From contig NC_052393.1 of assembly GCF_009389715.1 (NCBI RefSeq), forward strand, positions 868,001-932,000: a DNA stretch of 64,000 bases. Reading direction: 5' to 3'. Shown here piece by piece: positions 1-64,000 of this stretch. The notes under the pieces were generated by a model. The model had not been told where the DNA came from. It made no database searches and saw nothing but the letters and a program-made list of their open reading frames with translations. The translations under genes were made by a program, and so were the position numbers. The DNA is from Phoenix dactylifera. Lineage: Eukaryota > Streptophyta > Magnoliopsida > Arecales > Arecaceae. Position 1 is the stretch's first letter. The number at the start of each line of letters is the position of its first letter.

Positions 1-1147
1 CAGATATCGGTACCGAACCAGTATGCTACAGTACACCCCGTACCCTCCGGTTCGGACCGGTTACCTTGCCTGCACCTACCACCCGTGTGCTTTCTTGCTG
101 CAAATACTTTTTCTATCTAGGGTGCCACATCCACTTTAAAATATCTCTAAAATCTGATACCTGCATCTACTACTTGTGTGCTTTCTTACTACAAATATTT
201 TTTCAGAGCTCCTTTTCCCCATAACAGAACCCACTCTAGTAAATTTTCTTGTTTCAGATAAATAGGATTCATGTAGCTGATTTGATTCAAATTCATTGGT
301 ATGAGAAAACATTGAATTCCAACAAATAGGCAGCACTATTCACAAAATTACTGAAAATTCTTAATTTATTGCTGATATTTTTTCTTGTTCAAAAGATCCC
401 TTGGATGATTTTCCATATACAAACTGGTCATGCATTATTCATGAACAAATTAGCCTTTATTTATGAATTTATATTTGCGTTCTGCATCTTGCTTGAAAAC
501 TAGTTCATGGATAAGCTGCAAGGTTGATCATTGAAAGCCTTGAAAGTTCTTTCTTCTTTAATCTCACATCCGGTGAGATAAAGAAGAGCTTCAAAACTTA
601 ATAATCTTCCATATTTTGCCTTTGGGCATATTTTCTGAACCTTTAATTGATAACAATTCAAAAGCAACTTTGAGTGCTTCGACCATCCAAGCATTATTTT
701 CTTGTATTATCACCTTTTTTTGGCCTTGTGTTCCATTATTTCCCCGTAGAAAGATTATGAAAAATCAGCTAAAGAAACTACATTCTAGAAGGAAGTAGGG
801 CCCATCTCATCACGGGTGCAAACAAGCTGAGCCAAGTATTAGGCTGCTTGGGCTCAGCTTGAAACATATGGAAGCTGCTCGAACTTAGCTCGAGCTCAAG
901 CAGAGGTTGACAGCTCATGCTCAAGCATGGCGTATATAAGCTCTAAGCCAAACCTATAAAAAGCCGAGCCAAGCTTCCCTTGTCACTCTATTATCCCCAC
1001 CCTATTCAGGCTCGACTCATTTATGAGCTGAGCTCTAAAAGCTATTTGAACTCGGTTCACATTTTGGTTGAGCTAAGCTTGATCTATGCTATAGTCGAGC
1101 CGATCCCGAGCTGCAAAAGAGCAGCTGGGATCATTTTTAGGCCTACA
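1..1147. other. Intergenic; degenerate repeats only
   Basis: No coding region could be supported. Bases 1-70 hold imperfect GGTACC/ACCGG steps like those at 2145-2300. Bases 815-1135 are rich in AGCTCGAGC/GAGCC words and begin near GGGTGCAAAC, which looks like an old relative of the hAT-type element at 38141-39305, but its ends are too decayed to define. Confidence 0.4.
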
Positions 1148-1560
1148 TGTTGAGACTTCTACCAAATAGGCTAGCCAAAAAGTATTATGTGGGTTTCTTA
1201 GCCGTGTATAAGTACTCAAGATCTACCCAGTGCATAGCATAAGACTAAAAGATACACCAAAATGGGTTTACACATACTCCTCCTGTTTAAGCCTAAACAT
1301 CCTCACTAGGCTAAAGATCCAAATCCATTCAAATCCAATTACAAATACCACAAATTCAATTTACAAACACCACGATCAACCAGTGGCCAGTTTAGATAGG
1401 CCTGTGCAGCAGTGCCCCTAATCCACATGGCTGGGTCCGCTCTGATATCATTTGTAATAATCCAAGACATCATCCAAAAAGACTAGACGAAAAATGTTAT
1501 TTGGATTTCTTGATCCTGTATAAGTATTAAAACTTTACCCAGTGCATAGCACATGTGGAA
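1148..1560 (-). mobile_element. TRIM-like miniature LTR retroelement remnant
   Basis: Two diverged direct repeats of about 100 bp lie at 1148-1250 and 1451-1560. Both start TGT and share TACCCAGTGCATAGCA. Just inside the right repeat, on the minus strand, is TGATATCAGAGC (about 1438-1450), one base from the TGGTATCAGAGC primer-binding site used with initiator Met-tRNA. A pyrimidine-rich stretch near 1275 lies on the inner side of the left repeat, where a minus-strand polypurine tract belongs. No protein is encoded. Size and layout fit a terminal-repeat retrotransposon in miniature; boundaries are approximate. Confidence 0.5.
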
Positions 1561-3143
1561 CTAAATACATGGCCACATAGGTCCTCACGCATGTCATCAT
1601 GGAGTTTAATGTTATAAATTAATTAAAAGACCCCGTAAGAATAACTTGTCAAGAGCTTCTCTCCAACTTACATCAGAGAAACATTTGAATCGCATAAGTA
1701 AAAATCTCAAATTATTTTAATTTTTAAAAAATTCTATTATATTTACATCTATAATTTTATCTTTCATATTTTGTCTTTTTTTGTCAACTGCTATTCAACT
1801 TTGTTTTTAGCATTTTCCTTTCCTAGAAATAAGAGTTCATAAGCATCATAGATGATCATTGATTTTGCATATTTCCATTTGGTTTCCTGTACTCAAGCAA
1901 TTTAGTTCTCCTTCAAGTTATCATATATATTAGCTATTTAATATTTTTTGGAAAAGTTTCAACATTTTACATGGCAAATGGAAGCCTCTTCTTTTGTGTA
2001 ATACATTTCTTCGTATGTCTTTACTCTATCATATGTAGTTGCCCATATCTTCTAACCACTCTACCTGGGCATGATTTACCCATGTTGCTTCCAAGAGACA
2101 TCCTAAACCTAAGGAACCCTTTTCCACATGGTCCACCATATCAGCCCGAACTGGGCGGTATAGGATGTACCGTATCATACCAGTTCGGTACCAGTACCCG
2201 ATATGAATGGCGTACAAACACTTGGTATGCCAAAAAGACTCTATACTATACCGTACTGATACAGTGCTAGTGTGGCACCGGTATTGGGCTCGATACTAAG
2301 ACGGTGAATCTTGCTTTTCCATGTTTTATTGCAACTGGATTTCATTCTTGTGGATCCTTACAAGCAATGACCAAGACAATAAGATCAGGCTACAGAATGT
2401 AAACAAAAATAGGAGATCCCCTGGCATTCGCAAAAACATGGATCTATTTGATGGTCTGACATGCTTCCAACGATGCTTGTCAATCGGTCAGGTCTGACCT
2501 GACCTAGCTCGTAACTCAATCTGACCCATTGCCAGACCCGATCGGTTACCCAATTTTGCATAAAATCAACCCGATTCAGGTTTGCCTCTAGCAAAAATTG
2601 TTCCCAAACTCCAAACCTAGGACTATCGCTTTCAGTAGTTCCTCAATTTGCTCCTATGAGGTTTTGCAATTATTCATCACCATATTCTTGCAATTTGCTA
2701 GTTTCCACTCCCTGCTTCCAACTTTGGAAATTTGCTCTTGCCCTCAGTTTCCTCTTCTCAATTTCTTCCTTCCACCTAGTGCGGCAACTTAGTCCGTAGC
2801 TTAAAAAACTGACTTCTTGCAAGAAAAAGTCCTCATTTCTCATCTTCATGAATGGGATTTGGCTTCAAGTTGCGGACACTTCTTCTCTCAAACCTTCTCC
2901 TTACGAATCCCCCGCAAAAAGTCATCCCAGAAACAGCTCCCCACCCACTCCATTAAATACATTTCCACACCGCTATCTAAATCCAAAAACAAATACATGT
3001 TTTCTTAGGGGAGGAGAAAAAAGAGCATTAAGAGGAAGAAGCATAAGATCCTCAATTTAGAAAGGGAACAGAGCACGAGAAACACAAAACGGCCGGAGCA
3101 TGACAAGAGCATGGGGGGAGGGAGAGAGAGAGAGAGGACATAC
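1561..3143. other. Intergenic; repeat debris
   Basis: No exon could be supported. Bases 2145-2300 are a degenerate GGTACC/CCGGTA-rich repeat. Bases 2440-2590 contain GACCTGACC/GACCCG words related to the hAT family at 4042 and 8304. The rest is AT-rich. Confidence 0.35.
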
Positions 3144-3310
3144 TGGGGAGTGCATCTTCCAGGGGCTCTGGTATAGAGAAAGCCCGGCCCTTTCATCTCC
3201 GAGATGGCAGAGTAAACCCTCATCTTCCTCTCCTCCCCTCTCCCACTCGTAGCGGCTGCTTCTCCGAACCCTGCGAGATAGCAGACCAAACAGAGCACCA
3301 CCAACCCCAT
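3144..3310 (-). CDS. Orphan first exon of a predicted secreted plant protein
   Basis: On the minus strand an ATG at 3310 follows a GA-rich leader of the kind common in plant 5' UTRs. It opens 55 codons beginning with a hydrophobic signal-peptide-like stretch (MGLVVLCLVCYLAGFGEAAA). The exon ends ...GRCTP plus two bases of a Q/H codon, at a consensus donor GTATGT (intron starting at 3143). The RCTPQ ending recalls an uncharacterised family of secreted plant proteins, from memory only. No second exon was recognised below 3143, so this may be a truncated gene or one with a long intron leaving the recognisable region. The unspliced reading frame continues to about 3005 but turns low-complexity, as expected for intron. 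Confidence 0.42.
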
Positions 3311-4041
3311 CTCTCTCTCTCTGGTTTGGCTCTCGCTGTACCGTTTGAAAACCCCAACGTTTTCTTAAAATTGTACGATGTCTAATATTTTGGATGGACG
3401 ATAATGTCCATATCACTCTAATTCTTGACCTCTTTGGCCATTTTAAAACGTTGGGCTTGGTTGGTGTACCTCATCGGAATCATGATCTGATGAATTCCTA
3501 CCGTCCATCTGGTGGACCGGAAGGGTCGAATGGCCTCCTCGTATCTATTGTTGATGATCTGATTGGATTTGAACGGCTGTGATTAAGGATTGTTTTGCAA
3601 TAGCTGCCTTCTCTTATGTTTATGCATTCATAATTATTTTTAGAGGTATAATTGTTCATCAGATAAATTTAATATTTTATGATAACATTCCCTCAAAGTC
3701 TCAAACCTTCTCCAAATATATTTTTCTTATTCTTATTATTATTATTATTATTATTTGGGTGTTTCAGCAGTACACGGTATAATAAATGTTAGCACTTATG
3801 GCTCACGTGCTTGGACGGGTTTCGTGCTTCGAAAATTAGTGATCATCTCCCAAGGGTTTGGCAGGATAAGATTAAGGAGCCTGGACTTACCACGTGAATG
3901 TTTAACTCAAAAACGCATGTCTCTAAGATTCTACAAGGGTATGTTTCCTGTAATGTTTTAAACAATAAGTCATCCCATTGCAACGGACTCCAACAAAATT
4001 GTTAATTACAGTTATAACAATTATTATGGTTCTTCTTTAAC
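3311..4041. other. Intergenic, AT-rich, short TTA microsatellite
   Basis: No gene seen. A (TTA)n microsatellite occupies about 3732-3755. Confidence 0.4.
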
Positions 4042-4590
4042 TAAGGCCGCAAATGGATCGGATTGACCCATGACCCGACCGGATCCATTTAGACCCGACC
4101 CGTTTTGAAGGACCCGTGGGGTCGGATCGGGTCGGGTCGAGTCCTAAAATTGGACCCATTCTATTTTTCGGATCAGATCTGTATTTTCTAAATTCAAACC
4201 CAACTCGACCCATTTAAAATTTGAATAATTTTGAGTTTTCAATTCTCTGACCCGACCCGACACGACCCAAATCTGTAAAACTATTTGGGCCCGCGGGCTG
4301 CGACCCGTAGGGGTGCAAACACAAGTTCTGAAGCCATGGATAGGTTGACCCGATCTAGACCCAACCCGGATCTGAACTGGATCCAAATTTTTTGGGTTGG
4401 GTCCGAATTATACATGAACCAGACCCGACCCAAATAATCCATTGGCTTAAAAATTGTAGTGGTAGACTCGGCCCGAGCCGACCAGATCTTCCATCGGGTC
4501 GGGTCTGAGTCTAGAATCAGGATCCGAACAAGAAACCGGATTGGATCGGGTCACTCATGACCTGACCCGACCCGACCCTAATATTTCCTA
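4042..4590. mobile_element. hAT-family non-autonomous remnant
   Basis: It starts TAAGGCCGCAAATGG, close to the terminal repeat of the element at 8304 (TAAGGCTGCAAATGG), and is full of GACCCGACCC-type words matching the inside of the 8304 and 28138 copies. It is about half their length, so it is an internally deleted or diverged relative. The right end is decayed and no target duplication could be fixed. Confidence 0.5.
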
Positions 4591-4598
4591 CAGCAAAT

Positions 4599-5077
4599 CA
4601 GTTGGGTCAAATAACATAAAGTACTACCAGTAGCCTCCCTTGTTGTGCTGTCCCTAACTGAACATGGTATAGATCAAAAACAGGGATACATCCATTTTTA
4701 TGTACTCCAAAATATGCTAAGTATTTCTCCAAAAAAATAAATAATACTAAACATTTTCTAAAATTATAACAACGCATAAAAGTAATGTGCTAATCATAGG
4801 CCCAACAATTTAATAAATGCACATAATAAATAGAGGCCTTTAGATCATTCCAAGCATTTAAAAAAAATTAAATGCAATAAAGGCATTTAAACATTAATGC
4901 GCATATTACAAGCAATAAACATTTATAAATATTGCTACTCATTAACAGCCTATCAGTTCTCAATAACTAATAATAATATCTTGTGCTCTTTGACCTAACT
5001 AATTTGCTGTAGGGAATATTAGGGATAACACAATAAGGAAAGCTACTGGTAGTACCTTATGCTATTTGATCCAACTG
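4599..5077. mobile_element. Inverted-repeat element with about 60-bp arms
   Basis: The left arm begins CAGTTGGGTCAAATAACAT at 4599. The right arm, read on the other strand from 5077, begins CAGTTGGATCAAATAGCAT. The arms stay alignable for about 60 bp, through TACTACCAGTAG. The AT-rich middle has no ORF. The 8 bases outside each arm (CAGCAAAT / CAGTGATT) match at 5 of 8 positions, a possible decayed hAT-type target duplication. A further roughly 20-bp inverted match lies outside the left arm and inside the right arm, so the history is more complex than one insertion. Confidence 0.5.
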
Positions 5078-5509
5078 CAGTGATTCAGAGAATTGGTATT
5101 GATTTAGAGGAGAGTCGGTCTGGTAGCCCTAGTAAGAACTGTTGCTTTCAGTGACTAGCCCAAAAGGCTACTAGGACCTAGAATTAAGGTTGTCCTATTA
5201 ATGGCCCTAGTAAGAAATATTACTTTCAATGGCTGGCCCGAAAGGCTATGATGTCCCCAGTAAGAACTGTCGCTGTTAGTGACTTGCCCAACAGGCTATT
5301 AATGGTAAATCCTCAATGGTGACATCTATTTTAGAAAGTGGGAGTATGGTAGAGTTGAAAATTTATTTTTCCTCCATACATTATTTTGAGCGAAAATTAG
5401 GTTATTGTATTAGTGATTGGACATAGTGGCGCTGGAGATGATTACGAAGCTTAGTGATTTTTCGATCTAGCGACATGTCAGAATGGTTTTTACTTTGATC
5501 TAGATAGAC

Positions 5510-6486
5510 GTGACAAAATATTTAGACTTGCGTGTAATATTCCATTGTGCGTATTTTTATAGTGAAATAGCTTCGAAGTGTGTTATCGTTGATCTGAATA
5601 AGGGAGAGAAGTTGAATGGGGATAATTATAACAAATGGGATCAAAATATCCAGTATGTCTTGGACGAACAAGAGGTCTTGGAGACCTTGACAAATTTGTT
5701 ACCTAAGCCTGAAATAGAAGATATCGAACAGCATAAGAAAGACCTTGATGCCTATAAGAACTGACTCAAGAAATATCGTTGTGCACGCTTTACGATGTTA
5801 AGCAGCATGGTCAACGATCTGATTGGTGGGTTTGAGGAGTATCTAACGGCTCAGGCAATGTGGAACACATTGAAGCTAAAGTTTGGTGGAACTTCTGCTA
5901 CCAGACTGCGTGGATTACCATGAAGTTTGACTCTTATAAGATGCGCTCTGGTCATTCGATGAAGCAGCATCTTCGAGTTATGTCTTCAATAATCCGCAAG
6001 CTCAAGACAGCTGGGAATAATCTCACTGATGAGCAGCAGGTTCAAGCAGTGATTCGTTCATTATTGAGTACTTGGAAGACAATGAGCCAAAACATGACGC
6101 ACAATGAGAACATCAAGACTTTTAATGATGTGGCGCGTCATTTGGAACTAGAAGCTAAGCGCTTAGAGGCTATTAGGCTTAACAGTTCCGTGTATATAGC
6201 TGAGTCAAGTTCGCGTAGGGCATTTAGGCCCAAGCGCAGGAACTTTGTCCTCTCTCCCAACCAAAGGACAGCTAGTGGACCAGCTGCCAAGAAGGCAACG
6301 ACCATCAAGTGCAAGAGAGGTAAACGCGCTAGAAGGAAGGATAAGTCCAAGATGGTCTGCTACAATTGCAGAAAGGAAGGCCACTTCACTCGTGAGTGCA
6401 CTGAACTGAAGAAGGTATTCTCGGACTACCCTCGCTGTGTTTATGTAACAAGTTATGCTATGGTTGCTAACTCCTCTCCTGTGTAA
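5510..6486 (+). pseudogene. Copia Gag pseudogene with zinc knuckle
   Basis: The reading frame has UBN2/Gag-like sequence (KLNGDNYNKW near the start), is cut by an in-frame TGA at 5762-5764, and needs a frame change before the long open part 5860-6486. Near its end is a CCHC zinc knuckle, CYNCRKEGHFTREC (6358-6399), which in Gag binds nucleic acid. The frame closes at a TAA (6484-6486) immediately before the protease-like motif. In an active copia element Gag and Pol form one polyprotein, so these breaks make this copy non-functional. Confidence 0.75.
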
Positions 6487-8137
6487 ACTGTAGACTCAGT
6501 AGCAACCGAGCATGTAGCGCGAGACAAAGTCAGATACGTGGAATAACGCCGGGTATCTGCTAGAAGTAAAGACATAAAGTGGAAAATGGAGTCAGCATGG
6601 AGGTGCTTAGCATTGGTACCTACAAGCTGAATTTGCATGGTGGGCGCACTCTATTGCTCCATGATGTGTTATATGCTCCAAAGATTCGGCGGAATTTACT
6701 TTCTGTAGTTGTTTTAGTGACACTTGGTTTTCGTTTGTTGTTTGAGAATAATGGCGTTTCATTGTATTTGGAAATAAGTTATTATGGTTGTGGTTTTATT
6801 TCTGATTGTTTTATGATTTTGGATTTGGATTATTCCGATGTCGATGCTTCAGTTATTTATTTGACTTCATCTGATAATATTAGTTCACTGACATGGCATG
6901 CTAGGCTTGGCCACATTGAACAAGATAGGATGACTAAGTTAGTTAGAAAAGGCCTTATAGGCAATCTCACTAAGGTCTCCTTGCCCATATGTGAACATTG
7001 TCTAATTGGAAAGTCAAAGAGGAAACCATTCGGAAGGGCCACTAGGGCATCATTTTCGTTGCAATTAGTCCACTCTAATATTTGTGGTCCAATGAGTGTG
7101 AGGGCTAGACATGGTGGTATCTACTTCATGACATTTATAGATGACTTTTCACATTTCGGTTATGTCTTTTTGATCTCCCATAAGTCTGAAGCCTTGGATT
7201 GTTTTAGAAAATATATTAGTATGGTTGAAAATTAATTAGACAGGACTGTTAAAGCTCTTAGAACTGATCGTGGTCGCAAGTATCTATCTGAGCAATTTAA
7301 AAGGCTGTGATGAGAAAGGAATTAAGAGGCAGTTGATGATGCCAAGTATGCCACAATAAAATAGCGTGGCGGAAAGAAGAAATCGTACAATGCTAGAGAT
7401 GGTTAGGTCAATGATGGCGCAAGCAAACCTACCGATATCTTATTAGAAGGATGCATTGTTGACTGCAGCCTACATTTTTAACCGGATGCCCTCTAGGTTA
7501 ATACCTTCCACCCTGTACGAGCTATGGACCGGCGAGAAACCTAATTTGAATAACTTGCGGCCATGGGATTCAACGGGTTTTGTTCACGATACTTCTCACA
7601 AGTATGGAAAGTTGGGCCCTGGAGGAAGAAAATGTATCTTTATAAAATACTCAGAGCATTCCAAGGGCTATGTTTTAATAGGTGAACAATCTGATGGAAG
7701 TGTGACTGAAATTGAATCACGAGTTGTGGATTTCATAGAAGATGAATTCCCAAGCAGAGGAGAGGTTGATAGAAATTTAGAACTCTATGAAGTTGTGGAT
7801 CAAAGGGAAGGCACTCCAAGTGGCCTAGTAGATGATGAGGAAGAGATTTCTCAAACTCCTAGAGATAGTGAAAGTGACTTACTACCTAGTGGGAGTACAC
7901 CATTAGAGGATGATCAACAACAATCTCACCCGCGTAGAAGTCAACATGAAAATATTCTCCATCGTCGTTTTGAAATTGAAGGAGAAGCTTTCATGGTTGC
8001 TTCGCATGATGATGATGAGTCTATAACAGTTGATGAGGCTCTCTCATCTTCCGGTAAAAATGAGTGGATAAAAGCAATGGATAATGACATGGAGTCAATG
8101 AGGACAAATCAAGTCTGGGATCTGGTACCAAATCCAT
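6487..8137 (+). pseudogene. Copia protease-integrase pseudogene
   Basis: A protease-like motif DSVATEHV follows the Gag stop; the family motif is DSGATxH, so Gly is replaced by Val. After another stop come a GAG-pre-integrase domain (WHARLGHIEQDRM with a C-x2-C at ICEHC) and the integrase core. The first catalytic Asp is replaced: the sequence reads LVHSNICGP where the family has HSDxxGP. The second Asp (RTDRGRKYL) and the Glu (SVAERRNRTML) remain, but stops occur at about 7233, 7307 and 7443. The last open part, 7456-8160, is the post-integrase linker up to NQVWDLVPN. Reverse transcriptase and RNase H are absent. Confidence 0.75.
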
Positions 8138-8264
8138 TAGTCTGTGGTGGGAGATGGTGAAGCAAGAAGCTATCATAAACTGTAACCAATGCCTTAAAAA
8201 TGGGTCAAGATTTCTTCGAGTTTTCAAGATGGACGAAGTGCTAGCCACTAGGATATTAGAGTAG
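8138..8264 (+). pseudogene. Unidentified 3' exon, copy A (truncated)
   Basis: The frame EMVKQEAIINCNQCLKNGSR continues to a TAG at 8262-8264. The same frame is conserved at 22510-22633 and 27893-28093. Conservation of the reading frame among copies suggests descent from a real coding exon. The 5' part is missing because the copia remnant ends at this point. I do not recognise the family. It sits directly upstream of the hAT element at 8304. Confidence 0.4.
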
Positions 8265-8303
8265 TCGTGGGTTCAACAAAAGAGCATCACGATGGATTAG
8301 CAC

Positions 8304-9327
8304 TAAGGCTGCAAATGGGTTGGTTTGACCTATGACCCGACCCGGTCCAACCCGTTTAGATTCGATCCAACCCAATTTAAAATCCATAGGGCTAGGTCGG
8401 GTTTTAAAATTGGACCTGTTCCATTTTTCAGGTTGGGTCTGGATTACTAAATTCTGACCCGCTCCGACCCAAACCAGGTACAACGTTAGGGCCCGCAGGA
8501 GTTCTTAAGGGTCTATAATTCTCTATTCCTCTAATTTCTTTTTGTGTTTGAGGACGAGAGGAATGGAAGAGATTGTTTTTTGTGTACTGTTATGTTAAGG
8601 CTTAGGTTGGTTACATTAAATGAGAATACTGTTCCTTAAGAAAAAAGTTCAGACTAATGAAAGCAAAATAGAGTTAATTTTGACATGTGAAAAACGATAA
8701 GTTCATGATGAGTCCTTTGCAACTATTGAACTTTGCCATGTGTCATAATCAAAACTATATTTCTTATTTTGGCCCATATATACTTTTCTCGTAGTATGTT
8801 TAGAAAAAATAGTAGTAGATGTATTCTAACAAATTCAAGGAATATCACTGTCGAGTAAAAAGTATTAGCATAGCTGCAATCCTTTTCTACTCAAAAAAAA
8901 AGTATGCATACATGAACAAAAAAATTTTCTTGAAGCTAACAAGGTCGAGCCTATCATCATTAAGTAATGGCATCAATCCTCGATGCTTAGGCACTTTTAC
9001 TTGTATGGTCGTGCATAACTTGTTTTCTGTAGTTTTCATTTATTGCAAATGAAACCAAGTACAGGGAATGACAAGTACAGGGATGTGACTCAGATCCGAC
9101 CCGAACCTAACCTAGACCCAAATTTTTTGGGTTGGGACTAGGTTAGACATGAACCCGACCCGATCCGAATGACCCGTTGGGTCAGAAATTTTAGCTATGG
9201 ATCCGATCCGACACGATCTTATCTTCTATTGGATTGGGTCTGGGTCCAACATTAGAACCCGAACAAATAACTGGGTTGCATCACGGTCACTCATAATCTG
9301 GTCCGACTCGACCCATTTGCATTCCTA
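8304..9327. mobile_element. Non-autonomous hAT element A
   Basis: Terminal inverted repeats are TAAGGCTGCAAATGGG at the left and, on the opposite strand, TAGGAATGCAAATGGG at the right. It is flanked by a perfect 8-bp target duplication ATTAGCAC (8296-8303 and 9328-9335), the hAT signature. No transposase is encoded. The interior is rich in GACCCGACCC words. The unoccupied version of the same site, GGATTAGCACAAAAC, is at 22663-22681. Confidence 0.85.
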
Positions 9328-10859
9328 ATTAGCACAAAACAATTAAAAATAACATGTCCTGAAACAATCTAAATCTATGGCTAGAATTAGAAATTGTAAT
9401 GAATCAGACATAGACACGTCGACATATGAAGATGATCTAAGGCCATAATTGGGGATTGAAATTACAAGGGATTAAGTTTTGGGCATAGCCAGCTAGAGAT
9501 ACTGTATGTTTCGGCCAGATTCTACCTATCACGGTCGCCCGTTTTAAATAGAGCCGATGATTGGCAACAACTATGAGGAAGGGGTTAGCTATGGACTCAA
9601 TTGGGCTCAAGAAACAATTACATAGAGTTACATACACACAATATCAGAAAGGTACACGTTGTTTTAGATTTCCTCTATCAAAATTTGTGACTAAAATATT
9701 CTTAGTCCCTCTCTTCAGAAAAAAATAAGATCAAGAAGATTTCATGGGTTTTTATTTTTCACAGGCATCCCAAAATAATTGGACTCTTGTTTTTTTTTTA
9801 AAAAAAAATCCCATCCATCTCCTATCCATGTCCCTCAATAATTGGGTTCTTTTTAAAACTTAGAAAAAAAGAGAGCAATACACTTTATCTAATTGCCGAA
9901 TTTTACACACATTATCTCCAATTCTATATTTTTTTTATTGAATAATTCTTTTTTAATGCACAGTGCACGTTTTCCTTGCTAATATATATGTAAGTGTAGA
10001 TGAAAAGGATCTTGATAGCAAAGGATCTTGATAGAAAAGGATGAAAAGCATCCCGATCCGACAACTATTGTAATAATTACCTCCCCATGTATCCCATCAA
10101 TCATACTCTTGCGGAAGACCCCGTGACCAAGCAAGTCGATGAAGACCACAAGTCAGTGCATGTGTATAAAAAAAGAAGACCACAAGTCAGTGCATGCGTA
10201 TAAAAAAAGAAGACCACAAGTCAATGTATCAAAAAAAAAAAAAGACCACAAGTCATGATATTGCCCGGAAGTTGACAGAGTCGGTGATGCTGTTTGGACA
10301 AGGAGAGGAGCGTGCATGAGGAAACGTGTCCCAGAAACACAATTACGTGCCCAAGGAGGCGCGACCGACTAGCCACTTGACTTGGTCGTTCCGAGAAATT
10401 ACCTGTAATGATGGGTGCCGGAGTTGGAATGGTGTCCACTTCGGACGCCAACACAACGAAGCACTTCGACAACCCATATATATTTCCTGCATTAATCACC
10501 AATGGACCATGAAACAAGGTGATACATATAATTCGAGCATGTCCGACCATTTGTGCCGATCTTGCTGGGACATTCGTATTTGATCAATGCTAAAGCAATT
10601 TGGAGATCCCTAAAGTATACATCAAACAAATGGATAAAAAAAATCCAAAATTTAAATGAAATAAGATTTTAGTTGGGCCGTAACTCAAGGAGCCAGGATC
10701 AAATACGGAAGAGTTGCGATTGGAAGAGTTCTAAAATATTAATTCACGTCTCGGCATGGTTTCCTATCTGCTATACTACATACAATGATGATGACATATG
10801 CGATGACCTAAATCATTTCCCAGTTGACTGGGCCAGCCCTGGTGACTTGAGAAAATACC
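9328..10859. repeat. WAK1 upstream module (segmental repeat)
   Basis: Bases 9328-9990 are homologous to 29164-29860, 37895-39740 (interrupted there by another hAT) and in part 47730-48110. No gene is seen. From about 10580 to 10859 the sequence becomes WAK-proximal. Polypurine and poly(A/T) runs are common. Confidence 0.7.
10141..10257. repeat. Short tandem repeat, about 4 x 30-36 bp
   Basis: Four imperfect copies of a unit beginning AGACCACAAGTCA and ending in an A run (10141, 10175, 10209 and 10244 regions). Confidence 0.75.
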
Positions 10860-10944
10860 CAGCGCCTTCGATCGGTTGTTGTTGGGGAACCCTCGTTACA
10901 CGTCCCACTCGATCTCCTCTATATATTGAGTGGCGCGCCAAGGC
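10860..10944 (+). promoter_or_regulatory. Stranded core promoter of WAK1
   Basis: This block aligns with the DNA just upstream of WAK2 (about 32670-32760) and WAK3 (about 48738-48836). Shared features are GAAAATACCCAGC just before it, CGTCCCACTCGATC, and a TATA box TATATATT at 10920-10927 followed by a GGCGCGCcAAGGC block. In WAK3 the ATG lies 115 bp beyond the TATA box. Here the copia LTR begins 17 bp after it, close to where transcription would start, so the promoter no longer drives a WAK ORF. Confidence 0.7.
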
Positions 10945-11162
10945 TGTTGAGAGGGAGATGAAGAGGATAGAGAAACAAGGAAGAAAAGCATATGCTTCTA
11001 TACTTCTTCATTATCAGAACAGTGTCATAGCCCTCTCTTTTATAGATGAGGGTGGCTGTGTACAAGTAAGGTACAGCTAAGATACAGCTACTATACAGCT
11101 ACAAGACAAGACAAGTCACACTCCTATATAGCTATAGGACAAGACAAATCATACAGCTAACA
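10945..11162 (-). repeat. 3' LTR, complete, 218 bp
   Basis: On the plus strand it runs from TGTTGAGAGG to CAGCTAACA, giving the TG...CA ends of an LTR. It adjoins the polypurine tract on the inner side. The stretch TACAGCTA is repeated several times. Confidence 0.9.
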
Positions 11163-11180
11163 TCCTCCCTCAAACTCAAG
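11163..11180 (-). other. Polypurine tract
   Basis: On the minus strand it reads CTTGAGTTTGAGGGAGGA, directly before the LTR start. This is the usual primer site for plus-strand DNA synthesis. Confidence 0.8.
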
Positions 11181-12312
11181 ATGGTAACGAAGATGCTAAC
11201 TTGAGTTTGTGAACCAAATCCCGATGACGCCCTGGTGGATGAGCCTTTGTAAAAATATCAGCAAGCTGATCTGCAGAAGCAACATGTATCAACTGAAGAG
11301 TGCCATGCTTGATATGATGCCGAATGAAGTGGCAATCTATCTCAATATACTTTATTCGCTCATGAAACACATCATTATGAGCAATTTGCATCGCACTTAT
11401 ATTATCACAATTGAGAGAGGAACCACTAGTCAGAGGAATACCCATATCATGGAGGAGCCATCGAAGCCAGATGAATTCAGAAGTAGTATCTGCCAATGCA
11501 CGATACTCAGCCTCTGTACTGGAGCGAGATACAACCGTTTGTTTCTTACTTTTCCAAGAAATGAGAGAAGAACCAAGCAAGAAACAATAGCCGGTGGTAG
11601 AACGACGATCTGTAGGATCTCCAGCCCAATCAGCATCAGAATAGGCTTGAAGATCCAAGGTAGAGTGGGCTGAGAATAAAAGACCGTGGAACAATGTACC
11701 CTTAACATACCGGAGAATACGTAAGACTGCTGCATAGTGTGTAGAACGCGGTGCATACATAAACTGACTGACCAATGTGACTGCATAAGAGATATCTGGG
11801 CGTGTAACAGTCAGATAGATAAGACTACCAACCAACTGTCGATACAAAGTCGCATCTGTTAATGGTTCGCCATCAGTGGGAAGAAGCTTAACATTCATTT
11901 CCAGAGGACTTTCCACAGTCTTGCTATCTGTCAACCCAGCACGAGAGATCAGCTCAGAAGCATACTTAGCCTGGGAAAGGTAGTAGCCATCTGAGCTGGA
12001 TGTCACCTCGAGACCAAGAAAGTAGCTAAGGGATCCTAAATCCTTCATCTCAAACTGTCGTCCAAGAAATTTTTTGAAGTGCATGAATCCCTGAGATGTC
12101 ATCTCCGGTAATAACCATATCATCCACATATAACAAGAGAAGAACAGTACCGGCCTCAGATCGGCGAAGAAACAGTGCAGAATCATATGCACTAGGAGTG
12201 AAACCTTGCTGAGTAAGGACTGAACTAAACTTGGAGAACCAAGCGCGAGGAGACTGCTTGAGACCATAAAGCGCCTTTCGGAGGCGACAAACCTTTCCAG
12301 GAGGATGAGCAA
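11176..12312 (-). pseudogene. Copia RT C-terminal part and RNase H
   Basis: The open frame carries the RT connection (FEMKDLGSLSYFLGLEV), the LYRQLVGSLIYL region, and an RNase H domain with AYSDADWAGDP, SWKSKKQTVVSRSSTEAEY and the QLADIFTK ending typical of copia. It lies in a different frame from the upstream integrase-RT part, with the change somewhere in 12060-12110, so it is not translated as one polyprotein. It is about 140 aa of RT plus a full RNase H. Confidence 0.85.
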
Positions 12313-13729
12313 GACCTGGAGGAGGCTGTAGATAAACTTCCTCAGCTAAATCACCATTGAGGAAGGCGTTTTTGGCAAAAGTCTCTTCATAGTCAATACC
12401 ATACTCTTGAGTGAATCCTCGAGCCACCAAACGAGCCTTGTAGCGTTCTACTGAACCATCAGCATGCGTCTTGATCTTGTATACCCACTTGCATCCCACT
12501 GTAGTCTTTCCAGGAGGTAGGTCAGTCAGATCCCATGTATGAGTGGCATGGAGTGCTTGAAGTTCATCGGACATAGCCTTCTGCCAAAGAGGATTAGAGC
12601 TGGCCTCGCGATAGGTACGAGGCTCATAGAGGGTAGCAAGAGTAAAAAAGCAATGATAGTCATTTAGATGAGATGGAGTGGATCGTACCCGACCAGAGCG
12701 ACGGAGGGTAGTACTGGGGAGGGGTTCGGGCTCGGATGATCCAGTTGTACTGATGGGATCAGTGGACGATCCAGCTTCGGTGGAGTCGGGCATGAAACGG
12801 TCTCTTGATGAGCTCTCATCACCTGCAACAGAAGAGGAATCTGGAAAGAAATCAATAGGAGGATTGTTGAAGACTGGGGAATATTGAGGAGAACCTGTGA
12901 AAAGAGGAGATATGCTGGTAAACATTTTGTGTTCCCAAAAGTGGACATGTCGAGATATACGAAGTCGTTTGGCTATGGGGTCATAACAACAATAACCTTT
13001 ATGTTCGATGCCATAACCAAGGAAACAGCAAAGACGTGATCGTGGTCCAAGTTTAGTATGTTCATGTGAAGGAAGTAGAACGAAGCAAGCACAACCAAAT
13101 ACTTTTAGGAAAGAGTAATCAGGAATTTTTTTATAAAGAACTTCATATGGTGATTTGTTTGAGATGATAGGAGAGGGTACCCGATTGATGGTATAGGCTG
13201 CTGTAAGAGCAGCCTCTCCCCAAAAAGATTCAGGTAATGCCGCAGAAAGAAGAAAGGACCTGACAATATCTAAGATATGCCGATGTTTTCGTTCGGCACG
13301 ACCATTTTGCTGAGAAGTATAAGGGCAAGAACGATGAGATAATGTTCCATCTTGTTTAAGTGCTTCCATAAATGAGGTAGAGGTATATTCCATGGCATTG
13401 TCGCTACGAAGAATTTTTATGGGCCGACCAAACTGAGTTTTAACCATCTGCTGAAAATCACGAAAAGTATCAAGCAATTCAGAACGATCACGTAAAAGAT
13501 AGAGCCATGTATACCGTGAGTAGTCATCAATAAATATCACAAAATATTTTGATCCTCCCTTAGTGGTAACAGGAGCAGGTCCCCAAACATCAGAGTGTAT
13601 CAAGTCAAAAGGTGCAGTAGAAAAAGAAATACTTTTATTAAAAGGTAAGGCATTTTGTTTTCCTAATTGACAAGAGACGCAATCAAAAGATTCAAAATTA
13701 ACTTTTCCTAAATGACCATTTGAAGCCAA
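12050..13729 (-). pseudogene. Copia integrase and internally deleted RT
   Basis: The integrase has its catalytic triad: HSDVWGP, LRSDNAMEY and GRAERKHRHIL. The RT begins normally (GCKWVYKIK, YKARLVARGFTQ), but after YEETFA it jumps straight to KNAFLNGD. That removes roughly 30 residues, including the motif-A Asp normally found in a QMDVK-like sequence just before the NAFLNGD block. The YVDD motif (LLLYVDDMVITG) is present. The loss is in frame, so it is a clean internal deletion rather than a frameshift. This RT cannot be catalytically active. Confidence 0.85.
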
Positions 13730-15204
13730 AACTGAACACGAGACGGAGAAGCATGTCCTAACCGAGAATGCCAGAGACTAGAGGATACAGCAGCGATTGA
13801 TGGGATAAGACTAGAGTTAGGAACATGTAGTGATATGAGCTCAAACAAACGGCCAACTTTACGCCCGGTCCCAACGAGCTGACCCGTCTTCTGATCCTGC
13901 ACATCACAACCTCTATCAGTAAAAGTTACTTTAAGGCCATGTTCCACAAGTTGACCAACAGACAGTAAGTTGAAAGATAATTTCGGAACAAGATATGTAT
14001 TAGGTAAAGACAGAATAGGAGTAGAGACAGAACCTACGTGGCTTACATCCATATGAGAGCCGTTAGCAGTGTAAATAACAGGAACAGAGTTTAGGTTTGT
14101 GCTCAAGGAAATTAGGGATGAATCAGAGGTCATGTGATTGCAGCAGGCGGAGTCAATAAACCAGGAGGAGGGTTTACCTGAGATGGTAGAGAGGGCAGTG
14201 CGAGATAGAACCTGATGAACTATTGCCTCAATATCAGCTGTAGTAAGGGATGAAGTGGGTATAGAAGAAGAGGATGCAGAACCAGACGAATCAGTAGAAG
14301 CAACGGCCGCAAAACGGTGTGATGAGATCGTCTGGGCTTTCTGAGCTGTCTTCGTCTCCTCAGCTTGTTTCTTCCTGCACTCTGAGATCTTATGGCCTAT
14401 TTTGCCACAATAGAAACACTGTTTCTGAAATTTACTAGTTTTTCCTTTGTCTGACTTTGAAGAGATAGCTGCAGCAACTGGAACAGAAGCAGAGGAGATA
14501 AGGGGGGTAGGTAAAATACCAGCTGATGTGGCCATAACCATATCAGTAGAGATGCCTCGACGAGTAGTCTGACGAGTTTCCTCTGAAATGAGTTCAGTGA
14601 GGGCGACCTCCACAGTCGGTCGAGGAGATCGATGAAGTAGGGAAGCCCTGGTAGTCTCAAATTCGTCGCGAATGCCCATCATAAGCTGAATAAATTGCCG
14701 ACGATCTCTATATTCTTGAAATTTCTTAGCAGAGTCCTCATCTGTAAAATTAGGATCAGCCTGGGAAAGTTGATCCCAGAGACTGCTGATCTGTGAATGG
14801 AAATCAAGAATGGATTGACCAGATGCTTGACGCAACTGGTGAATCCTAGACTCCAGCTGGAACTGAAGAGCCAAGTCACTTGAACAATTGTAACGATTTG
14901 CCAGAAATTCCCATGCAAGCTTGGCATTTCGAAATTTTGGGAGAAGAGTTTGAATGGAAGGCGCAGATGTATTAATAAACCAAGATAATATCTTACAGTG
15001 TGTACTCTCCCACTCCTCTCGTCATTCTTCAAAATTAGCATCAGACTCTGTAAGACCCTGTGTAGGAGCCTTCCTGTCTCCGGTGACAAATCTCCATAAT
15101 CTGCGCCCAATAAGAAAAACAGACATCTGTTGGGACCAAATGCTATAATTGGTCCCATTCAGAATGACCTCAATAGGGCGTGTAACATCAGTTGACAAGG
15201 CCAT
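13708..15204 (-). pseudogene. Copia Gag-protease-preintegrase with one stop
   Basis: ATG at 15204 starts Gag (NGTNYSIWSQQMSVF). A single in-frame TGA near 15019 interrupts it, after which the same frame continues to 13708. A CCHC knuckle, CFYCGKIGHKISEC, is at 14378-14418. The protease-like motif is FIDSACCNHMT; many copia lineages use DSGAT or DSGCCNHMT here. The GAG-pre-integrase motif LWHSRLGHASPSRV precedes a frame change around 13710-13730 into integrase. Otherwise the frame is open, fitting the young age from the LTRs. Confidence 0.85.
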
Positions 15205-15214
15205 GAATGAAATC

Positions 15215-15215
<1 letters not shown>

Positions 15216-15246
<31 letters not shown>

Positions 15247-15250
15247 CTTT
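15216..15250. repeat. (CTT)n microsatellite
   Basis: Uninterrupted CTT/TTC triplets immediately upstream of the Gag start (minus strand GAA repeats). Confidence 0.9.
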
Positions 15251-15483
15251 TTTGTCACGTCTCTGTAGCTTTAGCTAGCTGCCCAGATGACAGGTGACCA
15301 AACCCTTACGCCGCTTTCAACTTTCAACCTCCCTTGTCACACTTCTTTCACCAGACTTCAGAAAGAGCTCCTCTGCTTTTGTGCCACAGAGGTGAAGGGA
15401 AACCAAGGCGGAGAGGAGGTTGAAGAGAAACCCAAAGCGGAGAATAGGATATTTTACCTGACAGCGGAGAAGAGAAAAGAAGC

Positions 15484-15738
15484 CGGAAGGGCGGAGGCGG
15501 CCGGAAGGGCGGAGGCCCAAAGAAGAAGCCGGTATCCCGGTCGGTCAAGGCCGGCCTCCAGTTCCCGGTCGGCCGGATCGGTCGTTACCTCAAGAAAGGC
15601 CGCTACTCCCAGCGCGTCGGCACCGGCGCGCCCGTCTACCTCGCCGCCGTCCTCGAGTACCTCGCCACCGTCCTCGAGTACCTCGCCGCCGAGGTTCTGG
15701 AGTTGGCCGGGAACGCGGCGCGGGACAACAAGAAAAAC
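15484..15738 (+). pseudogene. Captured histone H2A fragment
   Basis: In plus-strand frame the DNA encodes about 85 residues of histone H2A: a basic tail ([18 protein letters not shown]), then [36 protein letters not shown] and [17 protein letters not shown]. This is the N-terminal tail end, helices 1-2 and the start of loop 2 of the histone fold. It lacks the start codon, the rest of helix 3 and the C-terminal tail. Within it, 21 bp encoding VLEYLA(A/T) are tandemly duplicated, which would add seven residues to helix 2, so the product could not fold as H2A. It has no intron and runs opposite to the retroelement. The frame opens after a stop near 15450 and closes near 15850. Confidence 0.88.
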
Positions 15739-16197
15739 CCAAAGCCGGAGAAGAGAAACCCAAAGCCGGCACCTGACAGCGGACGGACAGGCGGGCTCCT
15801 CCTTCTTCTCAGGTCCACTCCGAGCTCCGGCGGGCAGGCTCGATGTGGGTGACAGCAGAGGAGAAGAAATCCACGGCAGGTTGGATGTGGGTCACAGCGG
15901 CGGAGAAACAGAGGACAATCCTCTTCTCCGGTCAGAGGACAATCCTCTTCTCCGGTCTCCTACACCGCCGCCGGAGACCGAGACAAGCTTCTTGGAAGAG
16001 ACCGAAAGGACCTCTCGTTGCCGCCGGCCGCTAGCTCGAAGAGAAGTGAGATGGGAGAAGGAGACTCTCGGGACAATGGAAGAACCTCAGCTAACCGCCG
16101 GCCGTTAGCTCGAAAAGAAGAATGATGGGAGAAGAAGACTTTCAGCACAAAGGGAGAGGGGAGAGGGAAAGAGGCTCTCGTAGAGCTAGAGAAGGTG

Positions 16198-16211
16198 AGG
16201 CTCTGATACCA
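16198..16211 (-). other. Primer-binding site (initiator Met-tRNA)
   Basis: On the minus strand it reads TGGTATCAGAGCCT directly after the LTR end. This matches the 3' end of plant initiator Met-tRNA and is the standard copia primer site. Confidence 0.9.
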
Positions 16212-16348
16212 TGTTGAGAGGGAGATGAAGAGGATAGAGAAACAAGGAAGAAAAGCATATGCTTCTCTACTTCTTCATTATCAGAACAGTGTCATAGCCC
16301 TCTCTTTTATAGATGAGGGTGGCTGTGTACAAGTAAGGTACAGCTAAG
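16212..16348 (-). repeat. 5' LTR, truncated to 137 of 218 bp
   Basis: It is identical to 10945-11081 except one base (A versus C in the CTTCTNTAC word). Homology stops after CAGCTAAG at 16348; the next bases, CATAGAATTC, belong to WAK intron 2. The missing outer 81 bp is the start of U3 in the element's own direction, so the element's promoter is damaged. WAK intron 2 copies have AAAGCATA at this point, so the join has a 3-bp AAG overlap. Confidence 0.9.
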
Positions 16349-17656
16349 CATAGAATTCTAGGCTGCTTAAAAGTTTCAAACTTTCGTTTAGTATGGGAAA
16401 GGAATAAACACGAGGGAGAACCTCCTTGTTATTCGAACTCATGGATTATTACTCTACCTGTCTATTTACAATCTCCAGGCATTGTCGCTAGCACCAGCTT
16501 TGCCCTTCTACTATTACTATGCATTGTCCTTTCCCGGGTACGTGAAAGAAGAAAACTTACAAGGATAAAAGAGGAATACTTTCGGCGACATGGAGGGCGG
16601 TTGTTACTAGAAGAGATAAAGTCGAAGCAAGGTCTTGCATTTAAGGTATATACGAAAGGAGAGCTAGAGCAGGCAACAAATAACTTTGACAAGAACCGAA
16701 TTCTTGGAGGTGGAGGCCATGGAACCGTCTATAAGGGAATACTGAATGACAGTCATGCAGTTGCCATAAAAAAATCAAAAATAATTAATGATTGCCAAAA
16801 GAAGGAATTTGGGAAGGAGATGGTTATTCTTTCTCAGATCAACCATAAGAATGTGGTGAAGCTCTTGGGATGTTGTCTGGAGGTGGAAGTCCCTATGCTG
16901 GTTTATGAATTTGTCTCAAATGGAACGTTATTCCAATTAATCCATGACAGAAATAAGTCATCCCACATTTCATTGGATACCCGTTTGGAGATTGCTTTAC
17001 AGTCTGCAGAAGCCCTTGCATATCTACATTCATCAGCTTCCCCTCCAATCCTTCATGGAGATGTCAAGTCTTCCAACATACTTTTGGATGACAACTACAA
17101 TGCAAAGGTGTCCGATTTTGGAGCTTCAATGTTGGTGCCAAAGGATGAAACTCAGTTTGCTACATTAGTTCAAGGGACTTGTGGTTACCTGGATCCTGAA
17201 TACCTACAAACATGTCAATTAACCGATAAAAGTGATGTTTATAGTTTTGGTGTTGTTCTTTTGGAGCTCCTCACTAGAAAGAAGGCAATTTATTTTGAAG
17301 GATCTGATGAAGAAAGGAGCTTCTCATCAAGTTTTTTATCTGCCATGAAGGAGGATCGACTTCTACAGCTTTTGGACAGTCGTATTAAAAATGAAGAGGA
17401 TATGGAATTGGTACAAGAAGTTGCTGAGCTAACAAAGCGATGCCTCAATGTTAGAAGTGAAGATAGGCCTACGATGAAGGAGGTGGCCGACGACCTAAAT
17501 CGGTTAAAAAAATTCAAGCAGCATCCATTTTTACAACATAATCCTGAAGAGATTGAGAGTTTGCTTGGTAAGCCACCAAGCTACACTGAAAATGAAATCT
17601 CTCAATACTATAGTATAGAAAAGAAAGCAACGATAGATATAGAATGTGGAAGATGA
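16349..17656 (+). pseudogene. WAK1: kinase exon of a decapitated wall-associated kinase
   Basis: Bases 16349-16478 are the 3' part of WAK intron 2, ending in the CAG acceptor. Exon 3 (16479-17656) is open for 392 codons: transmembrane helix (GIVASTSFALLLLLCIVLS), juxtamembrane segment, and a full Ser/Thr kinase with LGGGGHGTVYKG, VAIKK, HGDVKSSNILLD, SDFGAS and GTCGYLDPEY. The signal peptide, GUB_WAK and EGF exons are gone. No in-frame ATG precedes the kinase: upstream the frame meets a TAA inside the LTR (16334), and the juxtamembrane Met of WAK2 and WAK3 is Thr here (KLTRIKEEYF). The kinase is closer to WAK3 than WAK2 (GILNDSH, CCLEVEVP, TENEIS). The intact frame suggests the loss is recent. 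A kinase fragment could appear only through an unusual start or a chimeric transcript. Confidence 0.85.
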
Positions 17657-20130
17657 GCTTTTTTTTCCCTTTGTTTTTCGAAGAAGAGTTGGAGGATGAT
17701 CATATTGCATAGAATAATACAAGTTTCTACCCTTATGTATTAGAACTATATATGATGGTGATTTATATGTACTTGTGCATGCATCTGCGAGATGCAATAT
17801 TTCTAGTTTATGAAATATGGCTAGTTTAAATTATATATTTATGGTTTCATACTAATTGTTGTTGGTGCTGCTATTGTTTTGCTAATCATCCGAACCACAG
17901 TTACAAATTTTGGGCTTTTATTTGAACAAAGAGTAGCTCCAAGTTAGATTATTCTATTTACTTAAAAAAATAATGGTATCCCCAAAGACAAACTTGAAAT
18001 ATATAGTGTAAAAACGCTCAGCCATGTAACAGGCCCGCAAATGAATAATTTCGTCAAGAAAATTATAATTGTTAAGTACAAACCGGTAAACAAACATCAT
18101 GATCATCATAATCTATAGTCAGCATGATTTTTGAAGATTAATTATTTGGCACAACTCCTCTTTATATGCCCATCGCATTAAGGCACTTCTCAGGCTTGGG
18201 CACTTTCAAGTAAATGGGCTTCTTATCAATTTCTTTGAAATGATTACTGGTATATTTTTGTCCCTATTTTACAAAACATAATCCGAGCTATCAGTGCATC
18301 CGTCTTGTTAGGTGAGTCTACGTGGAAATCGGATGACCCAGTCTAATTCGACCCAATGCCGTGCAAATGTGAACTTCTATTTGAACGTGAACATATTGAA
18401 TGCAAAACCTTCATAAGTACCCTTGAGTGTTAATTATAAAAAAAATATTCCACCTCTCTTGTTTTCTTACTAATATAAGAAAACTCTTCCATTTGAACTC
18501 TTTCAGGTTTGGACTCCACTATTTTAATATTTTTTTGAGTGTCGGGAATCTACGCACTGCCTTTTCTCAATGGTATTGGGATTTCATCTTTCGCACGAAT
18601 GAAGGTTTCACCACCGAAAGCCACTGTTGGTTAGTCAACTAGTCGCTTTAGGATACACGCAGGTGGATGCATGATGAGTTCGGAGCGCTCTAAGCTCTAT
18701 GCAGTAGGTGATCAAATAAAAGATTCATGTGAAAGAAAGTGAATCTTCCTTTTGCGGGAGAGACACAGTCCCAATCCTTCTTGGAGACCATCATGACTAT
18801 ATATATGATTTCCTTTTCAAGGGATTTTTTTTAAAAAAACTTTTTAGTAACGCTCTTAATTGGTTGATTCCATGCATGGTTCCTCTTTCCGTCTTTTCTA
18901 AGGAGCTCTCCCTTTCAAACAGAAAAAAATCTCGCTCCACTTGCTACAAAATTCCAAGCTTCATGTACTCTTCATCTTTGGCATTACATGGGCAGCTCTC
19001 ATTGGAACCATCTCAGAAAATTAGATATGTAGACCAGGAGTCGGTCTTCATATTTTCACATTTACTTCCCCCAAGGTGCTGACGAGTTTGGCCATCACAC
19101 GGCAGGCAATAAGCTCAGGGTCCGCAAGTCATCAATCATCTTCCAATCATCCTAGGGATTTGAAATGTTGATAACAAGAAATTCAGACTTTCACACGAAA
19201 AACTCGAAATGTTGATGATTTGAGAAAGAAAACTTCGTGTTTGAGAGAGAAAAACGTGAGTGGTCTCGATCCATGCCACGTTAACGGCTTAAGATAACTG
19301 TTTTGAGGGTTTTTTTTTCTAGAAAAGAAGAGGCTGAGCCGTCTAATTTATTGGACATGCAAGAGAAGTATGTACATGAGAGTCAAAGAACACAGAGATG
19401 AAATGTATATTACGAAGACGGAAAATAAATAAGTAATAGTCAGTGAGAAAGAAATAGAAAACAATGAACCAAGAGCGGCGAATGGAGTGAATCCTCAATC
19501 TATCTAGATCCCTACAACTTGATATATTTTGATGTGCCGATAAAGTAACCCAGTTGAGATTTACCTCCTTTCCATAAGAATGGTTATCTCATCCAGCTTC
19601 ATTATAGTAAATGAGGTGAGGAAAGAAAAGGCTCTCATGTGGACTGATTGTAGGCTAGATACCTCTAGCCAAATGAAAATCGCTGTATAAAGGATCTTAA
19701 TATCATTGTTTTTTAAGTTTTGGGTACCGAAGGAATACACGACCCTCACGCCATGCGGGACGGCCAAAACCCAACCCCATCCGGCAATTGCTTGGCATTT
19801 ACTTCTCGTGCATCCCGACAGCGATTGACGGCTCGACAAGACCCAGCGACGGAGCAAGTCGTCGAACGGGATCGAGTGCGTCGTTTTCCAGACGCGGTGC
19901 GGATAAGAACGACCGTCCAAGGCCCGAAGAAAGGACTAAAGAGGGATCAAGTTAAGCCGTCTTGAAAACACAATCAAGTAGAACATTGACTTGGTGGACG
20001 CGCGACCGACTAGCAGCTTGCGCATTTAGTTGTCACGAGAAATTAATGTCGGCTCGCGATCGGAATACACGGATGCAGCGAAGTAAAAATCAAAATAGCG
20101 ATCTTTCCTGCATCAGCCCTAATTAGAATC
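17657..20130. repeat. WAK 3' flank module, copy 1
   Basis: Homologous to 35437-37200 (after WAK2), 51529-53790 plus 56120-56620 (after WAK3), and in part 31276-32040 and 40798-42511 plus 46499-46690. It gives uninterrupted reference sites for the CACTA insertion (ATCTATCTAGATCCCTAC near 19500) and the solo LTR insertion (GAGATTTACCTCC near 19556). No exon is supported; short open frames differ among copies. Confidence 0.8.
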
Positions 20131-21126
20131 AAAATCAAAATAAAAAAATTAATTAAATAATAAAGTATTTTTGGAAAATTATTTTTTAAAATATATACAG
20201 TAGAATAAGATTTAAATATTAAAAAGAGAGTTCAGATTAAACTTCGAGAGACCAAAATATTTTCATTTTTTCTAAAATGAGAATGGAAAAGAGACTCCAC
20301 CTAACCAATTGGCTGGAGTGGGAGTTGCTAATTTATCCGGAGTCTAACTCTTCCTATCTAAATATGTCCAATGCATCATGGAGTTGGATTTATCTCCACC
20401 TTGCATACTCACTCAAGGGCCTGCATTAATCACCACTAGATGATTAACCTAGGTAATGCATACAACAGGAGCATGCCTGATTATTTGTACCAATCTTGCT
20501 CAACATTCGTTGTAGGTATTTACTCGGATATTCTAGTGCAACGTGCAAATTAGAGAGGAACCGAGCTCAAGGTTGACTTAGATTGGGATTGGGGGATACC
20601 TAATTGGTACACATCAGGGTATTGAATTTAAACAATGTGTATGCCTCATTGATATACACAGTATCATATGGCTCGCTCGATGGGTAAGGTACTATTTTTT
20701 AATTTAGAAAATATACCCTTCCTAAAATATTATTTTTACTAATTGCATAGTTATCTAGAAAAATATATTATTGTTAATATATAAAACATATATTTTATTA
20801 ATATATTATTATTTTTACTAAAATATATTATTCTTATAATTAGTGTCATTAATATCATTAATTTTATTATTTTTACTAAAATATTACTAATTTTAACTAA
20901 TGTGCTAAAATATTATTGTTTTGTATAATGTTTATATCAAAGAAACTCTTTTCGTGGTTCGGCGGTCCTGTGCATGATAAGTTTTATATGCTAGGCCTCG
21001 AAAGATGGCAATTAAGCCCATTTCACCTCAATTTTGACTCTGCTTTGCCTTTTTCCCCTTGCAGTTTGTGGTGCTGTAACCCCCCATCAGGCCTAGCAAG
21101 AAAGGCACGAAAGCATTTTTTTCCCT
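20131..21126. repeat. AT-rich module shared with 57280-58200
   Basis: Bases 20330-21080 align with about 57270-58180, for example TCAAAGAAACTCTTTTC and GGCAATTAAGCCCATTTCA. The stretch 20670-20930 is very AT-rich with ATATTA-type runs. No gene seen. Confidence 0.65.
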
Positions 21127-21296
21127 GCAACGAAAGAGGGTCGACTTCTAGAGATTTTGGACAGTCGGGTCGGAAGAGAAGGAGCTACTTCAAGAATTTG
21201 CTGCGCTTTGTTCAGGAGCAGAAAGGCCCACAATGAACGAAGTAGCAGAACAACTCCAAAGATTAAGAAAGTATAAGCGATATCCATGGGTGCAAA
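21127..21296 (+). pseudogene. WAK kinase C-terminal relic
   Basis: The plus strand reads ATKEGRLLEILDSRV, then, after a frame change near 21170, EEKELLQEFAALCSGAERPT followed by MNEVAEQLQRLRKYKRYPWV. This is the end of a WAK-type kinase (LLDxRV, RPTMxEVAxxLxRLRKY). It differs clearly from the three WAKs here (RPTMKEVADDLDRLRKFKQH), so it is a remnant of another subfamily or a much older copy. The region is preserved as WAK only in this copy; the matching module near 58190 lacks it. Confidence 0.65.
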
Positions 21297-22028
21297 TAAT
21301 AAAATGACCAAGTAGTTTGAAGATGGAAGAAACAAGAACAAAATAAAAAGGAAAAGGGAAGAGACTATTTTACTCTTAACTCTAAGGGCCTGATCATTGA
21401 AGGGGAAAAATGTTACCTATATATTTTTCTAGGTAAGTATTTTTCAGATAATATTTAGATAAAAAATAATTTATTCATATTTTTATATATTAAAAATAAT
21501 TTATCTATATTTTTTTATGCATCGAAAAATAGCTCTGAAATATAAAAAAATAATTAATTTTTTATAATATTTATCCACCAAAGAACAGCTTTCAAGGCAC
21601 CTTTTGACCGAAACAAAGAACATGCTAGTTGGCCCGCATTCCTATCCCGAACTAATTAACCAACCGCACGGTTTTCCAAGAAGGCATTGTCTGTTATGTA
21701 AGGTTCATGTAGATATAATTTGGTGGAGTTGAAGCAATTGCATAACTTTAACATCGACGCACTAACACAGGCATCAAACTCTACTCGCCTAGCTTTGTTT
21801 ACAAGGTGGTCGAAGGACCTGAACGCATAAACAAGTCCTCTGAGTTCCCCCCCGCTCTTCACAGGTCTTTTAGCAAACTCCCCAATCAATCGCCCCCAGC
21901 GCCGCGCCCCTACGACATGTCTATAAATCTTTCTTCCTTCCCCTTCTCTACCACGTCTCCTCCTCCTCTTCAGGTCATTTGATTGATGAAAATTTACATT
22001 CGTATTTTTATTTTTTTTAAAAAATAGC
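21297..22028. other. Spacer with an orphan promoter-like stretch
   Basis: Bases 21297-21360 and 21596-21780 resemble parts of 47290-47760 and 63790-64000. At 21918-21926 TCTATAAAT is followed by a C/T-rich leader-like sequence, resembling a promoter. Any gene it served is cut off by the CACTA remnant at 22029. No coding region is supported. Confidence 0.35.
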
Positions 22029-22387
22029 AATCCCGATGCTTTAAAGCGTTAGTAAATAAAAGTTGTGGCACACCTACGCCGATGCTTTAAAGCGTCGGCC
22101 AAATACCAACGCTTTAAAGCGTCGGCGAAAATCCAAAACTGGGCCTGCTTTGGGCTTTCTTGACACTTTAAAGCGTCGGCGAATGTGGTTTTTGCCGACG
22201 CTTTTATTAGCATCGGGAAAGCCTTTTTGCCGACATTTTCTCTTAGCGTCGGCAAAAATCGGACCCACGCCCACCTGCCCGACGTTTGACCCACGCTTTG
22301 GGGTGCGTGGGCTGAAAATTCACCGATGCTTAAAAGCATCGGTAGAGACCAAAAAAACCGCCGGGAGATATCCTTTCTTTTGTAGTG
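22029..22387. mobile_element. CACTA element end (truncated)
   Basis: The right end ...CTTTCTTTTGTAGTG is, on the other strand, CACTACAAAAGAAAG, a CACTA terminal repeat. Inside are many copies of (C)CGACGCTTTAAAGCGTCGG-like palindromes in the same style as the element at 42512. No left CACTA terminus was found, so one end is missing. Confidence 0.7.
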
Positions 22388-22718
22388 TTTGTAGTTAATC
22401 TAAATCCCAATCTTCATCAGGCTAGTAGATGTAGGCAAAATTTCTGTCGCCTAATTCAAACAGGTTTGCACTAATTGGTTGCCAAAGTTGATGAGGGCAA
22501 AGGTTATCAAATCCTTCGGAGTCTGTTGAAGCAAGAAGCTATTATAAAGAGCAACCAATGCCTTAAGGACGGGTCAAGTTTGCTTCGAGGTTTCGAGACT
22601 GACGAAGTGCTAACAACTGGGATATTAGAGTAGCAGTCGTGGGTTCAAAACGAGAGGATCGAGATGGATTAGCACAAAACTATTGTAAATGAAATGTTCT
22701 GAAAGTCTAGAACTAGAG
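22388..22718. repeat. Module copy with empty hAT site
   Basis: Homologous to 8138-8303 joined to 9328-9400. It contains the unoccupied hAT target GGATTAGCACAAAAC at 22663-22681 with a single ATTAGCAC and no excision footprint. It also contains copy B of the unidentified exon. Confidence 0.75.
22510..22633 (+). pseudogene. Unidentified 3' exon, copy B
   Basis: LKQEAIIKSNQCLKDGSSLL continues in frame to TAG at 22631-22633. The start of the exon, seen in copy C, has been removed by a deletion joining ATCAAATCC to the middle of the exon. The family is not recognised. Confidence 0.4.
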
Positions 22719-23466
22719 TGTTACGTCTCAAACCCAGCATCCAGGTTCGGCACGCAATACAACCGGACATTTTCTAGGGAAGAGCCCTAGAGAATATGCT
22801 AGGCCTGAAAATTTAATACAATCTCAATATCCATAATCTACAATGATTTCAATTCATACCAAACAACAAAGTTGGTCTAATTACAAATTTCGATCATCCG
22901 GCTAGTTTCAGTGTTGCTCTATCTAATCATCTTCTCCACTTGTGATCTCAACCATAGCATATACTATGCAACCTGCAACTCTAAAAAAGAGAAAGAGAAA
23001 GGGGTTGTGAGCTTTACAACCTAATAAGAATCCTCACACGTCCATACCAATACAATATTATAAGTTTGAAAATAGTAAGATACATCATTCAATCACAAAT
23101 CGATTATGAATAATACTTGAGTAAACAGTATACACATGTATATCAAATATCAATAGAAATCGAGCCACTCAAGAGTGATATATTATACGATATCTCATAA
23201 TTCATCAATAGTAATTTTTAATGCCTTTTATTCTATTTCTTTTTAACTTGATTTAGATCAATCATCTTTTTGACTTTAGGCCAAATTCTGGTCCTGTTTC
23301 CGGCCCGTGATGAGGCAATTAATAGTATCACATTTGCAGCCTGTGGTGGGGCCATCGATGGTATCCATCATAGTATCAATCACAAGCATATATTATCAAA
23401 ATATGATTTAATACAGAAATCATTATAAAACTATTCTTATTTCTTACTTATCTTTTTGATCATTAG
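22719..23466. other. Possible old LTR start; no gene
   Basis: Module homology stops at 22718, and TGTTACGTCTCAAACCC follows, resembling the starts of some plant gypsy-type LTRs. No matching end or target duplication was found. The rest is AT-rich and without supported exons. Confidence 0.3.
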
Positions 23467-24093
23467 CATATCATAAATATTTTGATCCATTGGTCTCGCC
23501 CCCTCACCTTCAATACCTTTCTCAACTTCGTCTGCGCTCGAGCCTTGGAGTTCAGAAGGCGGAGCCGCCCTTTCCTGGATGCCACCCAAAAACTGTTCAT
23601 GGAAGTCCTCAGTGCCCGTGTCAAGAATAGCCGCTACCAGTTTATACTGGCACTGTCTTCTTCCATCCTTGTGATATCCACCGCTGGCCTGTCGTTCAGT
23701 CTGAGCCTTCCTCTCATCTACTCTCACATAACAGGATGGTCGACATATCTTCTAGTCATCGGCGTTGTCGCAATTCTATGTGACGATGGGGCCAAAGATC
23801 GAAGAGAATTCATGGGAAGCCTCTACCTGATGCTTGCGCTGCTACTCTCTGAAGTGCACCATGATGCATTCTTTCTCTTCTTATGGTATGCTATTTTCTT
23901 TGGTTTTGTAGAGGCTAGCTTGAGACATGCTCGTGCTCTTTTGGGTCACAGATGATGAGTTGCTCGTCCATGATGGCTATACTGATAATGGTGATGCTGG
24001 TCATGGTGCAGCCAGAGAAGTGGAATTCGGATTGGACGACAGTGATGCATCTTCAGCCGAGATAATTTCCCTGGAAGATGAATCACTAAATTA
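23467..24093 (+). pseudogene. Membrane-protein exon with probable frameshift
   Basis: A pyrimidine-rich acceptor ending CATTAG at 23466 leads into an open frame to 23955 with no ATG at its start (first in-frame ATG 23599). The protein has a basic N-terminal part (RALEFRRRSRPF) and three hydrophobic stretches (FILALSSSILVISTAGLSFS, YLLVIGVVAILC, LYLMLALLL/FFLFLWYAIFFGF). In the +1 frame, open from 23924, an acidic tail follows (DDSDASSAEIISLEDESLN, stop at 24091-24093). One insertion or deletion near 23930 would connect the two. I do not recognise the family. The DNA after 24093 looks like a 3' UTR. Confidence 0.4.
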
Positions 24094-24596
24094 GTTTTTT
24101 GTTTTGCTTAGGCTAGTAATTGTTAATTGATATGTGCTAGTATAGTATATGCTTGATTTAGAGACTATGCAAGTACAGTCGTCGACGTCGTCTTCTTATT
24201 TGTGTTTTTTCCTTTTTACTAAGAAGTTGGTCTTTTGATGTTGGTTCTATAAGAAATATAAATTAAAGGCTTTCTTTCCCACGGTTGTTCTTTTTTATTT
24301 TTGGGGTCATTAAGTTATATCAGCACCGGCGCATGGAGTGACGGGATCTGGCAGCCATGTACAAGAAATCCCGTGTGTATAAAGAATCTGAAAGTGGTTA
24401 AGTACGTAGAAATCTTATTAGCAGAATATTCATCAGATGCGAGGAGATGAACAGGAGGAATTTATGAAGCCATGCATTATAGTGGTTGCGTATGCCTGCA
24501 TGATTTGCAGCTAAATCAAATCCAAGCAAAATTTTAGCTTTTGTCAAATTATCAAGCGTTAATTGGTGTATTGCATATATAATATTAGGCTACGAG
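24094..24596. other. Downstream spacer
   Basis: AT-rich, with no supported gene. It ends with the target duplication ACGAG (24592-24596) of the next element. Confidence 0.4.
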
Positions 24597-25140
24597 TGTC
24601 ACGCCCCGGATCCGGATCCGTGACACGGCCGTGCTATTGCCGACTATCGCCCACAGTAGCACGCAGCCTCATACAGGGGTAACAGGTAGCCAAAAAGGAT
24701 TCATCCTTATATATATATTAAAAGTTTGCAGTACAACCTTCAAGTTTGAAACCAAAAATACAGAACTTCTATGCTATTCAATGTACAGAAGTATATAAGC
24801 TTCTCCAAAAATACGAAGCTCTGTAACAAAATAAAAACATATCTGATGGCGATCACTGGTGAGGATCTGAAAGAAAACGAAACATAAACAGATGTGAGCT
24901 ACACGGCTCAGTAAGTAATCCTGCATAATCCTACCGGATCAACCAGTAGACTAAACATGTAAATCAGAGTTTTGAGAAGCTGACGTGCATGTTTATCTAA
25001 TAATCATCCTGGCATAATAAGTATGCAATTTAAACAAAGCAGTAGTGCAAATCACAAAATTTTCATATTATATGCATATGAAACCGTGCCCCCCCGGCAT
25101 GCCGTGGTCCTTTTTCTCTCGGATGCTACTGCGAAGTCAG

Positions 25141-25351
25141 ACTCGGCCACTGGCGGGGCCAGCTCAGTTACTATTCAGCCACTGGCGGGGCAAGCTCAGT
25201 TACTATTCAGCCACTGGCGGGGTAGGCCCAATTCCAATTCAGCCACTGGCGGGGCAGGCTCAGTTACTATTCAGCCACTGGCGGGGCAGCTCAGTTACTA
25301 TTCAGCCACTGGCGGGGCAGCTCAGTTACTATTCAGCCACTGGCGGCTCAG
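25141..25351. repeat. Tandem repeat, about 7 x 31 bp
   Basis: The unit contains TTCAGCCACTGGCGGGGC; the last copy is shortened. It lies inside the solo LTR. Confidence 0.9.
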
Positions 25352-26039
25352 TCATTCTCAGTAGCATCTTTGAGCCCATTATAGTGCCTCTGGGCTAGCT
25401 AAGACTTTATAAACTTACATGCATGATTATAATATCAGTATCATCATGTTGCATACATAGTCATAGCTTCTGGGATCATTAAAGTTACTTATGCATTGTA
25501 ACATATCATGTATGAAACATATATACTTAAAATAAATGCTTAGGAAACATTAATAACATAACATGATCCATAACAGGATTAGGACAGGTTACTTACATTC
25601 TTCACTAATCATGCATACAATTCAAATTGTATAAAAAACACTGGTTCATCTTATAAAATGTAATACAGGATCTACGATAAGATTAAGGCAGATTACTTAC
25701 TTCAATTCGCTTTCCAAATTGCTCAAGTCCAGGTGACAGATCCTTAATCACCTAAATCATGTCATAATAACAATATGTTATTTCCTTTTCTACCTGAAAT
25801 TTAGCCCAAGCCTAATTCCTCTGTATTGGGGTCTTGGCTGGGCTCATAAGTCTTAATTGGCCTTCCGATTGGCCACTAAGCTTAATTCCCAGCTTAATTG
25901 GGTTTAATTTCGGGTTTAGGGTCACTGTGACCCGTTTGGGCCTGAGTCAGGGTCAATCCGGAATCAATTTGGCCCCCATATTAATTACATTGGCTTGAAT
26001 TGGGCTTAACGTGTTTCGGATCCGAACCCGATTCCGGTC

Positions 26040-26200
26040 CGTTAACCCACTCTTTTCTTTTCTCTTCTCATTTTCTTTCTTTTCTTTTCTTTTTCTTTTC
26101 TTTTCTTTTTTTTTTTGTTTCTCTTTTTCTTTCTTTTTCTTTTCCTTTTTCTTTCCTTTTCTTCTCTTCTCCTTTTTCTTTTCTTCTCCTTCCCGAAGCT
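26040..26200. repeat. Pyrimidine-rich TTTTC low-complexity tract
   Basis: Almost pure T/C on the plus strand. It generates spurious Phe/Ser-rich and Lys/Glu-rich open frames. Confidence 0.9.
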
Positions 26201-27187
26201 TCCTCTCCTCCCTTCTTCTTTCATCCCGATCTCCCCTTCCTCTTTTCTCCGACGATGGGAGCACGACGAGCGGAAAGGGAGGTCGATGGTCTCCTCCTCA
26301 CGGGGAGGGGGTCGGACCGCGATCGGCGACGCCCGCAGCCGAGCTCTCGGCTTCTTCGGTCGAGCCCGCGGCCGAGCTCTCGGCTTCCCCGGCCGAGCCC
26401 GCACCGGCGACGCTCACGGCCGTACACGGGCAAGTCCCCTCCTCCTCTCCTTTTTCTCTCTCTCCTTGGTTCCGATCGGAAGCCCTAGCCATTTCGGCCG
26501 ATCCTCCGGTCTTCTTCTTCTCCTCCGGCCGGATCTACGGCCTCTTCCTCCTCTCTCTCTTTCTTTCTTTCTTTCTTTTCTTTGGTCCTTCCCTCCGGCA
26601 CCACCCCATATTCTCTCTCTCACTCCCAAACCCTCTCTCTTCCTCTCTCCATTCTTCCCCTGTGAAGGAAGAAGGGGGGTTTGGGAGGGCCGAGCCACAG
26701 TCGGCGGTGCCATGGCCGAGCTCGCGGCGTCCACAGCCGCGCCTGCGGCGGCCCTCTCTTCTCCCATGGGGAAGAGATGCCGGGAGAAGCCGGCGGCACT
26801 GCGGGATGCCCGCGGCCGCTCCCCTTGGTCTGCCATCAATCCCCTTCCTCCCTTCTTTCTTTGTTTCTTTGTTGTCTTGCACAAAACAGGGGGAGAGAAG
26901 GAAGGGGGCTTACCTGGCTTTTTGCCCTTCCTCTTGGAGCTTCAGGGTTCCTTCGCCTTCGGCTCCAGGGCTTCGGCTCTCTCTCCTGTTCAGTGTTCTT
27001 GGGGGTCTGTGACTTAGGGTTGCCGGCAGAGGCTTAAATCATTGTTTAGAGGATGAAACCCCCCTCTGAGAGGTCCCATCCTCTCTTTTCCTCCATACTT
27101 AGGGACTGGCCGCCGCCCCCCTGTCTCCGGCGCGCCGGCAACGGCTGCCAGCAGGGGGTGCGGTAACCCCTCCCTGTCGGTCTTATC

Positions 27188-27222
<35 letters not shown>

Positions 27223-27319
27223 ATAACAGCACCGCCCACAGTGAAATTTGGGCCCAAACCTTAACTGGGCCTATTCCTTATTGGGCCTGGTAGGTTCTGG
27301 GCCCGGACATTACAACGAG

Positions 27320-27892
27320 GTTGTTGGTTTCTGGGTTCAACTTCAAAGAGGATGTAAAGTTTCCTTGGGACCTATTCCTATTTCCATGATGACAGAAAAG
27401 TTTAATTAAGCTTGGCCGTATCAATACTATAATATTCTATAGATCTTAAACTTGTAAAACCTAATTTCGATATGTATCTAGCTAGAATGAACGAGCCTAG
27501 AAAATTAACATCTCCAATGCGATTGACATCATCCTCGGTTGCGATCCCCAACAGTAGTGTCATGATCTCCCAAAACTCGAGGATCGTTATCATCGTCAGC
27601 AAACTGTTTGCTTAATCTTAAATGACTACCTGATGAAGGAACCCATTCTGTACAGACTTGAGACGGTAAGTTAGTCATTTGCTTAGTGCTATAAGGCCAC
27701 ATCAAATCCACCGCACAAAGGGAAACCAACAGTACCATAAAGCAAGAAAATAGAACATGGTTGTGCAAAGGTCATCAAATCCAGGTACAGGTCGCATCTT
27801 CTGTGCGAAAGAACGATTGATCTGTGTTTTGACCTAAACTCTTGCATAGATCTCAAATTATTCTAACCTCTTCCTTCCATCTGCCAGCACAG
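27320..27892. other. Spacer before exon copy C
   Basis: No supported gene. The sequence GGTCATCAAATCCAGG near 27770 matches 22490, showing the same module begins here. Confidence 0.35.
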
Positions 27893-28093
27893 ATCTCAAA
27901 GCAGTTGTGCGATCTAGTGATTGATACTGTGAAAGAAGGTGAATCATTCTATACAAATGAACCCACCAAATGCATGAGTCCGGGGTGGGAGATGGTGAAG
28001 CAAGAAGCTATTATAAAGAGTAACCAATGCCTTAAGGATGGGTCAAGATTACTTCGAGGTTTGAAGATGAAGTGCAAACCACTTGGATATTAG
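27893..28093 (+). pseudogene. Unidentified 3' exon, copy C (longest)
   Basis: After a good acceptor (CTTCCATCTGCCAG, ending near 27889-27892) an open frame runs QISKQLCDLVIDTVKEGESF, YTNEPTKCMSPGWEMVKQEA, IIKSNQCLKDGSRLL to TAG at 28091-28093. Compared with copies A and B the last residues differ, after a small deletion. The composition is protein-like and the frame is shared by three copies. No family is recognised. It lies 45 bp upstream of hAT copy B. Confidence 0.45.
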
Positions 28094-28137
28094 AGTAGTT
28101 GTGGGTTCAACAAAAGAGTATCACGATGGATTAGTAG

Positions 28138-29163
28138 TAAGGTAGCAAATGGATTAGTTTGACTTATGAGTTATGACCCGACACAGCCTGACCCGCCAAG
28201 ATCCGATCCAACCTGATTTAAACGACCCATAGGGCTAGGTCAGGTTTTACAATTGGACCCGGTCTACTTTTCAGGTTGGTTCTGGATTACTAAATTCTGA
28301 CCCGATCCGACCCAAATATGGTATACCATTAAGGTCAATAGGGGTACTTAAGGGTCTCTAACTCTCTATTCCTCTAATTTCCTTTTGTGTTTGAGGACAA
28401 AAGGAATGGAAGAAATTATCTTTTGCGTACTATCGAATGGTTTGTATTAAGGCTTAGTTGGTTACATTAAATTGGAACACTATTTTTATAAGAAGGAAGT
28501 TTAGACTAATAAAGGCAAAATAGAGTTAATTTCGCCATGTGGAAGAAGATAGGTTCATGGTGAATCCTTTGCAATTATTGAACTTTGTCATATGTCATTA
28601 TTAAAACTATATTCCTTATCTTGGCCCATATATACTTTTTTCGTAGTATGTTTAGAAAAAATAGTAGTACATACATTCTAATAAATTCGAAGGATATCAC
28701 TGCCGAGTAAAAAGGATTAGCATAACTGTAATTATTTTCTACTCAAAAAAATATTGCATACATGAGTAGAAAATTTTTCTTGAAGCTAACAAGATCGAGC
28801 CTATCATTATTAAGTTAGTTTGTAATTGCATCAATCCTTGATACTTAGGCACTTTCACTTGTATGATCTTGCATAACTTACTTTCTTTTGTTTTCACTCA
28901 TTGCAAATGAAAAAAACTAAATACAAGGAATGATAAGTAGAGGAATGTGACTCAGACCTGATCCGGATCCGAATTTTTTAGGGTAGGACCAAGTTAGACA
29001 TGGACCGACCTGACCTGAATGACTATTGGGTTAGAAATTTTAGCCATAGACCCGACCTGATCCGATTTTCTATTGGGTTGAGTTTGGGTCAATATTAGAA
29101 CCCGAATAAGTAATTGGGTTGGGTTGGAGTGACTTGGTCCGACCTGACCCATTTGCATCCCTA
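28138..29163. mobile_element. Non-autonomous hAT element B
   Basis: It is the same element as 8304-9327 in the same surrounding module. It begins TAAGGTAGCAAATGG and ends CCATTTGCATCCCTA. The target duplications have diverged (ATTAGTAG at 28130-28137, ATTAGGAC at 29164-29171), so this copy has aged since duplication. No transposase. Confidence 0.8.
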
Positions 29164-31275
29164 ATTAGGACAAAACAATTATAAATGACATGTCCTGAAA
29201 CATCTTAAATCTAAGACTAGAGTTAGAAATTGTAATGAATCAAACATAGACACGTCAGCATATGAAGATGATCTAAGGCCACAATTGGGGAAATTACAAA
29301 GAATTAAGTTTTGGGCCTGGCCAGCTACAGATACTGTATGTTTCGACCAGTTTTACCTATCTTGGTCTCTTGGCTGCGGCCCGTTTCAACTAGAGCCCAA
29401 GCTTGGCAACAACTATGAGAACATGGTAGCTATGGATGGACCCAAGTCATCCCATGGATCAATATGGACTCGATTGGGCTCGAGAAACAATTAGATAGAG
29501 ATACATACACACAATATCAGAAAGGTCTACATTGTTTTAGATTCCTCTATCAAATTGTGTGACTAGAATATTCTTAGTCCCTCTCTTCAGGTAAAAATAA
29601 GATCAAGAAGATCTACGTGGGTTTTTATTCTTCACATGCATCCCAAAGTAGCTGAGATCCTTTTTATTTTTTTTAAAAAAAGGTAATCCTATCCGTCTCC
29701 TATCCATGTCCCTCAATAATTGGGTTCTTTTGAAATTTTTTAAAAAAAGGCAATACACTTTATCTAATCAGTGTGTTTTATATACATTATCTCCAATTCT
29801 ATATTTTTTATTGAATAATTCTTTTTTAATGCACAATTCACGTTTTCCTTGCTAATATATAGATATAATACATCTGAAATTTTGGTTTACCGAGTTAATG
29901 AGTTAGATTTGGGTCTAATATTGGACCCAAAAGCAATTCAGATCTAGTTGTCCTGTCTCAACCTACTCGTTGTTCAACTTTGGAGAAGGTTTTGGTGTCA
30001 AGAGTTTTAAAGCTTGGTCCATGATCCGTAAACTTGGATCTTATCTCAACCATGCAAGGTGGAAGGTAATAAAATCCAAGAAGAAAGTTTGAATATTTTG
30101 AAATGTCTATTAATACCTAGAAAAAAAGATACCAAAATACTAGAAAATGCAGTAAAACCTAAATCAACTACATATTTTTTTAGAACTAGTTTTTTTGAAG
30201 TTTAATATTTTATGTTTGTGTATTAGTACTCATTTTTTTGATATTTCCTGTAAGTTGTTAGTTTATACAATAGGTTCTTTCACTAGCTTTCATTGACTCA
30301 TGAATCATGGTAAGATTACATAGGTTTATAGAAGGAGAAAATATCCTTTCACTTAATAGAGAATGGTTTTAAGGATTCTACATCTTCTCCCTCACTCTTC
30401 TGTCTTCTCTATTTTGCCTCTTCTAGTAGGAGAATACAGGCTGAATGTTACGTTAGTATCTAGTTAACTCAATATAAATATTGAAGAGAGATGAAGTAAT
30501 ATGTAAAAATAGAAGATGTTAGGGATTAATTTTTAAAAAAAGAAAATATATTGTTACTATTTAAATACAATTGCTTTTGGTAGGAGTGGTTGTAAAATCT
30601 CTAGTGTTGGAAATTGAATTAAAGTTATCTAGTCTTCATCGATCGTACAGTGGCTATAGTTGACCAAACACTACGATGGTTACACATATCACGTATCACG
30701 CAGGCAATCACAGTTATCATGTACCATATAGGCAACTGGGTGACCTAGGCCACCTCAATTCAACTTTGAATTAAAAAGGTTGATGAAAAGGATCTTGATG
30801 GACCTCCCATGATGGCGAAACAGCAAGCATCCCGTGTACCCAAAAAAACGTCAAGCATCCCGTCCCGTGTACCCAAAAAAACAGCAAGCATCCCCATCCG
30901 ACAACTATGGCATTAATTTCCTCCTCATGTATCCCTTTTCTCCGGTCAAAACTCATGTATCCCTTCAATTTCAATTATAGACTCCGAACGAGTGACGAAG
31001 CAAGTCGTCGAACGCGCGACCGACTAGCTACTTGACTTGGTGGCCACGAGAAATTAATTGTAGTGGTCTCCACTCACTCTTCTGTCTTCTCTGTGTTGTC
31101 TCTTCTAGCTCAGGACTTAGCAGTTAGTACACCAGTGGTGAAACAGAATGGGTTAAGAGGTTGGTTATACATGGAAAATAGAGGATACGAAGTCTAACAC
31201 TATTAGGAGAATACAGGCGGAATATTACATTATTATCTAGTTAACTCAATATAAATATTGAAAGACATGGAGTAA
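29164..31275. repeat. WAK upstream modules without a WAK
   Basis: Bases 29164-29860 match 9328-9990. Bases 29876-30760 match about 39885-40797. Three imperfect repeats of AAGCATCCCGTGTACCC with A runs lie at 30825-30895. Bases 31200-31275 repeat 30420-30500. No gene seen. Confidence 0.7.
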
Positions 31276-32040
31276 TAATACAAGTTTCTATCCTAATGTA
31301 CGTATTAGAACTAATTTATATATACTTCTGCATGCATCTGCGAGATGCAGTATTTTTAGTTAATGAAATATAGTTAGTTTAAATTATATATTTATGGTTT
31401 CATCCTGATTGCTGTTGATGCTGCTGCTGATTTGCGAATCATCTGAACCACAATTACAAATTTTGGGCTTTTATTTGAACTGACGGTAGCTTCAAGTTCA
31501 ATTATTCCATTTACTTAAAAAATAATGGTATCCCAAAGACTAACTTGGAATATATAGTACAGAAATGCTATGTAACAGGCTCATAGATGAATAATTTCTT
31601 CTAGAAAATTGCTTGGACTTTTATAGTTTTGAATTGATAGGGCAACCGTTCTAACCCTTTAGTTATCAGCCGACTAGAAGCTTGTGCAAAGGGCCCATGC
31701 TTTCACATCTAGTTGACATCGATTTTTAGTCGAGCGTGAACCGGCAAACAAATATCATAATCTATAGTCATTGTGATTTTTGAACATGACTCTTCCTTAA
31801 ATGCCCATCGCATGAAGGTAGGCACTTTTAAGCAAGTGAGATTCTTATAAATTTCTCTGAAATGACTATTGGTATATTTTTCTCTCTATTTTACAAAATA
31901 GAATTGGAGCTATCAGTGCCTCTCTTATTAGGTGACTGCACATGGGAATAAGATGACCCGGTCCAATTCCATCCAATGCCCTGCAAACGTAAACTTCTAT
32001 TCAAATATGAACACGTTGAATGCAAATTCTCCAATAAGTA
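31276..32040. repeat. Ghost WAK unit 1 (3' flank only)
   Basis: Homologous to the DNA after WAK1, WAK2 and WAK3 (17700-18420, 35490-36200, 51580-52290), including CATGCATCTGCGAGATGCAG and GCCCATCGCAT. No kinase precedes it; the left neighbour is upstream-module sequence. The WAK gene of this unit has been deleted. Confidence 0.75.
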
Positions 32041-32736
32041 CCCATAGGTAGCATTGTTCAAGCGTTGAAGAAGGTTTTGGAGTCAAGATTTTTAAAACCT
32101 GATTATCTTAGCTATCATAGTGGATGACCCATAGGTAGTTAAACTTGGATCTTAGCATCATCTCAATCAAGTTGGTAAATAAATAAAATTCCGGAAGAAA
32201 TTTTTCAATATTATGAAATGTCAATTAATTCATAGAAATAGAGCCACCGAAATACTAGCAAATATAGCAAAACTTGGTTCAACCGCATGTTGATTTTAGG
32301 TTTTTTTTTAAAAAAAATAATCCTTAAAATCTCTGATATTTGTGCGTTCGCGCTCATCGTTTTCGTATTTGTATAAAAATTTTTGTAAAGTTCTCCGTTC
32401 GTACAATTAGGTCATTTCACTATCTTTCATTGACTCAACCCTAGTAAGACGGCGTTATAGATGGATAAAAATATCATTGACTTATTAGTTGACTGGCCCA
32501 AGTCCTCCGAGTGAGAACGAGTGTATCGTTTTCGGAAAGCTACGGAAAGGAATGCAAGGGTCCTTGGACGCAGGGCGGATATCCTTGCACCATGCGTGAC
32601 GGCCAACCCACGGCTCCATGCGTGACGGGTGACCAAAATCACTTCCAGTTGAATAGTCAGCCTGAGAAAATACCCAGCAAGTGCCTTGGCTTGTTGTTAT
32701 GGCCCTCGTCGTTCGACGTCCGACCCGATCTCCTCC
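32041..32736. repeat. WAK2 upstream region
   Basis: Aligns with 48240-48809 upstream of WAK3, e.g. GATGACCCATAGGTAGTTAA, and near its end with 10850-10920. It ends in the conserved block GAAAATACCCAGC...TGCCTTGG. Confidence 0.7.
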
Positions 32737-32744
32737 GTATATTC
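32737..32744 (+). promoter_or_regulatory. TATA-like box of WAK2
   Basis: GTATATTC lies about 95 bp before the ATG, at the position of TATATATT in WAK3 (48810) and in the stranded WAK1 promoter (10920). It is weaker than those two. Confidence 0.5.
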
Positions 32745-32838
32745 AGTAGCGCACCAAGACGTGTGTACCAACTGTAACTATTGGGAAATCGAGGAAGCAT
32801 ATTGATTTTATTTCATCAAAATAGAGATTGAATAAAGA

Positions 32839-35436
32839 ATGAGAGTTACATTTATGGGAGAGTCCGGGAGAGGAGTCGTCGGAGGAGCAAAGCCATTCAT
32901 GGGCGCATGGATGCTGCTGTGCCACTCCCTCTTGACGGTACTGCTCGCTGCCGTGGCTGCATCGCCATTGAACAACACGGGGCCTGCAGGCTGCCGAGCA
33001 AAATGCGGCGACGTTAGCATCCCCTACCCATTCGGCATCGACCCGGGCTGCTACCTTCCTGGCTTCAACCTCAACTGCAATGACGACAATGCCAGTGGCG
33101 TTCCCAAACCTTATATCGGCAGCGTCGAGCTCATCAACATATCCTTGCTGTCGGCCCAGGCTCGCATCTACAATGACATATCCTGGCAATGCTACATCCG
33201 CACGTCACACGACATGTCGTACATGTTACGCAGTCTAGACTTCACCGCCTACCCATACCGGTTCTCGGATGCCGATAACAAGTTCACAGTTGTCGGCTGC
33301 GACACCCTCGCGTACATCAGAGGGCAGAACCAGAAAGCCAGATTTTGCGAATCGACCTGCTCCAGCTCTGATAGCCCGACAAACGGGTCATGCTCCGGCA
33401 TCGGCTGCTGCCAGACCACCATCCCCAAGGGAATCAACTATTATGCAGTGACCTTCGATGGCGACCTCAAGAACTCCCGGGTGTGGGATTTCAATCCCTG
33501 CAGCTACGCCGTTCTGGCCGAAGTGAACTGGTTCAATTTCAGCACGACTTACCTTACTACCGCCGATCTCTTGGACACGGAAGGATCAGGGCGGGCGCCT
33601 GTGGTGCTGGACTGGGCCATCGGCGACGAGCCGTGCGAGGTCGCGCAGCGCAACAGAGACTCCTACGCGTGCCGCAGCGAGCATAGTTCCTGTTTTAACT
33701 CCTCCAATGGCCCGGGATATCTTTGCAACTGCTCCAGGGGCTACGAAGGCAACCCCTATCTTCCCGATGGATGCCAAGGTCGATAATTACCTTCTCTCTC
33801 TGTGAGTATATGCATCCTTCTCTCTCTGTTTCTGGAGCTGACCTTTTGATTTGTTGGACTGGGATGTTAGATATTGACGAGTGCACTCTCAAAGACGAGT
33901 ATCCATGCCATGGGACCTGTACCAACATACCTGGGGATTACATTTGTTCATGTCCACAAGGCACGAATGGCGACGCGAAAAAAGGAACCTGCCAGGGAAG
34001 CCGCAGTAATCCTTTCTCATCAGTGAAATTGGTTATAGGTAATTCCTCCCTTAGCAATAAATTTCGGGTTCTACCACTTCTATCAAGTTTCATTAGACAT
34101 GCATCAAGCACAAACTTCAACTATGCAAAGCATACAACTAGGCTGCTTAAAAGTTTCAATCTTTCGTTTAGTATGGGAAAGGAATAAACACGAGGGAAAA
34201 CCTCCTTGCTATTCGAACTCATGGATTATTACTCTATCTGCCTATTTACAATCTCCAGGCATTGTCGCTAGCACCAGCTTTGCCCTTCTACTATTACTAT
34301 GCATTGTCCTTTCCCTGGTACGTGAAAGAAGAAAACTTATGAGGATAAAAGAGGAATACTTTCGGCGACATGGAGGGCGGTTGTTACTAGAAGAGATAAA
34401 GTCGAAGCAAGGTCTTGCATTTAAGGTATATACGAAAGGAGAGCTAGAGCAGGCAACAAACAACTTTGACAAGAATCGGATTCTTGGAGGTGGAAGCCAT
34501 GGAACCGTCTACAAGGGAATGCTGAATGACAATCATGCAGTTGCCATAAAAAAATCAAAAATAATTGATGATCGCCAAAAAAAGGAATTTGGGAAGGAGA
34601 TGGTTATTCTTTCTCAGATCAACCATAAGAATGTGGTGAAGCTCTTGGGATGCTGTATGGAGGTGGAAGTCCCTATGTTGGTTTATGAATTTATTTCCAA
34701 TGGAACCTTATTCCATTTAATCCATGACAGGAATAGGACATCCCACGTTTCATTGGATGCCCGTTTGGAGTTTGCATTACAGTCCGCAGAAGCCCTTGCA
34801 TATCTACATTCATCAGCTTCCCCTCCAATCCTTCATGGAGATGTCAAGTCTTCCAACATACTATTGGATGACAACTACAACGCAAAGGTGTCGGATTTTG
34901 GAGCTTCAATGTTGGTGCCAAAGGATGAAACTCAGTTTGCGACACTAGTTCAAGGGACTTGTGGTTACTTGGATCCCGAATACCTACAAACATGTCGATT
35001 AACCGATAAAAGTGATGTTTATAGTTTTGGTGTTGTTCTTTTGGAGCTTCTTACCGGAAGGAAGGCAATTTATTTTGAAGGACCTCGTGAAGAAAGGAGC
35101 CTCTCATCAAGTTTTTTATCCGCCATGAAGGAGGATCGCCTTCTACAGCTTTTGGACAATCATATTAAAAATGAAATGGATATAGAGTTGGTACAAGAAA
35201 TTGCTGAGCTAGCACAGCGATGCCTCAATATTAGGGGTGAAGATAGGCCTACGATGAAGGAGGTGGCCGATGACCTAGATCGATTAAGAAAATTCAAGCA
35301 GCATCCATTTTTACAGCATAATCTTGAAGAGATTGAAAACTTGCTTGATAAGCCATCAAGCTACATTAAAAATGAAACCTTTGGGTGCTATAGTATAGAA
35401 AAGAAAGCAACGTTGGATATAGAATGTGAAAGATAA
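32839..35436 (+). CDS. Wall-associated receptor kinase WAK2
   Basis: Exons 32839-33778, 33871-34038 and 34259-35436 (introns 92 and 220 bp, GT-AG, all phase 1) give 761 aa. The protein is a plasma-membrane receptor expected to sense pectin or wall fragments and signal through its kinase. Domains: signal peptide about 21-42 (MGAWMLLCHSLLTVLLAAVA); GUB_WAK from about 52 (CRAKCGDVSIPYPFGIDPGC); an EGF-like repeat about 268-313; a calcium-binding EGF encoded by exon 2 (DIDECTLKDEYPCHGTC); transmembrane helix about 371-390; kinase about 440-720. Kinase landmarks are the Gly-rich loop 445-452, Lys467, HGD 562-564 and DFG 582-584. HGD instead of HRD makes it a non-RD kinase, common among monocot WAKs. 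ATG codons at 32839, 32854 and 32899 are possible starts; the last directly begins the signal peptide. No lesion was found. Confidence 0.9.
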
Positions 35437-37200
35437 TTTTTGTTTTTTTCCTTTGTTTTTCGAAGAAGAGTTGAAGGATGATCATATTGCATAGAATAAT
35501 ATAAATTTCTATCCCTATGTATTAGATCTATGATGCTGATTTAAATGTACTTATGCTTGCGTCTGCGAGATGCAGTATTTCTAGTTTATGAATTATGGTT
35601 AGTTTAAGTTACATATTCATGGTTTCATCTTGATTGTGCTGCTATTGTTTTGCTAATCATCTGAACTACAGTTACAATTTTTGAGCTTTTATTTGAACAA
35701 AGAGTAGCTCCAAGTTAGATTATTCTATTTTCTCAAAAAATAATGGTATCCCCAAAGACAAACTTGAAATATATACTGCAGAAATGCTCGGTCATGTATC
35801 GGGCCTGCAAATGAATAATTTCATCAAGGAAATTATAATTGTTAAGTATAAACCGGTAAATTAACAAACATCATAATCATCATAATTTATAGTCAGCATG
35901 ATTTTTGAAAATTAATTATTTGGCACAACTTTTCTTTATATGTCCATCGCATTAAGGCATTTCTCAGGTTTGGGCACTTTCAAGTAAATGGGCTTCTTCT
36001 CAATTTCTTTGAAATGATTACTGGTATATTTTTCTCCCTATTTTACAAAACATAATTGGAGCTATCGGTGCATCCGTCTTGTTAGGTGACTCTACGTGGG
36101 AATCGGATGACCCAGTCTAATTCGACCCAATGTCGTGCAAATGTGAACTTCTATTTGAACGTGAACATATGGAATGCAAAACCTTCATAAGTACCCTTGA
36201 GTGTTAATTATAAACAAATATCCAACCTCTCTTGTTTTCTTAGTAATATAAGAAAACTCTTCCATTTGAACTCTTGCAGGTTTGGACTCCACTATGTTAA
36301 TATCTTTTTTTTGCTAATCATGTTAATATCTTTTTGAGTGTCGGGAATCTAGGCATTGCCTTTTCTCAATGGGATTAGGATTTCATCTTTCGCACGAATG
36401 AAGGTTTCACCACCGAAAGCCACTGTTGGTTAGTCAACTAGTCGCTTTAGGATACACGCAGGTGGATGCATGATGAGTTCGGAGCGCTCTAAGCTCTATG
36501 CAGTAGGTGATCAAATAAAAGATTCATGTGAAAGAAAGTGAATCATCCTTTTGCGGGAGAGACACAGTCCCAATCCTTCTTGGAGACCATCATGCCTATA
36601 TATATGATTTCCTTTTCAAGGGACTTTTTTTTTAACTTCTTAGTAACGCTCTTAATTGGTTGATTCCATGCGTAGTTCCTCTTTCCGTCTTTTCTAAGGA
36701 GCTCTCCCTTTCAAACAGAACAAAATCTCGCTCCAGTTGCTACAAAATTCCAAGCTTCATGTACTCTTCATCTTTGGCATTACATGGGAAGCTCTCACTG
36801 GAACCATCTCAGAAAGTTAGATATGTAGGCCAGGAGTCGGTCTTCATATTTTCACATTTACTTTCCCCTAAGTCATCACATGGCAGGCAATAAGTCCAGG
36901 GTCCTCAAGTCATCAATCATCTTCCAATCATCCTGAGAGATTTGAAATGTTGGTAACAAGAAATTCAGACTCTCACACGAAGAATTTGAAATGTTGATGA
37001 TTTGAGAAAGAAAACTTCATGTTTGAGAGACAACAACGTGAGTGGTTTCGATCCATGCCACGTTAACAATTCAGATGTACGCTGTGCGTGTAAGAAGGGG
37101 TCCTCCAAGGCTCGAAGAAATGAGAAAACGACAATCAAGTGGGAACGCCAGGTTGGTCACGGACTTAAAAGAGGCACGACCGACTAGCAGTTAATGCACT
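35437..37200. repeat. WAK 3' flank module, copy 2
   Basis: Close match to 17657-19260, e.g. GATGCATGATGAGTTCGGAG and CACCACCGAAAGCCACTG. No gene seen; the open frames are not conserved among copies. Confidence 0.75.
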
Positions 37201-38140
37201 TAGATTTTGGAGGATTGAAGCATTTCCATTTTCTAGAAAATAGGAATGTACAAAAAATTCCACCCAACTAAATAGCTGGAGTGGGAGTCGCTAATTTATC
37301 TGGAGTCTAACTCTCCCTATCTAAATATATCCAACGGGTCACAGAGTTGGATTTGTCTCCACTCTCCACCTTGCATACTGACTCAAGGGCCCACTTTGAC
37401 CACCCATAGTTCCTGCATTAATCACCACTAGATAATTAAATTACTAAGAAATCCTTAATAGTCAGTCCTTTAAGAAGGAATCAAATTACTAGACGTTCAA
37501 TTTCTTAAAAACTTCCTCCTTTTGATACTTATCATTAGGCCCATCTTGCCCTGAGACAAGTATTATAAAAATGGATATTAAATTCCGCCACGCATAAACG
37601 AAACAAATCCATTACAGGCTTTCAAACATTTCAAGCCCAAACCAGCTTCTTCCACCATTTTAGCTGAGAAGGTTAAGACCACCTAATTTTTACTAGAGTG
37701 GTGTGCATTTCTAACCTGCTTGCTAGAAGACAAGCACGATTGGAAACTTGTTGCACCTTCTGCTATGCGCCGAACACCATTTATTTCTTCTGCTTGTCTT
37801 CATAAACAAGCAACTTGATGTTCTGAATCAAACTCAAAAAGCTGACCTTTACGATCATATTTATCTACAGTAACTCAAGAGGAAAAAGCTGACATGTCCC
37901 AAAACATCTTAAATCTAACGCTAGAATTAGAAATTGTAAAGAATCAGAGATAGACACGTCGGCATATGAAGATGATCTAAGGCTAGAATTGGGGATTGCA
38001 AGTACAAGGAATTAAGTTTTGGGCCTTGCCAGTTACACATACTGGATGCTTTCGCTAGTTTTTGCCTATCTCTGTCTCTCGGCTTCGGCCCGTTTCAAGT
38101 AGAGCCCATGCTTCGCCTACGAGGACGGGGTAGCTATGGA
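37201..38140. repeat. Module shared with 57280-57420 and 58320-58810
   Basis: Bases 37430-37875 match 58320-58810. Inside, on the minus strand about 37800-37862, is a decayed copy of the exon at 58707-58804: DKYDRKGQLFEFDSEH is retained with its AG acceptor, but a stop follows at VACL. Bases 37895-38140 match 9370-9590. It ends with the 8-bp target site GCTATGGA. Confidence 0.6.
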
Positions 38141-39305
38141 TAGGCATGCTAACGAGCCGAGCTGCCCGGGCTCGGTTTGATAAAAGCTCGGTTCGAGCTC
38201 GGCTCGTTAGTCAAACGAGCCTGAGCTCGAGCCTAAAATAAAGCCCGTTTAAATTCGATCTCGAGTCCAAATAGCTCATGAGCCCAAACGGGCTCGCGAC
38301 GACACACCACCCCAACCCACCCCCCGCAGGTGGCTTAAACCATTTTTGAAACCCACCCCGCCCCCTAACTCACCCCACCCACGCTCGTAACTCAAACCAT
38401 TTTGACCCTCCCTCCGGATCCCCACCCCACCCCACCTGGCCATCCCTCTCCTCTGAAAATTGCTCTCAACCTGCCTCCCCCGACGACCTCCTCCACGCCT
38501 CCCTCGGCTCGCTCCCCGACCTGGATCTCAGCCCGCCTCCCTAACATCGTTGACAATCTCCTCCACACCTCCCTCGGCTCCACGACCTGTATCTCAGCCC
38601 GCCTCCCTCGACATCGTCGATGACCTCCTCCACGCCTCCCTCGGCTCCCCGACCTGGATCTCATCCTGCCTCGCCCGAATCGACCTCCTCCATGCCTCCC
38701 TCGACGACCTCTTCCACATCCCCCAAGCCCAGGACCCTCTCCACCGCCTCGCCCGAATCGGCCTCCTCCACGCCTTCCTCGACGATCTCCTCCAAATCCC
38801 CCAGGCCCAGGACCCTCTCCGCCGCCCCGCCTCTGCCCCCTGGACTGACTGCCTCGACCTCCTCCGCCCTCCAGGCCCACCCCGCCGCCTCCCTCGCCCG
38901 CGTCTACCTCCTCCGCCGAGGGCTTCTGCGCCTCCGAGCTTGCCGCCATCGCCGCTGCTTGCCCCAACCTCCACCACCTCCTCGCCCCCTGCGTCTTCAA
39001 CCCCCGTAGCCCCCCTACTTCAAGTTCGTCGACGACGCCTCCCTCCTCGCCCTCACCGCCACTTGCCCCCGTCTATCCCTCCTCCACCTTGTCGACCCCT
39101 CCACCCTCTCTCCCGCTTGCCCAATCCCCATCCTCAGGACCCCATCCCCAGGGGTCGGGCTCGGGCTTGGGCACGAGCTCAAGCTTGCAATTGAAACGGG
39201 CTTTACGAGTTTAAGCCCGAGCTTTTGTTTTGCCAAACGAGCCTGAGCCCGAGCCTGGACCGAGCCCTAACCTTCCAGGCTCGGCTCGGCTCGTTAACAG
39301 GCCTA
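38141..39305. mobile_element. hAT element C with gene-derived cargo
   Basis: Terminal inverted repeats are TAGGCATGCTAACGAGCCGA at the left and, on the opposite strand, TAGGCCTGTTAACGAGCCGA at the right. The flanking 8-bp duplication is GCTATGGA/GCTATGAA (one mismatch). Subterminal DNA is rich in GAGCTCGAGCC words. The centre (about 38300-39150) is strongly GC-rich, codon-like sequence unlike anything else nearby. Bases 38620-38862 contain two tandem copies encoding (I/L)PQAQDPL after a DDLL stretch, faintly like DUF241 proteins (low confidence), and 38863-39120 resembles MAX2. No transposase. Confidence 0.8.
38863..39120 (+). pseudogene. MAX2/D3-like F-box LRR fragment
   Basis: Translation across two frames gives SALQAHPAASLARVYLL, then GFCASELAAIAAACPNL with HHLLAPCVFNPR, then FVDDASLLALTATCPRLSLL. 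The order and spacing follow the early leucine-rich repeats of the strigolactone/karrikin F-box protein MAX2 (rice D3), where SSELxxIAAxCPNL is followed by APCxFNPR and then DxALLxLATxCPRLxxL. Frame changes are needed near 38910 and near 39015, and both ends of the gene are missing, so no protein is made. The fragment lies inside hAT element C. This assignment rests on remembered family patterns and needs a search. Confidence 0.55.
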
Positions 39306-40797
<1,492 letters not shown>

Positions 40798-42511
40798 CAG
40801 ACAAACTTGAAATATATGGTGCAGAAAGGCTCAGCCATGTAACAGTTCCACAGGTGAATAATTTCTTCAAGAAAATTGCTTAGACTTTTGTAGTTTTGAG
40901 TTGATAGGGCGACCATTCTAACCCTTTAGTTATCGGCCGACTAGAAGCTTGTGCAAGGGGCTCCGTGCTTTCACACTTGGTTGATATCGATTTTTAGACT
41001 TTGTCGAGTGTGAACCGGCAAACAAATATCACAATCTGTAGTTATTTGGCATGACTCTTCCTTACATGCCCATCGCATGAAGATAGGCACTTTCAAGCAA
41101 GTGGGGTTCTTATAAATTTCTTTAAATTGACTACTAGTATATTTTTCTTACTATTTTACAAAATAGAATTGGAGCTATCAGTGTCTCTGGAACAAGGGAG
41201 TAAGATTGTCCAATTCCACCCAAGGCCTTGCGTGAACTTCTATTCAAATATAAACACGTTGAATGGAAATCCTCCATAAGTACCCTTAGGAAGTGTTTGG
41301 TGACCAAAATAGGACCACTAAGATGATGTTAGACTATCGATGATCCTTATCTCAGAGTTATCTAATTTTTGGTGATCCAAAATCATCGCGTTTGGTATAC
41401 TATATTCCAGTGATTAAAGATTCATGCGTATCCATAAGTAATCCATTTGGTTTTCTCTGAAAATCCAGCATCACTAACCATATAATACTAAAGCTATCTC
41501 TAATATATTCCATAAAAATATATTTATTAATCATATAAAATATATTATAATAAGGCACTTTTGGTATTAAGTAATCATAGATCCAAAAATCAAAGATGAT
41601 GTAGGTGGAGGTGACAAGATCACCGTATTTGGTTGCACCACAGTGATCCTACCTATCATAATCCTAAATCACCCCCATTCCTCAAATCACCGTCCAACCG
41701 AGTGATAAAATACCCGTCTCTGAGGTAGAAAATCCAATATATCATTAATATATTATGTCAATATTATATATAATGTTACATTATATTGATGTAATTCATA
41801 TTATATTTATGATATATTATATTATTAATCTTATTATCATTCAATAATAATTTTCAGTTATAGTAAAAATATATTATTGTACTTTATATTTATATAATGA
41901 AAAATATCTAATATATTATTTTTATTTGTCTTATTTTTCTAATCAAAATAGATGCATGACAAGTTTGAAGTGCTTTAAGTTCTGTGCAGTCGGCGATCCA
42001 ATAAAAGATTGGCGTGAAAGAAAATGTATCCCTCTTTTGTGCGAAAAGTCGCAACCCCAAACCTTCCCGAAGGCCATCATGACTATATATATGTTTTCCT
42101 TTTCAGGGGATTTTTTTAACGCTCTTAATTGGCCGACTCAGTGCATTTTTTCTCTTTTCGTTTTTTCCAAGGAGCTCTCCCTTTCAAAAACGGAAAAAAT
42201 TTCTTGTTTTACTTGCTACAAAATTCCAAGCTTCATTTACTCTCATTGAAACCATCTCGGAAAGTTGGATGTGTAGACTAGAAGTCGGTCATCGCACGGA
42301 AGGCAATAAGTCCAGGGTCCTCCGTCCTCGGGTTATCAATCACGTTATTCCAATCATCTAAAGAGATATGAAATGTTGATAACAAGAAATTAAGACTTTC
42401 ATATGAAGAATTTGAATTAATGATGATGCTTCGAGATAGAAAACTCCATGTTTGAGAGAGGAAAACAATGAACCGAGAGTGGCGAATTGAGTAAATCTTC
42501 AGTCCATCTAG
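40798..42511. repeat. Ghost WAK unit 2 (3' flank only)
   Basis: At 40798 upstream-module sequence jumps directly to WAK 3' flank (ACAAACTTGAAATATATGGTG, matching 17988). Flank homology continues to about 41289 and resumes at 41935-42511 (GATGCATGACAAGTTTGAAG). Between them (41290-41930) is an AT-rich, MITE-like insert beginning GGAAGTGTTTGGTGACC, with unclear ends. The WAK gene itself is absent. Confidence 0.7.
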
Positions 42512-42534
42512 CACTACAACAAAAAAGATTTTTG

Positions 42535-42770
42535 CCGACTTTGTATTGCCGACGCTAGTTAAAAGCGTCGGCGATTTTTTTTGTTGGGACAGTAACCACC
42601 AACGCTTCTGAGAAGCGTCGGTAAAAAAGCTTCCAGCGACGCTTTTTTTAAGCGTCGGCGTCTGGGCGCATTACCGATGCTTATAAGCGTCGGAATATTT
42701 AAACACCGACGCTGTTAGGCGTCGGCATAACGGAAGAACATGACGACGCTTATAAGCGTCGTCGGACTTC
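42535..42770. repeat. CACTA left subterminal repeat zone
   Basis: About seven copies of a GACGCTTxTAAGCGTCG-like inverted motif, the likely transposase-binding sites. A 5' UTR-like sequence follows directly. Confidence 0.8.
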
Positions 42771-42908
42771 ATTCCTCCCGCATACCCCCTCCCTCTAAAG
42801 CCCTAAATCCCCTGACCGACTCCCTCTCTTCTCAACCCTTTTCACCGATCTCATCCATTCTCCTCCGCCGAGCGCTCTCCGTCGTCGCGATGGGGGGAGT
42901 CGCTGCTG

Positions 42909-43362
42909 ATGCGGGCGTTGAGCAAGCGGCGGACGTGGGTCTTCCTCTTCCTCGTCGTCTACTCCCTCCTCCTCTCCTCCTCCTGGAACCTCCTCCTCTC
43001 CATCCGCTCCTGGTACAACTCGGCGGCCGCCTCCACCTCCTCCCGCGCCGCCGCCGGCTGGAAGGCCCTCTACGCCTCCGTGCTCTACGGAGGGGTCTTC
43101 GGCCTGCTCTCCATGGGGGCGGCGTTGGCCGTGGCGGTGCCGGCCACGTTGGTCACCTGGATCACGATCCTCGTGCTGCTCGCCTTCGCCGGAAAGCCCC
43201 GACGGGCGCTCGTCGCCGACGGCCGTCGGATCACCGCCGACATCGCCGGTTTCGCGCTCAAGATCCTCCTCCGAGAGGGAAACCTCGTCGCCGTCGTCGG
43301 CGCCGTCCTCAGCTTCGTTGCCCTCCTCCTCCGACGGAGACGAGGCGGAGCTGAGGACCAAG
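42909..43362 (+). pseudogene. Captured membrane-protein first exon
   Basis: ATG at 42909 after a UTR-like CT-rich leader opens 151 codons ending at a donor AAG|GTTTTTG (exon end 43362). The protein starts MRALSKRRTWVFLFLVVYSL and has hydrophobic spans at about 9-29, 55-95 (two helices, e.g. ALAVAVPATLVTWITILVLL) and 122-140, with basic loops (RRRRGG). It resembles an uncharacterised plant multipass membrane protein that I cannot name. Strong GC bias, especially at third positions, sets it apart from its surroundings. Splicing its phase-1 donor to the next recognisable exon (44458, phase 0) would read G-GT-TAA and stop at once. Two upstream ATGs are out of frame. Confidence 0.6.
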
Positions 43363-44457
43363 GTTTTTGTTCTATCATTGCATCTCCAGAGTCTTTCAGA
43401 ATATTTCGTCTAAATCATTACATTTTTTTTTTCATAATCTATAAAATTTGGATTTATAGCTGTACCTTGTCTATTTTGTGTTAATGCTTTTTGGTGGATA
43501 GCTATATTCTTCTTTAATTCCTGGGATTTTCTTCATTTACTTCTTGCTGTTGTCACTAGAATCCGAGGATAAAGTATGGCCTTGGATGTCTCTCATCTAA
43601 TTCTATGTAATTCTCTTTTTCTTGGAGTTAACCTTTTCTTTTGTTGCTTTTGATTGACCGAAATTGGTCCATTGCATTGTTATTGCTTGAAGGTCTTTCC
43701 TCTGCTCTTTTGGTGTGCTTTTGAGGTTTAATTGTTTTGGATGGGAAAAATTGTGTTACAAGCTCATGACTAATAGATAACAAGATTGTTCTCTTGTATT
43801 TCCCTCCTTCCCACCATTTGTGTTACTCGATCTATTGTTCTGCTTCTTTATTTAGCTGACTGAGCTCTTTTTGCTTATTTTTCACTGAAATTGTGCCTCC
43901 CGTTATTATCTTGTTTAAAGCATTACTGAATGTTTTGAACTCTGATTTGATAACTCACTGGTGATATGGAACATTGAATGGAGATTTGTAGGAGATTTTT
44001 GGCCCAACACATACTCGTATGTTGACAGGGCTTTACACATATGGTGTCTTTTTATCCTTATGTTTGCACCAATAATGTGGCTTACATGTTCTTCATGTGA
44101 TCTAAGAACTAGATCAGTTTCATGAGTGAACAATGGCTAGGCCTTTGACTGACATGTGGCCTTGCAGTCAAGTTTTAGGCATGTCATGTGGTTTTTTGTC
44201 TTTCTCAATGTTGGAGAAGAGAATGGCCAAACCAGCTACCGCACAAAGTGTTCTGAATTTTTACTTGTAGAATTTTAAGGCTCACCAAAATTGTCTGTAG
44301 TAGAGTTTCTGTCCAACATAATCTCTACCACGATTTAAGTAGAAATTTCTTTTTTACTCTCATAGTATTTCTTTTTTACTCTCATAGTATTTTTACTTGT
44401 AGAGTTGTCGGCCTGTTGCCTGTGTCTGCCATATGCTCATCTCATTCATGACTGTAG

Positions 44458-45405
44458 GTTAATGAGGAAGCAAGTGATAAAGTTTTGGAGGTGGAACAGA
44501 AATATAATGAGATTCGAAGACCTGTCTACATTAAACGGAATGAGATCATCCAATCCATTCCAGACTTTTGGTTAACTGCGGTTCGTAATCTCTCTTTTTT
44601 TAGTAATTATATATTTAAGCTACAACCTCTTTTTTGGAACATTCTCATCTAATAGTTTTTCTTTTTTGTATTTCTGTGTGTAATGCTTAACTCTTTAGTT
44701 CCTGAGTCATCCTGCTCTTAGCGATCTTCTGACAGAGGAAGACCAAAAGGTATGCATGCTGTTATTTTTGAAACATGCTGTGTTCAAACTAAGTGTGGTG
44801 GAAATTGTTACTCCATCCAGAATAAATATATTAACTATATCAATTAGAGATATCATTCTAGGACCTTTGTCAGGTTCTTCTGGATTTATCTGATGTCTGG
44901 TATTACTTGGAACCCATTATAGATTTCCAGGTGCTTGTGTTAATAAAGTTCCTTTGATGCAGATTTTCAAGTATTTGGTTTCATTGGACGTTGAAGATTG
45001 TCAAGATTTGAAGTCAGGCTACTCCATTATATTTGTGAGATGTTGTTTGTTTTTGACGAAATAGCCATTCTGTTGCTATGAATAAGTATATTCTTGTGAT
45101 TTATTACCTTTAATCAATTGACTGGGTGTTTGTCATGTATAGAACTTCTCTCCTAACCCATATTTTGAAGACACAAAGCTTGTGAAGACTTATTCCTTCA
45201 CTGAGGAAGGAGTGGCTAATATAACCGGTACGACTATCAAGTGGAAGGAGGGTATGGTAAGGTTATTATCTTATGCGGTAATCATTGATATTTTTCTGAG
45301 TCAGGTATTAGTTTTAATGTTTGTTTCTCATAATATCTTGTAGGAGATTGCCAATGGTAATGGTCATGAGAAGAAGGGAAGCAAGCGACCTTTTACTGAG
45401 GAAAG
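44458..45405 (+). pseudogene. Captured NAP1-related (SET-like) histone chaperone exons
   Basis: Five consecutive exons with GT-AG borders: 44458-44580 ([20 protein letters not shown]), 44699-44749 (FLSHPALSDLLTEEDQK), 44963-45034 (IFKYLVSLDVEDCQDLKSGY), 45143-45256 ([20 protein letters not shown]), 45344-45405 (EIANGNGHEKKGSKRPFTEE). The first four have lengths divisible by three. Together they encode the dimerisation helix and much of the earmuff domain of plant NRP1/NRP2, nuclear chaperones of H2A-H2B. The N-terminal exon, the FFxWF exon and the acidic tail are missing. After 45405 no expected partner exon appears; the next acceptor (about 45870) leads into unrelated sequence. Introns are kept, so capture was from genomic DNA. 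The frames are undamaged. Confidence 0.88.
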
Positions 45406-46177
45406 GTTGGCTTTAGTACCATGTAATCTTGTTTTATAAGCAATTGCTGGATATTTAACTGATTTTGTCACGTTGAGTATCTGATAATTTATGATAATTC
45501 TGCTGTTGTTGCTTTCAATATTAGGATTATTCATATTTATGTATATCATATGCATATTCTTTCCAAGTAGATCGCCGTTCACATTTCCCTCCTAGTTCTT
45601 CTTAGAAGACCAGGAATCTTATTTTTGCTATGGCTATGGCTATGGCATGCAAGCAGTCAAGGACTCCATAGTGCATATACAATGTGTAGGCTGCATATAC
45701 AGACAATATGCAATTTGTATCAACATCCATGTAGTGCCCCAGCATGAAATCCATCAAAGGCCAGCCTTCTTAAGTCCTTCCTTCAACATGCATATAAATA
45801 AGTATCATATTTTTTGGAAGAGCTTAATAAATTTTGTATTCTTAACTTCTTAAGGTTTTTTTATTACAGGTTCCTGATACTTCATCTGCTCGTAGAAATG
45901 GTGACTCCATTGATCCCTGAAGCTTTTATTTTGGAGTTTTATATGCATTTTTTTATGCTTTTCGAAGTACATTGCAAATGTAAATTGACAGTATGAATGT
46001 AATTTGACAATATGAATGTAATTTGACAAAATGAATGTTTTGATAAATATGTTTGATTGTGCTATGAGTATAATCTCGTTTAGTGTGAATGCTTTTGATT
46101 TTGTAAACAGAGTTTTAAAAAAAAAATTTAATTTTTTTTAAAAAAAATTTAATTTTTTTTTAAAAAAATTATACTCT

Positions 46178-46465
46178 AACGACGCTTTAAAGCGTCGTTA
46201 AAATCCCGGTGTTTTAACTATTACCGACGCTTTAAAGCGTCGGTAGGTTTGACTTTAACTACGCTTTAAAGCGTCGCTAGTTACCGACGCTAAAAAGCGT
46301 CGCTAAATTGCAATTAGCGACGCTTTTAAGCGTCGCTAAATTGTACGTTACCGACGCTAAAAAGCGTCGCTAATGACCGACGCTTGCCACTGTAGCATAG
46401 GCGACGCTTGGGATAGCGTCGGGATGGTTTTTACCGACGCTTAAAAGCGTCGCTAATGGCAAAAA
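46178..46465. repeat. CACTA right subterminal repeat zone
   Basis: About nine copies of (A/C)CGACGCTTTAAAGCGTCG(C/G)TA or close variants, several being perfect 16-18 bp palindromes. Poly(A)/poly(T) runs at 46110-46170 precede it. Confidence 0.85.
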
Positions 46466-46498
46466 AAAGCGTCGCTAATGCCCAATTTTCTTGTAGTG

Positions 46499-48809
46499 TA
46501 GATTCCTACAACTTGACATATGGCATATTTTGGTGCACCACGAAAGTAACCCAGTTGAGATTTGCCTCCCTTCTACAAGAATAGTTTTCTCAACCAGTTT
46601 CATGATAATAATGAGGTGAGGAAAGAAAAAGCTCTCATGTGAATTTATTCTAGGCTAGAGGCATGTAGGCAAATAGAAAATTGCTGTATATTACTGTAGA
46701 AAACTTCTATAACATGTTTGTAAAGAATTCACACCAGAATGTGATTATTTGAAAAGGTATAGCTACCATGGTGTCAAAGGTTGGGATAGTGGTGGAGTCC
46801 AAATCCTCTTTGCCTTGACGACGTGGGTACAACATGCATCCAATATGATATTTACAAAAGATCAAAGAACTTAGTATCTTCTCACAAGTCTTTTTGGGAG
46901 AGGTCCTATGTTGTTATAAATAGTATCAAAATGAATTCGGCCTATGGCCCATGTGGACCGTGATATTTTTGATTAGATTTACGATACTTATAAATAAATT
47001 TGGACTCTTAGGTTGGTATGTACTTATTTATACAAGGCTAAGATTGCCTCACGTAAATGCAAAAATTCTTGATCTAAAATTTTTATGCACAAAAAGGTTT
47101 TATGTATGTTTCACTAGAAGTGTTATCAATTATAACTTAAAGTGTTTAATATTTAATAAATTAAAAAAAGTAATAAAATAGTATATCCTACATGTTAATG
47201 ATCAACTATACTAGTACATTAGGTAGAGTGCAGGAGGGACCCGTCCTAATGATATGCAATAGATATCTACTGATACAAGTTCTTTGGAATGGAACAAATA
47301 ATAAAAAGGTAAAGTAGTTTGAAAATGGAAGAAGCAAGAACAAAGTAAAAAAGAAATGGGAAGAGATTATTTCCCCCTTGACACTTGCTGTAGAAGGTCA
47401 CTTTTGACCGAAACCAAGAACATGCAGGCATGCCCTTTTCTAACGAGAGTGCATCTTTGTACACTCAAATATGAATCACCTCGCGTAACTTCTAACCAAA
47501 ACCAAAATCAAGAACGTGAAACTTCTCTGTTTCTTGATGATTGGCTGCTGATTCTTGACACCGCACAGCTTTATAAGTTACATACATATTTCTCTGTCAT
47601 TCGTAGTAGAGCTCATTTTTATGGTTATTCCATTATAGGTCCAACCTAGTCCCACTTGTGGGCTCAACAGAAAACTTGTTTTCTTCTTTCAAGGAACTTA
47701 GCCGAAGCCTTGCATTTGGACGAGTAACATTGACGCATCAACACAGATCGCATCGAAGAAGGACCCAACTCACCCAACCCCATTGAACCAACATGGACTT
47801 GACAAAAATTATATACAGATCCATACATATAATATCAGAGAGGTATATATTGTTTTAGGTTTCGTCTATCAAATTTTGCAACTAAAATAATATTAGATCT
47901 TCGTGGGTTTTTATTTTTCTCAGACATCCCAAAGTAATTTGACTCTATTTTTTTTCAAAAAAATCTAATCCATCTTCTATCCATGTCCCCAAATAATAGG
48001 GTTCTTTTGAAAATCAAAAGGAAAAAAAAAACAATACTCTTTAGCTAATTTATGGATTTTATATATCTTATCTGAAATTCTATTAATGTGCAGTGGAGAT
48101 TTTTTTTTTCTTGCTAGTATATGCAACACATCTTTGATTTTGGTTTATTAAGCGAAGGAATCAGATGTGGATCTAAAATTAGATTGAAAGGTAATTTAAA
48201 TCAAGTTGTAGTCTACATTTGGGTAGCCCGACTCAACCTACATGTCGTTCAAGCTTTGGAGAAGGTTTTGGCATCAAGAATTTTAAAGCCTAATTGTCTT
48301 AGCTATCATGGTGGATGACCCATAGGTAGTTAAACTTGGATCTTAGTATCATCTCAGTCAAGGTGGCAAATAAATAATATTCAAAAAGAAATCCTGTACT
48401 ATTCTGAAATGTCAATTAATGCATAGAAATAGAGCAACCGAAATACTACAAATATAGCAAAACTTAGTTGAACCGCATGTTGATTTTAGGATTTTTTTTA
48501 AAATTAATCCTCACAATCTCTAATATTTGCGTGTTAGCGCTTGTCTTTTTCTTATTACGGCATTACACATGGAAAAAAAAAAATTATTGACTTAATAGTT
48601 GACTGGACCAAGTCATCGGACTGAGAAAGTCGCCGAACGGGATCGAGTGCAAGGGTATGGAATGCCCTCGGACGCAGCGTGGATATCTTTGCCCCATGCG
48701 TGACCTAAATGACTTCGGTTGAATAGGTCAGCCTGAGAAAATACCCAGCGCGTGCCTTGGGTTGTAGATGTGATCCTCCTCGTTCCACGTCCCACTCGAT
48801 CGATCACCT
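46499..48809. repeat. Module sequence between CACTA and WAK3
   Basis: Bases 46499-46690 continue the 3' flank (match 19503-19690). Bases 46990-47760 match 63560-64000. Bases 47760-48110 match 9590-9980, and 48125-48809 is the WAK3 upstream region (match 32040-32736). No gene seen. Confidence 0.7.
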
Positions 48810-48817
48810 CTATATAT
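48810..48817 (+). promoter_or_regulatory. TATA box of WAK3
   Basis: TATATATT, 115 bp upstream of the ATG, within the block CACTCGATC...TATATATTCAGCGGCGCGC that is shared with the stranded WAK1 promoter. Confidence 0.65.
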
Positions 48818-48924
48818 TCAGCGGCGCGCTAAGGCATATGTACCAACTCTAACTACATATTGGGAAGACGAGGAAGCATATTGATTTTTTTGTTCATCAA
48901 ACAAAAAAAAACATCGAATAAAGA

Positions 48925-51528
48925 ATGAGAGTTACATTTATGGGAGAGTCCGGGAGAGGGGTCGTCGGAGGAGTAAAGCCATTCATGGGCGCATGGATGC
49001 TGCTGTGCTACTCCCTCTTGACGGTACTGCTCATTGCCGGGATGGCATCGGCATTGAACAACACGCTGCCTGGCTGCCGACCAACATGCGGCAACGTTAG
49101 CATCCCCTACCCATTCGGCATCGACCCGGACTGCTACCTTCCTGGCTTCGCACTTAGCTGCAACGACACTGGGAATGGCGTCCACAAACCTTTCTCCACC
49201 AACGTCGAGTTCATCAACATAGACTTGCTGGCAGCCCAGGCTAGCATCTACAATCAAATATCCTGGCAATGCTACAACCACACGTCCAACGGTACGTCGA
49301 ATACCACATGGTATCTAGACTTCATCAACGATCCATACCGGTTCTCCGATGCCGATAACAAGTTCACAGTTGTCGGCTGCGACACCCTCGCGTACATCAA
49401 CGGGCAGAATCAGCAAGACAGCTACGACGGCGGATGCGTAACGGTCTGCGACAGCAGTAAGAGCCTGACAAACGGGTCATGCTCCGGCATCGGCTGCTGC
49501 CAGACATCCATCCCCAAGGGAATCAACTATTATGAAGTGACCTTCGATCGCAACTTCAACAACTCCCTGGTGTGGGATTTCAATCCCTGCAGCTTCGCCG
49601 TTCTGGCAAAAACCGACTGGTTCAAGTTCAACACGACTTACATTACTAGCACCGATTTCTATTATACGCATGGAGGGCGGGCGCCCATTGTGTTGGACTG
49701 GGCCATCGGCGACGAGCCCTGCGAGCTCGCGCGGCGAAACACAACCTCCTATGCGTGCCAGAGCGATCACAGTGACTGCTTTAACCCCTCCAATGGCCCA
49801 GGATATATTTGCAAGTGCTCCAGAGGCTACCAAGGCAACCCCTATCTTGCCGATGGATGCCAAGGTCGATAATTACCTTCTCTCTCTGTGAGTATATGTG
49901 TCCTTCTCTCTCTGTTTCTGGAGCTGACCTTTTGATTTGTTGGACTGGGATGTTAGATATTGACGAGTGCGCTCACAAAGATAAGTATCCATGCTATGGG
50001 ACTTGTACCAACATAGCTGGGGATTACAATTGTACTTGTCTGCCAGGCACAAATGGCGACGCGAAAAAAGGACCCTGCAATCCCGACCAGGGAAGCCACA
50101 GCCATCCTTTCTCATCAGTGAAATTGGTTATAGGTAATCCCTCCCTTGGCAAGAATTTCGGTTTCTACCGCTTCTATCAAGTTTCATTAGACACGCATCA
50201 GGCACAAACTTCAACTATGCAAAGCATAGAACTAGGCTGCTTAAAAGTTTCAATCTTTCGTTTAGTATGGGAAAGGAATAAACACGAGGGAAACCTCCTT
50301 GTTTTCGAACTCATCAATGATTTCTCTATCTGTCTATTTACAATCTCTAGGCATTGTCACTAGCACCAGCTTTGCCTTTGTGCTATTACTATGCATTGCC
50401 GTTTCTATGTTACGTGAAAGAAGAAAACTTATGAGGATAAAAGAGGAATACTTTCGGCGACATGGAGGGCGGTTGTTGCTAGAAGAGATAAAGTCGAAGC
50501 AAGGTCTTGCATTTAGGGTATTTACCAAAGAAGAGCTAGAGCAGGCAACAAACAACTTTGACAAGAACCGAATTCTTGGAGGTGGAGGCCATGGAACCGT
50601 CTACAAGGGAATACTGAATGACAGTCATGCAGTTGCCATAAAAAAATCAAAAATAATTGATGATTGCCAAAAGAAGGAATTTGGGAAGGAGATGGTTATT
50701 CTTTCTCAGCTCAACCATAAGAATGTGGTGAAGCTCTTGGGATGCTGTCTGGAGGTGGAAGTCCCTATACTGGTTTATGAATTTGTCTCAAATGGAACGT
50801 TATTCCAATTAATCTATGACAGAAAAAGGGCATCCCATATTTCATTGGATACCCGTTTGGAGATTGCTTTACAATCTGCAGAAGCCCTTGCATATCTACA
50901 TTCATCAGCTTCCCCTCCAATCCTTCATGGAGATGTCAAGTCTTCCAACATACTTTTGGATGACAACTACAATGCAAAGGTGTCCGATTTTGGAGCTTCA
51001 ATGTTGGTGCCAAAGGATGAAACTCAATTTGCTACACTAGTTCAAGGGACTTGTGGTTACCTGGATCCTGAATACCTACAAACATGTCAATTAACCGATA
51101 AAAGTGATGTTTATAGTTTTGGTGTTGTTCTTTTGGAGCTCCTCACTGGAAAGAAGGCAGTTTATTTTGAAGGATCTCATGAAGAAAGGAGCCTCTCATC
51201 AAGTTTTTTATCCGCCATGAAGGAGGATCGACTTCTACAACTTTTGGACAATCATATTAAAAATGAAGAAGATATGGAGTTGGTACAAGAAGTTGCTGAG
51301 CTAGCAAGGCGATGCCTCAATGTTAGGGGTGAAGATAGGCCTACGATGAAGGAGGTGGCTGATGACCTAGATCGGTTAAGAAAATTCAAGCAGCATCAAT
51401 TTTTACAGCATAATCCTGAAGAGATTGAGAGCTTGCTTAACATGCCATCAAGCTACACTGAAAATGAAATCTCTAGGTACTACAGTATAGAAAAGAAAGT
51501 AGCGTTGGATATAGAATGTGGAAGATGA
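48925..51528 (+). CDS. Wall-associated receptor kinase WAK3
   Basis: Exons 48925-49864, 49957-50133 and 50351-51528 (introns 92 and 217 bp) give 764 aa with the same phases as WAK2. Same architecture: signal peptide (MGAWMLLCYSLLTVLLIAGM), GUB_WAK (CRPTCGNVSIPYPFGIDPDC), EGF, EGF-Ca (DIDECAHKDKYPCYGTC, three codons longer in exon 2 than WAK2), transmembrane helix (GIVTSTSFAFVLLLCIAVSM), kinase with LGGGGHGTVYKG, VAIKK, HGDVKSSN and SDFGAS. The ectodomain differs from WAK2 in a patch around residues 115-135 (NHTSNGTSNTTW against RTSHDMSYML), while the stretch of about 75 residues from ALQSAEALAYLHSS to EYLQTC is the same in all three WAKs. The lineage-specific part is therefore the sensing half. 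No lesion was found. Confidence 0.9.
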
Positions 51529-52370
51529 TCTTTATTTTTTTCTTTTGTTTTTCGAAGAAGAGTTGGAGGATGATCATTTGCATAGAATAATATAAGTGTC
51601 TACCCCTATGTAAAGGAACTATGATGCTGATTTATATGTACTTGTGTGCGCATCTGCAAGATGCAGTATTTTTAGTTTATGAAATATGGCTTGTTTAAAT
51701 TATATATTTATGGTTTCATCCTAATTGTTGTTGATGCTGCTGTTGTTTTGCTAATCATCTGAACCACAGTTACAAATTTTAGGCTTTTATTTGAATAGAG
51801 GGCAGCTCGAAGTTCGATTATCCATTTACTTAAAAAATAATGGTATCCCCAAAGACAAACTTGAAATATATAGTGCAAAAATGCTCGGCCATGTAACAGG
51901 CCCGCAGATGAATAAATTCTTTAAGAAAATTATAATTGTCAAGTATGAACCGGTAAACAAACATCATAATCTATAGTCAGCATGATTTTTGAAGTTCAAT
52001 TATTTGGCACAACTCCAGCTTATATGCCCATTGCATTAAGGTACTTCTTAGGTTTGGGCACTTTCAAGTGAGTGAGCTTCTTATAAATTTCTTTGAAATG
52101 ATTACCGGTACTTTTTTTCATATTTTACAGAACATAATTGGACCTATTAATGCATCTGTTTTATTCAGTGACTCTACGTGGGAATAAGATGACCTGATCT
52201 AATTCGACCCAATGTCTTGCAAACGTGAATTTCTATTGGAATAGGACCACATTGAATGCAAAAACCTCCATAAGTATACCCTTGAGAGTTAATAATAAAA
52301 GATGTCCCACCTCCCTTATCTTCTTAGTAAACTCAATGTGAACACATATAATTTAAAACCTTCATAAGCA
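51529..52370. repeat. WAK 3' flank module, copy 3 (first part)
   Basis: Matches 17657-18430 and 35437-36210. A short internal duplication precedes the LTR remnant; it ends with AAGCA (52366-52370). Confidence 0.75.
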
Positions 52371-53222
52371 TTTATAGAGGAAAAAATGGATCGTCCAGCC
52401 CACAACTAAAAGGCCATCCAGTTTCGGCCCAGTAAACATTAACAACGATCGGTTGAATCTTCACCTCGGCCCAGGGTCAGCTCGCCCTCGGAAATCCGCC
52501 GAAAGCTCCACCAACTCCAGATGTTCGCCGACCCCCCCCCCCCCACCAAGTTCGGGGTACCTCCGGACAATCGCCGACCTACCCGCAACATACGCTCCGA
52601 CCCTCGAGCTCGGAGCGCTCTCCCGAGCATACTTTAGAACCCGAAAAACCGAGTTACTCACAGTATTAGCCAAGCCGACCTCGACAAATGCATGACGCGA
52701 CTACTTAACGAGCTCGGCCTCGTCAACGACCGCACCCATGTGCGGTTCTACGCTCACCTACGTGGCCGTACTCCACCACACTGCTGTATCATATCTCCAT
52801 AATCGGCCCACGGCAGTCAGACGGCACCCTGACTACTCCGGCAATACCCTGCTGTGACTGTCAATGCCCTACCATTCTCAAGAAGGGGCTGTACCGCACA
52901 TCACTAACCTACCTGAGCTGCACGCCATCCGGCTCAGAACCATACCCCCTCATAATGGGGGCTGATAGTACCTTCGTCATCTGGGCCACTCCACCGAAGC
53001 TATAAATAGCTCGGTCAGGTAACTCCTAAGGGACCTTTGGCTGGACCAAATTTATCCACTCTAACTTGATCGTCGGAGGGCCCTCACCGGAAAAATCGGT
53101 GAGGCTTTGTGCAGGTCCGCGGCCGTCGCGCAGGAGGTGGTCCCCGTCTTTCCATTTCCAATAATGGCGGCTCCCTCGGCTCCATTGGTATGGTCACCCT
53201 CGGGCCAGATTTGAACTACAAC
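52371..53222 (+). mobile_element. Gypsy-like solo LTR remnant
   Basis: An 852-bp GC-rich insert splits the 3' flank between CCTTCATAAGCA and AAGCACCTTTGAGAG, giving a possible 5-bp duplication AAGCA (52366-52370, 53223-53227). It has a TATA box (CTATAAATAGC near 53000) and, downstream, GATCGTCGGAGGGCCCTCACCG, typical of gypsy LTR R/U5 regions. A run of C occurs at about 52535. The left end lacks the usual TG. No coding region. Confidence 0.6.
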
Positions 53223-53790
53223 AAGCACCTTTGAGAGTTAATTATAAAACAATGTCCCACCTCTCTTATCTTCTTAGTAATATAAGAAAACTTTTCCATT
53301 TGAACTCGACACATGTTTGCACTGTCTTTTCCTGATGGGATAGGGATTTCATCTTTCGCATGAAAGATGGTTTCACCACCCAAATCCACTATTAGATCGT
53401 CAACTAGTCGCTTTAGGATATGTGCAAGTGGATGCATGATGAATTCGGAGCGCTCTGAGATCTATGCAGTGGGTGATCCTTCATGTGAAAGAAAGTGGAT
53501 CATCCCTTGTTTTTTTTTAGTGATGCTCTTAATTGGTTGATTCCTTGCATAGTTCCTCGTTCCGTCTTTTCTAAGGAGCTCTCCCTTAAAAAAATTCTCG
53601 TTCCAGTTGCTACAAAATGCCAAGCTGCATCTGCTCTTCATCTTTGGCATTACATGAGCAGCTCTCTTGTTTTTCTTTCTAGAAAACAATGAACCAAGAG
53701 TGGCGAATGGAGTGGATCCTCAATCTATCTAGATTCCTTCAACTTGATGTATTTTGATGTGCCGATAAAGTAACACAGTTGAGATTTACC
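53223..53790. repeat. WAK 3' flank module, copy 3 (second part)
   Basis: Matches 18415-19560 with deletions. It ends in the target duplication TTACC (53786-53790) and includes the uninserted CACTA site ATCTATCTAGATTCC near 53723. Confidence 0.75.
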
Positions 53791-56119
53791 TGTTAGGATC
53801 TGTGACATGCCGCTGAAAATTCAAAAATTTTCAGATATGCAGCGGAAAGACAGGTGCATATCCCGTTCATCGCATGAACGTATTTTAAAACCTTTTGTAG
53901 ATAGATCAGGATTAAATTCTTATTAAATCATTTTAAAATCATGATTAAGAAGATCAGATCTTCACCTTGTGCGGGTAGATGGTCTCCGCAAATCTGATTC
54001 ACGTGGTATTTGATGAAGGTTCAGTGGATGCCGCACACGCATCCGGCTTCTACATATATCCACACGAAGTAATGATTCGATCGAAGCCTTTGGATCTTCC
54101 CGGGGTGCTAGCTCCCTTGCAGAGATGGCTATAGATGGCTGAGATCCTCTCCTTTGAATCAACTCTTGATTGCCTTGAGAAGAGGAAGATGAAGAAGGAA
54201 TCTAGGAAGAAGAATAAAAGGCCCTTCGCAGCCTTTTCTTTTCCATACGCTAGAACCAAGGAAGAAAGACCAAGAGGAGATGAAAGCCTCCTCTTCTTTT
54301 CTTCTTGCTGATGGCGGATGAAAGGAGGAAGAGAGGAGAGATCTTCACGGCTGAAAATGAAGGGAATTCACTCAAAAATTCGCAGCCCCTTGACCCCCTT
54401 CTTTGTTGGTGTGTGGATAAGGATGAGCTCCTAAATTTTAGGAGCTCATCTTTATCCCTATTTTGAATTCAAATAGGAGGGGCATGGCCCCTCCTTTTTC
54501 CTTCACGCCACCAGCCAAGGGAGAGGTATGGGCCCCTCCCTCTTCTTCCATATGGTCAGCCCCTAGTTGATCAAATCAAGTAGGGAGGGTTGGGTCCAAG
54601 GATGGGTCCAATCCTATTCAAAATAGGATTATGTACACCCATTTTAATTTCTCCAAATTCTAATCCAATTAGAATTTAATTGAACCATGACTCTATTGAA
54701 CTCTTCAATCCTAATCCAATTAGGAGTCTTTTAATTAATTAGATTAAAATTAAAATTAATTAGGAGTTAAGAAAATCCTAATCTAATTAGGACTTATTAA
54801 ATTTCAGCCCTAAGGCAATTAGGACTTTAGAAATCCTATTTCAAGTAGGACTCTAATTTAATTGAAATCATAATCCAATTAGGACTCCAAGGATCCTACT
54901 CCAAGTAGGACTCATGATCAAGTCCAATTAATTAAATCAAATTAATTAAATTAAATTGCAATCCGATTACAATTATTCCTTCTTCAACTCACTAACTCTT
55001 AGCGGGTTAACCAATTATCAATCAAATTGATTATTTGTGATTTCTAATCACAATTCAACCATCAGACCGGTCAATACCTCTAATGTGTGTGACCCCATAG
55101 GATCTATTCTGACTGGTAGTGAGATATATTGCGATCTCTATCACAATATCATTGAAAACTCCTTTCAATGGGTTGAAACAATTCCAACTCAACTCACGAG
55201 AGATTATCGACCATCAAGATGATCCCTGTGAGTCTCACCATCCACCAGTGACACCTAGCAGTATGTAGTGGCTACCCAGCAGAATAGAATGATGAACCTC
55301 TAGGTGCAGTTATCATATGATACAGTCCTTCTATCGTGGATCCCTACAGACCGGAGGTCATGGATAACTCGTCAAACCCCGTCGTCCGTCATATGTCTAG
55401 ATTTATTCGACTTGAGTTCGATAGTGGAGAAAACTCTTTCTCCACTGTATATTACTGCTCTGGCCAAGGTCTTAGAACTCAGTCTAATAAATCACATAGG
55501 ATCACTCCTCTTCTATCAAGGTCGATAGATTCCATGTAAGTGCATACCCTACTCCTACAGTGAACCTACTGCAGCCAATCTACACTACAAGGACCCATAT
55601 GACTAGAGACCATGTATATGTATAGTCAAACTACAATAACCTCACTGTGAGTAGCCGAAGCGCCGCAGGTCAAAGGACCAGTCACACTACTGCAACATCA
55701 AGCAAGTCACTGACGAGTGGATAGACATTCAAGTGACTTCTTGTCTTGGTCATGCTCAGTACCTTTGTTCTCTAACAAGCACCTGCACTATCACTTCAGT
55801 GTCCCTACACTATGGACTCGAGTCTCGTCCATCCATAAGGAAAGCGATCTGTGCACTGATCGGATCGATCACCGTCCTCATGATGATCCATTGATCAGGA
55901 GCATTTAGAAATTAATCACCAATGATACATGGCTCAAATTCTCAACTCTTGAGAATATGTATCATTATCTTATTAATTCCTTTGGACGATTCATAGACAC
56001 ATAAACAATATGAATGAAAAGATGCCCTTTTATTATTCAATAATAAAGTCAAGTACAAATTTATGTTCCAGAATTAATAATGTGTCCGCCAGATTGGCTT
56101 CTAGGGCATACATCTAACA
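53791..56119. mobile_element. Solo LTR (2.3 kb)
   Basis: Ends are TGTTAGGATCTGTG and GGCATACATCTAACA (TGTTAG...CTAACA), flanked by a perfect TTACC duplication (53786-53790, 56120-56124). Uninterrupted counterparts of the site are at about 19556 and 46570. It has no direct repeat of its ends and no gag or pol, so it is a solo LTR. Short open frames inside (e.g. 55037-55539) have no recognisable content. On the minus strand it starts TGTTAGATGTATGCCCTAG, likely the element's true orientation. Confidence 0.85.
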
Positions 56120-58200
56120 TTACCTCCTTTCGATAAGCATGGTTATCTCATCCAGCTTTATGATAGTAATGAGGAGAGGAAAGAAAAAGCTCTCATGTGG
56201 ACTGATCGTAGGCTAGAGGGATCTTCAATTCGACTTTGGGTTAAAGGATCTTAATTTCTTTGTTTTTTAACCTTGGGGTACCGAAGGAATAAAAACGAAC
56301 CTTACACCATGCGGGTCGGCCAAACCGCAACCCCATCCGGCAATTGCTTGGCATTTACTCCTGCTAACGATTGACCGCTGGAGAAGACCCAGCAATGGAG
56401 CAAGTCCTCGGACGGGAACGAGTGTGTCGTTTTCCGGAAGACACGAACGTTGTGCGGATAAGAATGGCCGTCAAGGCCCCAAGAAACGAGGGATCGCGTT
56501 GAACGCGTCCTGAAAACACCATCAAGTGAGAACGTTGAGCCGGTCCGACTAGCAGCTAAAGCACTTGGTTGTCACCACAAATTAATGTCGCATTCATCTC
56601 GTGATCTGAATAGGGATGGAGTGAAGTAAAAATCAAAATAGCTAATTTTTTTGACGTGTTTAATCCCTAACTGAAATCAAAATTAAATTAAAAAATTAAT
56701 TAAATATTAAAGTATTTTAAAAAATTAAATAATTAAAGAGATATATTTGGAAATTAATTTTTTTAAAATAAATATGATAGAATAAGATTTAAATATTAAG
56801 AAGATAGCTCGGGTTAGGTAATGGGAAAGTGACTCCACCCAACCAAATAGATGGTCGTCGAACGGGATCGAGTGTATCGTTTTTCGAAAAACGAACGTTG
56901 TGCGGATAAGAATGGCCGTCCAAGGCCCCAAGAAACGAGGGATCGCGTTAAACGCATCTTGAACACCATCAAGTGAGAACGTTGAGTCCGTCCGACTAAT
57001 AGCTAGTGCACTTGGTTGTCACGACAAATTAATGTCGCATTCGTCTCGCGATCAGAATAGGGATGGAGCGAAGTAAAATCAAAATAGCTATTTTTTTATG
57101 TGTTTGATCCATAACTGAAATCAAAATTGAATATTAAAATATTTTAAAAATTAAATAATTAAAGAGATATTTTTGGAAAATTAATTTTTCTAAAATAAAT
57201 ATGATAGAATAAGATTTGAATATTAAGAAGACAGCTCGAATTAGATAATGGGAAAGTGACTCCACCCAACCAAATGTATGAAATGGGAGTCACTAATTTA
57301 TCCAAAGTTTAACTCTCTATCTAAATATGTGCAATAAGTCTACAATACGTCACCGAGTTGGATTTGTCTCCAACTTGCATACTTGACTCAAGGGCTCACT
57401 TTGTCCACCCATAGTTTCTGCATTAATCACCACTAGATAATTAACCCAGGTAATGCATATAACATGAGCACGTCTGACTATTTGTGCCAATCATGCTCAA
57501 CATCCATTGTTGATTGATGCAGAACCAAAAGTAGTTACTTACTCGGATGTTCTAGTGCAACATGCAAATTAGAGAGGAATTGAGCACAAGATTGACTTAG
57601 ATTGGGATTGGGGGATACCTAATTGATGCACATCAGAGGATCAAATTTAAACAACATGCATGCCTTGTTGATATACGCACTAGCATATATGGCTAGGGTA
57701 CCATTCTTTAATTTAGAAAATATACCTCTCCTAAAATATTATTTATTAATTGCATAGTCATCTAAAAAATATATTTTTATTAATATATGAAATATTTTAT
57801 TTTATTAATAAATACTTTCATTTATTTTGAATAAAATATAATTTTTGTTAATACATTAATATATTATTCAATATTATTAATCTTTTCAGAATATCATTAG
57901 CAAAAAATATTGTTATTTTTACTAAAATATACTATTCTTATCATTTGTGTTATTAATATCATTAATTTTGCTATTTTTACTAAAATATTACTAATTTTAA
58001 TTAATGTGCTACAATATTATTGTTTTGTATAATGTTTATATCAAAGAAACTCTTTTCATGGTTCGGCAGTCCCATGCATGATAATTTTTTTATGTGATAG
58101 GCCTCCAAAGATGGCAATTAAGCCCATTTCACCTCAATTTTGACTCTGCTTTGGCTTTTTCCCCTTGCAGTTTGTGGTGCCGTTACGCCCATAAGGCCTG
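56120..58200. repeat. Module continuing WAK3 flank, with a 450-bp tandem duplication
   Basis: Continues the 19560-21100 homology. A block at about 56397-56850 (starting GGACGGGAACGAGTGTG) is repeated at about 56854-57275 (GAACGGGATCGAGTGTA), ending at GACTCCACCCAACCAAAT in both. No gene seen; 57760-58030 is very AT-rich. Confidence 0.7.
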
Positions 58201-58706
58201 GCAAGTTGAGAATAGCCAGCTCTGCACTTCCGATTCAGTCTTATACCGTCCAAACTGATATCTGAGGCTTCCATATTCCAACCATGGAACCCACTACTAG
58301 AAATCAAAAATTACTTTGTTTCCCTGAGGAATAAGAAATCCCTAATAGTTAGTCCTACAAGGAGGAATCAAATTACTAGACGTTCAATTTCTTAAAAGCT
58401 TCCTCCTTTTTGATACTTATCATTAGGCCCATCTTCTTGCCCTGAGACAATTATTATAAAAATGGATATTAAATTCCGCTACGCATAAACGACACAAATC
58501 CATTACAGGCTTTCAAACATTTCAAGCCCAAACCAGCTTCTTCCACCATTTAGCTGTGAAGGTTAAGACCACCAACTTTCACTAGAGTGATGTGCATTTC
58601 TAACTGTTCTTGCTGGAAGACATATATCCTGGCTGCTGGTTAGAGGGAAAAATTTATGACTGTTGCTGAAACTTGTTGCACCTTCTGCTATGCGCCGAAG
58701 AACCAT
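58201..58706. other. Possible 3' UTR of the minus-strand exon
   Basis: Bases 58320-58706 match 37430-37800. No coding region; it lies just downstream of the stop codon at 58707 on the minus strand. Confidence 0.35.
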
Positions 58707-58804
58707 TTATTTCTTCTGGTTGTCTTGATAAACAGGCATCACATAGCCGGCAACACGATGTTCTGAATCAAACTCAAAAAGCTGACCTTTACGATCATAT
58801 TTAT
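58707..58804 (-). CDS. Candidate terminal exon, unidentified gene
   Basis: On the minus strand an acceptor GTTGGTGCAG (ending 58805) opens a phase-2 exon: DKYDRKGQLFEFDSEHRV then AGYVMPVYQDNQKK and TAA (58707-58709). The composition and splice site look real, and the first 16 residues and the AG are conserved at 37800-37862, where the copy is broken. No upstream exon was recognised, so this may be a fragment carried by the tandem unit. The family is unknown to me. Confidence 0.38.
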
Positions 58805-60009
58805 CTGCACCAACTCAGAGTAATCAAAACGTTGATTAGAATAGCAGACATGGAAACATTGATCATGATACTCGGCTGTGAGGACGCTTCACTTAAGTGT
58901 GTCCTCTGGGCTTTTTCATTAGAGCAATCAAATCACCAGAGGCCTAAATTATTGATTGGCTAGAGCAATGACCAATAGCCATTTTCACGCTGGCCAACGG
59001 TCGAGATTAACCTAACCATAGCATATAAGCTTCATATAAGCATCACCAATATTAACAATGTGGTGGGAATGTCTGCGCGTAGTTACATCTCCAAGTATAG
59101 ATTTGATCATGAATATTGAAATTTTTATATTGTTGATGTGCAAAAAGAATTTTATAACATTATTATGCATCATATTACTTGACGCTATGTCATCTCCATA
59201 TTAAACGACAAGCAACGCAAATGATTTATTAGAAACTATTTTTGTTTGTTTTAAGCATGCCTTGTACACTAGTTTGAAACATTCAAACAAGGTCTATATA
59301 TAATATTCCCATGGATGGTGTTGGTCTCTGGGATGGACGAGTCGAGAAGCTCCCATGAATCCGAAATTGAAGTGGCGTCATCCATTCTAGCGTTCTAGGC
59401 TTAAAGCTCAATCCAGTAAACCTACCTTTAAGTTTCATTAAATTCTCAAGGGAGGGAACCGAGTCGACAGTGAGGTGGTAAAGCTGAGAAAATCAGGTGA
59501 CCAATTCCTCGGCGAGACTCGGATCGGGCCAAGCTTAGGAAATAGGAATCAAGTCATATGTAAACGTCCGGCCTGGCCTAGGCCGGAGGGAATCCCTTAG
59601 CCCAGTTCGGACCGAACTGATATTCTTAAATTAAATAATAAATAACATATTGTTATATCACTAAAAAAATATTATATTACAATAATTTATCATCATTTTT
59701 TTTAAATATAACTCCTATATATAATATCTGCTATTTTATTTGGTACATATATCGGGCCAATGTCTTGTTATTTCTTTTAGATTTTCATTAGCCAATTCGT
59801 TTTTTTTTTAACTCTTTCTTGGTGTATGTCAATTTATATAAGTTATTGTGAAGAGATGTATGATACCCTGTCCATAGAAATTCCTTTTTCAACTTTTGAT
59901 GTTTTTCTTTCGCGATTGTTAATCAATTGACAGGGATACGGCAATTGCATTAATTGCTCATGCTTACAATTTCCCCTGCATATATGTTTTAAATTATTCT
60001 ATCGTGCAG
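58805..60009. other. Intergenic, no supported gene
   Basis: Mostly AT-rich. Bases 59330-59620 are more GC-balanced and hold no convincing frame. Confidence 0.35.
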
Positions 60010-60420
60010 GTGTCAAAGGATATTAAGTATGCTGATAAGCAACCTATCGTCCCATGGGGACCTAGGTATTCTCTTCTCTTTGTATAACATTAGAAAAATT
60101 TCTTATTTACTCATTCCGAGTGTTAAAGAGGTAGATAAATTATATAAATGCTATGATCTCATTCTGATTATTTCATCTATATCCATTATACACTGTTGAT
60201 ATTTGCTGCAAAATGAACTAATCTATCAATTATTAATCAGTTCCAATTCATTAGTTGAGCTGCTAAGTTGTAAAATGATTGATTACTACAGATCTTGACG
60301 ATTTGTTCTATTGTAGAAGTTCTGCTCATAATCTTTTTCTTTGTAATGTAGATTATGCTACAGAGAGATATATGGAGCAGATGGCTTTGGCCTTTCTTTT
60401 CCTTCCAGAGAACTTGCTCA
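60010..60420 (+). CDS. Two candidate exons, unidentified gene
   Basis: First exon 60010-60065: after ATCGTGCAG it reads VSKDIKYADKQPIVPWGP and ends with a phase-2 donor CCTAG|GTATT. Second exon from 60352 after TTTGTAATGTAG: joined in phase it continues LCYREIYGADGFGLSFPSRE; its end is uncertain. The splice sites and the joined frame agree, but no further exons or family were recognised. It could be a gene fragment. Confidence 0.3.
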
Positions 60421-62814
60421 AACATTCCTCATAATTAATTCCATTTTAGTAAAACATTTCTTTTGAATCCTAGATATCACTCTTTCAGAATCCTAAATTT
60501 CTTGATTTCAGCTTGTATCTTGCACACTGGGTTAATAAACCAATTCACATGCTTCATTAGCCAATACTGCTCTACGAAGAATGCCTATAGTTAATGCCGA
60601 ACAAATCATATGATGACTCCAATAACCCAAACACCAAGACAATTGATATTTGTAATAATTTCGAAATGAAAGAAAAGAAGTGCTTTTAAAAACACTCTTT
60701 TTTTTCATTCAACTAGTTAATCTCCCCCCCAAAAAATGATCTAATTAAGTAATTATTGCTTTTACAAAAAAAAAATTGATGTTGTTTCGAAATGCAAAGA
60801 TTAGAAGAGCGATTGATAATAACGATCCACATAAAAAAGCCTGAAACATGTGAAGCATTTTGTAGATGCAAGCTACAATCATGATAATTATGATTAGAAT
60901 TAAGAGTTAAGGAAGTTATTACCTTAGTGAATAATAAGTTGCAATAATAATGCATCTTTATCCGCCTGATTTTTAATTGGTAATAAACATAAATTTGAAT
61001 CTGTTCTTTTGCTGTGACAATTTCATATGTTCTCCTCTACTCAAATGATACAATTGTGTGGGTTTTGTTACTTATAATTAACTTTTGGTCAAATATATTT
61101 TGTAAAATAAGAGTCTAGATTGGTTAGTCAAGTGAATTTGGCTACCCATTTGGTTTTTGATAGCATATTTCAAACATAGAGGGCTATAATTAGGTTAGTG
61201 CATGTAATTCTCTCTCATAGATGAAGTTCTCACTATAAATCTGATTGTATAAGGTTGGGGAATGTTGATTTGCTTGCTCTATGTTTAATAAACTGAACAT
61301 TCATAAAATCGTATACAAATTATAAAATCCATATAATTGTTCCAGAGAAGTAATAAAGCATGTCAATTACTACAGACATAATGAAATGGAATTAATCAAA
61401 TTGTTTGATATTGAACCTTCCATAAATTTGTAGCCAGGTTTAAACATTAATTAGGGTTTAACCACGAGGAAGAGATAGAGAGGGAGAGGAAGAGGAGATT
61501 GGAGCACTCATACTAATGGAGATCAAACTCATGGATGCTACCGATGGAAATAGGAGATGCCCATCTATTTTTTTGTTCTTTCTTTCATAAGGGTCCCAAC
61601 ATTGGAGGGAACTCCTTAATCCTAAGGGTTCTTTGATCGAAAAGGGCAAAAAACCAAAACACGAGCTCAAGCAAGCTGATCTGTTTTGGGCACATTGGAA
61701 CTTAACATGTGTGGAACTATATGTGGAGCCTTGGGGCTCAAGTAAGCTCTTTAAGTGGGGTTCACAACCAAGTCAATTTTTTCCGTGGACTGGTGGTCAT
61801 ATGGATCAGTCCGCTCTCTTCTTACGTATTGGCAAAATCAAGTAAGCTCAAGTTAATTACAACTTTGACTAGTGATCTTAAGTCAAATAATGTTAATGGT
61901 TCTATGACCTAAGTTCACATAGGCCGATGAAGCCTAGGCCGACCTTTTTACTCTCATGAGTCATGTTTAATCCGCAAGGGTGTCCATGGGCTGATCAGGC
62001 CAAGGATCGAATCTGCAATGAGATTAACAATCTCATGGCTAAGTTGAATAAGGGCCAAACAAGAGTGCTCAACCTGAAATTAACCAAACTACTTAAGTTT
62101 GTCGAGGCAATGTTCTAGACCAGATTGGATTCAAGCAAGTCTCATTTCAGGCCTGGTCAAGTCGGGCTCTATGATCGAGAAGGATCACCATACTTGATAT
62201 GGACTACTTTGTACCATTTTAGCCACTATAGGTAGGGTTGAGTAGCGTCCATGAACAAGATTTGTCATATCGGGAGGCCAAGCTGTAAGCGAAACTTCCG
62301 AAAGTCATAACTTGGTCATATAACGTCTAATTGAGATGAATTTTTTTTTAAAAAAAATCGGATAATTTTTTTAGAGTTACAGTGTGATGCCTTGTCTATA
62401 GGAGGTGGCGCCCTTAGCGATTAGACCGAAATTCCATCGTTTGGGCTCTGAAACGGGCTGGTCAAACTGAAAATTTTCTGGAAAAAATTTTGACCGGATG
62501 TATCTCTCATCCGAAAAGAATCAGGCAGAGCGATAAAAGAAAAAATTGATGTAGAAGTCGAGATCTACCTCTTGAAGAATTTTAGCTTTTTCAAGTTTAT
62601 TTCTACTAGTCATATCTATTTTAGGAAGGCAGGTCTTGTTAGAATTAGAAAGAAAAAATTGACTCGAATTGTATAAGGGTGAACCTCACCATTATAAATA
62701 AAGGTTGTGTATTTTGGTTTAAGAATCATCAATGAAAAAAAATAAGACTTAAATCATACTTTCGCAATTTAGGAGACTTAAAATCTTCTAAATTTAAAGT
62801 TTATCATTATTTAG
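60421..62814. other. Intergenic; possible old LTR near 62640-62750
   Basis: No supported gene. TATAAATAAAGG at 62693-62704 followed by a leader-like sequence and CATCAATGAAAAAAAATAAG resembles the promoter/R part of a copia-type LTR, but no LTR ends were found. Poly(A/T) runs are common. Confidence 0.3.
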
Positions 62815-63505
62815 TGACCACTGTGTAATCGTCGTCACTCCAAAACTAACATTTAGCAATCACACTTTCATTGCCGCCACTAAGAGTGCCACTATTTTCT
62901 CCTTTAGTGGCTACCTTCTTATTGAAGCCACTAAATGTCCAACTTTTTTTTGAGGGCCTACTTCAGACACCACTGCAAAGGGCCATTTTGTGGCCGCCAT
63001 TCTTTAGCCGCCACTAATAGTGATCATTTAGTGTCCATCACTTTGTAGTCGGCACTCAAAACCTCACCTTTTGTGGGAGTCGGTAATGGCAGCCACTGAA
63101 GAGAATCAACCACTTCTAAATGTTCAAGTTTTTGTAAGAGTTGTGCCGCCACTAAATATTAGAAGCCAGTGATAACGTTCTTTATGATTGTCATAAAAGT
63201 GATCTATTTAGTACCTATATACTACGACCGCCATTAAAACTGTAAACTTTTTGCGGACCATAGATGACTGCCACAAAAATATGATATTTAGTGGCCATTT
63301 AGAATTGGTTGCCACTAAATATGGAACTTTATGTGGCAGTTATTTATGGCCGTCACTAAATGGCTTCATTTAGTGACCAATATTTTCTAGCCGCCACTAA
63401 AAGGCTTCTTGTATGGTGGCTATCTCTAGTTGTCTCTAGAAATACTATGTAGTAGGTAAAATTTTATGGCCGCCATTAAAAGAGGTCACTAAAATCTTTA
63501 TCGTA
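62815..63505. repeat. Dispersed motif array (GCCGCCACTAAA / TTTAGTGGC)
   Basis: About fifteen copies of GCCGCCACTAA-type motifs in both orientations at irregular spacing, with divergent spacers and no frame. This looks like the subterminal repeat zone of a DNA transposon. The right edge may be CTTTATCGTAGCAGG at about 63513. No matching left terminus was found. Confidence 0.6.
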
Positions 63506-64000
63506 GCAGGGGCATATAGTTGTTCACGTTAACTAGGCACGAATAGCAACTTGAAAATTGATACGCAATGTGAAAATTCTTGATCTAGAACTTTTTTGCT
63601 CAAAAAAGTCTTATGCTTATTTCAACAAAAGTGTTCCCATTTTTAACTTAAAAAATATAATAAATATAATATATCCTAGTCTATGTGTAACAGATGTTGA
63701 TCTTTTATCGGACTACTGTACTAGCTAGTACATTAGCAAGAGCACAAGAGCGATCCGTCCGAATGATATTCAAGAGATATCTACTAATACAAGTTCTTTG
63801 AAATGGAACAAATAATAAAATGGAAGAGATTGTTTCCCTCCTAACTCTTGCCGTAGAAGGTCACTTCTGTCACTCTCGTATTTGAGCTCATTTTTATGGC
63901 TAATCCATTACAGGTCCAGCCCAGTCTCACTGGTGGGTTTCGAAGAACTTATCCGAAAACTTTGGGTCTGGACAAGTAACATTGACGCATTAACACAGGC
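63506..64000. repeat. Start of another module copy
   Basis: Matches 47040-47760, e.g. TACAAGTTCTTTG, GTAGAAGGTCACTT and AGTAACATTGACGCAT. The cluster probably continues beyond the window. Confidence 0.65.

Follow-up and report, generated by a model that had tools for sequence, protein, structure and literature searches.

Pack-MULEs of rice are non-autonomous elements that contain host fragments from several loci, as does the date palm element described here; they belong to another superfamily, however, and their ends and target-duplication length differ from those of the palm element. Closer are the Pack-CACTA elements known from Arabidopsis, rice and maize, which, in the parts of the account cited here, have CACTACAA ends and short target duplications, lack a transposase and contain fragments of host genes that in some cases derive from two or more loci (Gisby and Catoni 2022, PMC8903248). 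According to the relevant sections of another paper, the soybean CACTA element Tgm-Express1 contains fragments of five unrelated host genes with exons and introns retained, and its transcripts were demonstrated together with their alternative splicing (Zabala and Vodkin 2007, PMC1947982), whereas the palm element is represented by six near-identical copies known from DNA alone. A rice CACTA element likewise contains part of a DRM DNA-methyltransferase gene; the miR820 precursor is described as resembling OsDRM2 from its second exon to its third intron and yields a microRNA (PMC3459959, in part), whereas the palm DRM piece is apparently non-coding. Because multi-gene capture by Pack-CACTA elements is documented in the cited parts of PMC8903248 and PMC1947982, the palm element is of a known kind, in agreement with a first-pass annotation of this DNA. 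To these elements it adds an unusually complete record of capture: compared with those in the cited parts of PMC8903248, four donors can be seen in the palm genome, one of them represented by two permuted pieces, together with sibling stages and a truncated relative. The words palm and Phoenix are absent from the main text of that paper. Literature searches combining CACTA elements with nucleosome assembly or NAP1-related proteins did not recover the present gene combination, which the annotation had suggested may be undescribed, and searches on CACTA with oil palm or date palm, judged at the record level, gave no result.

The element is a CACTA (En/Spm-type) transposon of 3,987 bp at positions 42512-46498 of a 64-kb stretch of the Phoenix dactylifera genome (NC_052393.1, 868,001-932,000; the window). 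Its ends had been called perfect, which is true of the CACTA cores but not of the full terminal inverted repeat (12/13). No second copy of the CACTA end was found elsewhere in the window when up to one mismatch was allowed. As is typical of CACTA (En/Spm) elements, subterminal motifs are repeated in both orientations at the ends. The palindromic motif GACGCT-N1-8-AGCGTC occurs three times in 42512-42770 and seven times in 46101-46498, with none in the middle of the element or in the 60,013 bases of the window outside it. The half-motif GCGTCG was less specific (10 in the 5′ part, 17 in the 3′ part, 0 in the middle and 15 in the rest of the window). The annotated TAG target duplication was present on both sides. 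When the element's flanks were joined and aligned to paralogous sequences in the window, the alignment was unbroken across the junction at two empty sites, each with a single TAG; a third paralogue (36465-37030) matched the left flank only and did not reach the junction. These results confirmed that 42512-46498 was inserted as one unit, as the annotation had argued from the empty sites. A three-base target duplication is also given for soybean Tgmt* in the cited part of PMC2613891; the 5 nt stated for CACTA elements in that of PMC8903248 does not fit the palm copies.

Table 1. Positions of the element's features and of the empty sites within the window.
Feature	Positions	Strand	Basis
Left target-site duplication, TAG	42509..42511	.	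Single TAG at both empty sites
5′ terminal inverted repeat CACTACAACAAAA	42512..42524	+	12/13 identical to 3′ end
5′ subterminal repeat array (GACGCT..AGCGTC)	42512..42764	+	Sequence
CACTA 5′ leader	42765..42874	+	With the end region (q1-363), ~75% identical to 5′ end of CACTA relative at C8:7593871
Captured piece 1, intronless membrane-protein gene, codons 5 to ~168	42870..43362	+	Donor C10:7436654-7437150, 2.2% substitutions
Captured piece 2, upstream flank of a proline-rich ORF, apparently non-coding	43363..43736	+	Donor C16:8165714-8166092, 3.5% substitutions
Filler at junction of pieces 2 and 3	43737..43756	.	Junction reading
Captured piece 3, inter-exon stretch of a DRM-type DNA methyltransferase gene, apparently non-coding	43757..44339	+	Donor C1:6483835-6484421, 2.1% substitutions
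Filler with 22-bp tandem duplication, at internal-deletion junction	44340..44399	.	Sequence
Captured piece 4a, NRP gene, end of intron 1 to intron 6	44400..45634	+	Donor C6:5576376-5577610 and near-identical contigs, 2.5% substitutions
NRP exon 2	44458..44580	+	PDB match and exon model
NRP exon 3	44699..44749	+	PDB match and exon model
NRP exon 4	44963..45034	+	PDB match and exon model
NRP exon 5	45143..45256	+	PDB match and exon model
NRP exon 6	45344..45405	+	GT follows 45405
Captured piece 4b, NRP intron-1 stretch	45637..45803	+	Donor C6:5571119-5571285
CACTA 3′ region, common to sibling elements	45795..46498	+	Sequence comparison
Start of last exon of CACTA transposase gene	45870..45920	+	VPDTSSARR.. 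vs VPDSSSARR.. in C8 relative
3′ subterminal repeat array	46170..46498	+	Sequence
3′ terminal inverted repeat, reversed CACTACAAGAAAA	46486..46498	-	12/13 vs 5′ end
Right target-site duplication, TAG	46499..46501	.	Sequence
Paralogous empty site 1	19457..19689	+	One TAG at junction; 81.7% over 241 columns
Paralogous empty site 2	53682..53791	+	One TAG at junction; 80.3% over 117 columns

We found six full-length copies, dispersed in the genome and 0.64-1.18% apart. As five of the six have an exact 3-bp target duplication (copy L005 has ACC and AAC), the element has moved as a unit. The genome was searched in part, with 40 of 1462 and 150 of 534 first-look candidates scored, so the copy numbers are lower bounds (at least six full-length copies). 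The proposed search for siblings with the same ends was also productive in this genome: seven of 14 sibling-like places were mapped, although the 5′ end was absent from the examined stretch in two of these (L027 and L034). L025 retains a DRM piece, a sibling stretch and a longer NRP piece in succession, the middle of which is absent from the window lineage. Comparison of the siblings and the truncated relative points to stepwise capture, with other stages kept there.

The relative on C8 contains an ORF with a Transposase_21 domain (4.1e-97). In addition to its 5′ end, this tnp2-transposase element shares a 3′ stretch with the palm element (q3287-3463, 86.5%); no 3′ terminus of this relative was located in the examined stretch. 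From the match to it, the last exon was also assigned to the CACTA transposase gene. Piece-by-piece accounting of the interior yielded only host pieces, filler totalling about 80 bp, and CACTA end regions in which the leader and last exon are all that remains of the transposase gene, so the element lacks a transposase of its own, as do Pack-TYPE elements. With host fragments whose donors lie elsewhere and movement as a unit, it has the properties of a Pack-CACTA element.

Whereas two host genes had been recognized as sources, we found at least four donor loci (membrane-protein gene, flank of the proline-rich ORF, DRM and NRP), all in the same genome as the element, from which the window copy diverges by 2.1-3.5%. 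Piece breakpoints were taken from BLAST pieces and are accurate to a few bases. The element's ends had no match in the examined donor stretches, even with short end matches kept in the search. The donor membrane-protein gene has 170 codons and no intron and is nearly complete in the element, where the first remaining in-frame ATG is at 42909; hence the piece is not a first exon, as had been thought. The GC3 of its frame is 0.908, against 0.638 and 0.537 for the other two, and the protein had no real match in Pfam or PDB. The exon/intron boundary placed at 43362/43363 proved to be a deletion junction, because siblings L028 and L030 continue there into the stop codon and 3′ UTR of the membrane-protein gene. 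The proline-rich ORF near the second donor had no Pfam match. A miR820-like hairpin or a DRM-exon match in the DRM piece was considered and rejected: the lowest E value against the DRM exon region was 0.30, and the predicted folds were ordinary (1.2-1.3 sd below the average for 30 shuffled sequences). The annotation of five NAP1-related chaperone exons with introns held up well. They correspond to NRP exons 2-6, matching Pfam NAP (5.5e-28) and residues 32-171 of PDB 6jqv (NAP1-related protein 2; 1.3e-65). Piece 4b lies about 5 kb upstream of piece 4a on the same strand of the donor and downstream of it in the element, so the two are permuted. Another element captured the other NRP paralogue independently.

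Taken together, the element is very probably a non-autonomous CACTA element of the Pack kind, built stepwise from four host loci. Its transcription would begin in the transposase leader, pass through the captured pieces and finish in the last transposase exon; the predicted spliced transcript of the window copy would encode a truncated membrane protein of 152 aa, leaving the NRP exons untranslated as a dead end. A transposase from a relative would move it in trans, and the pieces would have been added by template switching during gap repair. The latter is suggested by the opposite order of the NRP pieces relative to the donor and by junctions with short shared letters, filler and slippage: among seven acquisition junctions read by eye (raw counts), four share GAGCG, GGATC, GGT or TACATA, two contain filler and one has a TATGGC triplication. 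In a model already proposed for Arabidopsis Pack-CACTA elements, in the cited parts of PMC8903248 and PMC13317346, two CACTA copies inserted close together transpose as one once their inner ends have been lost, and the intervening host DNA is carried along. At the L028 sibling locus, a CACTA-like 3′ end lies about 630 bp upstream of the sibling's own 5′ end, which fits this model. However, as we understand it, the model retains donor order, which the permuted NRP pieces do not; moreover, pieces from four contigs would require several rounds, and slippage and filler at the junctions are better explained by copying. We therefore regard capture between neighbouring insertions as possible but unlikely. 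The clean exons and introns inside the ends might also have been explained by an ordinary host gene lying by chance between CACTA-like sequences. That reading has next to no probability and was refuted by the two empty sites and the six dispersed copies; in addition, the donors lie on other contigs and in another order. Neither of the refuting outcomes named in the annotation, missing donor loci or exons of a host gene running past the element, was borne out.

We also considered whether the element might be a new chimeric gene whose membrane-protein or NRP-derived product is under selection. The modelled spliced frame stops directly after the junction, at 152 codons, in five of the six copies. 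In copy L006, a 13-bp deletion turns the modelled transcript into a single ATG-started frame of 326 codons that reaches the NRP exons, but most of the membrane-protein gene is then read out of frame. The membrane-protein frame is open in five of the six full copies and shifted in L006 and L025. Canonical splice letters are present at all five NRP exons in five of seven copies (L025 included), but a splice acceptor has been lost in L002 and L004. Between the seven copies, the NRP exons have 6 nonsynonymous and 2 synonymous variable sites (about 333 and 87 sites, respectively), so their variation looks neutral, with no clear sign of a maintained gene. On the branch common to all copies, the NRP changes polarised to the element were 0 nonsynonymous and 2 synonymous (the tree bootstrap being unsettled), which, with the open membrane-protein frame, may weakly hint at past constraint. 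Given the 152-codon stop, the near-neutral changes and the lost acceptors, a maintained gene is quite improbable.

A host function for the element is unlikely; siRNA cross-talk with its donors would be possible. If this CACTA lineage repeatedly took pieces of silencing and chromatin genes (both NRP paralogues, independently, and DRM) and made from them small RNAs that weaken silencing, it would be a convergent counterpart of the rice CACTA-miR820 system, whose anti-silencing microRNA is directed against DRM; we consider this a very remote prospect. The window copy contains identical 21-mers for 321 of 493 in the donor membrane-protein coding sequence and about 233 of 322 in the donor NRP exons (approximate, as donor exons 3-5 were taken with a one-base offset).

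Copies of the element could be misannotated as NRP or membrane-protein genes. The way in which CACTA elements acquire genes is still debated. With six finished copies, their siblings, a truncated relative and the donors all in one genome, one can read directly both in what order the pieces were captured and how they were joined. The permuted NRP pair bears on both models, as trapping should preserve donor order and template switching need not, and the independent capture of the other NRP paralogue allows one to ask whether capture is random.

Two paralogous sites in the window carry the flanking sequence with a single TAG and no element; thus insertion of the element at 42512–46498 as one unit, as the first-pass annotation had proposed, is shown twice. 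A third paralogue (36465–37030) matched the left flank only. Of the perfect CACTA ends and TAG duplication also described there, the CACTA ends and the TAG on each side stood, but the TIR is identical at only 12 of 13 positions. Palindromic subterminal repeats (GACGCT..AGCGTC) occur three times at the 5′ end and seven times at the 3′ end of the element, and nowhere else in the window. The surroundings are a cluster of wall-associated-kinase-like genes. The first of these (16337–17656) adjoins a Copia element whose direct repeats are likely LTRs; beside this gene we found a kinase ORF only, with no galacturonan-binding ORF of at least 150 aa. Separately, the stretch 39748–39880 equals its own reverse complement over ~132 bp and is probably a simple repeat.

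Pieces of the element with their donors, and other features of the window (C-numbers are contigs of the same assembly)
Feature	Window position	Donor	Remarks
Piece 1, membrane-protein gene	42870-43362	C10:7436654-7437150	sequence match
Piece 2	43363-43736	C16:8165714-8166092	upstream of proline-rich ORF
Piece 3, DRM stretch	43757-44339	C1:6483835-6484421	sequence match
Piece 4a, NRP exons 2-6	44400-45634	C6:5576376-5577610	sequence match
Piece 4b, NRP intron 1	45637-45803	C6:5571119-5571285	sequence match; same NRP gene
Paralogous empty site	19457-19689		flanking sequence without element, one TAG
Paralogous empty site	53682-53791		flanking sequence without element, one TAG
Wall-associated-kinase-like gene	16337-17656		
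Wall-associated-kinase-like gene	32836-35436		
Wall-associated-kinase-like gene	48922-51528		
Copia retrotransposon	10945-16352		minus strand; ~141-bp direct repeats 10945-11084 and 16212-16352, 98.6%
Second Copia-type stretch	5836-8160		Pfam gag and zinc knuckle; more ORFs downstream

A search of the same genome for donor genes returned matches on C10, C16, C1 and C6. The element had been credited with pieces of two host genes; the membrane-protein gene (C10) and the NAP1-related histone-chaperone gene NRP (C6) were found, but the C16 and C1 loci are donors too. Piece 1 is not a first exon as had been claimed, since the C10 donor is an intact, intronless gene of 170 codons (MADLERSPSSRW...GEDQDL) and the element holds nearly all of it, missing codons 1–4 and the final two. 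A GT resembling a splice donor at 43362/43363 arrived with piece 2 and likewise belongs to piece 2 in all six siblings shown. Pfam gave no match for the proline-rich ORF near the C16 donor. The C1 donor stretch has on one side what we read as a UBA-like exon, for which Pfam gave no match, and on the other an ORF for the catalytic part of a DNA methyltransferase of the DRM type (PDB 4onj, 9.5e-183); no exon was recognised within piece 3. The proposed NRP exons with introns were confirmed: exons 2–6 and their introns match the C6 gene, and retention of the introns indicates capture at the DNA level. Exon 1 of this gene (MVADNGKKSK...DELEK) is at about C6:5568.7 kb, and later exons and an acidic tail lie downstream of the captured part. 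Stretches nearly identical to the 4a donor occur on C720 and C1731, with partial matches on C1358 and C581. Substitutions between the window copy and its donors amounted to 2.2% (piece 1), 3.5% (piece 2), 2.1% (piece 3) and 2.5% (piece 4a). The element ends matched nothing in the donor stretches fetched from C10, C1, C6 and C16.

Searching the assembly (773,078,369 bases, 2,391 contigs) with the element identified six full-length copies (a minimum), including that in the window, at 97–100% identity; pairwise substitutions were 0.64–1.18%. Five are flanked by an exact 3-bp duplication, and the sixth by ACC/AAC, with AACC on either side. PMC8903248, in contrast, reports target duplications of 5 nt in CACTA elements from rice and maize. 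Piece 2, with its first 394 bases as query, matched 24 places: the six full copies, a truncated copy on C11 (L025), 14 sibling-like loci, the C16 donor and two 44-bp bits on C257. Seven siblings were mapped, two of them seen only in part; both ends lay within the stretch in five, four of which have an exact 3-bp duplication. All seven contain piece 2, five the membrane piece and five the DRM piece, and none gave an NRP match (two being partly seen). Siblings hold up to ~660 bp of the C16 locus, and in two (L028 and L030) the membrane gene extends past its stop codon into the 3′UTR. At the position of window junction 43362/43363, L028 has ~440 bp (3′UTR and more of piece 2) that the window lineage is without. 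Two others carry an MBOAT_2 (wax-synthase-like) ORF (L026; 1.1e-14) and a DUF247 ORF (L029; 5.4e-43). The truncated copy, in which the 5′ CACTA end is absent, runs from a longer DRM stretch through a stretch common to siblings to a longer NRP piece; its middle part is missing from the window lineage. From the sibling contents and this structure we infer that the membrane gene, piece 2 and DRM came first and NRP later, followed by internal deletion and spread.

The pieces may have been added while gaps were repaired by copying that switched between templates. Seven acquisition junctions were read by eye; four have 3–6 shared letters (GAGCG, GGATC, GGT, TACATA), two have filler and one a TATGGC triplication. 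The published neighbouring-insertion model of Pack-CACTA capture (PMC8903248 and PMC13317346) predicts that donor order is kept, whereas the NRP pieces are permuted: piece 4b lies ~5 kb upstream of 4a on the same strand in the donor but follows it in the element. Junction features together with this permutation would favour template-switch copying, with neighbouring insertion possible for the other pieces. In L028 (C4:30378500-30385500), a CACTA-like 3′ end (1094) precedes the next CACTA 5′ end (1724) by ~630 bp in the same orientation, a layout that is the starting point of the neighbouring-insertion model.

Among 534 candidate Transposase_21 matches in the genome, 150 were scored. On C8, a CACTA relative whose 5′ end is at 7593871 on the minus strand contains a frame of 855 aa that matches Transposase_21 (4.1e-97), Transpos_assoc and DUF4218. 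Its first 393 bases align with element bases 1–363 at ~75% identity. Towards its 3′ side, another stretch matches bases 3287–3463 at 86.5% and includes the acceptor and the beginning of the last exon (VPDSSSARR in the relative, VPDTSSARR in the element). These alignments indicate that the host pieces are framed by the leader and last exon that the element has retained from a transposase gene. No 3′ terminus of the relative was found in the 1.7 kb fetched, and this relative is too diverged to be called the active transposase source. A second Transposase_21 locus (L045) has the word CACTACAACAAAT and gave no alignment with the element's ends.

The membrane frame is open in five of the six full copies and shifted in L006 and the truncated copy. 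When splicing is modelled, the frame of five of the six copies ends after 152 codons, immediately behind the membrane piece; in L006 (C6:5102238-5106165), loss of 13 bp from this piece yields one modelled frame of 326 codons that reaches into the NRP exons. Across the NRP exons of seven copies (six full, one truncated) there are six nonsynonymous and two synonymous variable sites, with ~333 and 87 sites available, which is near the expectation for no selection. Of the NRP-exon changes fixed on the element's branch, two are synonymous and none is nonsynonymous, compared with 8 changes in 807 sites of the introns; on the donor's branch the respective numbers are three and one. A splice acceptor is lost in two of the seven copies. 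On these small counts, it is unlikely that the copies are maintained as a gene.

CACTA elements with captured gene fragments are a known kind, as published captures demonstrate: PMC1947982 and PMC3459959 report, respectively, five gene fragments and their splicing in Tgm-Express1, and a microRNA precursor resembling DRM2 in CACTA elements of rice. This combination of captured genes was not found in the literature searched on CACTA elements with nucleosome assembly or NAP1-related proteins. A further, independent Pack-CACTA element of 5.26 kb (L033, C1:10227407-10232662), with CACTA ends and CAG on each side, carries the other NRP paralogue from exon 2 to the last exon, 98.9% identical to C15 (L032) over 1,583 bp. 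Besides the NRP cargo, this element (fetched region C1:10226000-10234000) contains a 5′ piece. In a tree whose bootstrap had not settled, this cargo paired with C15 at 100/100, and the seven copies of the window family clustered together (99/98) next to the C6 gene with its near-copies. Two NRP paralogues were thus picked up in separate events, by elements whose ends are related.
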